Below, in pieces: positions 1 to 49,387 of a DNA stretch of 49,387 nt. A program made the translations under genes and the position numbers. The DNA is taken from the IMG/VR virus record IMGVR_UViG_3300032677_000048, positions 1 through 49,387 of that record; one strand, 5' to 3'. Position 1 is the first letter of the stretch. Each line of letters begins with the position of its first letter. Source of the stretch: a virus. The notes below the pieces were generated by a model, which was not told the DNA's origin, did no database searches, and saw only the letters and a list, made by a program, of their open reading frames with translations.

Positions 1-243
1 TGCGATATGAGAATATTGTTCTCTCATTGCACGAATCTGGCCGACGTAATCTGGTAGAGCAATAGTTTGATTAGAGTTAATCTTATAGCATTGCTCTTCT
101 AAACATCCTGCCATATCAGACATGTGATATAGCTCTTTAGCAGCAGTATTAACAAACCTAAGCAATACTGCTCTCTCACCATCGACAGAAGGATTTAACC
201 CACATTTATAACCAACTTGTTGTAGTATATAAGAAAGTGCCAT
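1..243 (-). CDS. Tail adaptor-like protein, N-terminal part (gene continues across the window junction)
   Basis: This is the first 81 codons of a leftward gene that starts at an ATG at 243 (MALSYILQQVGYKCG) and is still open at base 1. Reading on from base 49387 keeps the frame and continues into the open frame at 48707-49387, giving one protein of about 307 residues. The N-terminal half has the pattern of podoviral head-tail adaptor or tail tubular A proteins: an early helical stretch (ERAVLLRFVNTAAKELY) followed by an I-LP-Y--QIRAMRE segment. It follows the nozzle-like gene at 251-2014 by 7 bases, as expected for tail genes. The gene continuity is seen directly; the adaptor role is inferred from pattern and position. 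Confidence 0.6.
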   Translation of the reverse strand, partial: MALSYILQQVGYKCGLNPSVDGERAVLLRFVNTAAKELYHMSDMAGCLEEQCYKINSNQTIALPDYVGQIRAMREQYSHIA

Positions 244-250
244 ATGTATG

Positions 251-2014
251 TTATTGTTGAACCACAGATTGAGTTTTCAGAGATTGACGTTGAGTAATAT
301 CAGTTGTAGACATAGACATAAACACTAATGACCCTCCACCAGTCCATGTCAATACTACAAATGCTTTCCATCCTTGACCAGAGTTAGGAAATGAGAACAG
401 TATGTTATTAGTTTGAGTTCCAACATCAGGGCCAACTGGAGCACCATTGTATCCAGTAGGCGGAGGAACATATGTGAATGACTGAGTATAAGAACTATCA
501 AACCTGTCATTCACGAATAACGAAGCAGTAACAGAATAATCTTGAGTGAGATTGGTCAAGATGCAACGAAAGTTAGTAACTTTCTGTTCCTTCTTAGGGT
601 CTTGCGGACACATTGCAGCTAGTCGAATAGTAGGAATGTCATCAGTAGATGATGCATATAACTGATAGACATTGTCGTCTTCTGTGATAGCATACAATGC
701 TTGAACACCTAACTCAATCTTAGCAAATTGTTTGACTAACTTACCTCCAGTTTGAGCAATATCAAATGCAGACCATACAGAGTTAACTGTATCATACACA
801 GCTATAGCAGGCCCAAATACAGTTTGCATAGCATAGCATTCGTAGTTGTTGAACAGAATACATGCAGCAGTAGACTGGATTATGTTCTCAAATGCACCTG
901 CTATAGTAGAAGTGAATACACTATTGCGCCCTTCGTTTTGTTGCTGTTGTATAGCATTAAACGATCTGACACCAAATGGTGAGATGAACCTAGTGTCACC
1001 TAACGAGTCCATTATACCTCTGTCTGATAGGCACGTAGACTCAAACAAAAATGATCTTATGAACGTGTACTCACCAAATATAGTAGGAGCATTAGGAGTC
1101 TTATTCAGTGTAACAGAGAAGTTTGCATTAAGTGCTGACACAAACAACCCACCAGTTGACAATGGACGTAAACATGTAATCGGCCCTACACCAACAGTGT
1201 ATGATGTAGTGTACGCATCACCACCTTTGGTTCCATCAGGGTTAACATTAATCACGAAGTCTAATGGTCTACCAGACACAGACCTTAGTATATTCACTCC
1301 ATCTGGAGCAGCAATGTATAACACACCATCAGCAGTCCATGCCATAGATGTACCAATAGGAACGTACTCTCTGTTGTCAGTAATCAATACTCCATAGTCA
1401 TTCGCATCTGTTCCATACACAGCTTTCCATTGAGAGTATGTTTGAGTAGTACGAACAGTAGGAATACCATTAGAGTTCAGATATATAAACTGAGGTTGGT
1501 TAATACCATCTTGTACTAACAATCCTGGAGTGTTACCAGCAAAGGATGCAGCTACATTCTGTGCTTGTAAGATAGGAGAGTTAGATGAGACTATGTCAGT
1601 TCCACCGCCTGTTGTATTAGCAGTCAAAACTGCAAGTCTGCCATAGTTGGTAGTAGATACTGGAACAGCTACAGTCCAATATCTAGGAGCATCTTTAGAC
1701 ATACTGAATCCCTCTATTCCGGTCCATAAAACTGCAGTGTTTAGTCGGTAGAATGCATATCCAGAAACAAAAGCTATTAGATAGTTACCAAACGTAACCA
1801 TCTCTTGCTTCACTCCAGATGGTACTGATATGTCTTTGATAGATGAAGGTATGGAGTCTATAACATCATACCTATTCCTAGCATTTATCGCTACACGATA
1901 TTGGTTATTAGACAATGCTTGATTATACGACCATCTACTAGAGTTAGCTAGACGTGTATCATCAAGCAGGAGATTCATTCCTCCTATGAAAGACTGTTGT
2001 CCAAATTCTCCCAT
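251..2014 (-). CDS. Tail nozzle / tail tubular B-like protein
   Basis: A 587-residue protein with no signal peptide, rich in beta-strand, glycine, asparagine and threonine. The N-terminus (GGMNLLLDD, then NQYRVAINARNRYDVID) resembles the opening of podoviral tail tubular B or P22 gp10-like nozzle proteins, in which repeated strands build a beta-propeller tube. It is transcribed after the fibre genes and directly before the adaptor-like gene that crosses the window junction. In podoviruses adaptor and nozzle genes are usually adjacent, which supports the call. Other structural tail proteins remain possible; no catalytic motif is seen. Confidence 0.5.
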   Translation of the reverse strand: MGEFGQQSFIGGMNLLLDDTRLANSSRWSYNQALSNNQYRVAINARNRYDVIDSIPSSIKDISVPSGVKQEMVTFGNYLIAFVSGYAFYRLNTAVLWTGIEGFSMSKDAPRYWTVAVPVSTTNYGRLAVLTANTTGGGTDIVSSNSPILQAQNVAASFAGNTPGLLVQDGINQPQFIYLNSNGIPTVRTTQTYSQWKAVYGTDANDYGVLITDNREYVPIGTSMAWTADGVLYIAAPDGVNILRSVSGRPLDFVINVNPDGTKGGDAYTTSYTVGVGPITCLRPLSTGGLFVSALNANFSVTLNKTPNAPTIFGEYTFIRSFLFESTCLSDRGIMDSLGDTRFISPFGVRSFNAIQQQQNEGRNSVFTSTIAGAFENIIQSTAACILFNNYECYAMQTVFGPAIAVYDTVNSVWSAFDIAQTGGKLVKQFAKIELGVQALYAITEDDNVYQLYASSTDDIPTIRLAAMCPQDPKKEQKVTNFRCILTNLTQDYSVTASLFVNDRFDSSYTQSFTYVPPPTGYNGAPVGPDVGTQTNNILFSFPNSGQGWKAFVVLTWTGGGSLVFMSMSTTDITQRQSLKTQSVVQQ

Positions 2015-2023
2015 AATCGTATG

Positions 2024-3151
2024 TTAGATGTATTCAGTGATACGAAGAGTAGATTTAGTAATCAAGAATGGATTGGTACTTCCATCAATAGAATTAAACC
2101 AACATAATGCAGTTATACTACAACCAAAAGCTACGTAGTATGTAGCATTACTCGGATTAACTGGAGTGAGATAAGATGTATACACATCTACCAATTTCGT
2201 ATCAGTTGGAGTAACGTTGACACTGATGATTGATGTACCACATAAAGGTGCAACTGCTCCAGTTTGATTATACACTCCAACAAACACAGCAGAAGCTCCA
2301 GTAAAACTCTTGACGCCAACTTTGGCAAATAGCTCAATGAGTAGTTTGCTCTGACCTGTAGTGTCAATCTTAGAGAATGCAGTGGTATTGAAGGCTGCAA
2401 CCATACCAGTAGCATTGTAGTTAGGAGTAGATGTGGTATTAGCTAACACATTCGTTCCAGTAGAGCCAACCACAGTGTTAGTAGAATCAAAGTTAAACAC
2501 CTGTAATATACGACCAACAGTGTTAGGTGCAACCCAACCAACACTATTTGCTCCATCAGATACTTGAGGAATCTGACCAACAGTACCACCAAGTATCATA
2601 GCAGCTGTGACGTTCTTATTGTTGATCGTCAGACCAGCACCAAATGAACCACCAATATTACCAGATGTGTATGGAGCAGAAGCAGTAGACAAGTATGCAG
2701 ATGGTGTCAACTGAAGTGCAACTAACAGTGCAGCTAGATCAATATTGGACGGCTCAATAGTAGAGTTGGCAATTTGAGTTCCAGTAATAGAACCAGCAGG
2801 AATTGAAGATACTGCTATTGGAGTCCAGTTAGTATTCACATACCCAGGCACTGCTGGAGACACACCAGTGTTAACATAATTAAGTATGTATGTAGCTCCT
2901 TGGTTCCATATATATGCAGTGACTGTTAGGCTGTTAGGACTGTATCGAATCCAAATAAACCTCTTCCATTCTACAGTAGTAGACGCATCTGGAACTACTG
3001 GTACACCTGCAATATCAGACGTAAACAAACACATCCCCCTATCAGAAGAAGGAGTTGCAGTTGTGATTAATGATGCTAGCTGAGCACCAGTAATAGCAGG
3101 TTGATTTGTGGGGTCAAAGCCTAAAGCTAAGTCATTTGTGTTCATAGACAT
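2024..3151 (-). CDS. Putative tail fibre / receptor-binding protein
   Basis: A 375-residue protein of low charge, rich in Thr, Ser, Asn, Ala and Gly, with a modular look. An N-terminal domain (about 1-115) is followed by a repetitive linker (SIPAGSITGTQIANSTIEPSN, about 115-137) of the kind found in fibre shafts, and then a beta-rich C-terminal domain with alternating hydrophobic residues. It lies between a 298-residue protein of unknown role and the nozzle-like gene in the tail region. Fibre or receptor-binding function is inferred from composition and context only; the C-terminal half would be the likely host-recognition part. Confidence 0.5.
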   Translation of the reverse strand: MSMNTNDLALGFDPTNQPAITGAQLASLITTATPSSDRGMCLFTSDIAGVPVVPDASTTVEWKRFIWIRYSPNSLTVTAYIWNQGATYILNYVNTGVSPAVPGYVNTNWTPIAVSSIPAGSITGTQIANSTIEPSNIDLAALLVALQLTPSAYLSTASAPYTSGNIGGSFGAGLTINNKNVTAAMILGGTVGQIPQVSDGANSVGWVAPNTVGRILQVFNFDSTNTVVGSTGTNVLANTTSTPNYNATGMVAAFNTTAFSKIDTTGQSKLLIELFAKVGVKSFTGASAVFVGVYNQTGAVAPLCGTSIISVNVTPTDTKLVDVYTSYLTPVNPSNATYYVAFGCSITALCWFNSIDGSTNPFLITKSTLRITEYI

Positions 3152-3165
3152 TATGTTCCTTATTG

Positions 3166-4062
3166 TTAATTTGTTTCAGAGTGCGAACCGACTGGAAAGG
3201 TTAGAGGGAGAGTATAAGCTGTGTATTGGCTTAAAACATTTATAATTGGAGCTGGCAATATTCCTGTTGGACCAAGAAGCCATGAGATAATTAAATCAGG
3301 ACTTATAACTTGATCATAACTGAGATAGTCTTCTCCTGTTTCTGTATCTACAACAGTCCATCCGGGACCAAGATCTTCACCATGGTAAATTACATGTTCA
3401 TCATGGGAAATTATCACATTACTTCCTCCAGAATAAGCTGGATGATTATCAATAGTGGATGTGTAATAGTAGACTCCATTAACATTAGCTGAGCCTGCAT
3501 TATATATATTCAATTCATATGGCAATTGAATCGAACCATTGACGAAAAAGTTAGTACTCTCCCCATCAGCTATCACCAATGCCCCATCTTGTAAGTACCT
3601 GTAATCCATCCCTGCCAACTTAGACGTATACATCGTCAAGCCATTAACCTCTGATACTGCACCTTGGCTAGTATTCCAAATCTCTAATCGAAAGTTCTTA
3701 AGTATTGCCTGATTAGTATAAGGTGTGAATGTACCAGGTAACAATGACCCAACTGCATCCCACAACAGATACCTCGTAACATTAGACCCAACTCTGTAAC
3801 ATATACAACAGACGTAGTTAGGATTCGATGGAGGAACAATATCCTTAAGACTGATATTATTCACTCCTTCGAAATTGAATGATGCTACTATATCAGAGTA
3901 TCCATTCCATGTACTCACTCCTTGATTGAAAGTTGGCAACTGGATATAGGTTGATGCTCTGGTTAATCGAGTGACAGGATTGTTATCAAGCCAACGTTGC
4001 AAACGTCTAGGCCAAGTTAACGCACCAATATCACCAGCAGGAGGTGGAACTAATGGATACAT
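3166..4062 (-). CDS. Unknown virion-associated protein in the tail region
   Basis: A 298-residue protein that I cannot assign to a family. It begins MYPLVPPPAGDIGALTW, has no signal peptide or membrane segment, and is rich in Tyr, Asn and Ser with predicted beta-structure. It sits 12 bases after the endolysin-like gene and before the fibre-like gene at 2024. Position and composition suggest a tail or baseplate-like component, but a fibre chaperone cannot be excluded. Confidence 0.4.
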   Translation of the reverse strand: MYPLVPPPAGDIGALTWPRRLQRWLDNNPVTRLTRASTYIQLPTFNQGVSTWNGYSDIVASFNFEGVNNISLKDIVPPSNPNYVCCICYRVGSNVTRYLLWDAVGSLLPGTFTPYTNQAILKNFRLEIWNTSQGAVSEVNGLTMYTSKLAGMDYRYLQDGALVIADGESTNFFVNGSIQLPYELNIYNAGSANVNGVYYYTSTIDNHPAYSGGSNVIISHDEHVIYHGEDLGPGWTVVDTETGEDYLSYDQVISPDLIISWLLGPTGILPAPIINVLSQYTAYTLPLTFPVGSHSETN

Positions 4063-4074
4063 AAGTGTATAGTA

Positions 4075-4527
4075 TTAAAGAAGTTTTTGAAATCCTTTTA
4101 ACAAAAGAAAGTCTCTAGGTGTAAATTCACGCAAATCAAAATAACTTGCAACAACATCAATGTTTGCATAACGAAGTGCAAGCACACATGTGTGTGAACA
4201 ATTCATTGAACCGAAAGCATTACCTAGATGAATGTTAATATCCATGAAATCATCTGACCAACCATAAGGTTTACCAATAAATGGTGTCATTCCCTCAACC
4301 AGTGATTTATGGTCAAAAATACCCTCTGTACGAAGAACATGAACAACGTCAGTCAAATCGCCCAGAGGATAATAGTCAACACCGTGGTTAGGCTTTGAAG
4401 TAATAACTACACCATTTCCCAAAAACAACTTCACATGACCAACATCAGAGTTGATAATTTTACGAACGATGTCAAACCCCTGGCAGAGTAAAACGTCACC
4501 CGGAAGAAGTTCTTGGGGAAGGTTCAT
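4075..4527 (-). CDS. Permuted NlpC/P60-like (YiiX/LRAT-type) cysteine hydrolase, candidate endolysin
   Basis: A 150-residue protein. Residues 8-15 (LLPGDVLL) and the following GHVKLFLGNGVVI segment match the start of the permuted NlpC/P60 group: a strand, then a catalytic His before a strand, then a glycine turn. The conserved Cys is expected in a helix near the C-terminus, and NCSHTCVLALRYA (about residues 110-122) fits that place. In phages such enzymes cut peptide bonds in peptidoglycan; some relatives act on lipids. The gene lies in a cassette with a lipoprotein and three small membrane proteins, which supports lysis. The family call is fairly good; the substrate is inferred. Confidence 0.6.
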   Translation of the reverse strand: MNLPQELLPGDVLLCQGFDIVRKIINSDVGHVKLFLGNGVVITSKPNHGVDYYPLGDLTDVVHVLRTEGIFDHKSLVEGMTPFIGKPYGWSDDFMDINIHLGNAFGSMNCSHTCVLALRYANIDVVASYFDLREFTPRDFLLLKGFQKLL

Positions 4528-4529
4528 TG

Positions 4530-5078
4530 TTACTTAGTAGTGGTAGTTGTAACTGTATTCGTACCAGAACTAACGGTAGTAGTTGGTGTTACAACGGTAC
4601 CAGTAGTCGGTTGTAGAATGTTCACTGGATTCTCAGGTGTTGCATAATAAGCATTAGTACCAGGTATTAAACCAGATGCTGTTGCAAGATTTTCAACATC
4701 AGAATCATTCCATAACGAACCAAACCCACTAGCAGCATATGACATTGGAGGAGTATATCCAGTAGAAACACCGGCATAAACTGGAAATGACACATAAGTC
4801 ATTTTCTCCATACCAAACAATAGATTAAGAGGAGACAGTGAACTGCTTGTACCAGCGGGTCCCGGAAAGACTTGGAACTTAATACCAACAGATTTCTCTG
4901 TAATACGAAGAGCCTTATCTTTCAAAGGGTCCTGATTCTTAGCTGTGGTTACCTTTGACCAGTTGGTATATAAAATACCATCTGACCCTTTTGTAGGTGT
5001 AGCAGTTTCAGTTGTTTTAGTTGACAAACAACCAGCACAAAGTGCGATGAATGGGATACTTATTAGTAGTTTTTTCAT
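4530..5078 (-). CDS. Secreted lipoprotein-like protein, possible outer spanin
   Basis: Read from the ATG at 5078, the protein starts MKKLLISIPFIALCAGCLS: a basic start, a hydrophobic core and a lipobox-like cysteine, although the residue at -3 is Cys rather than Leu. An in-frame ATG at 5120 would add 14 residues before the signal, so 5078 is preferred. The mature part (about 165 residues) is rich in Thr, Ser and Pro and ends in a threonine run (TTVSSGTNTVTTTTTK). It lies between a small membrane protein and the endolysin candidate. A spanin-like role is inferred from context; a virion-associated or cargo lipoprotein is also possible. Confidence 0.5.
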   Translation of the reverse strand: MKKLLISIPFIALCAGCLSTKTTETATPTKGSDGILYTNWSKVTTAKNQDPLKDKALRITEKSVGIKFQVFPGPAGTSSSLSPLNLLFGMEKMTYVSFPVYAGVSTGYTPPMSYAASGFGSLWNDSDVENLATASGLIPGTNAYYATPENPVNILQPTTGTVVTPTTTVSSGTNTVTTTTTK

Positions 5079-5126
5079 ATTGTTGGCGTTTTGATTTACT
5101 TTGATGGCTTGTATTTTCATACTTAT

Positions 5127-5321
5127 TTATTTCTTTGTTTCTGTTGGTGGAGTTGTTGTTGCTGCGATTGCAATTAAATAATACTGTACCAACTTACATG
5201 TACCATCTAATTGCTCCTTATAGGAAGGAAACCAGATTTTACCAATCTCAAGAGTTACAATGAGTAATCCACCGTAACGTAAGTGAGGATTAGACCAGAT
5301 TACTGTTAATGCATTATTCAT
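5127..5321 (-). CDS. Small membrane protein, possible holin component
   Basis: A 64-residue protein with one clear hydrophobic segment (YGGLLIVTLEIGKIWF) and a second, weaker one (VQYYLIAIAAT), followed by a polar C-terminus (TTPPTETKK). Its ATG overlaps the TGA of the upstream 37-residue gene (ATGA), so the two are probably translationally coupled. Size, topology and location in the lysis cassette fit a holin or antiholin, but there is no family-specific motif. Confidence 0.45.
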   Translation of the reverse strand: MNNALTVIWSNPHLRYGGLLIVTLEIGKIWFPSYKEQLDGTCKLVQYYLIAIAATTTPPTETKK

Positions 5322-5431
5322 ATTGTTCTTTCATCCACCAGCAAAGCGCATACGCCTGCAATGGCAATTCCAATTATCACCGCAACCAGAATCAACGGTG
5401 AGTAAATCCAGTGTAAGGGAATGTGTTTCAT
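5318..5431 (-). CDS. 37-residue single-pass membrane protein
   Basis: A short gene from the ATG at 5431 to the TGA at 5318-5320. The product starts MKHIPLHWIYSP and then has about 20 uninterrupted hydrophobic residues (LILVAVIIGIAIAGVCALLV) before a charged tail (DERTI). The start lies just after the stop of the XhlA-like gene and the stop overlaps the next start, so the reading frame is held by tight coupling on both sides. It probably belongs to the membrane part of the lysis cassette. Confidence 0.55.
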   Translation of the reverse strand: MKHIPLHWIYSPLILVAVIIGIAIAGVCALLVDERTI

Positions 5432-5432
5432 G

Positions 5433-5771
5433 CTACTTTTTGCTCCAGTCAATTAGCCAAGTTATCGCCGCACCGACTACGGTACAGGCGAGTCCAATGC
5501 CCGCAATCTCGCCAAGAGTCCGCTGACGGGCCAGTTCAATCACCACCAACCGACGGTTTTGGTCGGCCAGCGTAGTCTCCATTCGCTTGCACGCGGTAGG
5601 GTCGGGACACTTCGGCTTGGCTTCAATTACCGCGAGTTGTCGGCTAATTTGGTTTAGCTGTTCAACGATGCGGTTAAGGTCTTCCCGCGTGTTGTTGCGG
5701 AACTCCTTTGTTTGTTCTTCTAGGGCCACGACCTTCTCGTGAACCTCGCTCGCGGTTTTTTGTTGGCTCAT
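5433..5771 (-). CDS. XhlA-like protein: coiled coil with C-terminal membrane anchor
   Basis: A 112-residue protein with a long charged heptad-rich helix (about residues 8-50), a short Cys-containing turn (KCPDPTACKR), a second helix, and a C-terminal hydrophobic segment (AGIGLACTVVGAAITWLI) ending in DWSKK. This order is typical of haemolysin XhlA-type proteins, which accompany holins and endolysins in many phages. It begins a run of small membrane proteins. The region is clearly more GC-rich than the genome average, as is the fibre gene just upstream, so the two may have been acquired together. Confidence 0.6.
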   Translation of the reverse strand: MSQQKTASEVHEKVVALEEQTKEFRNNTREDLNRIVEQLNQISRQLAVIEAKPKCPDPTACKRMETTLADQNRRLVVIELARQRTLGEIAGIGLACTVVGAAITWLIDWSKK

Positions 5772-5774
5772 AAA

Positions 5775-7865
5775 TTATTGATGGTAATACTGGTATCGCA
5801 GCGTGGCAAATATCGAACTGCCACCCCCACTGGTCGTATAGTTATTTGACAGCACCAGAGAAACCAGATTTGTGCCGCTCACGTTCGCCGGAATGGTAAA
5901 AGACCCCGCCGCATTCGTGGTCACGGTGCTGGCTGAATAACCTTGTGCTGCCGCCTGATACGCACCCCAATTTTCAATTCCGTTAGTGGCAACGGTAGCG
6001 TAAAAGTTAGTATTGACTCCGACATTCACACCCGCAAAACACTGTTCCACCAGCGCCAGATTTGTAATAACCGTTTGCTGCGGGTCAGCCAGTTCGCAGG
6101 ACTTGTAGAATGACGTTGAACTGGTGCCTAAAGCATTCAGATAGATTCTACCGGCGGTAAAGGCATTCCCCAGCGGGATTGTTACCGTCGTCAGCATCGG
6201 CGGTAGGTTGGTCAGGCCGGAGCCGTTGCCGCTAAAATAACCCGCTGAGTTTGTCCCGGTTACTAGCCAATTTCCAAACACTTTCGGATCTCCCGATTCT
6301 TCCGGGTTAACGATGGTCATCAAATTAGTGACTATCCTACCATTCCAAGAACCCGGTGGACTGAAATACGAATTGGTGCTTGCTGTGGCTAAGAATTGAT
6401 TGGGCGATTCAAACACCCAACGGACATTAGCGTTTGTGGCTAGCAAACACGGAATGCCCACCCCCTCGAAATTATCGTCATAGCTGGTCCATTTTTGGAC
6501 ATACAATCCATTGTAGAGTCCGGCATTGCCATTGTTAATTACTGCGTATCCAGCATGTTGATTCACGAAAACATTGTGCTGAAATGTGTAATCTTGGCGT
6601 TCGCCGTTTTGATAACTGATGGCTATGCTAGGACACTGGCTCAATAGATTGGTTGTGCTATAAGCATTTGTCGCAGACAGATTATCCAGGAATTGATTAC
6701 CAATCACCATCCCGTGATCTCCAGTAATCATTATGCCCAAAGCGAGGTAATCAAAATTATTGCCAATGGCAAAATCGGAGCCGTAAGAGTAGCCCAACTG
6801 CAATCCTGTATCGTTGATTGGATTGATGCTTGCTCCAATTCCCAGCGATAAGACGTTGGTCAAAAAACCCCAGGGGGCGAAGTAGCAGTATTCCACAATG
6901 CCCTCACCGTAACTTAATGGATTTCCTTCCCCGACAGTCAAATAGGTAATCCCATTATTATCACCCGCGAAAGTGCAATGCTCGAAATGGCAAGATGATC
7001 CTTGGATATTAACGTGGCATCTTATAACCGTTCCCAAATTGCTGGAATTGGTGTTGAATTGTCCCGCTCCAATTACGTGACATCTATATGCATTAACCAC
7101 TGAACCGTTGAGGTCAAACACACCCGAGCTTAGCACGACTAAGCCGCACATGTTTTTAGCAAACGCCTCTCTTAAACCGCACGTTGTTGTACCCGTGGTG
7201 TCAGGCCCAAACATGGCTCCGTCATTGGTTAACACGGACAAACCGTTTGCTATCCCCCTCGCCGAGCAAGTCACTACCACATTGTTTGTAAACGCACCAT
7301 AACTTGCTGCGGGATAGCCGGTCAAAAGGTTGCCAGAACCTTGAAAATAATCCGCAACCACCAACTTCGGAAAGTTGGTTCCGTTGTAGTTGGTGCCACC
7401 AGTCATAGCTGGAATAGAAGTTCCGTTAAGTGGCGAACCATACCCATATACCCAAATCCCTCCGTTTAATTGAAACATATCACCCTGATTGTCGTACACA
7501 TCATAAGTTGCGTTGGAAATTACTATGAAGCCAGGCCCTTGGTTATAGTCGTTAGTATAAACCAAGCAATCAACACTATTTCCGATGTTGGTGTAAACCA
7601 CGTTGTTGCTATCGGTAGTAAACTTCAAATTGTAGGCTCCATTTACGTATGTGTCTGCGGTTGGTCCATTGGACAGATAAATCGACAGCGGATAGCCATT
7701 CGTGTACAAAACAAACGGAATTGGATATGGAGTATTCGTCACCACCCCCGCCGGGAGTTGATTACCAGAACCTCCACCAGACAATGTACCATTCACCAAT
7801 CCACCGGCACCTTGGCAAATAGTAGCAATACTAACAACACTCAAAATGAATGATAACTTTTTCAT
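5775..7865 (-). CDS. Exported right-handed beta-helix protein, tail-spike-like
   Basis: A 696-residue protein that starts with a conventional signal peptide (MKKLSFILSVVSIATICQG) followed by a Gly/Asn-rich stretch. The middle (about 230-480) shows repeated short strands with Asn, Gly and aromatic residues, as in parallel beta-helices of tailspikes and pectate-lyase-like enzymes. Around residue 545 is a GNGSGLTNLP motif, which I associate with fibre and adhesin-like proteins of Verrucomicrobiota and relatives. A signal peptide on a virion fibre is unusual: the protein could instead be secreted cargo. Base composition is more GC-rich than in neighbouring genes, which suggests recent transfer. 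The ATG overlaps the end of the upstream gene. Confidence 0.6.
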   Translation of the reverse strand: MKKLSFILSVVSIATICQGAGGLVNGTLSGGGSGNQLPAGVVTNTPYPIPFVLYTNGYPLSIYLSNGPTADTYVNGAYNLKFTTDSNNVVYTNIGNSVDCLVYTNDYNQGPGFIVISNATYDVYDNQGDMFQLNGGIWVYGYGSPLNGTSIPAMTGGTNYNGTNFPKLVVADYFQGSGNLLTGYPAASYGAFTNNVVVTCSARGIANGLSVLTNDGAMFGPDTTGTTTCGLREAFAKNMCGLVVLSSGVFDLNGSVVNAYRCHVIGAGQFNTNSSNLGTVIRCHVNIQGSSCHFEHCTFAGDNNGITYLTVGEGNPLSYGEGIVEYCYFAPWGFLTNVLSLGIGASINPINDTGLQLGYSYGSDFAIGNNFDYLALGIMITGDHGMVIGNQFLDNLSATNAYSTTNLLSQCPSIAISYQNGERQDYTFQHNVFVNQHAGYAVINNGNAGLYNGLYVQKWTSYDDNFEGVGIPCLLATNANVRWVFESPNQFLATASTNSYFSPPGSWNGRIVTNLMTIVNPEESGDPKVFGNWLVTGTNSAGYFSGNGSGLTNLPPMLTTVTIPLGNAFTAGRIYLNALGTSSTSFYKSCELADPQQTVITNLALVEQCFAGVNVGVNTNFYATVATNGIENWGAYQAAAQGYSASTVTTNAAGSFTIPANVSGTNLVSLVLSNNYTTSGGGSSIFATLRYQYYHQ

Positions 7866-8260
7866 ATGATAGAACCATTACTAATAGCACCACCATTACC
7901 TTGGGCCAAATCATTACGACGCAAAATAGTAACAGCAATAGTGGTTCCAGCTACAGAATAGACTGATACCTTAGCACCATGGTTAGAACAATCCAATTGT
8001 TGACCAGAACCAAAACCATTAGAGTCTACAGCAGAAGCTTGAAACAAGACACCATTAAATCCAGCAGGAGAAGCATCAGAGCCAAATGCATAGTATGCAA
8101 TACCAGAACCAACATTCTGTACATACCTACCAGCATACTCCTGAATAACGCCACTCACATCAACTAACACATCAACTGCTTTACCAGCAGGAATAGTAAT
8201 TGGAACGGAGCCAGCACATGAAACATTGCGCTCAACAGAATTAGAAACTCGAAGTGGCAT
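7862..8260 (-). CDS. Small beta-rich protein of unknown function, possible virion decoration or fibre-tip protein
   Basis: A 132-residue protein, starting MPLRVSNSVERNVSCAG, composed almost wholly of short hydrophobic strands with Gly and Ser turns. There is no signal peptide or catalytic motif. It overlaps the start of the beta-helix gene by 4 bases (ATGA) and follows a hairpin at 8294-8323. Compact beta-sandwich proteins in this position near the capsid gene are often head-decoration or fibre-associated proteins; this is inference. Confidence 0.4.
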   Translation of the reverse strand: MPLRVSNSVERNVSCAGSVPITIPAGKAVDVLVDVSGVIQEYAGRYVQNVGSGIAYYAFGSDASPAGFNGVLFQASAVDSNGFGSGQQLDCSNHGAKVSVYSVAGTTIAVTILRRNDLAQGNGGAISNGSII

Positions 8261-8293
8261 AAATTATTTGTAAGTTATTAGTATAATCATAAA

Positions 8294-8323
8294 GGTTGGT
8301 GGAGATATTGCACTCCACCAACC
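8294..8323 (-). terminator. Strong hairpin between exported-protein gene and downstream gene
   Basis: A perfect 11-bp inverted repeat (8294-8304 with 8313-8323) encloses an 8-base loop. On the minus strand it is followed by TTTATGATT, a weak U-rich tract. It lies just after the stop of the 192-codon gene, so it may end or attenuate the highly expressed capsid transcript, or protect its 3' end after processing. Confidence 0.6.
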
Positions 8324-8336
8324 AGTAACACAACCA

Positions 8337-8876
8337 TCAATATACAACAGTCACTGTACCAGGACTAACACCAGTATTAGTCACCCAAATACCATCGTTG
8401 AAGTAGTAACCATTTACCTGACCACTAACAGGTCCATAAGTAGCCGACCCACTAGCAGGAGCAGCAACATACAGACGAACAGGATACGAGTTAGTAGCTT
8501 GACCAACAGCATTATTGGTTATGTCAACCAACCACCAATTCGTCAACAGTGTACCACCAACATAGTTATTCGACTGAACAACTCCATAGAAGTTAGTCCA
8601 AGTAAGAATACCATTAGTAGCATACCGAATGACGTTAGTGTAACCAAGCGTCGTATACGAAAGATTGTTCGTCGGACAATCAACAATAGCTGCCGTGAAG
8701 TTGGTACCAGTTGTTGCAGTCACGATGAACTGTTTAGCAAGAATAGAACCATTGTTCGGACCAAATGACATAAGATTAGTCATAGTACCCGAAGCAATGG
8801 TGACAGAATAAGAGCTAGCAAAAGCACTAATGCTAAGGCAAACTCCAACAAGAGAAGTAAGAATGAATTTACGCAT
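8337..8876 (-). CDS. Secreted small protein of unknown function next to the capsid gene
   Basis: From the ATG at 8876 the protein starts MRKFILTSLVGVCLSISAFA-SS, a clear signal peptide with an A-x-A type cleavage site. An in-frame ATG at 8915 would place 13 residues ahead of the signal, so the shorter form is chosen. The mature protein (about 160 residues) is rich in Thr, Asn, Tyr and Gly with beta-sheet character. It is the first gene after the major capsid gene and probably shares its strong sigma-54 transcript. An exported protein produced at capsid-like levels is odd; it may act at the cell surface or in superinfection control. No family was recognised. Confidence 0.5.
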   Translation of the reverse strand: MRKFILTSLVGVCLSISAFASSYSVTIASGTMTNLMSFGPNNGSILAKQFIVTATTGTNFTAAIVDCPTNNLSYTTLGYTNVIRYATNGILTWTNFYGVVQSNNYVGGTLLTNWWLVDITNNAVGQATNSYPVRLYVAAPASGSATYGPVSGQVNGYYFNDGIWVTNTGVSPGTVTVVY

Positions 8877-8924
8877 ATTATTTATTTTGAATAATTGTTT
8901 CAGTTTGTTAATCACATTCGTCTA

Positions 8925-10247
8925 TTACGCAGTCACAGAAGGACGAGAACGAGCAATGATAATAGGGAATGCAAAACGAGGTTCAGTCATAATCAAGCCA
9001 TGAGTAAGCTGAGCCTTGAGTTGCAAGTTCTCACCGTAGTCATTGAGTTCAATCGAACCATCAGCATTCGTGATAAGAATCTGGTCAGTGAGGCGAACTT
9101 CACCATTCCAACGGAGAGAATAAAACTTCTCACCAGACATATTCTTCGTAGCAAACTCTTTCGGAGGAGGACCAACCTTGAGAGTTTTGCAGTAGTTATC
9201 ACCAAGCAACCAAGCGATAGAGTAAGGAGCAGAAACCAATGACGTATAGTACGGATTGGGTTTCCACTTCTGGTCAATCGGGTCAAAGATTTCAGGGTCA
9301 ATCGGAGTACCAGCAGCCCACAGAACGTTACCGGCAGCATCAGTAACATTAACAGTATTGAAGCGAACAGGATACTTCTTGATCTTACAAGTGATGGTAC
9401 CGAACAATACACCTTTGAAATCATTGAACACAAGGTTCAAATCACAAGGAGCCAAACCAGACAACTTGTTCAGAATGTCAGGGTCAAAAGTAAAGTTAAA
9501 CCAATCTTCCGAACCACAAAACAACGCAAACTTACCTTTGATGCCTTCATTATCTTTAGGCATGTTCATCACACCAGAGAACGAAGGAGCGCCAAGATCA
9601 TCTTGGAGATTCATGATGGCACGATACACATCACGCAACCTAAGATTCTGAATAACACCAGTATTACCACCAGTACCTTGAGTGATAGCAACAAGCCAAG
9701 CAGCAGTCTTAGAACCAGCATTGTTGTAAGAACTACTCATTGTTCCAGTGGGCACACCAGAAACAAGTCCAGTACCACAGAGATACACATACGTAGCATT
9801 CTGCCACATCTGAGTCTCAATGAACTGATTGTTCGAGAGAGAGATCTGTTTAACAATATCATCAGAGTTAAACTTGATATACTTATCCCAGAACACCTGG
9901 AAGGACGGAAGGAAGTTAAACACAAACGAACCATATTTGTGTTTGTACAGCACAGTACTAGCATTCGATTCAGAGATCTGATAGATGTCTTTATCTGATG
10001 CAGTAGTGATAGCTTTCGGGAAGAAGAACGAACGACCAACAGGAGAACGCTGTGGAGTCACAGCTTCCATGACAGAACCCATGTTCTCTTGCCACGGAAT
10101 AGAACCATAAATCTGATCGAACTCATTCCATACAGCATATTGCTGAACCTCATTATGAACGAGATAGAATGGAAGTTGAGCGAACCGATTAACTGGTTCG
10201 ATAATTGCATTAGAAAACTGACCGGGCTGGCTATAATAACTTGGCAT
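8925..10247 (-). CDS. Major capsid protein (by position and expression signals)
   Basis: A 440-residue protein starting MPSYYSQPGQFSNAIIEPV. It directly follows the scaffold-like gene in transcription order and precedes decoration-like genes, the usual place of an HK97-fold major capsid protein. Codon use is visibly different from its neighbours, with more C-ending and CGT/CGA-type codons, as expected for the most abundant protein. It has its own sigma-54 promoter (10403-10418) and a structured leader with two matched hairpins. AAGG stands about 7 bases before the ATG. The fold cannot be proven by eye, but the combined evidence is good. Confidence 0.75.
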   Translation of the reverse strand: MPSYYSQPGQFSNAIIEPVNRFAQLPFYLVHNEVQQYAVWNEFDQIYGSIPWQENMGSVMEAVTPQRSPVGRSFFFPKAITTASDKDIYQISESNASTVLYKHKYGSFVFNFLPSFQVFWDKYIKFNSDDIVKQISLSNNQFIETQMWQNATYVYLCGTGLVSGVPTGTMSSSYNNAGSKTAAWLVAITQGTGGNTGVIQNLRLRDVYRAIMNLQDDLGAPSFSGVMNMPKDNEGIKGKFALFCGSEDWFNFTFDPDILNKLSGLAPCDLNLVFNDFKGVLFGTITCKIKKYPVRFNTVNVTDAAGNVLWAAGTPIDPEIFDPIDQKWKPNPYYTSLVSAPYSIAWLLGDNYCKTLKVGPPPKEFATKNMSGEKFYSLRWNGEVRLTDQILITNADGSIELNDYGENLQLKAQLTHGLIMTEPRFAFPIIIARSRPSVTA

Positions 10248-10320
10248 TTGAAACCTTAAATGTTAAATTGTTAACCGACATAATGAACTCAATAATAAGT
10301 TAATCGTAACTTACAACCGA

Positions 10321-10369
10321 GTTGATGCCCTTCAACAACATTTGAGGCCGAATGTCAATGCCCTTTGAC
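10321..10369 (-). promoter_or_regulatory. Twin covarying hairpins in the capsid gene leader
   Basis: Two 16-base hairpins lie at 10354-10369 and 10321-10336. On the minus-strand RNA they read GUCAA-AGGGCA-UUGAC and GUUGA-AGGGCA-UCAAC: the same 6-base loop on 5-bp stems that differ at two positions with both partners changed. They are 17 bases apart and lie at about +24 and +57 of the transcript predicted from the promoter at 10403-10418. Conserved loop with compensatory stem changes indicates selection on RNA structure, for example as a protein-binding or mRNA-stabilising element. Confidence 0.65.
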
Positions 10370-10402
10370 TTATTAGAGGCTATACTACGCTGACAGTCTA
10401 AT

Positions 10403-10418
10403 AGCAAGAATCATGCCA
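10403..10418 (-). promoter_or_regulatory. Sigma-54 (-24/-12) promoter of the capsid gene
   Basis: On the minus strand the sequence is TGGCAT-GATTC-TTGCT, which matches the RpoN consensus with GG at -24 and GC at -12 in the required 10-base spacing. The predicted start is about 10392, leaving a leader of about 145 bases before the capsid ATG at 10247. The -24 half lies in the downstream arm of the hairpin at 10409-10448. Confidence 0.8.
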
Positions 10419-10448
10419 AGTAAGTTGTATGTATTACTTGGCATGATT
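10409..10448 (-). terminator. 15-bp hairpin between scaffold and capsid genes
   Basis: A perfect 15-bp inverted repeat (10409-10423 with 10434-10448, loop of 10) follows the stop of the scaffold-like gene at 10466. On the minus strand it is followed by CTTGCTATT, a poor U-tract. It may terminate upstream late transcription partly, insulating the capsid promoter that overlaps its downstream arm. Confidence 0.55.
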
Positions 10449-10465
10449 TGAATGTATCAATAGGC

Positions 10466-11707
10466 CTAATACCTAGGAAATCCTTCCAATGAGAATGTAG
10501 AAGGAATACCTTTCTTCTCAGACTCAGTTGGCAACTTTGGTGAGGCTCCAGATGAAGGTTCTCCTCTGCGGACTTCATCGTTCTTAATCTCAGCAAGAAC
10601 CTTACCACTAGTAGCTTCTCGCAATTCTGCATTACGAATCTGTAGAGCAACTACCAAGTCTGACACCCAATCAGCAAGAGGATTAGTACGAAGATAAGTT
10701 GGCATAAGACCTTTGATCTCATTCCTAATATCTGCAACTTTCACTTGACCTCTACCTTCTACTTCTACAGTATGATTAAGTATATCAGGATTACTAACCC
10801 ATGCAAATCTACTGGCTCGTTCATTGTTAATAGTCTGCAAGTCTTGGTTAATCTGACTACGAAACCTCTCAGGAAACTGTTGAACTTGTGCTCCAGTTTG
10901 TTGGGCAGCTTGGATACATAGTTGTAAGTTATTCTGAATGCGAATCTCATCAGCATCAGTAGCAACACGTTCATTAGCAAATGTGGGATTACCTTGTGCA
11001 TCAAGTCCGATAATCTCACGGAATGGTTTACCAGCTTTGATATCTAACAATGCCTGTTCCCAAGCTTTCCCTTCTACCCTAACATTCCTATCTTTTTGAC
11101 GAATTTGTTGGTACTCAGGATGCAATATATACCCTTGTTCATGTTGTAGATAGGATGCATTCTTGAGTTTAGCTAGTTCTTTATTCTCATTCACCAACTT
11201 TCCATATGCCTCTCTAGCGGTACGAGACATATTCTTGAGATGATTTACCTGTTCTGGAGAGTAAGGAGTGTAATCGAATGTGTCGTTATCCTTATGATCT
11301 TTAGGTAAAGGTGGCGCAATAGGCTTAGGTGCGCCAGGTGTTTCAACCTTAGCAGGATTAACAATGGTCTCATCCTTCTTAGGAGAAACTACAGCCTCCT
11401 TAGGTGGTGGATTCAATACAGACTTCTTAGTCTCTGTCTTACCAGTAGTAGTATCCTCTTTGGCCTGTTTAACAGTTTCTTTAGGTGCTTCAACACTTTT
11501 AGATTGTTCTTCCTTAATCTCAGACTTAACCTCTGTGATAGTGTGACCTTTACCATCGGTAATGGTAGTCTCTCCACCTTTGCCCATAAGATCTGGGTCA
11601 AATGAGAACTCCATTGCTTTGACCTCTGGAGGAGCTTCCAAAGGCATTTCTGGTGTGATTCCTTTACCAACAGGTGAAGGAGTGATAGTTGTGTTATCTA
11701 GTGACAT
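10466..11707 (-). CDS. Scaffold-like protein
   Basis: A 413-residue protein, strongly charged, rich in Lys, Glu, Pro and Thr in its first 150 residues (runs such as KEEQSKSVEAPKETVKQAKE), then helical with many Gln, Arg and Asn. This composition and its place between portal and capsid genes fit an internal scaffolding protein that directs procapsid assembly and is then lost. No protease domain is visible. Sequence similarity of scaffolds is generally poor, so the call rests on position and composition. Confidence 0.6.
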   Translation of the reverse strand: MSLDNTTITPSPVGKGITPEMPLEAPPEVKAMEFSFDPDLMGKGGETTITDGKGHTITEVKSEIKEEQSKSVEAPKETVKQAKEDTTTGKTETKKSVLNPPPKEAVVSPKKDETIVNPAKVETPGAPKPIAPPLPKDHKDNDTFDYTPYSPEQVNHLKNMSRTAREAYGKLVNENKELAKLKNASYLQHEQGYILHPEYQQIRQKDRNVRVEGKAWEQALLDIKAGKPFREIIGLDAQGNPTFANERVATDADEIRIQNNLQLCIQAAQQTGAQVQQFPERFRSQINQDLQTINNERASRFAWVSNPDILNHTVEVEGRGQVKVADIRNEIKGLMPTYLRTNPLADWVSDLVVALQIRNAELREATSGKVLAEIKNDEVRRGEPSSGASPKLPTESEKKGIPSTFSLEGFPRY

Positions 11708-11721
11708 GTTATGTTATCTTT

Positions 11722-11985
11722 CTATTTGTTGTGTAACTGTTTTGAAATCTTAAGAAACTGATTCGTATCAATAACCCAATGTTTAATGGCATCAATAGTA
11801 GATATACCATAAGCATTAAGTCTAAATTGAGAATCTGAAACACTCAAGTCACCTGCCAACTTGGCAGACATATTGATGAAGGTTTTCTTGTGTTCATCTA
11901 AGTTCTTTAACATCTGAATAGTTGTCGGATGTTGTAACCATTGACGATGCTGTTCTTCTACTACATTTTCTGGAGTAATGTTCAT
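11722..11985 (-). CDS. Small helical protein of unknown function between portal and scaffold
   Basis: An 87-residue protein (MNITPENVVEEQHRQWLQH) with helical character and no motif that I recognise. Its ATG overlaps the TGA of the portal gene (ATGA at 11982-11985), which indicates translational coupling to the portal. It could be a head-assembly accessory protein. Confidence 0.5.
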   Translation of the reverse strand: MNITPENVVEEQHRQWLQHPTTIQMLKNLDEHKKTFINMSAKLAGDLSVSDSQFRLNAYGISTIDAIKHWVIDTNQFLKISKQLHNK

Positions 11986-13910
11986 TGACCACTACCTTTC
12001 TGTTGTTGCTGTTGTGTTATCTGCTCTACCTGTTGTGCTGCTTGTTGAATCTTAGGAAAGATATGAACTCTCCCAGTCTCTGAGAAAAATTCTGGGTGTT
12101 TCGCAAGATCAGTAATTTCCATTCCCAACTGCTTAGCAATACCTATCGCTTGTTGCATCTGTTGACCTTGTTGAGATTGTTTCTGTTGTTCAGCCTGTTG
12201 GAATGTAGCAAGATACTTCTGTGCAGAATCAGGAAACATCTTCTCTAATAGATCAGACAAAAATGCTTGAGCAGCAGGAGTGTTAGCCATAATAGGCCAA
12301 GCTTGTTGCATAGTCTGAATCAACTGTTGCTTCTCAATAACATCTACATCACCAGAAGGCTTAACAGTCCATGTCCTAGCATAAAGCTGTTGTAACACAG
12401 GTGACACTTTAATCAATCCAGCCAATACACGAGACTTAATAATATCACACTCGTATGTATATTGTTGTTTCAAAGCTACTGAGAATAATGTCACTTGAGT
12501 AGACGACAACTGTTGAGCCTGTTGAGTAGCAGCTTTAATAGCAGTAGCAGTCTTACGAGAATCTTGTTGACGATTATTCTCTGCAAAATTGACTTGGCTG
12601 GTCTCCTGTTGATTTGCAGAAACCAATAGGTTAATAGCTGTGAACATTTGTGCATCAGGAGCGTCTAACTTCATCTCCTTAAGTTTGCCATTGATAATAG
12701 CACCAGTCTTGAAATGTATATTCTTTTGCATCAAGAAGTCATCATTAGGGTCAGATGTATCCTTAGAGAAATACAATCCAGCAGCACGACGAGCTTGAGT
12801 AAGTGTGCTACTCATTAGTGACGATGCAGCATTCTGAGTGTCTTGGTCAAGAAATACTCGACCCTTGAGATTAGAGATGGTATCATTCTCTGTCACAAGA
12901 TATGGATATAGAAAGTATGGATATTGAGTTTCATACTCCATATCAGATGCAGGAATACCAGCTTTCACCTGTTCTACATGTTTATCAGTAATATCAGGAT
13001 TAACTTGGCGAACTTGGGAAATAGCCATCTCTCTTTGCATTGGCGGCACAGATGACAACTGTTGAGCAATTCCATTCACCTTATCATTGAGTTTCCTACG
13101 TCCCAGAAACAACTTACGAGGTTTACGAATCCAGTCATCACAAGTCTTAGGTACTGCCCATCCTACCATAACAATACCATCAACCCTATACATAATCTTA
13201 AAAACCTTATACAACGAACGATTAATAGTAGTTGTACCAGAATAGACTTGAGATTGTTCGTCATTAGGCTCAGCTTTCAACAGCTTCTCACATTGTTCTG
13301 CATCCCACTTCTCTTCATCACCTTCTGCCTCCATTAGAGATTTGAGTTTCGTCTTTGTGAAGTAATAAGCCCTACCTATCATCTCACACTTTTGCAAATC
13401 TCTAGTATCAGCAATAAATGCAAAGTCGCCATACTGGACATATTCTCTACCTAACTGACCAGGGTTATTCTGATCTTGAACAGTTTCCATTATACCATAA
13501 CCATTAGCTTGGAAACCATCAATGTTCGCATATGACGACAACTGCCAACCATCAAATCGCAACTTCTCAGTAAGGTCTACCTCTAACAGCGACAAATCAA
13601 ATGCAGGCTCAACTCTATCTTTCAGTATCACAGCCCTTGGTGACTGAGTGATATACTGGATATACGACGACTGTTCACGACGTATATTAGTATCAATGAT
13701 ATGAGTAGGAACGAATATCTCATCTGGTGCAATCCTACCAGCTTTACGTTCTACTTCAATATCAATCTCTGCATAACGAAGTTTCCTAGAAGCCAATGAT
13801 TTGGCTGTTAGATCAAAAGCAACATCGGAGAGATTGTTAATCTTTGAGACTAACTTCTTGTAATCGTTAGTTCCGATATATTGTGTATCTTTATTATAGC
13901 TACCATCCAT
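11982..13910 (-). CDS. Portal protein
   Basis: A 642-residue protein of the size and layout of podoviral portals. The N-terminal half has mixed alpha/beta structure (KLRYAEIDIEVERKAGRI, then a core with YVQYGDFAFIADTRDLQK), a long helical middle (about 390-520), and a Gln-rich helical C-terminus (about 570-640: QQAEQQKQSQQGQQMQQAIG) like a barrel or tail extension. It lies downstream of terminase and upstream of scaffold and capsid, the standard order. The dodecameric portal forms the DNA gate and terminase docking site. Confidence 0.75.
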   Translation of the reverse strand: MDGSYNKDTQYIGTNDYKKLVSKINNLSDVAFDLTAKSLASRKLRYAEIDIEVERKAGRIAPDEIFVPTHIIDTNIRREQSSYIQYITQSPRAVILKDRVEPAFDLSLLEVDLTEKLRFDGWQLSSYANIDGFQANGYGIMETVQDQNNPGQLGREYVQYGDFAFIADTRDLQKCEMIGRAYYFTKTKLKSLMEAEGDEEKWDAEQCEKLLKAEPNDEQSQVYSGTTTINRSLYKVFKIMYRVDGIVMVGWAVPKTCDDWIRKPRKLFLGRRKLNDKVNGIAQQLSSVPPMQREMAISQVRQVNPDITDKHVEQVKAGIPASDMEYETQYPYFLYPYLVTENDTISNLKGRVFLDQDTQNAASSLMSSTLTQARRAAGLYFSKDTSDPNDDFLMQKNIHFKTGAIINGKLKEMKLDAPDAQMFTAINLLVSANQQETSQVNFAENNRQQDSRKTATAIKAATQQAQQLSSTQVTLFSVALKQQYTYECDIIKSRVLAGLIKVSPVLQQLYARTWTVKPSGDVDVIEKQQLIQTMQQAWPIMANTPAAQAFLSDLLEKMFPDSAQKYLATFQQAEQQKQSQQGQQMQQAIGIAKQLGMEITDLAKHPEFFSETGRVHIFPKIQQAAQQVEQITQQQQQKGSGQ

Positions 13911-13941
13911 AAAATTGGCTCCTAGGAATTGTTAATGTGTA

Positions 13942-14190
13942 TTATCGAGCAAGACTTTCATCCATTGAGAAAGACTCAGGAATATGTGCTTTGTTCTGCT
14001 TATCCTCAGCTTTCCTCATGGCAGTACGCTTCTCATCGATCTGCGATTGCACATGGTTAATATGGTGCTTCGTCTTGGCTTGGCCCATAAGCTGTGATGT
14101 AGCTTGCTGGAAATCTTCTGGCACCAAAACACCCTTTGGATTATTCCCTTCTGTATCAGAAGGTTCTTGTTCAGGAGGAGATTGTTTCAT
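13942..14190 (-). CDS. Small charged protein of unknown function
   Basis: An 82-residue protein starting MKQSPPEQEPSDTEG, with a disordered acidic N-terminus and a helical basic second half (DEKRTAMRKAEDKQNKAH). It begins 2 bases after the stop of the preceding 54-codon gene and ends 31 bases before the portal start. No family was recognised; a head-assembly accessory role is possible. Confidence 0.55.
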   Translation of the reverse strand: MKQSPPEQEPSDTEGNNPKGVLVPEDFQQATSQLMGQAKTKHHINHVQSQIDEKRTAMRKAEDKQNKAHIPESFSMDESLAR

Positions 14191-14192
14191 AG

Positions 14193-14357
14193 TTACTTAG
14201 TCTCAGGTTTAACTGGAGCTTTCTTTGCATCACCCTGAACATTAGAATTAACAACTGCAACTTTGTCATGCCAAGCATTCTGCTTAACAATGTTCTTGTA
14301 TTCCTCAGAATTAACTTCTTGAGGTTTGATATCAGGAGTCTGGATTTTAGGCATCAT
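14193..14357 (-). CDS. 54-residue protein of unknown function
   Basis: An uninterrupted frame from the ATG at 14357 (a second ATG follows at 14354) to the TAA at 14193. The product starts MMPKIQTPDIKPQEVNSEEY and ends KKAPVKPETK; it is polar, Lys- and Pro-rich, without membrane segments. It fills the gap between two tightly packed late genes (16 bases after one, 2 bases before the next), which supports it being real. Confidence 0.55.
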   Translation of the reverse strand: MMPKIQTPDIKPQEVNSEEYKNIVKQNAWHDKVAVVNSNVQGDAKKAPVKPETK

Positions 14358-14372
14358 ATGTTTATTACTTAC

Positions 14373-14747
14373 TTACTTATTTGTTTGTTGTGCTGCTTGA
14401 GCAGCTTGGAGTTTACTAACAGTTCGATCAGGAAGAACAACAGGTGTAACTACTGTAGGAGAAGTTGGCACATTTGCATCTGATGATGGAGGATTAACTA
14501 TGTAAAACTTACCATAATCATTCTTCTTAGCTAGGTAATATGTCTGATCTTGAATTACTACAGTAGGCTGTTCAACCTTAGGTGTATTCATACAGATAAC
14601 ATTACCTGTCACAGGATGCATATAGTTAGCCATGTAGTTAGTCATAGGCTTAACATCAGAAGGAAGGGTCTGCCCACAAGCAGGACAGCACTTAACTTCT
14701 GGCATCTTAATAAAAGATCGTTCACGGGGATTGTATGTTTCACTCAT
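14373..14747 (-). CDS. Small zinc-ribbon-like protein in the packaging operon
   Basis: A 124-residue protein. Near the N-terminus is VKCCPACGQTLP, one CxxC knuckle, with one further Cys in a GNVICMN segment, so a complete four-Cys zinc site is not certain. The second half is Pro/Thr/Val-rich and probably disordered, ending AAQAAQQTNK. It starts 4 bases after the terminase stop. A second ATG (MPEVKCC) exists 14 residues in. Its function is unknown. Confidence 0.5.
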   Translation of the reverse strand: MSETYNPRERSFIKMPEVKCCPACGQTLPSDVKPMTNYMANYMHPVTGNVICMNTPKVEQPTVVIQDQTYYLAKKNDYGKFYIVNPPSSDANVPTSPTVVTPVVLPDRTVSKLQAAQAAQQTNK

Positions 14748-14751
14748 ATAT

Positions 14752-16746
14752 TCAATGTACTAGTTGTGTTTGTTTTCTACTCTTATTATACGAGGCAATT
14801 TCCTCATACAAATCTTCTGCTTGGTCTGGTAACACATGCTCAGGACTATACTTAGTCCTATGGTTATTAGCCCAAACATTCAAATCAAAATCTGGAACTA
14901 CCTCTAACTTCTCTTTCTCCTTCTCTTCATCAACCTCTACTAAACTGTCATCCACATCTCTAATGAATTTAGTTTTATAGTTCCAAAAGCACAGGTTAAG
15001 ACTATCAGCCCTATCAGGAGATGGAAATCCTTTAGCTCGCTGTTCCAACTTTGTCAACAACTGATGTATCTTACCGTTACGAATCTTATAGTATCTCGTA
15101 CAAAGTTGGTCTATAAGAAGCTTATCATAGAACAGAATGATATCTTGATTCTGTAATAGCTCTCTCATATTAAAGAACAACTCAGTACCCAAGTTACCAT
15201 AAGTATCTGGCTCATGGGCAGAATTACGGCTATCTACAAACCTAATATTCTTCCATCCTCTGCGCTTCAAAGAACGCAAACGAGGACCACCCATACCACA
15301 ATAGTCACCACGAATCAGACATTCTTTAGAGGTCAATTGATACTTCTTAAACAATTCTTCTAGGTAATTGTTAGAGTCTTCTGAGTCATCAAACTGATAT
15401 GCCTCTAGACCAATAAGCTTATTACCATTCCTAACAGTTAACACTTCTTCTGCACCACCATCAGATATATCTAGCCCAGCCTCATTGTGATCTTCTGGTA
15501 TGTGTATTATACTAAATGGCTCTTTCCTCTTAGGCAAATCAGATACTGCTCTCCACACAAACGTTGATGGTATTACAACCATTTCTGATGTAGTACCAAA
15601 CTCTGCCATAATCGATGACTGAAATACCATCGATTTCTTGCCACCTGGCAATTTAGACGCTATGCGTTCAATCTCAGATTCTGAGATATGAGAGCACTGA
15701 TATGCTGTTACTTTGTAGAGAATTGTTTGGACAGAACTGAGGCTCTTAATGTCTTCGATCTGCTCCCTTGGTAATGCCGCAGAACATGTATTGTAGAAGT
15801 ATCCTGCTGCCGCACCTGGGCTACTTGCATCCACCCTGTGTGTGAACCCTGTGCATCTTTCAAGCGCATTAGTAATCTCCTCTGGGATTGATTTCGTTTC
15901 AGAGGTGAAGATAGCCATTTTCTTCCCTGCATCAACAGGATGATAACCCTCAGCTTTGCCTGCTTCGTCAGTTGCAAATAGCTTAAGTTTGGAAGGCATT
16001 GGTTGACCAAGTTCGCCAGTGTGCTTGAACTCATAATATCTATAGTTAATCTTCCACAATGGACCAAATACTGCATTGGCTTTGGCACAAAGCCTATCTA
16101 TATGAGCACCAGTTTGGTTGTCTAATTGGTTACCTGAACTACTTGTTATCGGACACTCTACTTCTTTATACCTCATACACAGCCATACAGCACAAGCCGC
16201 TATGATATACTTATCCTTCCCTGAGCTATTACATGCTTGCACTACAGCCTGAAATGGTGACTCTTTCGTATGCTTAGGATTAGCAAAGTCTATCATAAAC
16301 TTAATCTGCCAATCATGCAAACTAGTAGCACCATTCATTATGTTCTCATCAAGGATAACTAACAATTCTACAGGGTCTTTAATGTCTAATCCATCGAAAT
16401 CAATAATGGGTCTATTCTCACTAAAGTTGGCAACTTTGGCTTTGATAAGCTTATCATTGATGGAGCTATTCTTGTCATTAAGTTCACCCTTGTCGTTCTC
16501 TCCAATATTCACAGAGTTTGCACCCCCTCCCTCCGGGGGTGACCCCTTATTAAAATCATCACCAACCACAGGTGAGCAACCACTCTCATCTTTAACTAGT
16601 GAAGAAGAACAACCAACTTCTTTAGTCTGTGATTGGTGTGTTTCATCAGATGATTGAGGAGGAAGAGATAAACTCTCAATCTCTGATAAAGTATATTTCC
16701 CAGAGTTCACTAATTCTAATAGTTCTTCTGGAGTATAATTAGACAT
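14752..16746 (-). CDS. terL: Terminase large subunit
   Basis: Read from the ATG at 16746 (MSNYTPEELLELV), which overlaps the TerS stop by 8 bases, the protein has 664 residues. It has a low-complexity N-terminal extension (about 30-105), an ATPase domain with a degenerate Walker A-like ACNSSGKD (171-178) and a Walker B-like MAIFTSETKSIPEE region (278-291), and a C-terminal RNase H-like nuclease with its first Asp in AGLDISDGG (423-431) and a late Asp in RADSLNL. It cuts and translocates DNA into the procapsid. The long Ser/Gly-rich N-terminal insert carries a GC-rich palindrome (16521-16541). An upstream in-frame start at 16785 is less likely because it lies well inside terS. Confidence 0.85.
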   Translation of the reverse strand: MSNYTPEELLELVNSGKYTLSEIESLSLPPQSSDETHQSQTKEVGCSSSLVKDESGCSPVVGDDFNKGSPPEGGGANSVNIGENDKGELNDKNSSINDKLIKAKVANFSENRPIIDFDGLDIKDPVELLVILDENIMNGATSLHDWQIKFMIDFANPKHTKESPFQAVVQACNSSGKDKYIIAACAVWLCMRYKEVECPITSSSGNQLDNQTGAHIDRLCAKANAVFGPLWKINYRYYEFKHTGELGQPMPSKLKLFATDEAGKAEGYHPVDAGKKMAIFTSETKSIPEEITNALERCTGFTHRVDASSPGAAAGYFYNTCSAALPREQIEDIKSLSSVQTILYKVTAYQCSHISESEIERIASKLPGGKKSMVFQSSIMAEFGTTSEMVVIPSTFVWRAVSDLPKRKEPFSIIHIPEDHNEAGLDISDGGAEEVLTVRNGNKLIGLEAYQFDDSEDSNNYLEELFKKYQLTSKECLIRGDYCGMGGPRLRSLKRRGWKNIRFVDSRNSAHEPDTYGNLGTELFFNMRELLQNQDIILFYDKLLIDQLCTRYYKIRNGKIHQLLTKLEQRAKGFPSPDRADSLNLCFWNYKTKFIRDVDDSLVEVDEEKEKEKLEVVPDFDLNVWANNHRTKYSPEHVLPDQAEDLYEEIASYNKSRKQTQLVH
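16521..16541. repeat. GC-rich palindrome within terL
   Basis: CACCCCC (16521-16527) pairs with GGGGGTG (16535-16541), followed by ACCCC, in a gene that is otherwise AT-rich. It encodes part of the GSPPEGGGA linker of the terminase N-terminal extension. A similar patch (CCCC, 17535-17538, with GGGG, 17542-17545, then TCCCCC) lies in the gene at 17402-17605. Confidence 0.5.
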
Positions 16747-17155
16747 TAACAATCGCTTTCTGTTTAATGTTCTCAGTAATAGCACGAACTTTCTGCATCT
16801 GTTTGTTAATCATCAACACATTAAACTGTTGACCAGCCATACCTTTGACTACATCTTTGCGCCCTTTGAAATCATCACGAATGTAGATTGCAGCCTTAAA
16901 TCTAAGGTTTTCATCATCAGCTCCAAGTGCCAAATCTCGTATAACATCCATTATACGTTGTTGTTCGTCTTTAGTAAAGTTAAGGTTATCTTCTGTCTCT
17001 TCTTCTTGACCACAATCTTTACGATACTTAGACGAACATTGCATCAATCCAGCTTTAACAGCAGCCAAATCAAGACCTCTATCATCCGCAATTTCTTGTG
17101 GTGACATATTCTCATCTTCGTAACAAATACGAATTGTCTGTAGTTCAGCTGTCAT
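16739..17155 (-). CDS. terS: Terminase small subunit (probable)
   Basis: From the ATG at 17155 the product has 138 residues. The N-terminus (CYEDENMSPQEIADDRGLDLAAVKAGL, described here as a helix-turn-helix at about residues 8-34) resembles the DNA-binding domain of small terminases, followed by an acidic linker and a helical oligomerisation region. Its stop overlaps the start of TerL in ATGTCTAA, a typical coupled pair. A further in-frame start 10 codons upstream would overlap the previous gene. Position just before TerL is the strongest evidence. Confidence 0.65.
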   Translation of the reverse strand: MTAELQTIRICYEDENMSPQEIADDRGLDLAAVKAGLMQCSSKYRKDCGQEEETEDNLNFTKDEQQRIMDVIRDLALGADDENLRFKAAIYIRDDFKGRKDVVKGMAGQQFNVLMINKQMQKVRAITENIKQKAIVNV

Positions 17156-17162
17156 AGAGTAT

Positions 17163-17405
17163 CTATTTAATCTTATTCGGTCCAAACAGTTTATTCATAT
17201 CTGGCATAGGACGTTCCATGAGTTCTTCTTCATCCATCTTAGCCAACGACTCTTCATTTTTAAATGCATGAGTAAAATGTATAGCATTATGCAATGCTTC
17301 TAGTTCTTCTTTCGTATGCGTATGTTCTGGCGACTTGGTCAAATATGCCTTAGTCATAGAATCGCCCTTCACATTATCAACAACTATCGTTTTTACTGGA
17401 ATCAT
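17163..17405 (-). CDS. Small acidic protein of unknown function
   Basis: An 80-residue protein (MIPVKTIVVDNVKGDSM), helical and acidic in the middle (EESLAKMDEEELMERP). Its ATG overlaps the TGA of the gene before it (ATGA), so it is coupled in the leftward late operon. No family was recognised. Confidence 0.55.
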   Translation of the reverse strand: MIPVKTIVVDNVKGDSMTKAYLTKSPEHTHTKEELEALHNAIHFTHAFKNEESLAKMDEEELMERPMPDMNKLFGPNKIK

Positions 17406-17605
17406 TGGACTTCTACCTCTCCTTCTTGTGGTACTTCCTCTACCTTAATAGTAGATGTGTTAATTCGATTGATATGGATAAACCTAATAGTTTGATCTCC
17501 AATAATCGAATCATAAAATGAACATTGGTTTATTCCCCTGCGGGGTCCCCCTAAACTATCTAATTGGGTTATTCCTACCTCTGTTCCATTGTTCTCTGTG
17601 TGCAT
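17402..17605 (-). CDS. Small protein of unknown function, interrupted by a GC-rich palindrome
   Basis: A 67-residue protein beginning MHTENNGTEVGITQLD. The first 50 bases overlap the end of the upstream gene in another frame, which is unusually long; a later non-ATG start is possible. Residues LGGPRRG are encoded by a very GC-rich palindromic patch (17535-17550) that is unlike the AT-rich surroundings and resembles the patch in terL. The remainder (TIRFIHINRINTSTIKVEEV) looks like ordinary beta-structure. Confidence 0.4.
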   Translation of the reverse strand: MHTENNGTEVGITQLDSLGGPRRGINQCSFYDSIIGDQTIRFIHINRINTSTIKVEEVPQEGEVEVQ

Positions 17606-17738
17606 TCTTAATCCTTTCTCTTATGGTTGTTAGTTGCTCATTTAATCTTACTCTATAACTACCTAATCTCGCTTTCTTTAATTGTTTTACTAGCATATCT
17701 CTCTGTGCTGCTAATGTCTCATATTCATTCTTTTCCAT
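17556..17738 (-). CDS. Small helical protein, first gene of the late operon
   Basis: A 60-residue basic helical protein (MEKNEYETLAAQRDMLVKQ...) with heptad-like spacing suggestive of a coiled coil. It is the first gene downstream of the late sigma-54 promoter; the predicted transcript starts about 14 bases before its ATG. Function unknown. Confidence 0.5.
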   Translation of the reverse strand: MEKNEYETLAAQRDMLVKQLKKARLGSYRVRLNEQLTTIRERIKNAHREQWNRGRNNPIR

Positions 17739-17762
17739 ACATTATTCTTCATATCCCATATA

Positions 17763-17778
17763 AGCAATTCTCATGCCA
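17763..17778 (-). promoter_or_regulatory. Sigma-54 (-24/-12) late promoter
   Basis: On the minus strand: TGGCAT-GAGAA-TTGCT, with GG and GC in exact RpoN spacing. The predicted start is near 17752, 14 bases upstream of the first leftward gene. It is the natural head of the whole packaging and morphogenesis operon. Dyad repeats at 18051-18109 lie about 270-330 bases upstream, a typical enhancer distance. Confidence 0.8.
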
Positions 17779-18050
17779 ACTAATTTCTACCTATCCACCA
17801 TCTGTTATATTATCCCTACATACCCTGTGTTTATGGAGTTATATGCATAACGTGATTTTATTTTTATAATTTTGTGAGAAAGTCATAGTCTTAGGCCGAC
17901 TTTCGCTTTCTGGTTTCCTGATAGACAATGTTATGCTGTAAGACAATCTAACTCCTAAATGAGTAAGATTGTTTAGTATGTAAAGCAAACTTAACATATA
18001 TAGGAGTTATGATATGTTATGAGTAACATTGTGGATATACTAAAGAACCT
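17779..18050. other. Non-coding region upstream of the late promoter
   Basis: No convincing gene. It is AT-rich and contains short hairpins, for example GAAAGTC paired with GACTTTC near 17879-17905, and an imperfect inverted repeat ACAATCT-A-ACTC / GAGT-A-AGATTGT around 17942-17971. It probably serves as spacer and regulatory DNA between the enhancer-like repeats and the late promoter. Confidence 0.4.
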
Positions 18051-18122
18051 TTATTAAGTAAGAACCTTTACTAAGTAAGACTCTTTACTAAGTATTCCTT
18101 ACTAAATATCACTTAGTAAGTA
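18051..18122. repeat. Dyad repeat cluster TTACTAAGTAA (enhancer/operator-like)
   Basis: Four direct copies of an 11-base element with dyad symmetry about a central A occur at 18051-18061 (TTATTAAGTAA), 18068-18078 (TTACTAAGTAA), 18085-18095 (TTACTAAGTAT) and 18099-18109 (TTACTAAATAT), followed by an inverted partial copy near 18112-18122. The 17-base spacing of the first three is regular. Such a cluster a few hundred bases upstream of a sigma-54 promoter is what an enhancer looks like, although the phage activator itself shows no DNA-binding domain. Confidence 0.6.
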
Positions 18123-18151
18123 TGTCTCACGTTCACCATTAGCAATGGTTG

Positions 18152-18223
18152 ATACAAGGTTGTATCATCCTGAGTATAACGCTGCATAATACAACTTAAT
18201 AAAACATAATACAACCTCATAAA
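18152..18223. repeat. Left copy of an imperfect direct repeat bracketing the origin-like module
   Basis: This segment (TATCATCCTGAGTATAACG..., then ATAATACAACTTAATA and CATAATACAACCTCATAAA) reappears with small changes at 20100-20145 and 20270-20290. The two right-hand parts are separated by about 125 bases of extremely AT-rich DNA. The pair brackets the GC-richer module with the iterons, the hairpin leader and the gene at 19110-19568. Confidence 0.6.
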
Positions 18224-18225
18224 CA

Positions 18226-18290
18226 GACCGGTGAGATTGACCGGTACCAGGTACCGGTGATTGACCGGTACCGGTGATTGACAGGGCCAA
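18226..18290. repeat. Palindromic ACCGGT / GATTGACCGG repeats next to the iterons
   Basis: Short overlapping palindromes (ACCGGT, GGTACC) and repeated GATTGACCGG or GATTGACAGG units occur here and again at 18490-18525 on the other side of the iteron array. The symmetric placement suggests they are part of the same protein-binding locus. Confidence 0.5.
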
Positions 18291-18299
18291 GAACCGGCT

Positions 18300-18490
18300 A
18301 CCAGGTGGCCAGATATGGCTACCAGGTGGCGGGAAACAGGTCACCAGGTGGCGGGAAACAGGTCACCAGGTGGCGGGAAACAGGTCACCAGGTGGCCAGA
18401 TATGACTACCAGGTGGCCAGATATGACTACCAGGTGGCCAAGAACCGGGTACCAGGTGGCCAAGAACCGGGTACCAGGTGGCCAAGAACC
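18300..18490. repeat. Nine-copy iteron array, period 21-22 bp (candidate replication origin)
   Basis: The 10-mer ACCAGGTGGC starts at 18300, 18321, 18343, 18365, 18387, 18408, 18429, 18451 and 18473, that is at intervals of 21 or 22 bases (two helical turns). The intervening parts fall into three types: CAGATATGRCT, GGGAAACAGGTC and CAAGAACCGGGT. Regular face-of-helix spacing is typical of iterons bound by an initiator. There is no cas gene and the repeat core is too short and variable in its spacers for CRISPR. Replication origin or partition-like site is inferred. Confidence 0.65.
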
Positions 18491-18609
18491 GGTGATTGAC
18501 CGGTGAGAACCAGGTACCAGGTACCAGATATTTGTGAAATAATTTTGTGAGTGTGTGTAATGTATTGAGTAGCAACGACTTACGCATGCAAAATAATTTG
18601 CGAAAATTG

Positions 18610-18660
18610 TTGACAGTATTTGGTGGGTGGTGGTAAAGTATTGACAGTAGTTTTTTGACA
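18610..18660 (+). promoter_or_regulatory. Candidate sigma-70-type early promoter cluster
   Basis: TTGACA occurs at 18610, 18641 and 18655. The first is followed after 18 bases by TAAAGT, a passable -10 element. These lie between the iterons and the structured leader of the gene at 19110 and point rightward, towards the early genes. Real activity is uncertain. Confidence 0.4.
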
Positions 18661-19109
18661 TAGCCGGCCTTTTGGCACCGCGGGACACTGCGGAACACCG
18701 GCACCGATAGTTCAAGTGAACGACCTACGGCATAAACCGTGAGATAGCCACCTGGTTGAGACAAGGCGAAGGCAAACAAAATTGCCGGACATTATCCGGC
18801 AAGGGCAGCCAGCAACCAGGTAAACAAAGTTACTAGCGCGGAGGAACCAATAAAGACTCGCTTGAATGACTCGGACGTTTAATGCTCGCTAGTGTGCTCG
18901 ATACGCACTAGCGAGACAATAGACACGCTTAATGGGCATTATGGCAAGCCGGGTTAATCCCGGTTCGCAGCAAATGACCAGACAGCTATTAACGGGTATA
19001 GGAGTGTTGGTGGTACAGAATTTCCCCCTAATATGGTCATTAGGGGGCAGCAACCTGACTAGTGTATAGTCAGGTGGTCAACAACAACAACAGACCAAAG
19101 GATAGAGTT
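18661..19109 (+). ncRNA. Densely structured GC-rich leader or RNA
   Basis: This 450-base stretch without a gene is full of strong hairpins: ACCTGGTT/AACCAGGT (18750-18757 with 18814-18821) enclosing TTGCCGG/CCGGCAA (18782-18788 with 18796-18802); CTCGCTAGTG/CACTAGCGAG (18885-18894 with 18906-18915); CCGGG/CCCGG (18949-18963); CCCCCTAAT/ATTAGGGGG (19024-19032 with 19039-19047); CCTGACTA/TAGTCAGG (19054-19061 with 19067-19074). It is far more GC-rich than the genome. It may be a leader RNA for the 19110 gene, a separate RNA, or part of the origin. Confidence 0.5.
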
Positions 19110-19568
19110 ATGGAAACGAACGACAACAATACCACCAACAGCACCACAACTGGGTTCAATGGCAAATACAGGCTTGCCATGTCAGAGTTGTACGGTTTTT
19201 TGACACTGTGCGAAGTCGCGCAAGACAAGGCTGTAAAAATCTGCCACATGTTTGCCTGTGACTTTGGAGCGGCTGTGAAAGCTGGCCAGACGGAAGTCAC
19301 CGCCAAAGTTGGCAAAATGAGTAAGGAACAGCTCGGCAGTCTGACCGACACGCTCAAGACCAAAACCAAGGGAACGTTTATGACGGTCCCACTGCAATTG
19401 GCCCATTGTGCGCAGTGGGCTGGTGAAGCTGGGAAGCATGGCATCCTGTATGGCAAGACACAATGGGAATTGTCCATACCGTTGCGAGCGTGGATTAATG
19501 TGTTAGAAGTCAAGCAATCCCCGGTTGAACAGACTCCGGTTGAACAAGCAGAACCCGTTAATAGTTAA
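19110..19568 (+). CDS. Unknown GC-rich protein encoded in the origin-like module
   Basis: A 152-residue protein. The ATG at 19110 is chosen over one at 19062 because AAAGGA stands 7 bases upstream, one of the clearer Shine-Dalgarno sites in this genome, and because 19062 lies in a hairpin loop. The N-terminus is Asn/Thr-rich (METNDNNTTNSTTTGF), then a helical domain with several Cys and Lys (CHMFACDF, KVGKMSKEQLGSL), and a C-terminal QTPVEQAEP tail. Base composition is clearly GC-richer than the flanking genes. Its location between iterons and an AT-rich tract makes an origin- or regulation-linked role plausible, but no domain was recognised. Confidence 0.55.
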   Translation: METNDNNTTNSTTTGFNGKYRLAMSELYGFLTLCEVAQDKAVKICHMFACDFGAAVKAGQTEVTAKVGKMSKEQLGSLTDTLKTKTKGTFMTVPLQLAHCAQWAGEAGKHGILYGKTQWELSIPLRAWINVLEVKQSPVEQTPVEQAEPVNS

Positions 19569-19579
19569 TAGTCAAGCGT

Positions 19580-19625
19580 AACCCGTAGTAGGTAGTAGCC
19601 AGTGGCTCCCTACTACGGGTTTTTT
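19580..19625 (+). terminator. Rho-independent terminator
   Basis: A 13-bp perfect stem (19580-19592 with 19609-19621) with a second small hairpin in its loop is followed directly by a T tract (TTTTTTG). It stands 11 bases after the stop of the 19110 gene and is the best intrinsic terminator in the window, so that gene is a self-contained transcription unit. Confidence 0.9.
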
Positions 19626-20379
19626 GTCTTTACCGCGCAATCGCGAGTGTACTAGCGAGCGTTAAACAATGTGGAGATTAGGTATTAAAGTTACTAATAA
19701 TAGCCCTAAATATCTATCACATAATCTAATACCGATATGCTAGGGGAACAGTAGTTGCCAAAACTAGTCGAGAACATGCGTCCTAAGAACATGCATCCTT
19801 CTTTACAATGTAACCTACATGAACAACCTTGCAATGCCTGTGGTGGAAATCCATTGGAAAGCATATTTGGGAGTCTGTATGTACGGACAACGTAAAAGAC
19901 ACTAATACGATGCACTTGGATAATGTTACTTGTGCAAACATAATTTATGACAATCTATATTAGTTAAGAGCTTTATAGATAGATTGTGAATAAGTCGAAT
20001 AACAATCATGGTTTACTGGCAATGGTTCCATATACAAAAATCATTGCCAATTTTTCTATTAACAGATAAACAGGCTAAGAATATGCAAAGGTTAATATAA
20101 AGTTATATTATCCTAAGTATAACACTCAATAATACAACTTAATATAACGAAATACCGCCTATTTAACTTTTATATAAAGTTATATTAATATATAAGATAA
20201 TATAATATATATATATATACATAATATATAAAAATTTAATATAACTCACTGTTATATTGAGATTGATAGAACATAATACAACCTCATAAATGCCAGGTGG
20301 AAGATATTGGCGTTTACGAAGTTGTATTTGCAAACTTAACCCCCCAAAAAATTAACAACTAAATGAAATAAACAATACT
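19626..20379. other. AT-rich non-coding tract with duplex-unwinding character
   Basis: Apart from the weak 39-codon frame at 19776, no gene is seen. From 20100 to 20290 the DNA is extremely AT-rich, with an alternating TA run around 20200-20225 and repeated GTTATATTA motifs, flanked by the two halves of the right direct repeat (20100-20145, 20270-20290). With the iterons 1.6 kb to the left, this looks like a strand-opening region. A small CGCGCAATCGCG motif occurs at 19634-19645. Confidence 0.45.
19776..19895 (+). CDS. Possible 39-residue Cys-rich peptide (weak)
   Basis: ATG at 19776 opens a short frame whose product (MRPKNMHPSLQCNLHEQPCN...) has a C-x7-C-x2-C arrangement (CNLHEQPCNACGG), reminiscent of a small zinc knuckle. 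There is no Shine-Dalgarno site and the region is otherwise non-coding, so this may be chance. An opposite-strand frame of 69 codons covers the same bases. Confidence 0.25.
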   Translation: MRPKNMHPSLQCNLHEQPCNACGGNPLESIFGSLYVRTT

Positions 20380-20568
20380 ATGACATCCAAAGAATATTTT
20401 GCCCACAGACAATCTGTTAGGCAACAGAAGTGGCAAGGCACGACTAGATACCGTGCTAAAGCACCAAAAAGAATATCTGGTATCATTGCCAGAGGTGGAA
20501 CAATAGAACAAGTTCACTTGGAAACGGTGTTTAATAAACCGGGATGGACTAAATATCGCATGGCATAG
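20380..20568 (+). CDS. Small basic protein of unknown function
   Basis: A 62-residue protein (MTSKEYFAHRQSVRQQKW) with many Arg and Lys (about 25 percent basic), so nucleic-acid binding is possible. It is the first gene of the rightward early region. The leader is A-rich without a clear Shine-Dalgarno site. Confidence 0.5.
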   Translation: MTSKEYFAHRQSVRQQKWQGTTRYRAKAPKRISGIIARGGTIEQVHLETVFNKPGWTKYRMA

Positions 20569-20698
20569 AATATGCTATGTGGTAGTGACCAACTGGTACA
20601 GTTGGCAAACGTATTGGAGAACACCATGTAGGTTTATCAATACGTAGAACCTAAATTAAGATGCTCTTAACATCTTTCCTGTAATTACAAACAAACAT

Positions 20699-21114
20699 TA
20701 TTAGAATTTGATTGCTGGAGTTTAACAACCAGCAGAAACAATCAAATAATATGCAAATTATCTATACACATGATGAAGCTCTTAATCTTATCGCTGACAA
20801 GCATTGTTGTGCAACTGACAATGTTAAGATTGAAGGTCCAGTCTATGTTTCCGAAGTTCAGTTTCCACTTGCTCAGATTGTTGAATTCATGGTGAAATAT
20901 AACTTCATCTATGATGAGTCCGACAATATTATGAACAAAATCACTGCAATTGGTGATTTGCGTCTTCATTGCGAGAATTTGGGACTTACAGTTAGCCTCT
21001 TTGATTCCATGATTGTCGTGAATAGCTTTATTGAGTTGAAGCGCGTAAAGTAGTTAATCATGTCTAGTAGTCTAAGATGATGGTATCTTAGACTCTAGCA
21101 ATCAAATTCTAATA
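20699..21114 (+). repeat. 18-bp perfect inverted repeat enclosing one small gene
   Basis: TATTAGAATTTGATTGCT at 20699-20716 is exactly complementary to AGCAATCAAATTCTAATA at 21097-21114. Between them lies the whole gene 20751-21053. In RNA the 5' and 3' untranslated parts would pair and close the message into a loop. A further 10-bp hairpin (21069-21078 with 21085-21094) lies just inside the right arm. Confidence 0.75.
20751..21053 (+). CDS. Unknown early protein
   Basis: A 100-residue protein starting MQIIYTHDEALNLIADKH; the ATG at 20751 is preferred over an upstream TTG that would lie in the inverted-repeat arm. Mixed alpha/beta pattern with no recognised motif. The whole gene is bracketed by a perfect 18-bp inverted repeat, which suggests post-transcriptional control. 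Confidence 0.5.
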   Translation: MQIIYTHDEALNLIADKHCCATDNVKIEGPVYVSEVQFPLAQIVEFMVKYNFIYDESDNIMNKITAIGDLRLHCENLGLTVSLFDSMIVVNSFIELKRVK

Positions 21115-21115
21115 G

Positions 21116-21368
21116 TACATTGAATCCTATCCTATTGTTCACATAGTAGGACACAAACACAAAGCAAATCACCGCGCAAGTCGCGTTAATATGCCAGCTA
21201 GTGAGTAAGAAGAAAGGACTTGGTAGAAATATCATCATGCTTCTATTATGATATTGACAAGCTTAACTTGACTAGCTTATATAGCCGAAAACCTAAACCA
21301 TAGAGTAGTAGATATTACTTGAAGTTGGCCAACTTGGTTTAGTAAGACATAGGATAGGATTCAGTGTA
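21116..21368 (+). repeat. Long inverted repeat closing a non-coding structured region
   Basis: TGAATCCTATCCTAT (21121-21135) is perfectly complementary to ATAGGATAGGATTCA (21349-21363); pairing extends by 5 bp outward with one wobble. Inside are further paired elements: AGCTAGT/ACTAGCT (about 21195 and 21277), AATATCAT/ATGATATT (about 21226-21254), CTAAACCA/TGGTTTAG (about 21294 and 21334) and the palindrome AGTTGGCCAACT (about 21322). The 363-base gap between genes 20751 and 21417 therefore appears to be a multibranched RNA rather than empty spacer. The left arm begins 2 bases after the arm of the preceding repeat ends. Confidence 0.65.
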
Positions 21369-21416
21369 TTAGAGTTTAGTTAACAAACAAACAATCAACC
21401 AAATGAAAGGATAAAT

Positions 21417-21728
21417 ATGAACGCAAAGTTAGAATTCATGCAATATGTTGATGAATGTGGCGCAATTAAGTGCGCAGTAGTCTGTCGTGAAAATGATGAA
21501 CTTGAAAGGGTGGTAATTGCCAAACTGAAACTCGGTTATACTGAAGAAGAATATAATGTATTCTTAGATTTACTAGATTTTGAGTATGACAATGAATCTG
21601 ATATTCAAGATTTAAGTGGTACTATTTGGTTTACTGATGGAACATGGTCTTCAAGAGAATATGGTTCTAACTTAGAGCAGTGGACTCACTATGGTATTCC
21701 AACTATTCCTGCATTTCTTGTAAAATAG
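21417..21728 (+). CDS. Unknown early acidic protein
   Basis: A 103-residue acidic protein (MNAKLEFMQYVDECGAIKC), with a mixed alpha/beta N-terminal half and a segment rich in Asp, Tyr and Trp (SGTIWFTDGTWSSREYG). AAAGGA lies 8 bases before the ATG. It is followed by a hairpin (21742-21749 with 21760-21767) and then a perfect 18-bp inverted repeat. Small acidic early proteins are often host-takeover factors; no function can be named. Confidence 0.5.
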   Translation: MNAKLEFMQYVDECGAIKCAVVCRENDELERVVIAKLKLGYTEEEYNVFLDLLDFEYDNESDIQDLSGTIWFTDGTWSSREYGSNLEQWTHYGIPTIPAFLVK

Positions 21729-21765
21729 TATAATCAACCAAAGACTATGTTATTATTAGCATAGT

Positions 21766-21847
21766 CTCCTCTAACCAACTGACATGGCAACTTTCCATGT
21801 GTCATCTTTCCAGACATAAGCCAGATTCAGTCAGTTGGTTAGAGGAG
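21766..21847 (+). repeat. 18-bp perfect inverted repeat between early genes
   Basis: CTCCTCTAACCAACTGAC (21766-21783) is exactly complementary to GTCAGTTGGTTAGAGGAG (21830-21847), with a 46-base interior holding a small ATGG/CCAT hairpin. It directly follows the AGACTATG/CATAGTCT hairpin (sharing two bases) and precedes a CGCGCGATCGCG motif (21854-21865). Confidence 0.75.
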
Positions 21848-21900
21848 ATTACCGCGCGATCGCGATTAAGAATAACAATCAACCAAAATAAAAGGATAAT

Positions 21901-22081
21901 ATGAGTAAAGAAGAACTAGAAAACTATATCGTCAAAGAATCTTGTAGACTTCGAGTTATGTTGAAAGATAGTCCACGATCTCTTTCAGATCACTTGCATT
22001 ATCTCAAGGGGGTATTACTCTGCATATTGTAATGCAAAAGATTATGAATGGTCTATTGAGATAGATCAGTTGTTAGATTAA
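21901..22081 (+). pseudogene. Small early gene with a +1 frame disruption at a G run
   Basis: The ATG at 21901 follows AAAGGA and opens a frame that stops after 43 codons at 22032. Skipping one base of the five-G run at 22008-22012 continues the frame smoothly to the TAA at 22079-22081, giving a 59-residue protein (MSKEELENYIVKESC ... DYEWSIEIDQLLD) with even composition throughout. The break may be a real mutation, a sequencing or assembly error in a homopolymer, or, less likely, programmed frameshifting. Confidence 0.5.
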
Positions 22082-22146
22082 GAATTTGTAGTGTTAGTAA
22101 ACAAACAAGAACAAGAACAACAAACAAATGAAAGAACAACAATAAT

Positions 22147-22374
22147 ATGAAATGGAAATACTTCTATGAAAAGAATAGTGGGCTCATATATCGTGCTAAC
22201 GAAAATGGGACATATTTTATGCGGTCTAGTAATGGTAAGTGGATTGCATCTTTTTTTGATAGTAGGGCAGATCTTATGAATCTAGGAACTGTAAGTAATA
22301 TCTCGCCGATTGTTGTCCATTATTTCGAGCGTAATGGTGGGTATCTTCTACATTTTCGCACTCGTATTGACTAA
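22147..22374 (+). CDS. Unknown early protein
   Basis: A 75-residue protein (MKWKYFYEKNSGLIYRANENG), aromatic-rich and probably a small beta-sheet. Its leader is an A/C-rich stretch without Shine-Dalgarno complementarity. It is followed by a long inverted repeat. Confidence 0.45.
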   Translation: MKWKYFYEKNSGLIYRANENGTYFMRSSNGKWIASFFDSRADLMNLGTVSNISPIVVHYFERNGGYLLHFRTRID

Positions 22375-22392
22375 CCATAAAATCATCCAATC

Positions 22393-22483
22393 GCCAACTT
22401 TATTCAATAATAGTCTCTGTTAATTCTCACGTTCAAGCCGTGGTAATACAGAGTTAACTTATGTCATATTGAATAAGGTTGGC
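22393..22483 (+). repeat. 17-bp inverted repeat with nested hairpins between early genes
   Basis: 22393-22409 pairs with 22467-22483 over 17 positions, 16 Watson-Crick and one G-T. The interior forms CTCTGT/ACAGAG and within it CACG/CGTG, giving a single long nested hairpin. It resembles in design the repeats at 20699, 21116, 21766 and 24977. Confidence 0.7.
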
Positions 22484-22500
22484 ACAATTATTACAGAATT

Positions 22501-22788
22501 ATGACAATCACTAACATTCTCACCCTCTATGTTACTGCATACATTAGCACCGGTAATCCATGTGCCAATGGACAATATCCAACAGTTAATCATACTGTTG
22601 CTATTCCTCGTATTTACCCTCTTAATAGTAAAGTAGAAATAGACGGTAAATGGTATGTTGGAGAGGATAGGTTGAATAAAAGATTTACGAACAGAGTAGA
22701 TATGTTCGTGAATAATCGCGCGATCGCGATTAAGTGGGGTAAACAACAAAAACAAGTAACAATAGTATATGACAATAAATCTAATTGA
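22501..22788 (+). CDS. 3D-domain (double-psi beta-barrel) protein, possible peptidoglycan lyase
   Basis: A 95-residue protein consisting only of a 3D-like domain: LTLYVTAYISTG at the start, VAIPRIYPLNSKVEIDG in the middle, then GEDRLNKRFTNRVDMFV and a final strand. Asp48, Asp56 and Asp67 occupy the three Asp positions that name the family. In other proteins such domains cut peptidoglycan (lytic transglycosylase-like). There is no signal peptide or binding domain, and it lies in the early region, far from the lysis genes, so its role could be in DNA entry or regulation of wall turnover. A CGCGCGATCGCG motif lies within the gene. Confidence 0.65.
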   Translation: MTITNILTLYVTAYISTGNPCANGQYPTVNHTVAIPRIYPLNSKVEIDGKWYVGEDRLNKRFTNRVDMFVNNRAIAIKWGKQQKQVTIVYDNKSN

Positions 22789-22978
22789 AAATTGTCCTGA
22801 GTGTAGTGGTAGAGATTACATTCCAAAGAAAGACAAAGATGGTAAATATCTTTCATGTGAACATTGTGGAGGATTTGGCAAATCTCTAACTGATGATGGA
22901 CAAGATGTGGTTCAACAACTGTATGAGATTTATGGCATCAGTCCTATACCTGGAATTGTTTGCCATATTGAAAAGTAA
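22769..22978 (+). CDS. Small zinc-ribbon protein
   Basis: A 69-residue protein with two knuckles, CPECSGRD and CEHCGGFG (residues 9-16 and 30-37), as in DnaJ-type zinc ribbons. It overlaps the end of the 3D-domain gene by 20 bases. Such small proteins often bind nucleic acid or protein partners; the target is unknown. Confidence 0.55.
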   Translation: MTINLIENCPECSGRDYIPKKDKDGKYLSCEHCGGFGKSLTDDGQDVVQQLYEIYGISPIPGIVCHIEK

Positions 22979-23005
22979 CCATTAACCAAGAAAGGAAATA
23001 ATAGT

Positions 23006-23257
23006 ATGTTTCATGTAGATTGCACATTTGAGGATCTTCGGATTATTGCAGATTCAGCCGATGGAAAAGTTTATGATGTAGAATTCCATGAGCTCTTTAT
23101 CGGTGAACACAAAACTATCACAATTACATCACCCCAATTGATGTACATCATAAACTTTAATATGAACAATAGCAAACCAGAAGGGTTTGAAAAGATATAT
23201 GAATCGCTCAAACCGCTGTTTGTTGATTGGCCCAATACTATAAGGCCCATACTATGA
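23006..23257 (+). CDS. Unknown early protein
   Basis: An 83-residue acidic protein (MFHVDCTFEDLRIIADSADG) with alternating strands and a helical C-terminus. Preceded by AAAGGA at a suitable distance. Its TGA overlaps the ATG of the next gene (ATGA). Confidence 0.5.
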   Translation: MFHVDCTFEDLRIIADSADGKVYDVEFHELFIGEHKTITITSPQLMYIINFNMNNSKPEGFEKIYESLKPLFVDWPNTIRPIL

Positions 23258-23412
23258 ACGCTAAAGACAAGTATGACAAAGTTGTTTATGCATATAATTC
23301 GTTTTGTGAATATGCTTTGAATAAATGTATTACATGCAAAGATGATAAAGAACTGAAAAAGGTTCTAAAGAAACTTAAACATTTGAATAAATTAGTAGAA
23401 AAGCATCAATAA
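23254..23412 (+). CDS. Small Lys-rich helical protein
   Basis: A 52-residue protein from the ATG that overlaps the preceding stop (ATGA); the product starts MNAKDKYDKVVYAYNSF and ends in a lysine- and leucine-rich helix (KKVLKKLKHLNKLVEKHQ). Three Cys occur in the middle. Unknown function. Confidence 0.45.
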   Translation: MNAKDKYDKVVYAYNSFCEYALNKCITCKDDKELKKVLKKLKHLNKLVEKHQ

Positions 23413-23415
23413 CAT

Positions 23416-23619
23416 ATGAACATTAACACAAACAACAAACCAGTTAAGCCTAAACACAACATCATCGTTACGATCATTCGCAATGGTATTCACACATTCA
23501 ACGGTTATATCCGTGGAGAAACAACGGCAGGATATTTCGTGTCGTTTGACTCACCGGACGATGTGTCTAAAGAATGGTTTGCAAAGAACAGTAAAACTAC
23601 TTCTTGTAAATTGGTCTAA
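23416..23619 (+). CDS. Small basic beta-rich protein
   Basis: A 67-residue protein (MNINTNNKPVKPKHNIIVTI) with SH3-like alternating strands (HNIIVTIIRNGIHTFNGYIRG) and conserved glycine turns. It begins 3 bases after the previous stop. Unknown function. Confidence 0.45.
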   Translation: MNINTNNKPVKPKHNIIVTIIRNGIHTFNGYIRGETTAGYFVSFDSPDDVSKEWFAKNSKTTSCKLV

Positions 23620-23646
23620 CAATAACACATAAAAAGGAATAATATT

Positions 23647-24105
23647 ATGTTAACAAAAGAACAATTAAATGATATGCTTCAATTACTTGAAGCACATCGA
23701 GATGGTAAAAAAATTGAATATCAATCTATTTATTCTGATGGTAATGACCGTTGGCTAGACATTGAAGAACCATTATTTAACTTTGCCAATTATAGGTATC
23801 GTGTTAAAGTCAAACCAGAAGAATCAAATGATGTACTTCAATTAATTGAAGTACATCGATATCGTCCATGGCTTATTAGAGAAGTTCCAACTGGAGCATG
23901 GATTAGATGGAATGAATGTGGAAAGACTGAAATCATAGGGCGTAGATTTGGGTCACACGTCATTGTAGGAACAGTTGACAACAATATCATTCCATCAGTG
24001 CCTACATATAATATTTGTTGGTCAACAGACTTTATGTTGAGGTTTCTAGATTATTCTCTCGACCGAGGTAAATCTTGGCATCCTTGTGGAGTATTAGTCT
24101 CGTAA
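23647..24105 (+). CDS. Unknown phage protein with an internally duplicated motif
   Basis: A 152-residue protein. Two related openings occur, LNDMLQLLEAHRDGKKIEYQ and SNDVLQLIEVHRYRPWLI, about 60 residues apart, and the DNA of the two copies is also similar, so part of the gene looks duplicated. The WLDIEEPLFNFANYRYRVK segment matches a pattern common in small phage proteins that lack a known role. Confidence 0.5.
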   Translation: MLTKEQLNDMLQLLEAHRDGKKIEYQSIYSDGNDRWLDIEEPLFNFANYRYRVKVKPEESNDVLQLIEVHRYRPWLIREVPTGAWIRWNECGKTEIIGRRFGSHVIVGTVDNNIIPSVPTYNICWSTDFMLRFLDYSLDRGKSWHPCGVLVS

Positions 24106-24172
24106 TATAACTCCATATAAAATAGTATAACTATACCATTCAATTTCTTATAGTATTATCATCCAAATCACT

Positions 24173-24188
24173 TGGCACGATAATTGCT
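24173..24188 (+). promoter_or_regulatory. Sigma-54 (-24/-12) promoter
   Basis: TGGCAC-GATAA-TTGCT is a full match to the RpoN consensus. The predicted start is about 24199, exactly the first base of a 6-bp hairpin (CTCACT, 24199-24204, with AGTGAG, 24223-24228). It drives the 220-codon gene at 24270. Confidence 0.8.
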
Positions 24189-24269
24189 ATATAGATTGCT
24201 CACTCTATCATAAGTTTGGTTAAGTGAGTGTTAGTAAACAAATAACAAACAAAAAAGAAAGTAATACAT

Positions 24270-24932
24270 ATGTCCGAAAACACAACTGCAACTGTTCCTG
24301 CTAATATTCCGAATCCTCCGAAAGCTCCTCGTCCTGACTTGAGTAAGGTTGTCCCATACCTCGTAACTCGTAACACAGTCGAGAAAGCTCTTACTCCATT
24401 GGCTGGTAGTCGTAAAACTTGGGATGGTGTGGTGTATCAAGCTCCACAGGTGAGGACTACTGAGAACACTGGTATCATTGACGACCCACTCTTTATCGAA
24501 GACTTGGCATGGGCTGGTAAAGATAACATCGTTCGGGCACTTAATGTTATCTGGCGTCGTTTGGCTCAGGATGCTCATGCTGATGCTATTCCGGAGCATG
24601 ATAATGAACCTGGCTTCCCTGAGGGTAGTAAGGCGGGAGTGTTCGTTGCTGAACGGTTCATCAAATCCATCGAGAACTTCACTACGTCCTCTCTGCGTAT
24701 TAGTGAGTTAGTGGAATTATATGAGGAAGCTAATGCTGCATTCCAACGATATACGTCGAACGAACTCATCCCCGCTATCATGGCATGTAATGGTGATGTG
24801 GATAAGATTGCAGAGATCAAAGCGTATGTCAAGAAACTCGGTGATACTGTGAATCAGTACAAACTGGAAATCGATGAACGCCGCGCCAAGAAATCAAAAG
24901 AGGCGAATACTGACGAAGTTCGTCCTGAATAA
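24270..24932 (+). CDS. Abundant middle protein of unknown function under sigma-54 control
   Basis: A 220-residue protein, starting MSENTTATVPANIPNPPKAP, with a Pro-rich N-terminus, a central domain (about 40-150) and a long charged C-terminal helix (KAYVKKLGDTVNQYKLEIDE) ending in a disordered acidic tail. Codon choice is more biased than in neighbouring genes, as in the capsid gene, which implies high expression. It has its own sigma-54 promoter, and its leader has a hairpin at the 5' end. A hairpin at 24946-24970 follows the stop. An abundant DNA- or protein-binding role is a guess; no family was recognised. Confidence 0.55.
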   Translation: MSENTTATVPANIPNPPKAPRPDLSKVVPYLVTRNTVEKALTPLAGSRKTWDGVVYQAPQVRTTENTGIIDDPLFIEDLAWAGKDNIVRALNVIWRRLAQDAHADAIPEHDNEPGFPEGSKAGVFVAERFIKSIENFTTSSLRISELVELYEEANAAFQRYTSNELIPAIMACNGDVDKIAEIKAYVKKLGDTVNQYKLEIDERRAKKSKEANTDEVRPE

Positions 24933-24945
24933 TTAGATCATGGTA

Positions 24946-24970
24946 TGACAGGCACCAATAAGTCCTGTCA
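24946..24970 (+). terminator. Hairpin after the 220-codon gene
   Basis: TGACAGG (24946-24952) pairs with CCTGTCA (24964-24970) around an 11-base loop, 13 bases after the stop. The following bases (ATTAACTTCT) are only modestly T-rich, so it may be a weak terminator or a 3'-end stabiliser. Confidence 0.5.
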
Positions 24971-24976
24971 ATTAAC

Positions 24977-25117
24977 TTCTGTTGATAGGTGTAAGCTAGT
25001 GTGGCTGTAATTCTCGAAGCAGACTAAGCAACTGTTCTAATAACTCATTTAGAGTTTTATCGAGTAATAAGATTACCAAATGAAAATCATTTGTATTCTC
25101 CCTACCTATCAGCAGAA
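24977..25117 (+). repeat. 14-bp inverted repeat closing a multibranched intergenic structure
   Basis: TTCTGTTGATAGGT (24977-24990) pairs with ACCTATCAGCAGAA (25104-25117) with a single wobble. Inside are CTCG/CGAG, AACTC/GAGTT and CAAATGA/TCATTTG hairpins. This is the same architecture as at 21116-21368: a long closing stem with small helices inside. Confidence 0.6.
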
Positions 25118-25142
25118 ATTAGTTAACAATCAACCAAGAACA

Positions 25143-25305
25143 ATGAATGAAAAAGAAAAAGAAACTTGTTATATTTGTTGTGAAATCATCAATGTGTCGA
25201 ACGCCCGATCATGTATTTAAGTCTAAGTATAAAGCAAATAAATACATTAGTACAGACCCACTTCCTGAACAGTACACGTTACAACAATATACTGTTATTC
25301 AATGA
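25143..25305 (+). pseudogene. Small Cys-rich gene in two overlapping frames
   Basis: The ATG at 25143 encodes MNEKEKETCYICCEIIN and then stops after 25 residues. Another frame starting at an ATG at 25192 (MCRTPDHVFKSKYKANKY) runs to a TGA that overlaps the start of the next gene (25302-25305). The two pieces would fuse naturally with one base change near 25190, giving a small CxxC protein. Either the gene is frameshifted or two tiny overlapping genes exist; the coupling at the 3' end supports the second frame being translated. Confidence 0.4.
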
Positions 25306-25757
25306 AACAACCAAACAAAGAACAACCAGACAATACTACTCTTCCTACTGACGAACTTCTATATATTATATTAGGCGATGAACATTCTGGTAATGAACAT
25401 CGTACTATTCCTCCACGCGTTAGCGCGATTCTCTATCATAAACTTAAAAATTCCTTAGTCTATAAGGTAGTTCTTGAAGAAGATGGAAGCCATACGTTAT
25501 GGTGGTATAATGCTTGGTATAATGATACAGAACGTCGTAGGAAAATGAAAGAGTATTCAGAGAAGTTACGGGTGGAAGGGTGGTTACTGTCTGCGAATGT
25601 TGCTGATATAGCTAGAGCTATTCAGAAGTCTGCAAAGGTAGGTCAATCAACAGCAGAACAGATAGCATATTCGTTGATTAAGAATCCTAATGGTATGCTA
25701 GTGATTAAAGATATGTTTGGTATTAACAAATTAAAAGAGAAAGTTGAAGAGTTATGA
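25302..25757 (+). CDS. Unknown replication-region protein
   Basis: A 151-residue protein (MKQPNKEQPDNTTLPTDELL). A disordered start is followed by an alpha/beta domain with a Trp/Tyr-rich patch (SHTLWWYNAWYNDTERRRK) and a helical C-terminus. Both ends overlap neighbours by ATGA, coupling it to the helicase gene. It may be a helicase partner. Confidence 0.5.
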   Translation: MKQPNKEQPDNTTLPTDELLYIILGDEHSGNEHRTIPPRVSAILYHKLKNSLVYKVVLEEDGSHTLWWYNAWYNDTERRRKMKEYSEKLRVEGWLLSANVADIARAIQKSAKVGQSTAEQIAYSLIKNPNGMLVIKDMFGINKLKEKVEEL

Positions 25758-27958
25758 CACCAAAAGAACAACAAGCTCAAGAGAAGAGACAACGGTTAGT
25801 TATAAAAGGCATATGTAATAGGCTGTTGTCACAGTTCTCACTCAAAGGAGTGAAGACATGGGAAGATGTGTATAGAATGACAGGTTATGATGAGAGTTGG
25901 ATTAAGTCTCAGAGTAATTGTCTGTTGCCTATATCATTCAGTGAGTTGAAGAACTACTGTAAACAGTTGTCAGATAACTATGAGAAACAACTAAAGGAGA
26001 AATATGAAATCAAACAGATTATACAGACAGTCACAGAAACCATTGTCAAGAATAGAGAACCTGATACAACTAAGACTAATCCAACTGACACTGTCACACA
26101 AACCAAATGTGAAGTCATTACCGATTCAGTGGATGAATCAGGATTCAATAACTCCAATGATTACGGTTTGCAACCTTCGCCATTAGAGAAAGCCTTTCTA
26201 TTTTGGTTCCAGAAGAAATCTACTAAGGAATTGTTTGATGGTATAGTGGTAAAGAAGTATCCAGCCATGATGTTAATTGCATCTACTGGTACAGGTAAGA
26301 CATTCATCCAAGCTGCATTAGATAGGCGTTTGAAAGATATTAAGTTTGCTGAGTCTAAGACGTGGGGTCATGTGAATACTCTAGCTATCACTCGTAACTC
26401 TGTAGTAGAACAGACTAAAAGAGTATTGAGAGATAAGTTCTCTATCAATCCTATATCTGATACTGAGGTTATCAATATCGAGAAGCTTCGTACGAGAGCG
26501 GGACAGATATGGTTGGAAGAGAATAAGACTATTGTTGATGGTGAAGAAGTTACCATATGGAAGTGGAAACCTGTGATTAACCCTGCTGTGTTATTTATTG
26601 ATGAGTGTCAGGCTGTGAAGAACTCTGATAGTACTCAGCATAAGATCATATTGAAGTTCTCTGAGTTGGAGAACACTAGTCAGATATACATATCAGCTAC
26701 ACCATTTACTCGTGTATCAGAAGCGAAGTGTTTTGCTATTGCTACGAAGAAGGATATATCTAACTGGGGATTTCCTCCTGGTACTAGGTTGTCAGAAGCT
26801 ACATGGAATACGTATGCTTCTGCTATTGCTCATCCATCTGCACCAGAGGAATATAATGAGGCAGCAGTAGAGAGATTAATTAAAGACCTTGATGACTATA
26901 TAGTACGAGTTAAAGGCGTAAGGTGGCAGTTTAATGCTATTAATAGTGTAGAGATTATTGACTTTGAGAATGATGCTCAACACAAAGAATATCATGATGC
27001 ATGGGAAAGGTATCTGATTAAGAAAGCTAAGTTAGAAGAAGCTGTTACAGATAATCCTAGGTTTCAAGCTATGATAGAGTTGGGTATATTCTTAGCTGCT
27101 GCTGAGTATGCAAAGAGATACATCTTTGCGAAGAGAATGTATCGAGATGTTCAGGAAGGATATGCCGCAGTTTGTGCAGTTAAGTTTAAGAAAACAATCA
27201 TAGCTGTGACTAAGATTTTAGTAGAGGACTATGGAGTTCCTAGAGATAAGATTAGCTTAGTGTGGGGTGGTGGACAGACACAGCTTACTGCTAAGCAGAA
27301 GTTAAAAGCTCAAGTTAGAGCGAATGAAGATGTGTTCAAGATGGCAGGGATTACTATGGAGGACATGATGTTAGATGATGTTGAGGATAGGGTTATGGAA
27401 GATCTTGACCCTGCATTACGTCTAGGTAATCAATCTAAAGAACAACGTCAACTAGAGATTGATAGGTTTCAATCTGGGAAGTCATTGTACTGTATGTACA
27501 CATACAAAGCTGGTGGAGTAGGGTTGTCATTGCATCATACTGATGAACAAACGAAAGAGAAAGTTCGCAGACAAAAGAATGGGTATGCAGTGGTTGAGGA
27601 CATACCTAATATACCTACTCGTCCGAGGAAAGTTACTGTTGGACCTACCTGGTCACCTATTGAATTAGTCCAAGGTTGTGGTCGCGCGCCACGATTAACT
27701 AGTTTGTCGAATACTATTCAACATTTTCTTTATTATCGTGGTACAGTAGAAGAAGAACAGGCTTGGGTAGTTACGCATAGGTTGAAGTGTTTGTCGAAGG
27801 TAGTTCGTCAACATGAGTCATGGCAAGATTTGATATTGAATCACTCGAAGGCTAAAGAGATAGCTAAAGCTAGAGTAGAGGAGTATCAGAAGTTGGGTGA
27901 GTCAGATGAACCAGCTACTGAGTTTGGAGTTAACCTTGGTGAAGAGGAGGAAGAATAA
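25754..27958 (+). CDS. SF2 family DNA helicase / ATPase
   Basis: A 734-residue helicase. The N-terminal ~160 residues are a separate helical and disordered region. Motif I is ASTGTGKT (about 176-183), motif II is the Walker B DECQ in LFIDECQAVKN (about 282-287), motif III is SATPFTR (about 314-320), and motif VI is QGCGRAPRL (about 639-647). The arrangement is that of superfamily 2 (DEAD/Snf2-like) enzymes of phages that act in replication or recombination. The C-terminus is acidic (GEEEEE). It starts inside the stop of the previous gene (ATGA). Confidence 0.8.
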   Translation: MTPKEQQAQEKRQRLVIKGICNRLLSQFSLKGVKTWEDVYRMTGYDESWIKSQSNCLLPISFSELKNYCKQLSDNYEKQLKEKYEIKQIIQTVTETIVKNREPDTTKTNPTDTVTQTKCEVITDSVDESGFNNSNDYGLQPSPLEKAFLFWFQKKSTKELFDGIVVKKYPAMMLIASTGTGKTFIQAALDRRLKDIKFAESKTWGHVNTLAITRNSVVEQTKRVLRDKFSINPISDTEVINIEKLRTRAGQIWLEENKTIVDGEEVTIWKWKPVINPAVLFIDECQAVKNSDSTQHKIILKFSELENTSQIYISATPFTRVSEAKCFAIATKKDISNWGFPPGTRLSEATWNTYASAIAHPSAPEEYNEAAVERLIKDLDDYIVRVKGVRWQFNAINSVEIIDFENDAQHKEYHDAWERYLIKKAKLEEAVTDNPRFQAMIELGIFLAAAEYAKRYIFAKRMYRDVQEGYAAVCAVKFKKTIIAVTKILVEDYGVPRDKISLVWGGGQTQLTAKQKLKAQVRANEDVFKMAGITMEDMMLDDVEDRVMEDLDPALRLGNQSKEQRQLEIDRFQSGKSLYCMYTYKAGGVGLSLHHTDEQTKEKVRRQKNGYAVVEDIPNIPTRPRKVTVGPTWSPIELVQGCGRAPRLTSLSNTIQHFLYYRGTVEEEQAWVVTHRLKCLSKVVRQHESWQDLILNHSKAKEIAKARVEEYQKLGESDEPATEFGVNLGEEEEE

Positions 27959-27959
27959 T

Positions 27960-28103
27960 ATGACAAGTTTTAAACGTCCGATTGAAACAATGTTAGTAGA
28001 GCCAGAGTTTTCTTATATCAATAACGTTAAGATTGATGAACCACACAAGTCTTTAATAGAACAAAAAGTGAGAACAATACTACAAAAATATGTTAAAGTT
28101 TAA
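27960..28103 (+). CDS. 47-residue protein of unknown function
   Basis: A short frame (MTSFKRPIETMLVEPEFSY) that starts 1 base after the helicase stop and overlaps the ligase start by 14 bases. Tight placement supports translation; no function can be suggested. Confidence 0.45.
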   Translation: MTSFKRPIETMLVEPEFSYINNVKIDEPHKSLIEQKVRTILQKYVKV

Positions 28104-29100
28104 GAGGCCAATCCTAGCTGCATCCTTAATGCCATCTAACATTCCACACACTGATGAGAACATTCTATCAGCTATGTCTAAGTTACAATATCCTGTTCTA
28201 GCATCAGAAAAGATTGATGGGATTCGTGCATTGAGAATGAATGGAACTGTATTATCTCGCACATTGAAAGTGATTCCTAACCGTTCTATCTGTGATAGAC
28301 TTAAGATGTTGCCAGGTGGATTTGATGGAGAACTTTGGCATCCAGCTCTATCATACAATGAGATTGAGTCTATTGTAATGAGTCATGCTCATGCTATTTC
28401 TGATTTGATTAAGTTCTATGTATTAGACGTGTTCAATGAAGAACGGTATCAACAACGGGTTCAATCTATAACTAAATGGTATGAATCAATGGACACATCT
28501 CCCAATTATCATTGGACTCCTCCGTGTAGATGTACCACACCAGAAGAACTGTTTACATTCTTTCTTGATATGGAGACTCTTGGAGCAGAGGGAATATGTT
28601 TTAGATTGCCTATGTCTCCATATAAGCAAGGTCGCTCCACATTAGATGAACAGTATCTTGTCAAGTTGGCAAGGTTCATACGAACTGAGTTGAAGGTTGT
28701 AGGATTCAAAGAACAATTTGAGAATGGTAATCCTAATCAGTATAATGATATAGGGTATATGAAGCGTGCTACTAACAACGCCAATATGTATGGGAAGAAT
28801 ACGTTAGGTGCATTTGTATGTGTATCTAAATCTGAATGTGATATATTGGGTCCTGATATCAAAAAGATTGAGAATGGTAGTATCACATTTGTAAATGGTA
28901 ATACATGGCATGTTAGACCAGAATCTATTATTAATGTAGGTACTGGTATAAGGATGACTAACAAGTTGAGGAAAGAGATTTGGTTGAACCAAGATAAGTA
29001 TCTTGGTAAAACCATTATAGTAAAACATAAACCGCATAACCAAAAGGACAAACTACGTCATTCTATATTCGTAGGGTTTCGTAGTAGCATTGACATATGA
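28090..29100 (+). CDS. ATP-dependent DNA ligase
   Basis: A 336-residue protein. The nucleotidyltransferase motif I is EKIDGIRAL (about residues 38-46) with the adenylated Lys in KIDG. Further ligase motifs are visible as SRTLKVIP, GFDGELWHP (motif III-like, with the conserved Asp and Glu), and EGICFRLP (motif IV). A C-terminal OB-fold region would follow (about 230-336). The size matches phage T7-type ligases. It seals nicks in replicated DNA. Its TGA overlaps the next ATG. Confidence 0.85.
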   Translation: MLKFKRPILAASLMPSNIPHTDENILSAMSKLQYPVLASEKIDGIRALRMNGTVLSRTLKVIPNRSICDRLKMLPGGFDGELWHPALSYNEIESIVMSHAHAISDLIKFYVLDVFNEERYQQRVQSITKWYESMDTSPNYHWTPPCRCTTPEELFTFFLDMETLGAEGICFRLPMSPYKQGRSTLDEQYLVKLARFIRTELKVVGFKEQFENGNPNQYNDIGYMKRATNNANMYGKNTLGAFVCVSKSECDILGPDIKKIENGSITFVNGNTWHVRPESIINVGTGIRMTNKLRKEIWLNQDKYLGKTIIVKHKPHNQKDKLRHSIFVGFRSSIDI

Positions 29101-29288
29101 GTGATCTAACACAACAATCATTTGCTCGTGCCCAACGAGCTTATGATAGAATGACTGATGAGAGTCATTTCAGGCCATTAAGAACACAAGAACAACAAGA
29201 AGCATATGAAGATTGGCTGGAATCAAAGGCTGATGAAGCTAGAGATGAAGCACTGATTGAAAGGATGAATAATGAAAGAACACACTGA
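29097..29288 (+). CDS. Small acidic helical protein
   Basis: A 63-residue protein, MSDLTQQSFARAQRAYDRMT, highly charged and helical throughout. Start overlaps the ligase stop by 4 bases (ATGA). Unknown function. Confidence 0.5.
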   Translation: MSDLTQQSFARAQRAYDRMTDESHFRPLRTQEQQEAYEDWLESKADEARDEALIERMNNERTH

Positions 29289-29592
29289 TGAACAATTGAA
29301 GTTGGCTCTGGCAAAGATGTTGCCGGAGATACTAATGCATGACAACATATTTAACCGCATTCACTTTCATGAAGGCGAATATGTTAAGTGGCCAAAAGTC
29401 CAAGACACCGAATGGCTTCATGTCTGTTGGCTGGTGGAAGAGACACTCCTGGTCATAGAAAAAGCAAGTTACATTAACGAGCTTTGGGAATGTTGTAAAA
29501 TACAACCAACTGGTTACGAGTGGCTGTTTACTCACGCCACATGGCAACAACGCGCGATCGCGTTAGCAAAGGTGAAAGGAACTAAGATATGA
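29272..29592 (+). CDS. Unknown protein
   Basis: A 106-residue helical protein (MKEHTDEQLKLALAKMLPEI) with many Trp and His in its middle (VKWPKVQDTEWLHVCWLVEE). The pattern near the C-terminus (LFTHATWQQRAIALAKV) resembles small phage proteins of unknown role. It contains a CGCGCGATCGCG motif near its end. Confidence 0.5.
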   Translation: MKEHTDEQLKLALAKMLPEILMHDNIFNRIHFHEGEYVKWPKVQDTEWLHVCWLVEETLLVIEKASYINELWECCKIQPTGYEWLFTHATWQQRAIALAKVKGTKI

Positions 29593-29595
29593 AAC

Positions 29596-29919
29596 ATGAA
29601 AGATAATCGTATTGTAATAGACCTGTCTAAAGTACAGTGGGCTAGGTTTGGATGGAGGAATCAACATGGCGATTTTCGTCATATCAAACCTAATGTTCCT
29701 ACTGTATATAACCAAGCATTCAATCCTATTGAGCGTGCATTCATGTGTCCTAATAACATGACCATGTTAGACTATGCTATGCATAATCATCTGTTAGATA
29801 TATGGACACAAGAGGTTAAGTTTAAGGTAACAGCTAACACAACATTAACATATACTGGAGACAAAGCAGTTAGCTTATATAAAGCTTTCTGTGAGAGACA
29901 GTTTAACAAAAGGAAATAA
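29596..29919 (+). CDS. Unknown protein
   Basis: A 107-residue protein (MKDNRIVIDLSKVQWARFGW), basic, without recognised motif. It lies 3 bases after the previous gene and 3 bases before the sigma-54 activator gene, so it is part of the same operon. Confidence 0.5.
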   Translation: MKDNRIVIDLSKVQWARFGWRNQHGDFRHIKPNVPTVYNQAFNPIERAFMCPNNMTMLDYAMHNHLLDIWTQEVKFKVTANTTLTYTGDKAVSLYKAFCERQFNKRK

Positions 29920-29922
29920 TAT

Positions 29923-30828
29923 ATGCCACCACAACCAAAGAACAATAATGGACCCAAGGCTCCTGATGAGGCAGGGCTGAGGTTACTACTAGAGAATAAT
30001 TTAACAGAAGAAGCTCAGTCACTAATAGATAACCATAAGTTGCAGTATAAGATTGTCTGTAAAGATGGTAAGTATCTATTAGAAGATTCAGTAGTTGGTG
30101 CTGAGCTATGGCTTAAGAAGTTTATCACTGTTGATGCTGAGTCATTACAGATGAAAGATGACGCATTGAAGTTGTCGAAGATTGATGACGAAGTATTGAT
30201 TCATGGTGAAACTGGTACAGGTAAAGAGTTGATTGCACGGTCGTTAATTGGTGATAGACAGGGAGGGTTCTATCGAGTTAATTGTGCAGCTATGCCATCA
30301 AACCTAATAGAGTCTGAGCTATTCGGTCATAGCATTGGCGCCTTTACTGATGCAAAGAAATCAAAGAAGGGACTATTCGAAGTTGCCAAAGATGGAGTAT
30401 TGTTCCTTGATGAGATAGGTGATCTTCCTATTGATACTCAAGCTAAAGTTCTCAATGCTTTGCAACCTGTGGATGGCAAACGATACATTCGTCCTGTAGG
30501 TTCTAATGATGAGATTGAGATTAACTGTAGGGTGGTGTGTGCTACTCATAGGAATCTAGAAGAGATGATTGAACAGAAGTTATTTCGTATGGATTTATAT
30601 GCTAGGATATCAACGTTTGTATTAGAGATTAAGCCATTGAGATCTAGGAAGTGTGATGTGATTCCAATAGTTAAAGAGCTTGGTTTTATATTAAAGAAAG
30701 AATCCAAGGCTGCTGAGTTTCTTGATGTGTATCTTGATGACATTATGAATGACAAGTTGTCACTGAGACTTAATGTTCGAAGTCTTGAACAAGCAGTTAA
30801 GAGATTCTCTGTGTTAGGAAAAGTATAA
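29923..30828 (+). CDS. Phage-encoded sigma-54 activator ATPase (enhancer-binding protein without DNA-binding domain)
   Basis: A 301-residue protein. Residues about 68-295 are the AAA+ domain of bacterial enhancer-binding proteins: Walker A GETGTGKE (95-102), the loop ELFGHSIGAFTDA (132-144) which carries the sigma-54-contacting GAFTGA motif as GAFTDA, Walker B GVLFLDEIGDLP (158-169), an arginine-finger region FRMDLYAR (221-228) and sensor II NVRSLEQAVKR (284-294). These enzymes use ATP hydrolysis to open promoters bound by RpoN polymerase. There is no receiver domain; the first ~65 residues are an unrecognised domain. The protein ends right after the AAA+ domain, with no Fis-type helix-turn-helix. 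A sigma-54 promoter lies 43 bases downstream and four others occur in the genome. Confidence 0.9.
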   Translation: MPPQPKNNNGPKAPDEAGLRLLLENNLTEEAQSLIDNHKLQYKIVCKDGKYLLEDSVVGAELWLKKFITVDAESLQMKDDALKLSKIDDEVLIHGETGTGKELIARSLIGDRQGGFYRVNCAAMPSNLIESELFGHSIGAFTDAKKSKKGLFEVAKDGVLFLDEIGDLPIDTQAKVLNALQPVDGKRYIRPVGSNDEIEINCRVVCATHRNLEEMIEQKLFRMDLYARISTFVLEIKPLRSRKCDVIPIVKELGFILKKESKAAEFLDVYLDDIMNDKLSLRLNVRSLEQAVKRFSVLGKV

Positions 30829-30870
30829 CTTAATATAACATCTAACACACTTTAATAGATAGATGTTGAT

Positions 30871-30886
30871 TGGCATGAAACTTGCT
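30871..30886 (+). promoter_or_regulatory. Sigma-54 (-24/-12) promoter of the structured RNA locus
   Basis: TGGCAT-GAAAC-TTGCT matches the RpoN consensus with correct GG-N10-GC spacing. The predicted start is about 30897. It lies directly after the activator gene and reads into a long non-coding structured region and then the genes from 31323 onward. Confidence 0.8.
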
Positions 30887-30896
30887 TACAGTGGTA

Positions 30897-31290
30897 GCTC
30901 TGGAGTATTAAACTCCATTAACTTTCTTATCAGTACTGATGTTGGAAAGGTCACGACTGATAAGTTATCTAATAGGTGACTGTCTTGGTATGTATGACTC
31001 GTCATAGGGTCTGTACTAAGATGTGAGCTTGTTAGGATAGAGGGTTCCGTACCTCTCTAAAATAAACGGTGACTTCAGCATACATTGAATAGTAATGTTA
31101 GCTAGTGCATTATGGGTTTTTAAAGTGAAGTTAAACAATGCGCACGATAAATATATCATTGGAAACTTGACTGGTGAGAGATGCAGGAACTAGCTCGATG
31201 CTTCCAGAGTGTCTGGAGATAGATGACGACACAGTAAATGCACAACAAGTCGCTATCAGATTGGTGCAAATCCAATTCTCACCACCAATT
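30897..31290 (+). ncRNA. Structured non-coding RNA locus under sigma-54 control
   Basis: About 390 bases without a gene between the activator gene and 31323. Visible helices: TGGAGT/ACTCCA (30901-30906 with 30912-30917), right at the predicted 5' end; CTTATCAGT/ACTGATAAG (30926-30934 with 30956-30964), a perfect 9-bp stem; AGAGG/CCTCT (31039-31043 with 31052-31056); CAATG/CATTG near 31136-31161; and a tRNA-like element at its 3' end. It does not show the hallmarks of known families that I could check by eye. It may be a regulatory RNA, or the leader of the nuclease/recombination operon. Confidence 0.6.
31173..31287 (+). ncRNA. tRNA-like element with acceptor stem, T-arm and encoded CCA
   Basis: GGTGAGA (31173-31179) is exactly complementary to TCTCACC (31277-31283), followed by ACCA. 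Before it lies a T-arm-like hairpin ATTGG-TGCAAAT-CCAAT (31260-31276), 5-bp stem and 7-base loop. The interior is not a normal tRNA: a TTCCA/TGGAG hairpin whose loop reads GAGTGTC, and a longer stem CGAC/GTCG capped by GATAG/CTATC. Total length is 115 bases, too long for a tRNA and too short for tmRNA. The acceptor resembles bacterial tRNA-Ser. It may be a degenerate tRNA, a tRNA mimic for 3' processing, or part of the larger RNA. Confidence 0.5.
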
Positions 31291-31322
31291 TAGTACAACA
31301 AACAACATAAACAATAACAACA

Positions 31323-31928
31323 ATGTCCAATGATATTACACAACCAATAACTATTACTTATGCGAACAAGCAGATAGCATCGCAAGTAGTTGATCTACTC
31401 GTTCGCAAACGTCCTGTAGGCTGGGGGAGAAAATCGTATGCAACGTACTACAGGTCTGAGTATGCGATGCAACTTAAGAAAGAGTTAGATGCAATGATTG
31501 AAACACAGAAAGATAAAGTGTTTCGTCTTGATACTATGAGGCTTAGTCTCAACTCTACGTATCAAATGATTAACCAGTCATTCCATTTCCTTATGGATAA
31601 CGGTCCTGATGCTGAGAAGTATCGTGATCTGTGGAAGAAGATTAGGGTAGAGAGAGTTCGAGGTACAGCAGTATGTATTAGGTTTCGTGACTTTGCTACC
31701 GAGGTATTACGTGGAGAAGACTTTGTTGCGAGAGATGATAGGATGAAATGGAAGAAACAGATTGATGAGTATCTTAATGATGATACTGTATGTAAGCCAC
31801 TGCATATTCAACATCTGTTACTCTCGCCAGAAGATATGACTAATCTTAGGGCAGAGCTAGAAGATTTGACAAACATATCATTCTCTGTGTCATCTAAGGA
31901 AGTGAAGATCATTAAATTGAACGCATAG
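31323..31928 (+). CDS. Unknown protein, first gene after the structured RNA
   Basis: A 201-residue protein (MSNDITQPITITYANKQIAS), basic and mostly helical, with several Arg-rich patches (KKIRVERVRGTAVCIRF) that could contact nucleic acid. Its leader is A/C-rich with no Shine-Dalgarno site. It heads a set of tightly spaced genes continuing to the nuclease and kinase. No family was recognised. Confidence 0.5.
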   Translation: MSNDITQPITITYANKQIASQVVDLLVRKRPVGWGRKSYATYYRSEYAMQLKKELDAMIETQKDKVFRLDTMRLSLNSTYQMINQSFHFLMDNGPDAEKYRDLWKKIRVERVRGTAVCIRFRDFATEVLRGEDFVARDDRMKWKKQIDEYLNDDTVCKPLHIQHLLLSPEDMTNLRAELEDLTNISFSVSSKEVKIIKLNA

Positions 31929-31932
31929 TAAT

Positions 31933-32172
31933 ATGACAATAGAGGAAGTCATAGGTATGTCAGCAGATCAGTTAGAAGCTATGACTGATGCTGACCTAGA
32001 GAAACATTTTGCTCAGTACCTGATAGTAACTCGTCCTGAACAACAACCAAAACAACAACAAAAAGAGATGAGAGTGTTGGCAGCTAATCCTAAGTTTGAG
32101 CAAGCCCGTAAGGTTGCAGCAACATTAGGTATTGATCTGCCAGTATTCACATCAATGAGAAAGAGAGGATAG
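31933..32172 (+). CDS. Small protein of unknown function
   Basis: A 79-residue protein (MTIEEVIGMSADQLEAMTDA), acidic helical N-terminus, Gln/Lys-rich linker (EQQPKQQQKEM), basic C-terminus. It lies between two genes with gaps of 4 and 2 bases. Unknown function. Confidence 0.5.
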   Translation: MTIEEVIGMSADQLEAMTDADLEKHFAQYLIVTRPEQQPKQQQKEMRVLAANPKFEQARKVAATLGIDLPVFTSMRKRG

Positions 32173-32174
32173 TA

Positions 32175-33104
32175 ATGTCAGAGAAGATAACAATTAACCT
32201 ATCGTCATCTGCATTGAAGTATGCAGGTTGTGCGTTAGCGTTTGATAGAGCAATCATCAAAGGTTACAAAGAGAAAGCTATGCCTTGTCGTATGATATAT
32301 GGCATAGCTGGTCATGAGTTCATTAACACCATGTATCAGACTGGTGGACACATACCTACTGCAAGAGAGAAAGCTAGGGCTAAGTTTAACTTACCCAAGA
32401 TTGATGATAGGCGTTCTCCTCATATGTCTGATGTGAACCATATGTTAGCTGTGGCACTTTGGACTTGGGAGCTATGTGTAAAGAAAGAGGAAGAGTTTGA
32501 GATACTAGAGCTTAATGGTAAGCCTGCAACTGAGATTAACTTTAGTCTACCTTACTATGAGGATGACTATGTAGCTATCAATTGGTGTGGTACATTAGAT
32601 CGTATTGGTAAGATTAGGAATGGTATTTATATCATCCCTGATTGGAAGTTCACATCATCATATAGTGAGAAAGAATACTTCACACAGTATGAGATGAAGC
32701 CAGCACCAAGGGGTTATGCATTAGCTTTGAAGTTAATGGCAGAAAGATTTCCTGATAGTATATTGGGTCAAATTGGTAAGGGTGCAATTGGTACTAGGTT
32801 TGATGGTATCTTTGTTAAGCCTGAGATCAATAAGGTTACTTTTGCTAGGTCTGATGTGAAGCGATGGGATGAATCTGAGATCAATGAGTTTCGTGGATTG
32901 TTAGATGATCTGTGTAAGAAAATATCACACCATGTTAAGACTGGCTACCTACCAAAAGAAGGATTGACTAATAGTTCTTGTGAAGGGAAGTGGGGTAAGT
33001 GTATGTTCTGGAACTGCTGTAAGTCGCCAGATGTTATAGCACAGATGCTTCTCAAGAGAGACTTCGATATTAAACAATTTAACCCTCTTTCATACAACGA
33101 CTAA
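32175..33104 (+). CDS. PD-(D/E)XK nuclease of the RecB/Cas4 type with probable Fe-S cluster
   Basis: A 309-residue protein. The nuclease core is seen as YGIAGHEFI (42-50, conserved His), CGTLDRIGKIRNGIYIIPDWK (Asp142, Asp156, Lys158 as the D...DxK catalytic set) and QYEMKPAPRGYALAL (171-185, the Q-x-Y motif). Cys19 near the N-terminus and Cys269, Cys276 and Cys281/282 near the C-terminus are placed like the iron-sulphur ligands of Cas4 and AddB nucleases. Such phage exonucleases resect DNA ends for recombination, in line with the Sak4-like protein two genes downstream. Alternatively it degrades host DNA. Confidence 0.75.
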   Translation: MSEKITINLSSSALKYAGCALAFDRAIIKGYKEKAMPCRMIYGIAGHEFINTMYQTGGHIPTAREKARAKFNLPKIDDRRSPHMSDVNHMLAVALWTWELCVKKEEEFEILELNGKPATEINFSLPYYEDDYVAINWCGTLDRIGKIRNGIYIIPDWKFTSSYSEKEYFTQYEMKPAPRGYALALKLMAERFPDSILGQIGKGAIGTRFDGIFVKPEINKVTFARSDVKRWDESEINEFRGLLDDLCKKISHHVKTGYLPKEGLTNSSCEGKWGKCMFWNCCKSPDVIAQMLLKRDFDIKQFNPLSYND

Positions 33105-33105
33105 T

Positions 33106-33303
33106 ATGATTAACATCCCAGACTTTAGTTCTCATGTTCATAGAATTATGTGTGAGAGAGTTATTCGAGAGACACATCTTATACCAGACTTTGAGTATAT
33201 GATGATATATGGATACAAGTTAGCTATGATAGATTTGAGTGATAAAATCAAAGACGTAAATAAACAAATAACCAATAAGAGAAAGAACAACATATCATGT
33301 TAA
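33106..33303 (+). CDS. Small protein of unknown function
   Basis: A 65-residue protein (MINIPDFSSHVHRIMCERVI) with a helical, basic C-terminus. It starts 1 base after the nuclease stop and overlaps the kinase start by 7 bases. Unknown function. Confidence 0.5.
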   Translation: MINIPDFSSHVHRIMCERVIRETHLIPDFEYMMIYGYKLAMIDLSDKIKDVNKQITNKRKNNISC

Positions 33304-33827
33304 TAGGTATATCAGGTAAGAAGAGATCAGGTAAGGATACAGTAGCTAGTATCATTGCTGAGATATTAGATAATGCATCTGTGTTACACTTTGCTGATGC
33401 ATTGAGGTTGGAAGTTGCTAAGGCTACAGGGTTCTCGATTAGGTATATTGAAGAACACAAAGAGAACTTTCGTCTTATCTTACAAGGATGGGGTACAGAC
33501 TTTCGTCGTAAGATATATGGACATGATTACTGGCTGAAAGAAATGGATAAAGCAATTGGCGAACTTGAGAATTATGGTGGTAAGAATATCATCATAGCTG
33601 ATGTTAGGTTCGAGAATGAATATGACTATGTCAAGTCTCGTAATGGTATTATGATTCGAATAGAGAGGTCAGTAGATTATTCTGATACTCATGTGTCAGA
33701 GACTAATCTCGACAACAAAGAATTCGATCATAAGATATTGAATCTTGGTTCTGAGATAGAACTAAGAGAGAAAGTAACCAAGTTAGTAGAAGATATTAAA
33801 AGAGAAACAATTAACCAACAACTATAA
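33297..33827 (+). CDS. Deoxynucleoside monophosphate kinase
   Basis: A 176-residue P-loop kinase: GISGKKRSGKDT (4-15) as Walker A, ILQGWGTDFRRK (about 62-73) as the conserved segment of phage dNMP kinases (T4 gp1-like family), and IIIADVRFENEYDYV (about 99-113), followed by IRIERSVD. The enzyme phosphorylates dNMPs and so supplies precursors for replication. Its last base overlaps the start of the Sak4-like gene (TAATG-type coupling). Confidence 0.8.
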   Translation: MLIGISGKKRSGKDTVASIIAEILDNASVLHFADALRLEVAKATGFSIRYIEEHKENFRLILQGWGTDFRRKIYGHDYWLKEMDKAIGELENYGGKNIIIADVRFENEYDYVKSRNGIMIRIERSVDYSDTHVSETNLDNKEFDHKILNLGSEIELREKVTKLVEDIKRETINQQL

Positions 33828-34699
33828 TGAGTAACATTTACATTCCTCCTTCTTGTCGTACACTATCAGAAGATACAGCTAAGCAACAGATTCGTTTAGG
33901 TATTCAAGGATTTCCAGGTTCTGGTAAAGATTGGTCTATACTAGGAACACCAGATGGTAAGCAAAAAGGATTCCCTAATCCTATAGTATTGAATCTTGAC
34001 CGTGGTCTTGGAGCACATAGTCAATGTACTAACATCTATGAAGTCCCATTGTATAAGATGTTCAAACGTACAGAGCAGAAAGATAAATTAGTAGAATGGT
34101 TAGATAGGGAAGGTGGCAAACTTACTGAGAGTCAGACTCTCATTATTGATTCATTGTCATCCCTAGAACAGATTTATCATATCTGGTTCAAAGACAACGA
34201 ATCAGCATTAGCTGTATCATCCACTGGTGCGTACAATAACTTTATTGAATGGAATCTTAAGGACAAATGGTTCAATGAGATTCATAACATAGTTAAAGGA
34301 TTCAGGTGTGATATAGTTCTGTTGGCTCATGAAGCAGAACGTGCGGATAAGCCTACAACACCTGGTCAACCTGGGTTGTACACTGGTAAGATTCGTCCTA
34401 TACTTTCTGGTAAGTTTGGTGATTTGATTGTTAGAGAGTATACTGATTGGTTTCGTCAAATGTCTACATCCAAAGTTGCAGACCCTAAAGATGCAACTCT
34501 TGCCTCCTTTCGTATGACAAAGTCTGAGTTCATCAATATGCAGAACTCCTTTGCTGGTGACACTATTTATTACTGGGTTACTAAAGGTACTGATACCTTT
34601 GATGCTAAGGCATCGTCGTTAGTTAACCCTCCAACATTTATACCTGCGACGTATGAAGCGTTCTGCAAGTATAGTAGACAACAAACAAAACAACAATAA
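33827..34699 (+). CDS. Sak4-like RecA-fold recombination ATPase
   Basis: A 290-residue protein with P-loop GIQGFPGSGKD (25-35) and Walker B-like TLIIDSLSSL (about 104-113), then a conserved VLLAHEAER segment and PGLYTGKIRPILSGKF. This order is typical of phage AAA_24/Sak4 single-strand annealing proteins. Note Asp in place of Thr/Ser after the P-loop Lys. It would pair homologous single strands together with the protein at 34956. Confidence 0.7.
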   Translation: MSNIYIPPSCRTLSEDTAKQQIRLGIQGFPGSGKDWSILGTPDGKQKGFPNPIVLNLDRGLGAHSQCTNIYEVPLYKMFKRTEQKDKLVEWLDREGGKLTESQTLIIDSLSSLEQIYHIWFKDNESALAVSSTGAYNNFIEWNLKDKWFNEIHNIVKGFRCDIVLLAHEAERADKPTTPGQPGLYTGKIRPILSGKFGDLIVREYTDWFRQMSTSKVADPKDATLASFRMTKSEFINMQNSFAGDTIYYWVTKGTDTFDAKASSLVNPPTFIPATYEAFCKYSRQQTKQQ

Positions 34700-34703
34700 A
34701 CAT

Positions 34704-34871
34704 ATGCAAATAACAATTGTTCAGATATCTAATGGGTGGGTAGTGACTGTGTCATTTCCTGGTAAAGGTGGTTCGTCACTACACTGTACTGACTTTGAAG
34801 ATGTGATTAAAAAGTTGACTGATATGAAAAATGCTGCGAAGAAAGAACACGAAGCATCTCTTAAGAACTGA
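34704..34871 (+). CDS. Small protein of unknown function
   Basis: A 55-residue protein (MQITIVQISNGWVVTVSFPG) with a beta-rich start and a charged helical end (DMKNAAKKEHEASLKN). The ATG at 34704 is chosen because an upstream start would lie inside the Sak4 gene. Unknown function. Confidence 0.45.
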   Translation: MQITIVQISNGWVVTVSFPGKGGSSLHCTDFEDVIKKLTDMKNAAKKEHEASLKN

Positions 34872-34955
34872 TTAGAATTTCTCATTGGTATTGTCTTATC
34901 ATTGAGATGTAGTAAACAAACAAACAAACAAACAAACAAATAGAAAGTAAGTATT

Positions 34956-35501
34956 ATGCAAAAATGGAATGCGTCTCTCCCTTGGGTTAAGAAGTCTGAT
35001 TACATTCTTCGCTGTATCGAAGAAACTTTTGCTCCTGCTAATAGTGGGAATCCAATGGTTACATTGAAGTTCGAAGTTGCTGCTCCTGATGTAGTGACTG
35101 ATGACAACGGGGAAGAAATACAAGTTGCTGGAATACCGATTATGTTCTGGTGTGTGGTGAAATCTGTGACTGGTAATAAGAATCAGTCTCCTGAGGAAGC
35201 TACTGAACAGTGTAAGAAGAACTTCATTAAGTTGTTGACTGCTTTTGAGCTGCCGACAGATAAGATTGATTGGGATAATCCGACTCTTGGATTCAAAGGT
35301 AAGTTGGTCTATGCTATGTTGGAAGATAGTGAGCAAGCTCAACGTGGTAGTCCTACTAAGGCAGACTTGGCTAAGGGTATTAAGGTTGGGCCTATTCTGA
35401 TCAATCCTAAGACCAAGAAAGAGTTGATCAATCATTATCCGAAGATCAATGGTGTTGATTCTATCTTTGGTATTGCAACCATTGACAATGGAGGACTGTA
35501 A
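34956..35501 (+). CDS. Probable single-stranded DNA-binding partner (DUF669-like)
   Basis: A 181-residue protein (MQKWNASLPWVKKSDYILRC) with an OB-like beta pattern in its first half (NPMVTLKFEVAAPD) and a helical middle (CKKNFIKLLTAFELPTDKID). Many Sak4-type operons include a protein with this look that binds single strands or modulates annealing. Codon choice appears better adapted than in neighbours, in line with abundance. Its leader holds a long AAAC/AAAT repeat. The call is by pattern and context. Confidence 0.5.
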   Translation: MQKWNASLPWVKKSDYILRCIEETFAPANSGNPMVTLKFEVAAPDVVTDDNGEEIQVAGIPIMFWCVVKSVTGNKNQSPEEATEQCKKNFIKLLTAFELPTDKIDWDNPTLGFKGKLVYAMLEDSEQAQRGSPTKADLAKGIKVGPILINPKTKKELINHYPKINGVDSIFGIATIDNGGL

Positions 35502-35502
35502 T

Positions 35503-35637
35503 ATGCTCACAGAAACCTTGTGTTTTGGCGTTGACATTAGTGTGTCAAGTGAGGACGAGCTCAATAAGATTACCGTTACTATAACAGAAGCTATTGAAAA
35601 AGTTTCTGGTGTGGAAGATGTTATTTTTGTTGACTAG
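35503..35637 (+). CDS. 44-residue acidic protein
   Basis: A short frame (MLTETLCFGVDISVSSEDEL), acidic, with a beta-alpha-beta feel. It starts 1 base after the previous stop and ends before a hairpin (TTCTCCGT/ACGGAGAA, about 35689-35713) that precedes the polymerase gene. Unknown function. Confidence 0.4.
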   Translation: MLTETLCFGVDISVSSEDELNKITVTITEAIEKVSGVEDVIFVD

Positions 35638-35724
35638 GATGTAGTTGAAGATGAGACAGAAGATTAGTAAGTAACACAACACTCGCTTTCTCCGTCGTGC
35701 TATAACGGAGAACAATTTCTACAA

Positions 35725-37437
35725 ATGTTACGATCTAGGCCAATTTTACGATATAGTGGTATGACAGTTGTGATGAGCAACCCATCACGATTTGATACTC
35801 ATAAATTGTTGTCTGGTAATGGTGGGTCTATGTTTGGCTCTTATTGTTTGCGACCAGAGTTGAACTCTATGCAATGTGATGTGAGGCTAGTTGAGGATAA
35901 GTCTCCATTGTTAGATGGTACGAAAGTGATACTGATTCTAGGTGAGAAGGCTATGCATAGTATGTTACCAGAGACACTGAATAATACCATACATGAGATG
36001 AGAGGAAGTTTATTCCACTACAAATCTGTCCCATGTGTATGTTCGTATCTACCACAAGAAGCAACTGACATATATAAGAATTATGAAAAAGAGAATAATC
36101 CTATGGCATCAGACTATACACCAGACGATACTGTATCTGATGATGGTGAAGATGACGAAGGCAACGTTAAAGCACACGGCAAAACAAAGAGAAGTAACTA
36201 TGCGTTTTGGCTTAAAGCAGATGTTAAGAAGTGTAAGCATCTTCTTACCAATAGGCCACCCAGTCTTGATGGACCTAAGTATCATATCTTCCCAGGGTCA
36301 GAAGTGGTTATCGAAAGGCTTACTACAACCAAGAACCAACACTTATACTTCGACATAGAAACCGATTATGAAGAACAGAATCTTCAATGCTTTGCGTTCA
36401 GCTTTGACGGGGTTAATATTTACTCTGTGCCTATTCTTGATTATACTTATCATCCTGCCTATATTGATTATCATCGCATTATGCGAGCATTGGCAGTGGC
36501 TGTTAGGGACAATATTGTTGTCGCTCATAATGGCGCTTGTTTTGATTTCTTGGTACTTGCACATAAATACCATATACCAATCAATCGAACCTATGATACA
36601 CTCATAGCAATGCATAGATGCTTCCCTGATGTTGAGAAGTCGTTAGGACATTGTGTGTCATATTGGACATGGGAGAAGTTTCATAAGGATGAGGATAGTC
36701 AGGGGTACCGAACGAATGAACAGATGATGGCAAGATTGAAGTATTGTGGCAAGGATGTGTATACTATGTATCTTATCCACCAAGCTGTCATTAAGTATGC
36801 TAAGACTATACCAGGATTGCAGAAGTCTATTGATGACGCTATGGCATGTATACGGCCATATTTAATATCTACATTGCAGGGTATTAAAGTCAACCAGTCT
36901 ATGATAGATGGTATGTGTAGAGAGAATGATAGGCTCATGATGCAATACAATAGAATCATAGAGTTCCTCATTGGCCCACAGGGAATGGAAGACATTAGAC
37001 AGGGAAAGAAGCTTGGTATGTTTGCAGGGTCTAACAAACAATGTTGCAAATACTTCCATGATCTATTAAATTATCCTGTTGTAGCTAAAGGTAAACCTGA
37101 TACATATGGTCAGACTCATCCGTCATTAGGCAAGAAAGCTTTGTATCGCTTAGCATTAAAAGTAGAGAACCCTGTGATCAATCTTATTGCAGCTTATAGG
37201 TCAGTAAAGAAGGAGACAACTAGGTTACGCTTCCTCCCTTGGAAACCATCTCGTGATACAACTCAATGGCACATAGGTGGTACTAAAACCTTTCGATTAG
37301 GTAGTAGAGGTATATTCAAGAAGAAGCGTTTAATAGAACAAACAGGTGAGATTAAAGAAAGAGGGTTAGGTGGCAATTTGGCAAACATTGAGAAGTCAAT
37401 GAGGGAGATATACATCCCTGATGGATTAACAATTTAA
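35725..37437 (+). CDS. Family A DNA polymerase, N-terminal part: UDG-like domain, 3'-5' exonuclease and thumb
   Basis: A 570-residue protein. Residues about 10-115 resemble a uracil-DNA-glycosylase-fold domain (VILILGEKAMHSML, MRGSLFHYKSVPCVCSYLP) as found fused to some phage polymerases. The exonuclease follows with YFDIETD (about 207-213), NIVVAHNGACFDF (about 262-274) and YCGKDVYTMY (about 338-347). The region GGNLANIEKSMREIYIPDG near the end is the segment that normally comes a few residues before motif A. The frame then stops, and the palm continues in the same frame at 37540. A start at a later Met (about 13) is possible. Confidence 0.8.
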   Translation: MLRSRPILRYSGMTVVMSNPSRFDTHKLLSGNGGSMFGSYCLRPELNSMQCDVRLVEDKSPLLDGTKVILILGEKAMHSMLPETLNNTIHEMRGSLFHYKSVPCVCSYLPQEATDIYKNYEKENNPMASDYTPDDTVSDDGEDDEGNVKAHGKTKRSNYAFWLKADVKKCKHLLTNRPPSLDGPKYHIFPGSEVVIERLTTTKNQHLYFDIETDYEEQNLQCFAFSFDGVNIYSVPILDYTYHPAYIDYHRIMRALAVAVRDNIVVAHNGACFDFLVLAHKYHIPINRTYDTLIAMHRCFPDVEKSLGHCVSYWTWEKFHKDEDSQGYRTNEQMMARLKYCGKDVYTMYLIHQAVIKYAKTIPGLQKSIDDAMACIRPYLISTLQGIKVNQSMIDGMCRENDRLMMQYNRIIEFLIGPQGMEDIRQGKKLGMFAGSNKQCCKYFHDLLNYPVVAKGKPDTYGQTHPSLGKKALYRLALKVENPVINLIAAYRSVKKETTRLRFLPWKPSRDTTQWHIGGTKTFRLGSRGIFKKKRLIEQTGEIKERGLGGNLANIEKSMREIYIPDGLTI

Positions 37438-37529
37438 GGAGGTGGCCCTATACTCTTGGAGTTGGAACTCACGTCTAATAACGTGTTCCCCTACTAAGCT
37501 CCAGTTGTTCTAGGGTCTACCAATTTCAA
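37438..37529 (+). other. Structured insert splitting the DNA polymerase gene
   Basis: Between the two polymerase parts lies a strong nested hairpin: GGTGG-CCCTA (37441-37450) pairs with TAGGG-T-CTACC (37511-37521); inside, TGGAG pairs with CTCCA; and at the tip, GGAA-C-CACG pairs with CGTG-TTCC (about 37465-37489). AAGGAGGTG, a perfect anti-16S match, overlaps the first stop codon. Three in-frame TAA codons (37435, about 37495 and about 37531) separate the halves, which are in the same frame. CAATTT flanks the structure on both sides. Confidence 0.6.
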
Positions 37530-37539
37530 CTAACAACCA

Positions 37540-38535
37540 ATGAATAAGTTATACGACAAGTGTGCCTACTATATGGCATCAGGAGATCTATCAATCTTCT
37601 CTGATGAAGAACGAGAGACTCTTAAGATATTCGTACAAACAGATCAATCAGGTGCTGAGGCACTTATAGTAGCATACCTCTGTAATCCTGGAGACTTCCG
37701 TCAGTTATTTATGCATGGAGTTAAGCCTCATGTGTATGTAGCATGTCATGTGTTTATGGAAGTGTGGAAGAAGAAAATGAGAGAGTTGCATATATCAGGT
37801 GATATTAAGTTCGACTCTGAGTTAATATTGCACACACCAATTAAAGATTTGAAGTCTATTCCATATTGGAAAGAGTTAGATCTGTTGATTAAGGATTCTG
37901 ATAACTGGTCATTAGACCAACGGTATTACTACCTAGCAAAACAGACGTGCCATAGCTCAAATTATGGTATTACAGCAGAACCATTTCGTATGAACATACT
38001 AGAGAAGTCTGGTGGTAAGATAGTAGTGTCTCGTCAAGATGCAGAGTTCTTTCTTACTACATATCACTCATTGTTTCCTGAGATCAGAGATTGGCATAGG
38101 CGACTTCGTACACAAGTGGAGCAAACTAGGATAGTATATAATCTTCACGGTCATCCATTAACTATTACATGGCATGAGATTCCAGAGAACAAATGGAAAG
38201 AAGTATTTGCAGTTCCTGCACAATCAACTGTGGGTATGATTACTAACATTGCATTTGCAAAGTTGCAAGAGGATACTGAGATAAATAATAGGAAATGGGA
38301 CCATCTAATTAACTGTCATGATAGTGTACTATCTCAATGTCCCGTAGGAGAGGAACGAGAGCTAGGTTTAGCACAGAGGAAGTTCATTGAGCAAGACTTT
38401 ATATCTCCTGTGGATGGTGCGCCATTTAAGATGAGGTCAGAAACACAATTTGGTTTCAACTGGGGAGTTTTTAAGAAAGGTAAAGATGGCAAACCTGATG
38501 TTAATAAGTTAGGCTTAAGAGAAATGAAATTTTGA
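37540..38535 (+). CDS. Family A DNA polymerase, C-terminal part: palm and fingers
   Basis: A 331-residue protein. Motif A is FVQTDQSGAEALIVAYL (31-47, catalytic Asp35), motif B is in YYYLAKQTCHSSNYGIT (about 127-143, with the conserved Lys, Tyr and Gly), and motif C is INCHDSVLSQ (about 257-266) with HDS in place of the usual HDE. The first 30 residues (MNKLYDKCAYYMASGDLSIF...) are extra relative to a continuous polymerase. No Shine-Dalgarno site stands before the ATG. The two halves together have every catalytic element, so a functional split or spliced polymerase is likely. Confidence 0.8.
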   Translation: MNKLYDKCAYYMASGDLSIFSDEERETLKIFVQTDQSGAEALIVAYLCNPGDFRQLFMHGVKPHVYVACHVFMEVWKKKMRELHISGDIKFDSELILHTPIKDLKSIPYWKELDLLIKDSDNWSLDQRYYYLAKQTCHSSNYGITAEPFRMNILEKSGGKIVVSRQDAEFFLTTYHSLFPEIRDWHRRLRTQVEQTRIVYNLHGHPLTITWHEIPENKWKEVFAVPAQSTVGMITNIAFAKLQEDTEINNRKWDHLINCHDSVLSQCPVGEERELGLAQRKFIEQDFISPVDGAPFKMRSETQFGFNWGVFKKGKDGKPDVNKLGLREMKF

Positions 38536-38544
38536 ATTACTATT

Positions 38545-39891
38545 ATGCAAATGTCTAATAAAGAACGATGGAACTCTATAACTGATGGATTATGTTCTCC
38601 ACAGAATATGATTGATTGGGGATTTCGGTTTGTCATAGCTGCATCCTTACAGCGTAGAGTATGGGTAGGTCCAGAACATAAACAGTTATTCCCTAATATG
38701 TATGGAGTGTTGTTTGGGTTACCTGGTATCGGTAAGTCTCTAGTGTTAGACGAGGTATCAGGTATACTAAGAACCCTTAAGAAGAAAGATGTTAGACCTG
38801 ACACAACTAAACAATCAGTTGCAGAACAGTTAGTTATCAAACAGACAGAAGATATTAACATTTCTCTAGCTGAGTCTAATATGGTTAAGGTTAAGAAAGA
38901 CGTAGAGAAAGCTGAACCAGCACTATTCCCTTATGCTCCAGATGCTACGACTTATGAGGCATTAGTGGAGTTCATGGCAGGTGCATTTAGGAGAATCAAC
39001 TATACCAAACAGTTACCTGATGGTACATCTAAGTTGGCAATCTATGGTCATTGTTCTGGGTATTTCTGTTTAGATGAGTTAGGTTCACTATTTCGTAAGA
39101 AATCAGATTCAGTAGTTAATTATCTGTTAGGTCTATATAGTTGTCCAAATGAATATGAATATAGAACTAAAACTTCTGGTGAAAATCGTGTGCTTCGCGG
39201 ATGCCTTAACTTTCTGGCTGGAACCACACCTGATTTTATGGAAGAGATTGCCAGTGATAAACTTATTGGTAAAGGGTTTACTGCTAGGTGTTACTTCATA
39301 TGTGCTAATAAGAATCGTAAGAACGTATCTAAGATACCAGAATTAACGAAAGAACAAGTTCAGTATAAGATTGAACTGTTAGAGCATATTAAGAAGTTGG
39401 CAGTACTATATGGAGAGGCTAAGATAGACAAAGAGACAGATGAGTTCGTACAGAAATGGTGGGATGATTGTGAGAATCACAAAGAAAATAGACCAAACAA
39501 ATCATCGAAGTTAGATGGGTATTATGCTAGGAAGCTGATACATATGTATAAGGTAGCCATGATGAATCACTTCATGGAGTCAACTGATCTATACATATCT
39601 CTTGATGAAATCAAACAAGCAATTGCCGACTTAGATAAAGAGGAGCTAACTATGCATTTAGCCCTGTCAGTAGATTCAGCTAACCCTCTTAGTAAGGTAA
39701 GCAATAACATATTCAACTACATAGTCAAGCACGGTAAGGCTAATATGGCTGATCTATTGGTTGAGTTCTGGGATGCCCTACCTCAGGGTAACAGATCTTT
39801 AGATGAGATAATACCTCATTTAATAGCTAGTGACAAAATCAAACTAGAAATAAAAGAAACAGGTGAGAAAATATACGTACCAATACTATGA
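38545..39891 (+). CDS. DUF3987-type replicative ATPase / helicase-like protein
   Basis: A 448-residue protein. Walker A GLPGIGKS (about 58-65) and a Walker B-like YFCLDELGSLF (about 173-183), then FLAGTTPDFME and GFTARCYFICANK segments, are those of DUF3987 proteins, found in phage and plasmid replication modules and related to primase-helicase C-terminal parts. The C-terminal region (about 370-448) has a winged-helix look. It follows the polymerase and is probably the main replicative motor, because no DnaB or primase was otherwise seen. An alternative start lies 2 codons in. Confidence 0.6.
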   Translation: MQMSNKERWNSITDGLCSPQNMIDWGFRFVIAASLQRRVWVGPEHKQLFPNMYGVLFGLPGIGKSLVLDEVSGILRTLKKKDVRPDTTKQSVAEQLVIKQTEDINISLAESNMVKVKKDVEKAEPALFPYAPDATTYEALVEFMAGAFRRINYTKQLPDGTSKLAIYGHCSGYFCLDELGSLFRKKSDSVVNYLLGLYSCPNEYEYRTKTSGENRVLRGCLNFLAGTTPDFMEEIASDKLIGKGFTARCYFICANKNRKNVSKIPELTKEQVQYKIELLEHIKKLAVLYGEAKIDKETDEFVQKWWDDCENHKENRPNKSSKLDGYYARKLIHMYKVAMMNHFMESTDLYISLDEIKQAIADLDKEELTMHLALSVDSANPLSKVSNNIFNYIVKHGKANMADLLVEFWDALPQGNRSLDEIIPHLIASDKIKLEIKETGEKIYVPIL

Positions 39892-40043
39892 GCTCTAAAC
39901 CATTGACCAAAGAGGAGAAAATGAAAAGAGCCTTCAAGAGATTCAAGAAGGCTTATTTCAAAGGACGCGAGACATTCACTGGTCTCGAATTAGAAGTGTG
40001 CCGGATTAAGTTTATGGCACAGCAGAAGACTTGGCCTTGTTGA
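39888..40043 (+). CDS. 51-residue basic protein, last rightward gene
   Basis: Starts at an ATG overlapping the preceding TGA (ATGA) and encodes MSSKPLTKEEKMKRAFKRFK..., a very basic helical peptide ending KTWPC. It overlaps the 3' end of the opposing 1804-codon gene by 32 bases. A CGAGAC/GTCTCG hairpin (39968-39987) lies within it and may act as a two-way transcription stop. Confidence 0.5.
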   Translation: MSSKPLTKEEKMKRAFKRFKKAYFKGRETFTGLELEVCRIKFMAQQKTWPC

Positions 40044-43000
40044 CAGCCTTGTGTTTCATGTATGACATCAATTCTTCTTGTGCTTGCTGGGGTCCTTCTA
40101 GGCGTTGTAGATAACCTAGATACTTAAATGCTGATAGCGGCATTTGTTCCATTGATGGGAATGTCTCATATTGATTCTCCTTCAATGCTTTAAGTTTGGC
40201 CATCATAACATCTGGAGACCCTTTATAGGTCTCTATGATGTTATTAATTAGTTCCGGTAATTGCTTCATAGCCTTCCCAATATCTTGAGTAGACTTGAAT
40301 TGTTTCTGTTCGAGATTTAGGTATGGATTAGAGCCTGCATCAATATCTTGGTATGGCAAACCTTCTGTCATATCAAACCTTCTTAACTGTTGCATCTTAT
40401 CCTGCAACTCTTTCTTCTCTGCTGGCATACCAGTGATTATTCCCCCATTGATACCTTGGTTAATAGCAATCCTACCTAACTGAAAGTTGGTAGATAATAC
40501 ATGCATAGACACAGCTTGAGCTAAGTCTACCCAATTGACATTAGGGTCATTAGCAATAGCAGAAGATACATCGTGTAATGTAGATGCTAAGTCACTAGCT
40601 ACCTCATCCATTGGGAATGTGGCACCTTGATAGTCATTCTTATACACAGAATCAAATGGATACTTAGCTACTTGAGACAACAATCCACCAAACCCAGAGT
40701 ATTGCATAGCAGAGATTAGGTTGTATGCTATCAGTCCTTTGTTCCCTTCTAATCCTCTATCAGATGCAGCTATCTCAGACAACGACGGTATTAGATTCTT
40801 CTTGCCTTGTATAGCTTGACGCAATTCCTTAATCAAGTATCCACCAACTGCTGCACCGAATACGCCTACTAGCAATGGTTTGATATCTCCACGAGTAGCA
40901 GGTTCATACATATTCTTCATGAAGTTATTAGTTTGGGCTATAGACCAATGTGCCAAACTAAAGAACCCAGATATTTCTGTATCTCGTAGCATCCAACCTG
41001 GTAGACTACGTATGTCACCGGTGCCATGAACGTATTGTCCCATTCGACTAGCTAACTTAGAACACTCTGCTTGAGTATAGTTGTGAGTTAGGTCAAATGA
41101 TGGGTCGAGATTACGCAAGAATTTCAGATCAGTAACAGAACCATTCTGCGCCCTTAGAATTTTAGATGGTATGATAACTTCTGAAATGGACTGTACCAAT
41201 CCACGTCCTACTACATCAGTCATGCCATTTAATGATGACACACGACGAACCAAAGCTGCAAATGCATGAAACCTTTCAGTAGCAGTAGCATTACCTTCTA
41301 TCATCTTACCTAGACTATTAGCTGTTAACTTCACAGCACCATTCTCTACGGATGTTTGGTATCCAGCTGTGATATTAGTCAATGCATGACTTACAGCTTT
41401 TACCATAACTAATGGGTTTGTTGTGGTAGAAAGTGCACCAACTATATTCGATACCATCTTATGCATCTCTAGTGGTGGACCAGAGAGGAACATAGCTGTT
41501 AATGCAGATGACAAGGAGTGTTCGATGTTATCAGCAGGATTCCTAATCTCTGGTCTCCAAGCATTCAACCCATCTTGTACGACAGGATTATGTGCTAGTC
41601 CACCTTCTGGTGATTGAGGAACATGATTACCCCATGCATCTTTCTTAACACCAAGAGCTGATAATACTCTAGGGTCTTTCTCCATGAACTTATAGTGAGC
41701 TAAGTCTATTGCAGACCTATCGAAATACCTAGATGCATTAAGTACCGGGTCACTCTCACGAAACTCTGGAGGTAATGGAATACCAGCAGCTCTACGAGAA
41801 GCATTGAACATATCCATATGAGACCTATCAGATGATCTAAGATCTCCTTGAATACCAGTCTTGAAGTCTTTCCAAACCTCTTCTGCTCTGATAGGATTCA
41901 ATCCATGTTTATTCGTAGCATAGTCAACATATTGTTTGTGCAATTCACTAATAGCTTTCTGGTCAGTATTAGCTCGTATCACATCAATAACCTTTTGATT
42001 GGGCATTGTCATGACATAGTTAGGGTCTTGCATTAACAACCGTTTCTTGCCACCAACAGTAGAAACAGGCACTCCTTCTACAATGCGTTCTTTCCCAAGT
42101 TGGTCAATCTTCGCGTACAATTGTGCATACCATTGGCGCCCTTTGGTAGAGCTAATCATGCCAATTGTATTGTTCCCAGTAAGCCTTCTAGTCTCAATGG
42201 CTTTATTGATTTGCGCGCGATCGCGATCAGATAGGTGATTGCCTAACTGTATGAGAGGATTCTTATACTTACCGATAAGATTGTCTTTGTAGTTCAATGC
42301 TAACTTCATAGAGTTAGCGATAGTGTGTGCAGCAGGTGTACCTAGATCATGAATACGATCTATGGTAGCACGAGTGATAAGACCAGCTTTAGACATATAC
42401 TTATCAGGAGGTATGTTCTGAGAAGCTGGAGTAGCATTCAGTGGGGGAGTGGCAGAGTGGATTACCCTATCTTGAACTTCATTAGTGCTCTCACTATTTG
42501 TTTTATTTTCTTTACTGTTAATGGCTTTTTCATTTTCATATATTCCTTCTCCTCTTGTTTTATAAAACAGTTCTTGATATTTGACTAAGTTATCTATTTG
42601 TTCAGGGGTGAATACTTTACTGTGAAGTAGTGTGTCTTTGAAAATATTCAATTTTTCTTTGACAGGAAGTTCTTTATTATTACCAGCAAAGTTCTCTGCT
42701 CTTGAATATGCTTGCAGTTGTGATTCATTAAGAGGGTAAATATTTTTCTCCCAGCTATCTTGATAAAGTTTAATAGCTTTATCTTTTAACACAGACGGCC
42801 TCTCTTGATGTATCAACGTCGCACTCCTATCAAGCACTCTGTCTAACATATTCTCAAACTGAGGCTTGATACCTAACACTTCTCTCACAGCTCCAATGAA
42901 TGACTTCCATGTAGTTTTGAGTGATCCTCCACCTTCATCAGATGTAGGAATCATGTGGAGAACTTTCTGGAATTCTGGAGACTTGATAGCTTGGGCTATG

Positions 43001-45426
43001 AACTCATGTAAGTTGCCGAGGGCATATTTGGTGTAAAATCCACGACTAACATCAAATGGATTGATAGCTGATTCATGTAACTTTAATTGTCTAATAGACC
43101 TGTCGGCATCATTAGCAGTACCTTTTTGTTCAGCTGTATCAGTAAACAATCCCTGTGCACCAGTATGTTCAGCAACCTTATAGTAGCACCTAATCAAATC
43201 CTTGATAGCCTCATTACCATTGGGATTAGCAAGATACTTATCTAACTCTTCCCTATGTTCTGCACCTACTCCCTTGAAGTATGGTATCTTCTTAGAGGTC
43301 ATGGAATGAATAGCTTCTTCCATAACTATCCTAGCATTCCGTGCTAAATTAGTACCAATGTTCACTTGATCCGCTGAACCAGCATCATAGTGAGACCTTC
43401 TATCACCTGGAGCATTAGCTTGGTCGAGTAGCTTATTATATTTCCACTTGACATTAGCAGACGCACTATCCATGTTGTTGAGTAACTCTCTAGCTAGCTT
43501 CTGATAGGGATGATTCTCAGTAGAGGCCAAATGAGTCATCACAGAGTAAGTAGTAGCATCTCCAGAGTAGATGTGGTCTACTGCTTTCTGAGGCATAGAT
43601 ATGTGATCTGGAGCGGGTTTAGGTGCCGTAGCATGAACATTAGACTGTCCACTACCTTCTGCGCCCATAGACCTATCAACTACTGTCGCCTTTCCTGTAA
43701 CAGGATTAACAATAGTGTACGGCTCTTGAGCCTTAACATTACTTACACGCTGCTCAACCGCTGGTGTTCCTTCGACCTCTCTCGATGAAACGGACTGGTC
43801 TTGACTTGTGGATGGCGACTCCACCATATTGCTGCTGCTTCCGACTTTGCTTGTTTCAGGGACTTCCCCTGTTTGATTAGGTTGTCCCTCATTTTCTCGT
43901 ATTCCAGTGGCATTTTGTACCTCGTTATTTTGTGGGTGATTAGTATGTAGTTCGTCTAACAACTTAGCTTGACGCAATGCTTCTGCTGCATCAGGTAAAG
44001 ATAAATTTAACTTAGGGAATATACGCTGTACTGATACAGGACGTGTGGCGCCTTTGTCAATAAGTTCCTGTAGTATATCAGTAGTGAAAGTTGGATTAAC
44101 TTCTTCAACAGGCTTAACTTCTTCAACAGGCTTAATTTCTTTAATTTGCCAGCTGTTATTCACTTCTGGCATCTCTCCACCTTGATAGTCTTTATCAACT
44201 ATCTTCGATGTGTCAGATGTAGTTGTATCAGATGTAGCAACATCCTTAGCAGTCTGTTTAGTCATCCAATCTTGATGCAATGCATTACGCATCATATTAT
44301 AATCAGTAGACTTCCTTATATTATCATTGGCAGTCTTGAGTTGTGCAGCAATAGCAGGGTCAGTATCTTTAGGTACTGGAGTCAATACTCCAGGCAACTC
44401 TAGATAATACTTTTTAACATACGAATTACCAGATTTATAATTCCCATCTTTACCAATCTCTGTCCATGGAGAGTCAGGTTTAGGAGCAGTTGTAGTAGTG
44501 GTAGTATTTTCTTCATTCATCTCTGGTTTACTCTCATCAGAAGCAGTTGTAGTAGTGGTAGTATTCTCTTTGTTAGTCACTTCTGGTTTACTCTCATCAG
44601 GAGCCTTGTGACCCAACAACTTACCAGCCCACCTAGACTGTCCTGCGAATAATGCACCACCTAATACTTGTGCACCAATATCAGTTCCATTGATGTCTTG
44701 ACCAGTAACAGCGTTGATGCCAGTATTAATCAGTGGATTAACACCAGCATTGAGTGCTACATTAAACATAGACTGTCTGTCACCAATAGCTTGTTCAGCT
44801 TTAATTCTAGCAGACTCTAAGTTTGCAGCAGCAGTATCAGCATCTTCTCCTGTACCAGATAATCCTTTAGCAGCATCTACTAAGGCTTTTCTTTGTGCAG
44901 CTTCTAATGTTCCAGCACCTTCTCCCCTTACTAATCCAATCAATCCTCTACCAGCTCTCAATGCATCCATTGATGGTCTACCACCAGAAGCTATGGCAGA
45001 ACCAGCTATTTCAGTAGCTAATGCAGTCTTAGGATTAGCCTCAGCAGACTGTTGAGCAGCTAATTGCTGTTGAGCGTAAAGCTCTTCTGGAGTGATTGCT
45101 TTCTGTATAGATTGACCAACTGGTGCGCCAACTGATGCACCAATAAGTCCACCAACTAATCCACCAACAGGTACAGTAATAGGTGCAGCTGGACCACCTA
45201 ATGCACCTAATTCTGCACCAGCAGCCATACCACCCAATGCACCAGCACCACCACCTAACATACCACCAGCACGACCAACTAAAGTGTGACCGATAGTAGA
45301 TAACTTTGATTCGTCTTGTTGGGGTTGCTGTTCAGCGGCACCAACTTGTGTTTTAGCTATTTCTTCGTCAGTATATCCTTGTGAACGAAGATACTGAATA
45401 TCTTGAGGTGTAAGCATGTCAGACAT
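40012..45426 (-). CDS. Giant internal virion / DNA ejection protein with a zincin-like region
   Basis: An 1804-residue protein, last of the late operon. Residues about 45-110 are a Gly/Ala-rich hydrophobic tract (GGMLGGGAGALGGMAAGAEL and onward) that could enter a membrane. A disordered Thr/Pro/Glu-rich region follows (about 275-560, with repeated EVKPVEEV units). The middle has a metallopeptidase-like segment ARIVMEEAIHSMTS in which the usual HExxH reads EExxH, and later NLHEFIAQAIKSPEFQ, both known from large phage polyvalent proteins. The C-terminal half is helical with further hydrophobic stretches. Like T7 gp16 it probably enters the cell with the DNA. Confidence 0.6.
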   Translation of the reverse strand: MSDMLTPQDIQYLRSQGYTDEEIAKTQVGAAEQQPQQDESKLSTIGHTLVGRAGGMLGGGAGALGGMAAGAELGALGGPAAPITVPVGGLVGGLIGASVGAPVGQSIQKAITPEELYAQQQLAAQQSAEANPKTALATEIAGSAIASGGRPSMDALRAGRGLIGLVRGEGAGTLEAAQRKALVDAAKGLSGTGEDADTAAANLESARIKAEQAIGDRQSMFNVALNAGVNPLINTGINAVTGQDINGTDIGAQVLGGALFAGQSRWAGKLLGHKAPDESKPEVTNKENTTTTTTASDESKPEMNEENTTTTTTAPKPDSPWTEIGKDGNYKSGNSYVKKYYLELPGVLTPVPKDTDPAIAAQLKTANDNIRKSTDYNMMRNALHQDWMTKQTAKDVATSDTTTSDTSKIVDKDYQGGEMPEVNNSWQIKEIKPVEEVKPVEEVNPTFTTDILQELIDKGATRPVSVQRIFPKLNLSLPDAAEALRQAKLLDELHTNHPQNNEVQNATGIRENEGQPNQTGEVPETSKVGSSSNMVESPSTSQDQSVSSREVEGTPAVEQRVSNVKAQEPYTIVNPVTGKATVVDRSMGAEGSGQSNVHATAPKPAPDHISMPQKAVDHIYSGDATTYSVMTHLASTENHPYQKLARELLNNMDSASANVKWKYNKLLDQANAPGDRRSHYDAGSADQVNIGTNLARNARIVMEEAIHSMTSKKIPYFKGVGAEHREELDKYLANPNGNEAIKDLIRCYYKVAEHTGAQGLFTDTAEQKGTANDADRSIRQLKLHESAINPFDVSRGFYTKYALGNLHEFIAQAIKSPEFQKVLHMIPTSDEGGGSLKTTWKSFIGAVREVLGIKPQFENMLDRVLDRSATLIHQERPSVLKDKAIKLYQDSWEKNIYPLNESQLQAYSRAENFAGNNKELPVKEKLNIFKDTLLHSKVFTPEQIDNLVKYQELFYKTRGEGIYENEKAINSKENKTNSESTNEVQDRVIHSATPPLNATPASQNIPPDKYMSKAGLITRATIDRIHDLGTPAAHTIANSMKLALNYKDNLIGKYKNPLIQLGNHLSDRDRAQINKAIETRRLTGNNTIGMISSTKGRQWYAQLYAKIDQLGKERIVEGVPVSTVGGKKRLLMQDPNYVMTMPNQKVIDVIRANTDQKAISELHKQYVDYATNKHGLNPIRAEEVWKDFKTGIQGDLRSSDRSHMDMFNASRRAAGIPLPPEFRESDPVLNASRYFDRSAIDLAHYKFMEKDPRVLSALGVKKDAWGNHVPQSPEGGLAHNPVVQDGLNAWRPEIRNPADNIEHSLSSALTAMFLSGPPLEMHKMVSNIVGALSTTTNPLVMVKAVSHALTNITAGYQTSVENGAVKLTANSLGKMIEGNATATERFHAFAALVRRVSSLNGMTDVVGRGLVQSISEVIIPSKILRAQNGSVTDLKFLRNLDPSFDLTHNYTQAECSKLASRMGQYVHGTGDIRSLPGWMLRDTEISGFFSLAHWSIAQTNNFMKNMYEPATRGDIKPLLVGVFGAAVGGYLIKELRQAIQGKKNLIPSLSEIAASDRGLEGNKGLIAYNLISAMQYSGFGGLLSQVAKYPFDSVYKNDYQGATFPMDEVASDLASTLHDVSSAIANDPNVNWVDLAQAVSMHVLSTNFQLGRIAINQGINGGIITGMPAEKKELQDKMQQLRRFDMTEGLPYQDIDAGSNPYLNLEQKQFKSTQDIGKAMKQLPELINNIIETYKGSPDVMMAKLKALKENQYETFPSMEQMPLSAFKYLGYLQRLEGPQQAQEELMSYMKHKAVNKAKSSAVP

Positions 45427-45427
45427 A

Positions 45428-46843
45428 TTATTGTTCTCCTCCTAAGTAATCCCAAAGTTGGCCAGCTCCATGGCCTATTAATCTGGCTGATCTTAGTGTT
45501 CCTCCCATTGGTGTGTATGGACTAAAAAGTGTGTCAGCAGCAGTCTTGCCTAACACATGCATAGTGCCATGTGGCAATCCAGTTAAGTTATGACCTTCTT
45601 CTCGTTTCTTTTCTAAGTATCTTTGAGATCTAACTTGAGCATCAATTGGAGAATCTTTGTCTACCTTAATAGGTATTGCATTACCTTGTTCGTCTATATG
45701 ATGAATGTTACCTTTCTCATCATATGCATAATCAGGCATAGTGCTAACACGAGTTAACTTATGTGGAACTTCGCCAGATATTGTACTAATAGTGTGACCT
45801 GATGTACGAGTATCTTTTCCAGTTAACGGGTCAATTCCACCGGTGATAGATGACCCAACAGAGTGAACTTTATTATCAGGAGTAGTTAATGTTCTTCCAC
45901 CAGAGTCTGAACTAGATTCTGCAATTTTGCCTTGCATACCCAAACCAAGTGGAGTTACACCCGGAGTGATAGTTCCACTCTCAGTATCAACAGAAGCGTT
46001 AAATGGTGAACGATATATACCACCAGGATTCTTAGCTTGATACAAACCTGATATATCTCCAGCACGAATGCCTTGGAGAGTATATGGCTCATCAGCTAAT
46101 TGTTGACCAGATACATCTGCACCTAGACGAACCTTGTTAAGAAGTTCTTGGTTACTAGATGGCAGTGCAGCACGTTGACCCTGGAGAGTAGTAGTATCAT
46201 TATCTGTTTGAATACCTTTGTTATACAATTGACGAGGAATCAAGGGTTGTTCTCCAGAAGACATCAGCAAATCGTTCTGTGCTTGAGTATCTTCACCGAG
46301 TGCTCGAGTTAATGGTGTTCCAAGCAATCCAGCAGTTGAAGCTCCGCTAGCTATGTTCTGTGCAGTGGTGCCCTTTGCAATAGCAGTATTATAGGCTGAA
46401 TTAGCATTAGCCTGTGGAACATTTGCAGCGATGTCAGCACTAGCATTTAGAATAGGTTCCGCTGTCGCAGCATTCCAATTATCAGATGTTCCATATTGAG
46501 CATAAGCTCTATCAGGATTAGCTGCGATGTTAGGAGATAGCCATGGATTTGACTCTTGACGTTTTAGCCAAAGCTCTTTGTTTGTATCGGCCTGAGCCTG
46601 AGCCAATGGAGCCATCAACCCAAACTGAGATGATAGATCTGCATTCTGTTGTGCCCTAGCTCTAGCAGTAGGAGATACCATCCTTTGTGCTAGATTGGGT
46701 TGAGTCATGATGGTAGTAGGATTACCATCTGCATCAATAGGTTGACCATCCTTGAACTTATATCCACCCTTGATGAAATCAGGATTGATAGAAGGTGTAC
46801 CACCAAACAGAGCATCTAAGGCTCCAGAAGCAATTTGTCCCAT
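45428..46843 (-). CDS. Internal virion protein of unknown function
   Basis: A 471-residue protein (MGQIASGALDALFGGTPSIN), rich in Ala, Asn, Gln and Thr, with no membrane segment except a mildly hydrophobic start. It lies 1 base before the giant protein and after the 180-residue gene. Podoviruses place several internal ejection proteins here; the call is by position. Confidence 0.45.
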   Translation of the reverse strand: MGQIASGALDALFGGTPSINPDFIKGGYKFKDGQPIDADGNPTTIMTQPNLAQRMVSPTARARAQQNADLSSQFGLMAPLAQAQADTNKELWLKRQESNPWLSPNIAANPDRAYAQYGTSDNWNAATAEPILNASADIAANVPQANANSAYNTAIAKGTTAQNIASGASTAGLLGTPLTRALGEDTQAQNDLLMSSGEQPLIPRQLYNKGIQTDNDTTTLQGQRAALPSSNQELLNKVRLGADVSGQQLADEPYTLQGIRAGDISGLYQAKNPGGIYRSPFNASVDTESGTITPGVTPLGLGMQGKIAESSSDSGGRTLTTPDNKVHSVGSSITGGIDPLTGKDTRTSGHTISTISGEVPHKLTRVSTMPDYAYDEKGNIHHIDEQGNAIPIKVDKDSPIDAQVRSQRYLEKKREEGHNLTGLPHGTMHVLGKTAADTLFSPYTPMGGTLRSARLIGHGAGQLWDYLGGEQ

Positions 46844-46858
46844 AATAGTATTAGTGTG

Positions 46859-47401
46859 TTAGATAAAATCAGCTAGATATGAGCCAACAGATTGGCCCAA
46901 TTGGTTACCAACTGCCTTAGAGAACGATCCAGCTTGGATAGAAGGAAGCTGTGGAGCTTGTGTAGCATTAGCATTAGACTGAGGAATGCCATCATTCTGA
47001 GCCATAATCATAGCAGCATGAGCATTCAAGAAGCTCTGGCCTTCATCATTTAAAGCCTGATGACCATTCTCGTCAACAGGAGTTAAATGGTTAGGACCAA
47101 ATGTAGGCTCAGGAATAGATGGAGAATTACCACCACTACCATGAGTAACATGATTAGCTTTGTCAGTTGCTGTTTGTCCCCATGAACCATTGGGGTCATG
47201 GTATAACATAGCAGTATCAGCTAGTCCATGTAGTACATTTCCTTGAGAGAAATTGTCGTATGTACGACCTAGATTAGATTGAACGTTCTTGTAAGAGTTA
47301 GACAGTGAATCACTAAGTCTGCCAATTAGATTATTATCAGTCTTTGGTTTAGTGTCTTGTCCCCACTCTAAGCTCTCACCATTGCTCATGTCATCAGCCA
47401 T
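46859..47401 (-). CDS. Virion-associated protein of unknown function
   Basis: A 180-residue protein. The ATG at 47401 is preferred because AAAGGA stands 9 bases upstream; a longer TTG form would start at 47419. The product begins MADDMSNGESLEWG and is Asn/Ser/Gly-rich and probably flexible. It is part of the internal virion protein block. Confidence 0.45.
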   Translation of the reverse strand: MADDMSNGESLEWGQDTKPKTDNNLIGRLSDSLSNSYKNVQSNLGRTYDNFSQGNVLHGLADTAMLYHDPNGSWGQTATDKANHVTHGSGGNSPSIPEPTFGPNHLTPVDENGHQALNDEGQSFLNAHAAMIMAQNDGIPQSNANATQAPQLPSIQAGSFSKAVGNQLGQSVGSYLADFI

Positions 47402-47405
47402 ATGA

Positions 47406-48368
47406 TTATTTCCTTTCAAGTTTGTGAACCATCAATTTGTACTTACGCAATGCAGATTGATTGCGTCCTTTCTTAATGTCTAACACACAACTCTGTACCA
47501 CACGATATACATAGTCTAACGTATTCGAATCTCCTTGGATATGTATACAGATATTTGGTGCAATAGAATAGTACCTATGGATGAGATCTTTCGGTACGAA
47601 CGTATCACGAAACTTTCGTAGTACAGTTAACTCTTCACAGTTATCAGGAAGTCCTCTATGCGTACAACATGCTGTAGTTAGGAAGCAGCCTATGCCACCA
47701 TTGACAGAGTTAGAATCATTCCCACTCTTCCCTCCGCCCCAAGCTAGATTAGAGAATGCAGAGTTAGATTTACTATTCGACACTTGAGCATTACCACTAT
47801 TAGCTACAGGATTGAACAATGATGCTGTAGTACCAATAGCAGCATTAGCAGCATTAGATGCACCGGATGCAGAGTTAACTGCGTTATTCATTAGACCAAT
47901 CTTACTATTGAATGCTCCACCAAAGTTGGCGGCATTAGATAGAGTGTTGGTAGGATTGTTTAACCCTAAGTTACCAGACGTAGATAGTCCCTGGTTATTA
48001 GCTCGTTCAATAGCATTCGACTCTCCTGGAGATAGACCATTGAGGTTGATAGCATTAACACCAGCAGTTGCACCGTTAACAGCAGCACTCAATGCTGGAG
48101 CACCAGGAGAATTAGCAGTAACAGCATTAGTAGTGTTACCTATAGTTGGTAATGCATTGCCATACATTGACATTAACTGTTGAGGAGAAAGTTGAGGAGC
48201 AGAAGATGATGTAGATAGAGATGAACCAGAACCAGATGAACCAGACTGATTTACTCCCCAACCGTTAGAATCAGATGAACCAGCTTGATAGAATTTCATC
48301 ATTCTATCAATGTTTGTCTTTGGCCAAATTGCCAAATGCTCAAATTCGTTATTAAGATAATTTCGCAT
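47406..48368 (-). CDS. Low-complexity protein with a C-terminal CFI-box domain
   Basis: A 320-residue protein. After a short start, residues about 30-215 are Ser/Asn/Ala/Gly-rich low complexity. The C-terminal ~100 residues contain GCFLTTACCTHRGLPDNC, followed by EELTVLRKFRDTF, the hallmark of the CFI-box C-terminal domain (CF-TTA, then D-C-EL--LR-FRD) seen in many phage and bacterial proteins. The role of that domain is unknown. Overlaps its upstream neighbour by 17 bases; a second start (MMKFYQAG) lies about 22 codons in. Confidence 0.6.
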   Translation of the reverse strand: MRNYLNNEFEHLAIWPKTNIDRMMKFYQAGSSDSNGWGVNQSGSSGSGSSLSTSSSAPQLSPQQLMSMYGNALPTIGNTTNAVTANSPGAPALSAAVNGATAGVNAINLNGLSPGESNAIERANNQGLSTSGNLGLNNPTNTLSNAANFGGAFNSKIGLMNNAVNSASGASNAANAAIGTTASLFNPVANSGNAQVSNSKSNSAFSNLAWGGGKSGNDSNSVNGGIGCFLTTACCTHRGLPDNCEELTVLRKFRDTFVPKDLIHRYYSIAPNICIHIQGDSNTLDYVYRVVQSCVLDIKKGRNQSALRKYKLMVHKLERK

Positions 48369-48705
48369 AAAGTTTTTCAGTGTTAGTTACAAGTATATGT
48401 TTACCGTTCTTCTCCCATTCTAGTCTGTACCCTTCAAATTCAGTCTTAGCCCTTCTAGCAAACTTCTTAAGATTGTTCTTATTCATAGCTAAGTTTTGGT
48501 CAATATATATGATTTTAGGTTCTACATGATTAGTAGCAATTATCATGCCAGAGATACTGTTGTCATCTATTGTGTACCACAACATGCTCTCTCGTATTTT
48601 TCTATCTACTAATCGTGCTATATCTAACTCTGACATACCAATAAAGCATCTGTCAGATCTGTTGAGCAATATAAACGATATCAAGTCGCCAATGGTAGGT
48701 GTCAT
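48352..48705 (-). CDS. Small internal virion protein, T7 gp13-like
   Basis: A 117-residue alpha/beta protein (MTPTIGDLISFILLNRSDRC). The core strands WYTIDDNSISGMIIATN and KIIYIDQNLAM, then a basic helix (NNLKKFARRAKTEFEGY) and a final strand, give a GNAT-like arrangement as in small podoviral proteins such as T7 gp13. It follows the adaptor-like gene with a 1-base gap. The codons of residues SGMIIAT contain the sigma-54 promoter at 48535-48550. Confidence 0.45.
   Translation of the reverse strand: MTPTIGDLISFILLNRSDRCFIGMSELDIARLVDRKIRESMLWYTIDDNSISGMIIATNHVEPKIIYIDQNLAMNKNNLKKFARRAKTEFEGYRLEWEKNGKHILVTNTEKLYAKLS
48535..48550 (-). promoter_or_regulatory. Sigma-54 (-24/-12) promoter inside the late region
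   Basis: On the minus strand: TGGCAT-GATAA-TTGCT, again the full consensus. The predicted start is about 48524, inside the 117-codon gene, so it would boost the internal virion protein genes from 48368 down to 40012, which lie far (about 18 kb of transcription) from the late promoter at 17763. Confidence 0.65.
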
Positions 48706-48706
48706 A

Positions 48707-49387
48707 TTATCTTCCTATAATACGATAGGCAAACTTCCAATCCCTTCCGAACCCAACTCTGTGAGATATACTAAACGAATCATGAGGATGTTCACACATA
48801 GCTACCATATCATCAGTACCTCTATTAGTATCCTCATGAATCTGTGCTAACATCTGTTGAGCCTTATTATAGTATTGAATGGCAGAGTTGGCATCCTTAT
48901 CTTCTTCTGCCCACAACTGTAAGCACTTAGTTATGATAACCTCATCATACCCAGGTGCAGGAAATTCATCAGTGTCATTGGAGAATGTAGGTAGAGCTTT
49001 TTTATATAACACTTCTACCCATCCTAACAATGGATTGATATTCGGTGGATACCAAGGCAAAGCTGAAATATCTACAATCTGAAACAATGCTCTTAGCTTA
49101 TCAGATGCGATGTATGAGATTTGATTACCATCAGCATCAGACAGAATAACATCATATTGATTAACTGCCGACTTAGTAAATGACGTGATATCATTATACT
49201 CATTAACCGTAGTCATAGTAGTCGAGGTCATTACTACGGTCTCGAACATATTCGATGACCCATCAGACGTACCAGATATATTAACTACAACTGGAGTAGA
49301 TTCAACTGCCTTAACTGAGATAGTTAAATAAGATTGGTTAGTTAGAGAAGTTTGCAATGGATACAAACCCTTCAATCGCCAATTGCG
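48707..49387 (-). CDS. Tail adaptor-like protein, C-terminal part (continues from the left window edge)
   Basis: An open frame that comes in from the right edge without a stop and ends at 48707. It continues in frame from the 81 codons at 1-243 (junction residues SHIA|RNWRLKGLYPLQ). The C-terminal part has a beta-rich centre and a helical stretch, YDEVIITKCLQLWAEEDKDA, similar to the helical segment of podoviral tail adaptors. A TTG at 49375 could be mistaken for a start but lies inside the gene. Confidence 0.6.
   Translation of the reverse strand, partial: RNWRLKGLYPLQTSLTNQSYLTISVKAVESTPVVVNISGTSDGSSNMFETVVMTSTTMTTVNEYNDITSFTKSAVNQYDVILSDADGNQISYIASDKLRALFQIVDISALPWYPPNINPLLGWVEVLYKKALPTFSNDTDEFPAPGYDEVIITKCLQLWAEEDKDANSAIQYYNKAQQMLAQIHEDTNRGTDDMVAMCEHPHDSFSISHRVGFGRDWKFAYRIIGR

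Follow-up and report, generated by a model that had tools for sequence, protein, structure and literature searches.

The window analysed here is the whole of IMG/VR virus record IMGVR_UViG_3300032677_000048, a stretch of 49,387 bases with a GC content of 39.5%. In a near-identical contig (G003/L014), 57 nt separate the two ends of the window, which is therefore a near-complete phage genome. Replication genes are carried on the plus strand (helicase, ligase, dNMP kinase, Sak4, a split DNA polymerase A and a DUF3987 primase) and virion genes on the minus strand (terminase, portal, a conserved capsid candidate and a 1,804-aa protein). Searched against Pfam and PHROGs, the main proteins of the window include no RNA polymerase or sigma factor, and the capsid and portal proteins had no match in the phage collection searched. 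The relevant genes and operons are as follows.

24270 to 30828, + strand: operon ending with the activator gene, behind the -24/-12 site at 24173
24270 to 24932, + strand: first gene of the activator operon, no known function, 35-45% conserved in close relatives
25754 to 27958, + strand: DNA helicase (phrog_62/16)
28090 to 29100, + strand: ATP-dependent DNA ligase (phrog_114)
29923 to 30828, + strand: predicted minimal sigma-54 activator (bEBP) gene, 301 aa; AAA+ domain and N-terminal module of about 66 aa, no HTH
31323 to 39891, + strand: replication module (31323, 31933, 32175, dNMP kinase, Sak4, 34956, split polymerase, primase)
35725, 37540 and 38545, + strand, within the replication module: split DNA polymerase (35725/37540) and primase (38545)
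8925 to 10247, - strand: major capsid protein candidate, inferred as the most conserved late gene (79-85%)
11982 to 17738, - strand: packaging operon (portal 11982-13910, terminase 14752-16785, small HTH protein 16739-17185)

DNA polymerase A is split between two adjacent genes (570 and 331 aa; 35725-38535), and this two-gene form is kept in relatives. The early region encodes a small cysteine-rich protein (22769-22978) with a weak anti-TRAP/zinc-ribbon match that falls under the Pfam cut-off (E-value: 8.7e-06). An imperfect array of repeats containing CAGGTGGC/ACCGGT separates the divergent gene blocks (18227-18520) and is possibly an origin or regulatory region.

The activator ORF begins with ATG and has a GGAAA element just 5' of the start. 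Its AAA+ domain contains the following motifs.

30205 to 30228, + strand: Walker A, GETGTGKE, residues 95-102; G95 and T97-E102 invariant in 27 phage homologues
30337 to 30354, + strand: L1 loop, GAFTDA, residues 139-144, predicted sigma-54 contact; GAFTGA, GSFTGA or GAYTGS in relatives
30403 to 30423, + strand: Walker B, FLDEIGD, residues 161-167; D163 and E164 invariant in homologues
30583 to 30606, + strand: arginine-finger segment, FRMDLYAR (R222, R228); R228 invariant, R222 at least 90% conserved
30772 to 30780, + strand: sensor II, NVR, residues 284-286; N284 and R286 invariant in homologues

Motifs that serve ATP hydrolysis or contact with sigma-54 are nearly all invariant or at least 90% conserved among homologues of 37-67% identity. 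In the L1 loop, T142 is invariant across the 27 homologues and G139 and G143 are at least 90% conserved. The GAFTDA form is peculiar to the phage of the window, most relatives having GAFTGA or GSFTGA; it is present in a natural Desulfovibrio activator, DVU2106 (PMC4641369).

The protein has the conserved domain PF00158 (Sigma54_activat; E-value: 6.8e-54, 182.5 bits against a cut-off of 20.2) and so belongs to the profile family. The features that define a bEBP of this family (a variant of the L1 loop, Walker A and B, one or more arginine fingers and sensor II) are all present. The sequences that it matches in the PDB are all of the sigma-54 activator type (FleQ, NtrC1, NifA and PspF; E-values of 6e-46 to 1e-36 for FleQ, NtrC1 and PspF). 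An AlphaFold2 model built on the 27 homologues has a mean pLDDT of 93, and in Foldseek its best PDB match is FleQ (E-value: 3.5e-24; TM-score 0.80 by target length), followed by NtrC1 and FlrC, with PspF also matched; the fold is thus that of the solved activators. A C-terminal Fis-type HTH, which is usual but not universal in the family, is missing: there is no HTH match, and the protein ends directly after the lid helix bearing sensor II, leaving none. This does not exclude the protein from the bEBPs because natural exceptions such as CtcC exist. Residues 1-66 form a small, poorly conserved module of helix and strand that is not a receiver, has no family match and is missing from the shortest relatives (241 aa; L052-L054). 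The original prediction of a minimal bEBP with every one of these motifs, lacking both receiver and HTH, is confirmed by translation, Pfam and AlphaFold. Two of the checks that it proposed, a profile search and structure prediction against PspF/NtrC1, came out in its favour, as profile, PDB-sequence and fold searches all rank sigma-54 activators first. Judged by family and modelled fold, the product of 29923-30828 is a sigma-54 activator AAA+ ATPase; its activity is inferred.

A matrix scan of the 49 kb for -24/-12 promoters gave five sites with scores of 16.9-18.7 that outrank everything else, the next best scoring 13.6. They are the same five on which the original prediction rested, and all fit TGGCAY-N5-TTGC with the invariant GG and GC in a 16-nt layout. 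The exact pattern TGGCAYGNNNNTTGCT occurs five times, whereas 300 order-2 Markov sequences averaged 0.03 occurrences and never had more than one. The matrix is an informal rendering of the published consensus, so independent weight is placed on reversed-matrix controls and on conservation in relatives.

24173 to 24188, + strand: -24/-12 site TGGCACGATAATTGCT, score 18.7, before the operon 24270-30828 that holds the activator
30871 to 30886, + strand: -24/-12 site TGGCATGAAACTTGCT, score 18.1, 43 nt past the activator stop and before the replication module
10403 to 10418, - strand: -24/-12 site TGGCATGATTCTTGCT, score 18.1, 155 nt upstream of the major capsid gene
17763 to 17778, - strand: -24/-12 site TGGCATGAGAATTGCT, score 16.9, before the packaging operon (terminase, portal)
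48535 to 48550, - strand: -24/-12 site TGGCATGATAATTGCT, score 16.9, inside the conserved ORF 48352-48705; weakest of the five

The claim that the promoters stand at sensible places holds for four of the sites, which are intergenic, precede operons and are clearly conserved between relatives. It does not hold as well for the exception, 48535. This site is upstream of 47406-48368 and the internal virion operon, but it lies within a conserved ORF, where it overlaps the conserved peptide GMI[IL]A. It is missing in two relatives, and one genome (G011) keeps a near-identical peptide, GMIMA, without the site. Protein coding may explain such conservation as the site has. Because of the overlap with a conserved protein motif, 48535 is not independently supported.

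Between the site at 30871 and the first gene of the replication module is a long untranslated stretch.

30887 to 31322, + strand: structured non-coding leader, 436 nt, between the sigma-54 site and gene 31323

Taken over its full length, the leader is more stably folded than shuffled versions (z -3.2), and blocks of its sequence recur in some relatives. The 3' part is tRNA-like, with a 7-bp acceptor (GGTGAGA/TCTCACC), a T-arm, CCA and a long variable arm. Neither ARAGORN nor Rfam recognised this fold in the window; ARAGORN does call tRNA-like genes in contigs L028, L026 and L039.

Activators without an HTH are found in at least 27 different IMG/VR phage contigs, which belong to a large group of environmental phages that has apparently not been described. 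Scanning viral contigs with the activator as a single sequence gave no match, whereas an alignment search succeeded and returned 80 loci. About 33 of these are HTH-less (241-322 aa), 27 remaining after near-copies and partial ends were removed. The HTH-less proteins form one clade (SH-aLRT 96) separate from the HTH-bearing and from the portal-fused activators, and the activator protein constitutes a new branch of a known family. The genes share a module order of helicase, (ligase), activator, -24/-12 site, 31323, 31933, an exonuclease-like gene and Sak4, ending with 34956, the polymerase halves and the primase. PHROG 7998 (function unknown) matches the activator domain, and so such genes are present in phage catalogues without a stated role. 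BFVD contained no viral protein of the activator subfamily (best match 14% identity).

Most matches to the activator in phage records turned out to be bacterial EBPs, from records that are mislabelled or are prophages. One exception is Phage DP SC_2_H4_2017 (L107), a human-gut record with a distant HTH-less homologue: its unannotated EBP-like protein (19761-20684) has a changed Walker A, GETGTDKE; no -24/-12 sites were found in that record. Eleven further contigs (L093, L094, L096-L102, L104 and L105) encode phage proteins of about 780 aa with a C-terminal EBP-type AAA+ domain that lacks GAFTGA. These proteins form a clade of their own, and the only one scanned with Pfam (L099:8300-10666) has an N-terminal portal domain (PF06381).

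Conservation of the sites was followed in relatives gathered by terminase, portal, capsid and activator alignment searches (capsid identity 47-100%), with 11 genomes mapped using the window proteins. The capsid-gene site is present about 135-160 nt upstream in all 11 mapped genomes, in a weaker form, TGGCATAAAAAATGCT, in G011. Equivalents of the packaging-operon site occur in nine of these genomes, and equivalents of site 24173, upstream of the 24270-like gene, in seven. The -12 element takes the form ATGC in several lineages. Of 27 contigs, 24 have a site no more than 600 nt past the activator gene (0 in the reversed-matrix control). At scores of at least 16, the HTH-less group has 45 sites compared with 1 for the reversed matrix, while contigs with other EBPs have 11 compared with 4. 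Eight virus records were reached through the capsid; seven, all of the near-complete major capsid relatives newly tested, encode the activator, while the eighth, a fragment of 33.7 kb, stops short of the activator position. Each of these records contains 6-10 matches to the pattern, whereas reversing the pattern yields 0-2. Both the activator and the -24/-12 pattern are missing from two Akkermansia phages whose named terminases are similar. Since some of the contigs are closely related to one another, not every count represents an independent event. As read from these genomes, activator and phage sites are inherited together across the phage clade, and their joint retention supports the original proposal that the phage uses host sigma-54 for its own genes.

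Several other explanations can be weighed against this distribution. Site 48535, inside a conserved ORF, is the kind of match that would be expected if the sites were chance or coding artefacts and the gene an ordinary bacterial contaminant. That is scarcely credible for the set as a whole: five sites were found where 0.03 were expected, and the other four are intergenic and conserved. Nor does a contaminant fit a gene that in most of about 30 contigs belongs to the helicase-to-primase module, with phage replication genes on either side, or a window that is itself a near-complete phage genome. The location within the replication module could instead indicate a replication or packaging motor that has lost its sigma-54 role, and the fusion elsewhere of an EBP-like AAA+ domain without GAFTGA to a portal shows that the fold is reusable. 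Against this, nearly all members keep the sigma-54 contact loop, and the -24/-12 sites track the activator; this explanation is most improbable. It is also conceivable that host activators mainly drive the phage promoters and that the phage protein chiefly switches on host sigma-54 regulons, since an untargeted AAA+ activator would fire host sigma-54 promoters too, as DctD250 does (PMC3844500). We consider this very unlikely, given that activator and phage sites are co-inherited over great divergence, that a site so regularly follows the activator gene, and that the tested relatives without the activator are also without the sites.

A second sequence element accompanies some of the promoters.

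24103 to 24131, + strand: two TARTATAAC elements 20 nt apart (24103/24123), upstream of site 24173
30831 (+ strand) and 17804 (- strand): further TARTATAAC copies, upstream of sigma-54 sites

TARTATAAC thus occurs 34-70 nt upstream of three of the five sites, in the same orientation, and at 13 of 68 sites in the 11 genomes, compared with 2% of random 120-mers. The early region also contains an alternating cluster of the element (20102-20258), including a palindromic pair at 20238-20258 (AATATAAC-TCACT-GTTATATT). TARTATAAC is possibly a phage operator or UAS. Its enrichment could mean a binding site for a partner or repressor, which leaves pure solution activation unsettled. A two-part system, in which a second phage protein on TARTATAAC recruits the activator or represses the promoters early, would account for the spacing, the shared orientation, the paired copies and the palindrome. 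The element is missing, however, at the capsid promoter and at most sites of the relatives. No other shared k-mer or palindrome upstream of the sites, considered as an enhancer, stood out above chance (p about 0.08-0.19), and no candidate for a partner DNA-binding protein was found among the window proteins searched. A two-part system remains a possibility, albeit an unlikely one.

The explanation that we favour, with considerable confidence, is a constitutive, solution-acting activator that opens host E-sigma54 at the phage operons, its own included. The protein family, the loss of domains, the sites and their conserved placement beside the activator are observed; binding, ATPase activity and transcription are inferred, and a host with rpoN is presumed. 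The proposed sequence of events is as follows. Host RNA polymerase with host RpoN would sit on the phage -24/-12 promoters as silent closed complexes. The first activator molecules would come from early or read-through transcription. The trigger has not been identified, and sigma-70-type promoters between 17.6 and 31.4 kb are at chance level (54 found, 52 expected) and so uninformative on this point. The activator would then assemble an AAA+ ring, touch sigma-54 through the GAFTDA loop and open the complexes using ATP, as inferred from how strictly its catalytic and contact motifs are conserved. With no receiver and no HTH, it should need neither a host signal nor a dedicated enhancer; the independence of host signals is deduced from the lack of a regulatory domain. 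Because site 24173 stands before the operon whose last gene is the activator, the circuit would show positive feedback and be self-amplifying. The remaining sites would feed replication, packaging, capsid and perhaps the internal virion genes.

Activation of sigma-54 promoters by the AAA+ domain alone has precedents. DctD250, which consists of the AAA+ domain only, activates sigma-54 promoters promiscuously, constitutively and without an enhancer (PMC3844500), and PspF1-275 activates sigma-54 from solution (PMC2745333). Chlamydia CtcC lacks a DNA-binding domain, and its ATPase domain is a precedent for solution activation (PMC7482065). An engineered M13 carrying pspF switches on a sigma-54 promoter upon infection (PMC11720261). 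Against the model, GAFTDA departs from GAFTGA, site 48535 is ambiguous, start-up is unexplained and TARTATAAC may imply a partner. The broader statement, that a widespread clade of tailed phages uses the host sigma-54 holoenzyme as its main replication and virion transcription machine by means of a signal-blind, self-amplifying activator, is also likely, and is made with somewhat more reserve.

There is only a weak lead to the host. The terminase is nearest to those of Akkermansia phages, at only 26% identity, which would point to the Verrucomicrobiota, a group that has sigma-54 regulons (PMC12316311). A scan of genome contigs for a host gave a lone match, to a phage contig binned with a methanogen. 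This contig, L106, carries a capsid relative (84%); it is binned with a Methanoregulaceae archaeon MAG and is probably a misbinned phage contig.

The original prediction knew of no well-characterised phage that supplies such an activator. In agreement, the literature, as far as open-licence papers are concerned, yielded no natural phage-encoded sigma-54 activator, the engineered M13 being the sole related case, and the use by a phage of a sigma-54 activator with a matching promoter set appears to be undescribed. In M13-pspF, a phage-delivered activator turns on a sigma-54 promoter at infection, as is proposed here. That system, however, is a synthetic circuit with full PspF, including the HTH, and a UAS, and the genes of M13 are not under sigma-54.

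Phages are otherwise known to redirect the sigma-70-type polymerase or to replace the polymerase. T4 AsiA, MotA and gp55, SPO1 gp28 and T7 RNA polymerase are all phage-made and redirect transcription to middle or late genes. These factors work through a sigma-70-type holoenzyme or by polymerase replacement, and to our knowledge none acts through sigma-54 and ATP hydrolysis. If the model is correct, takeover would occur not by a new sigma factor or polymerase but by ATP-driven opening of a pre-loaded polymerase that stays silent until the ATPase acts, a different control principle for a virus. The model predicts that the phage grows only in hosts with rpoN. The marking of phage genes by -24/-12 sites would provide a sequence-level handle for finding more such viruses, and the proteins would serve as small, promiscuous activators with which the sigma-54 regulons of uncultured bacteria could be mapped.

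Among the sigma-54 activators, FleQ, NtrC1, PspF and NifA have the same AAA+ fold and motifs as the phage protein (32-40% identity to the phage domain), but they carry regulatory and/or HTH domains and answer host signals, whereas the phage protein is without these. FlgR of Helicobacter and Campylobacter is a sigma-54 activator that naturally lacks the HTH. CtcC resembles the phage protein in having no DNA-binding domain (PMC7482065); both CtcC and FlgR keep a kinase-controlled receiver, of which the phage protein has none. The closest likeness is to DctD250 and PspF1-275, which consist of the AAA+ domain alone, lack receiver and HTH, and act on sigma-54 promoters from solution. Those two proteins are artificial truncations, whereas the phage form is natural and conserved with its own promoters, and it would supply natural cases of an AAA+-only activator that has hitherto been mainly a laboratory construct.
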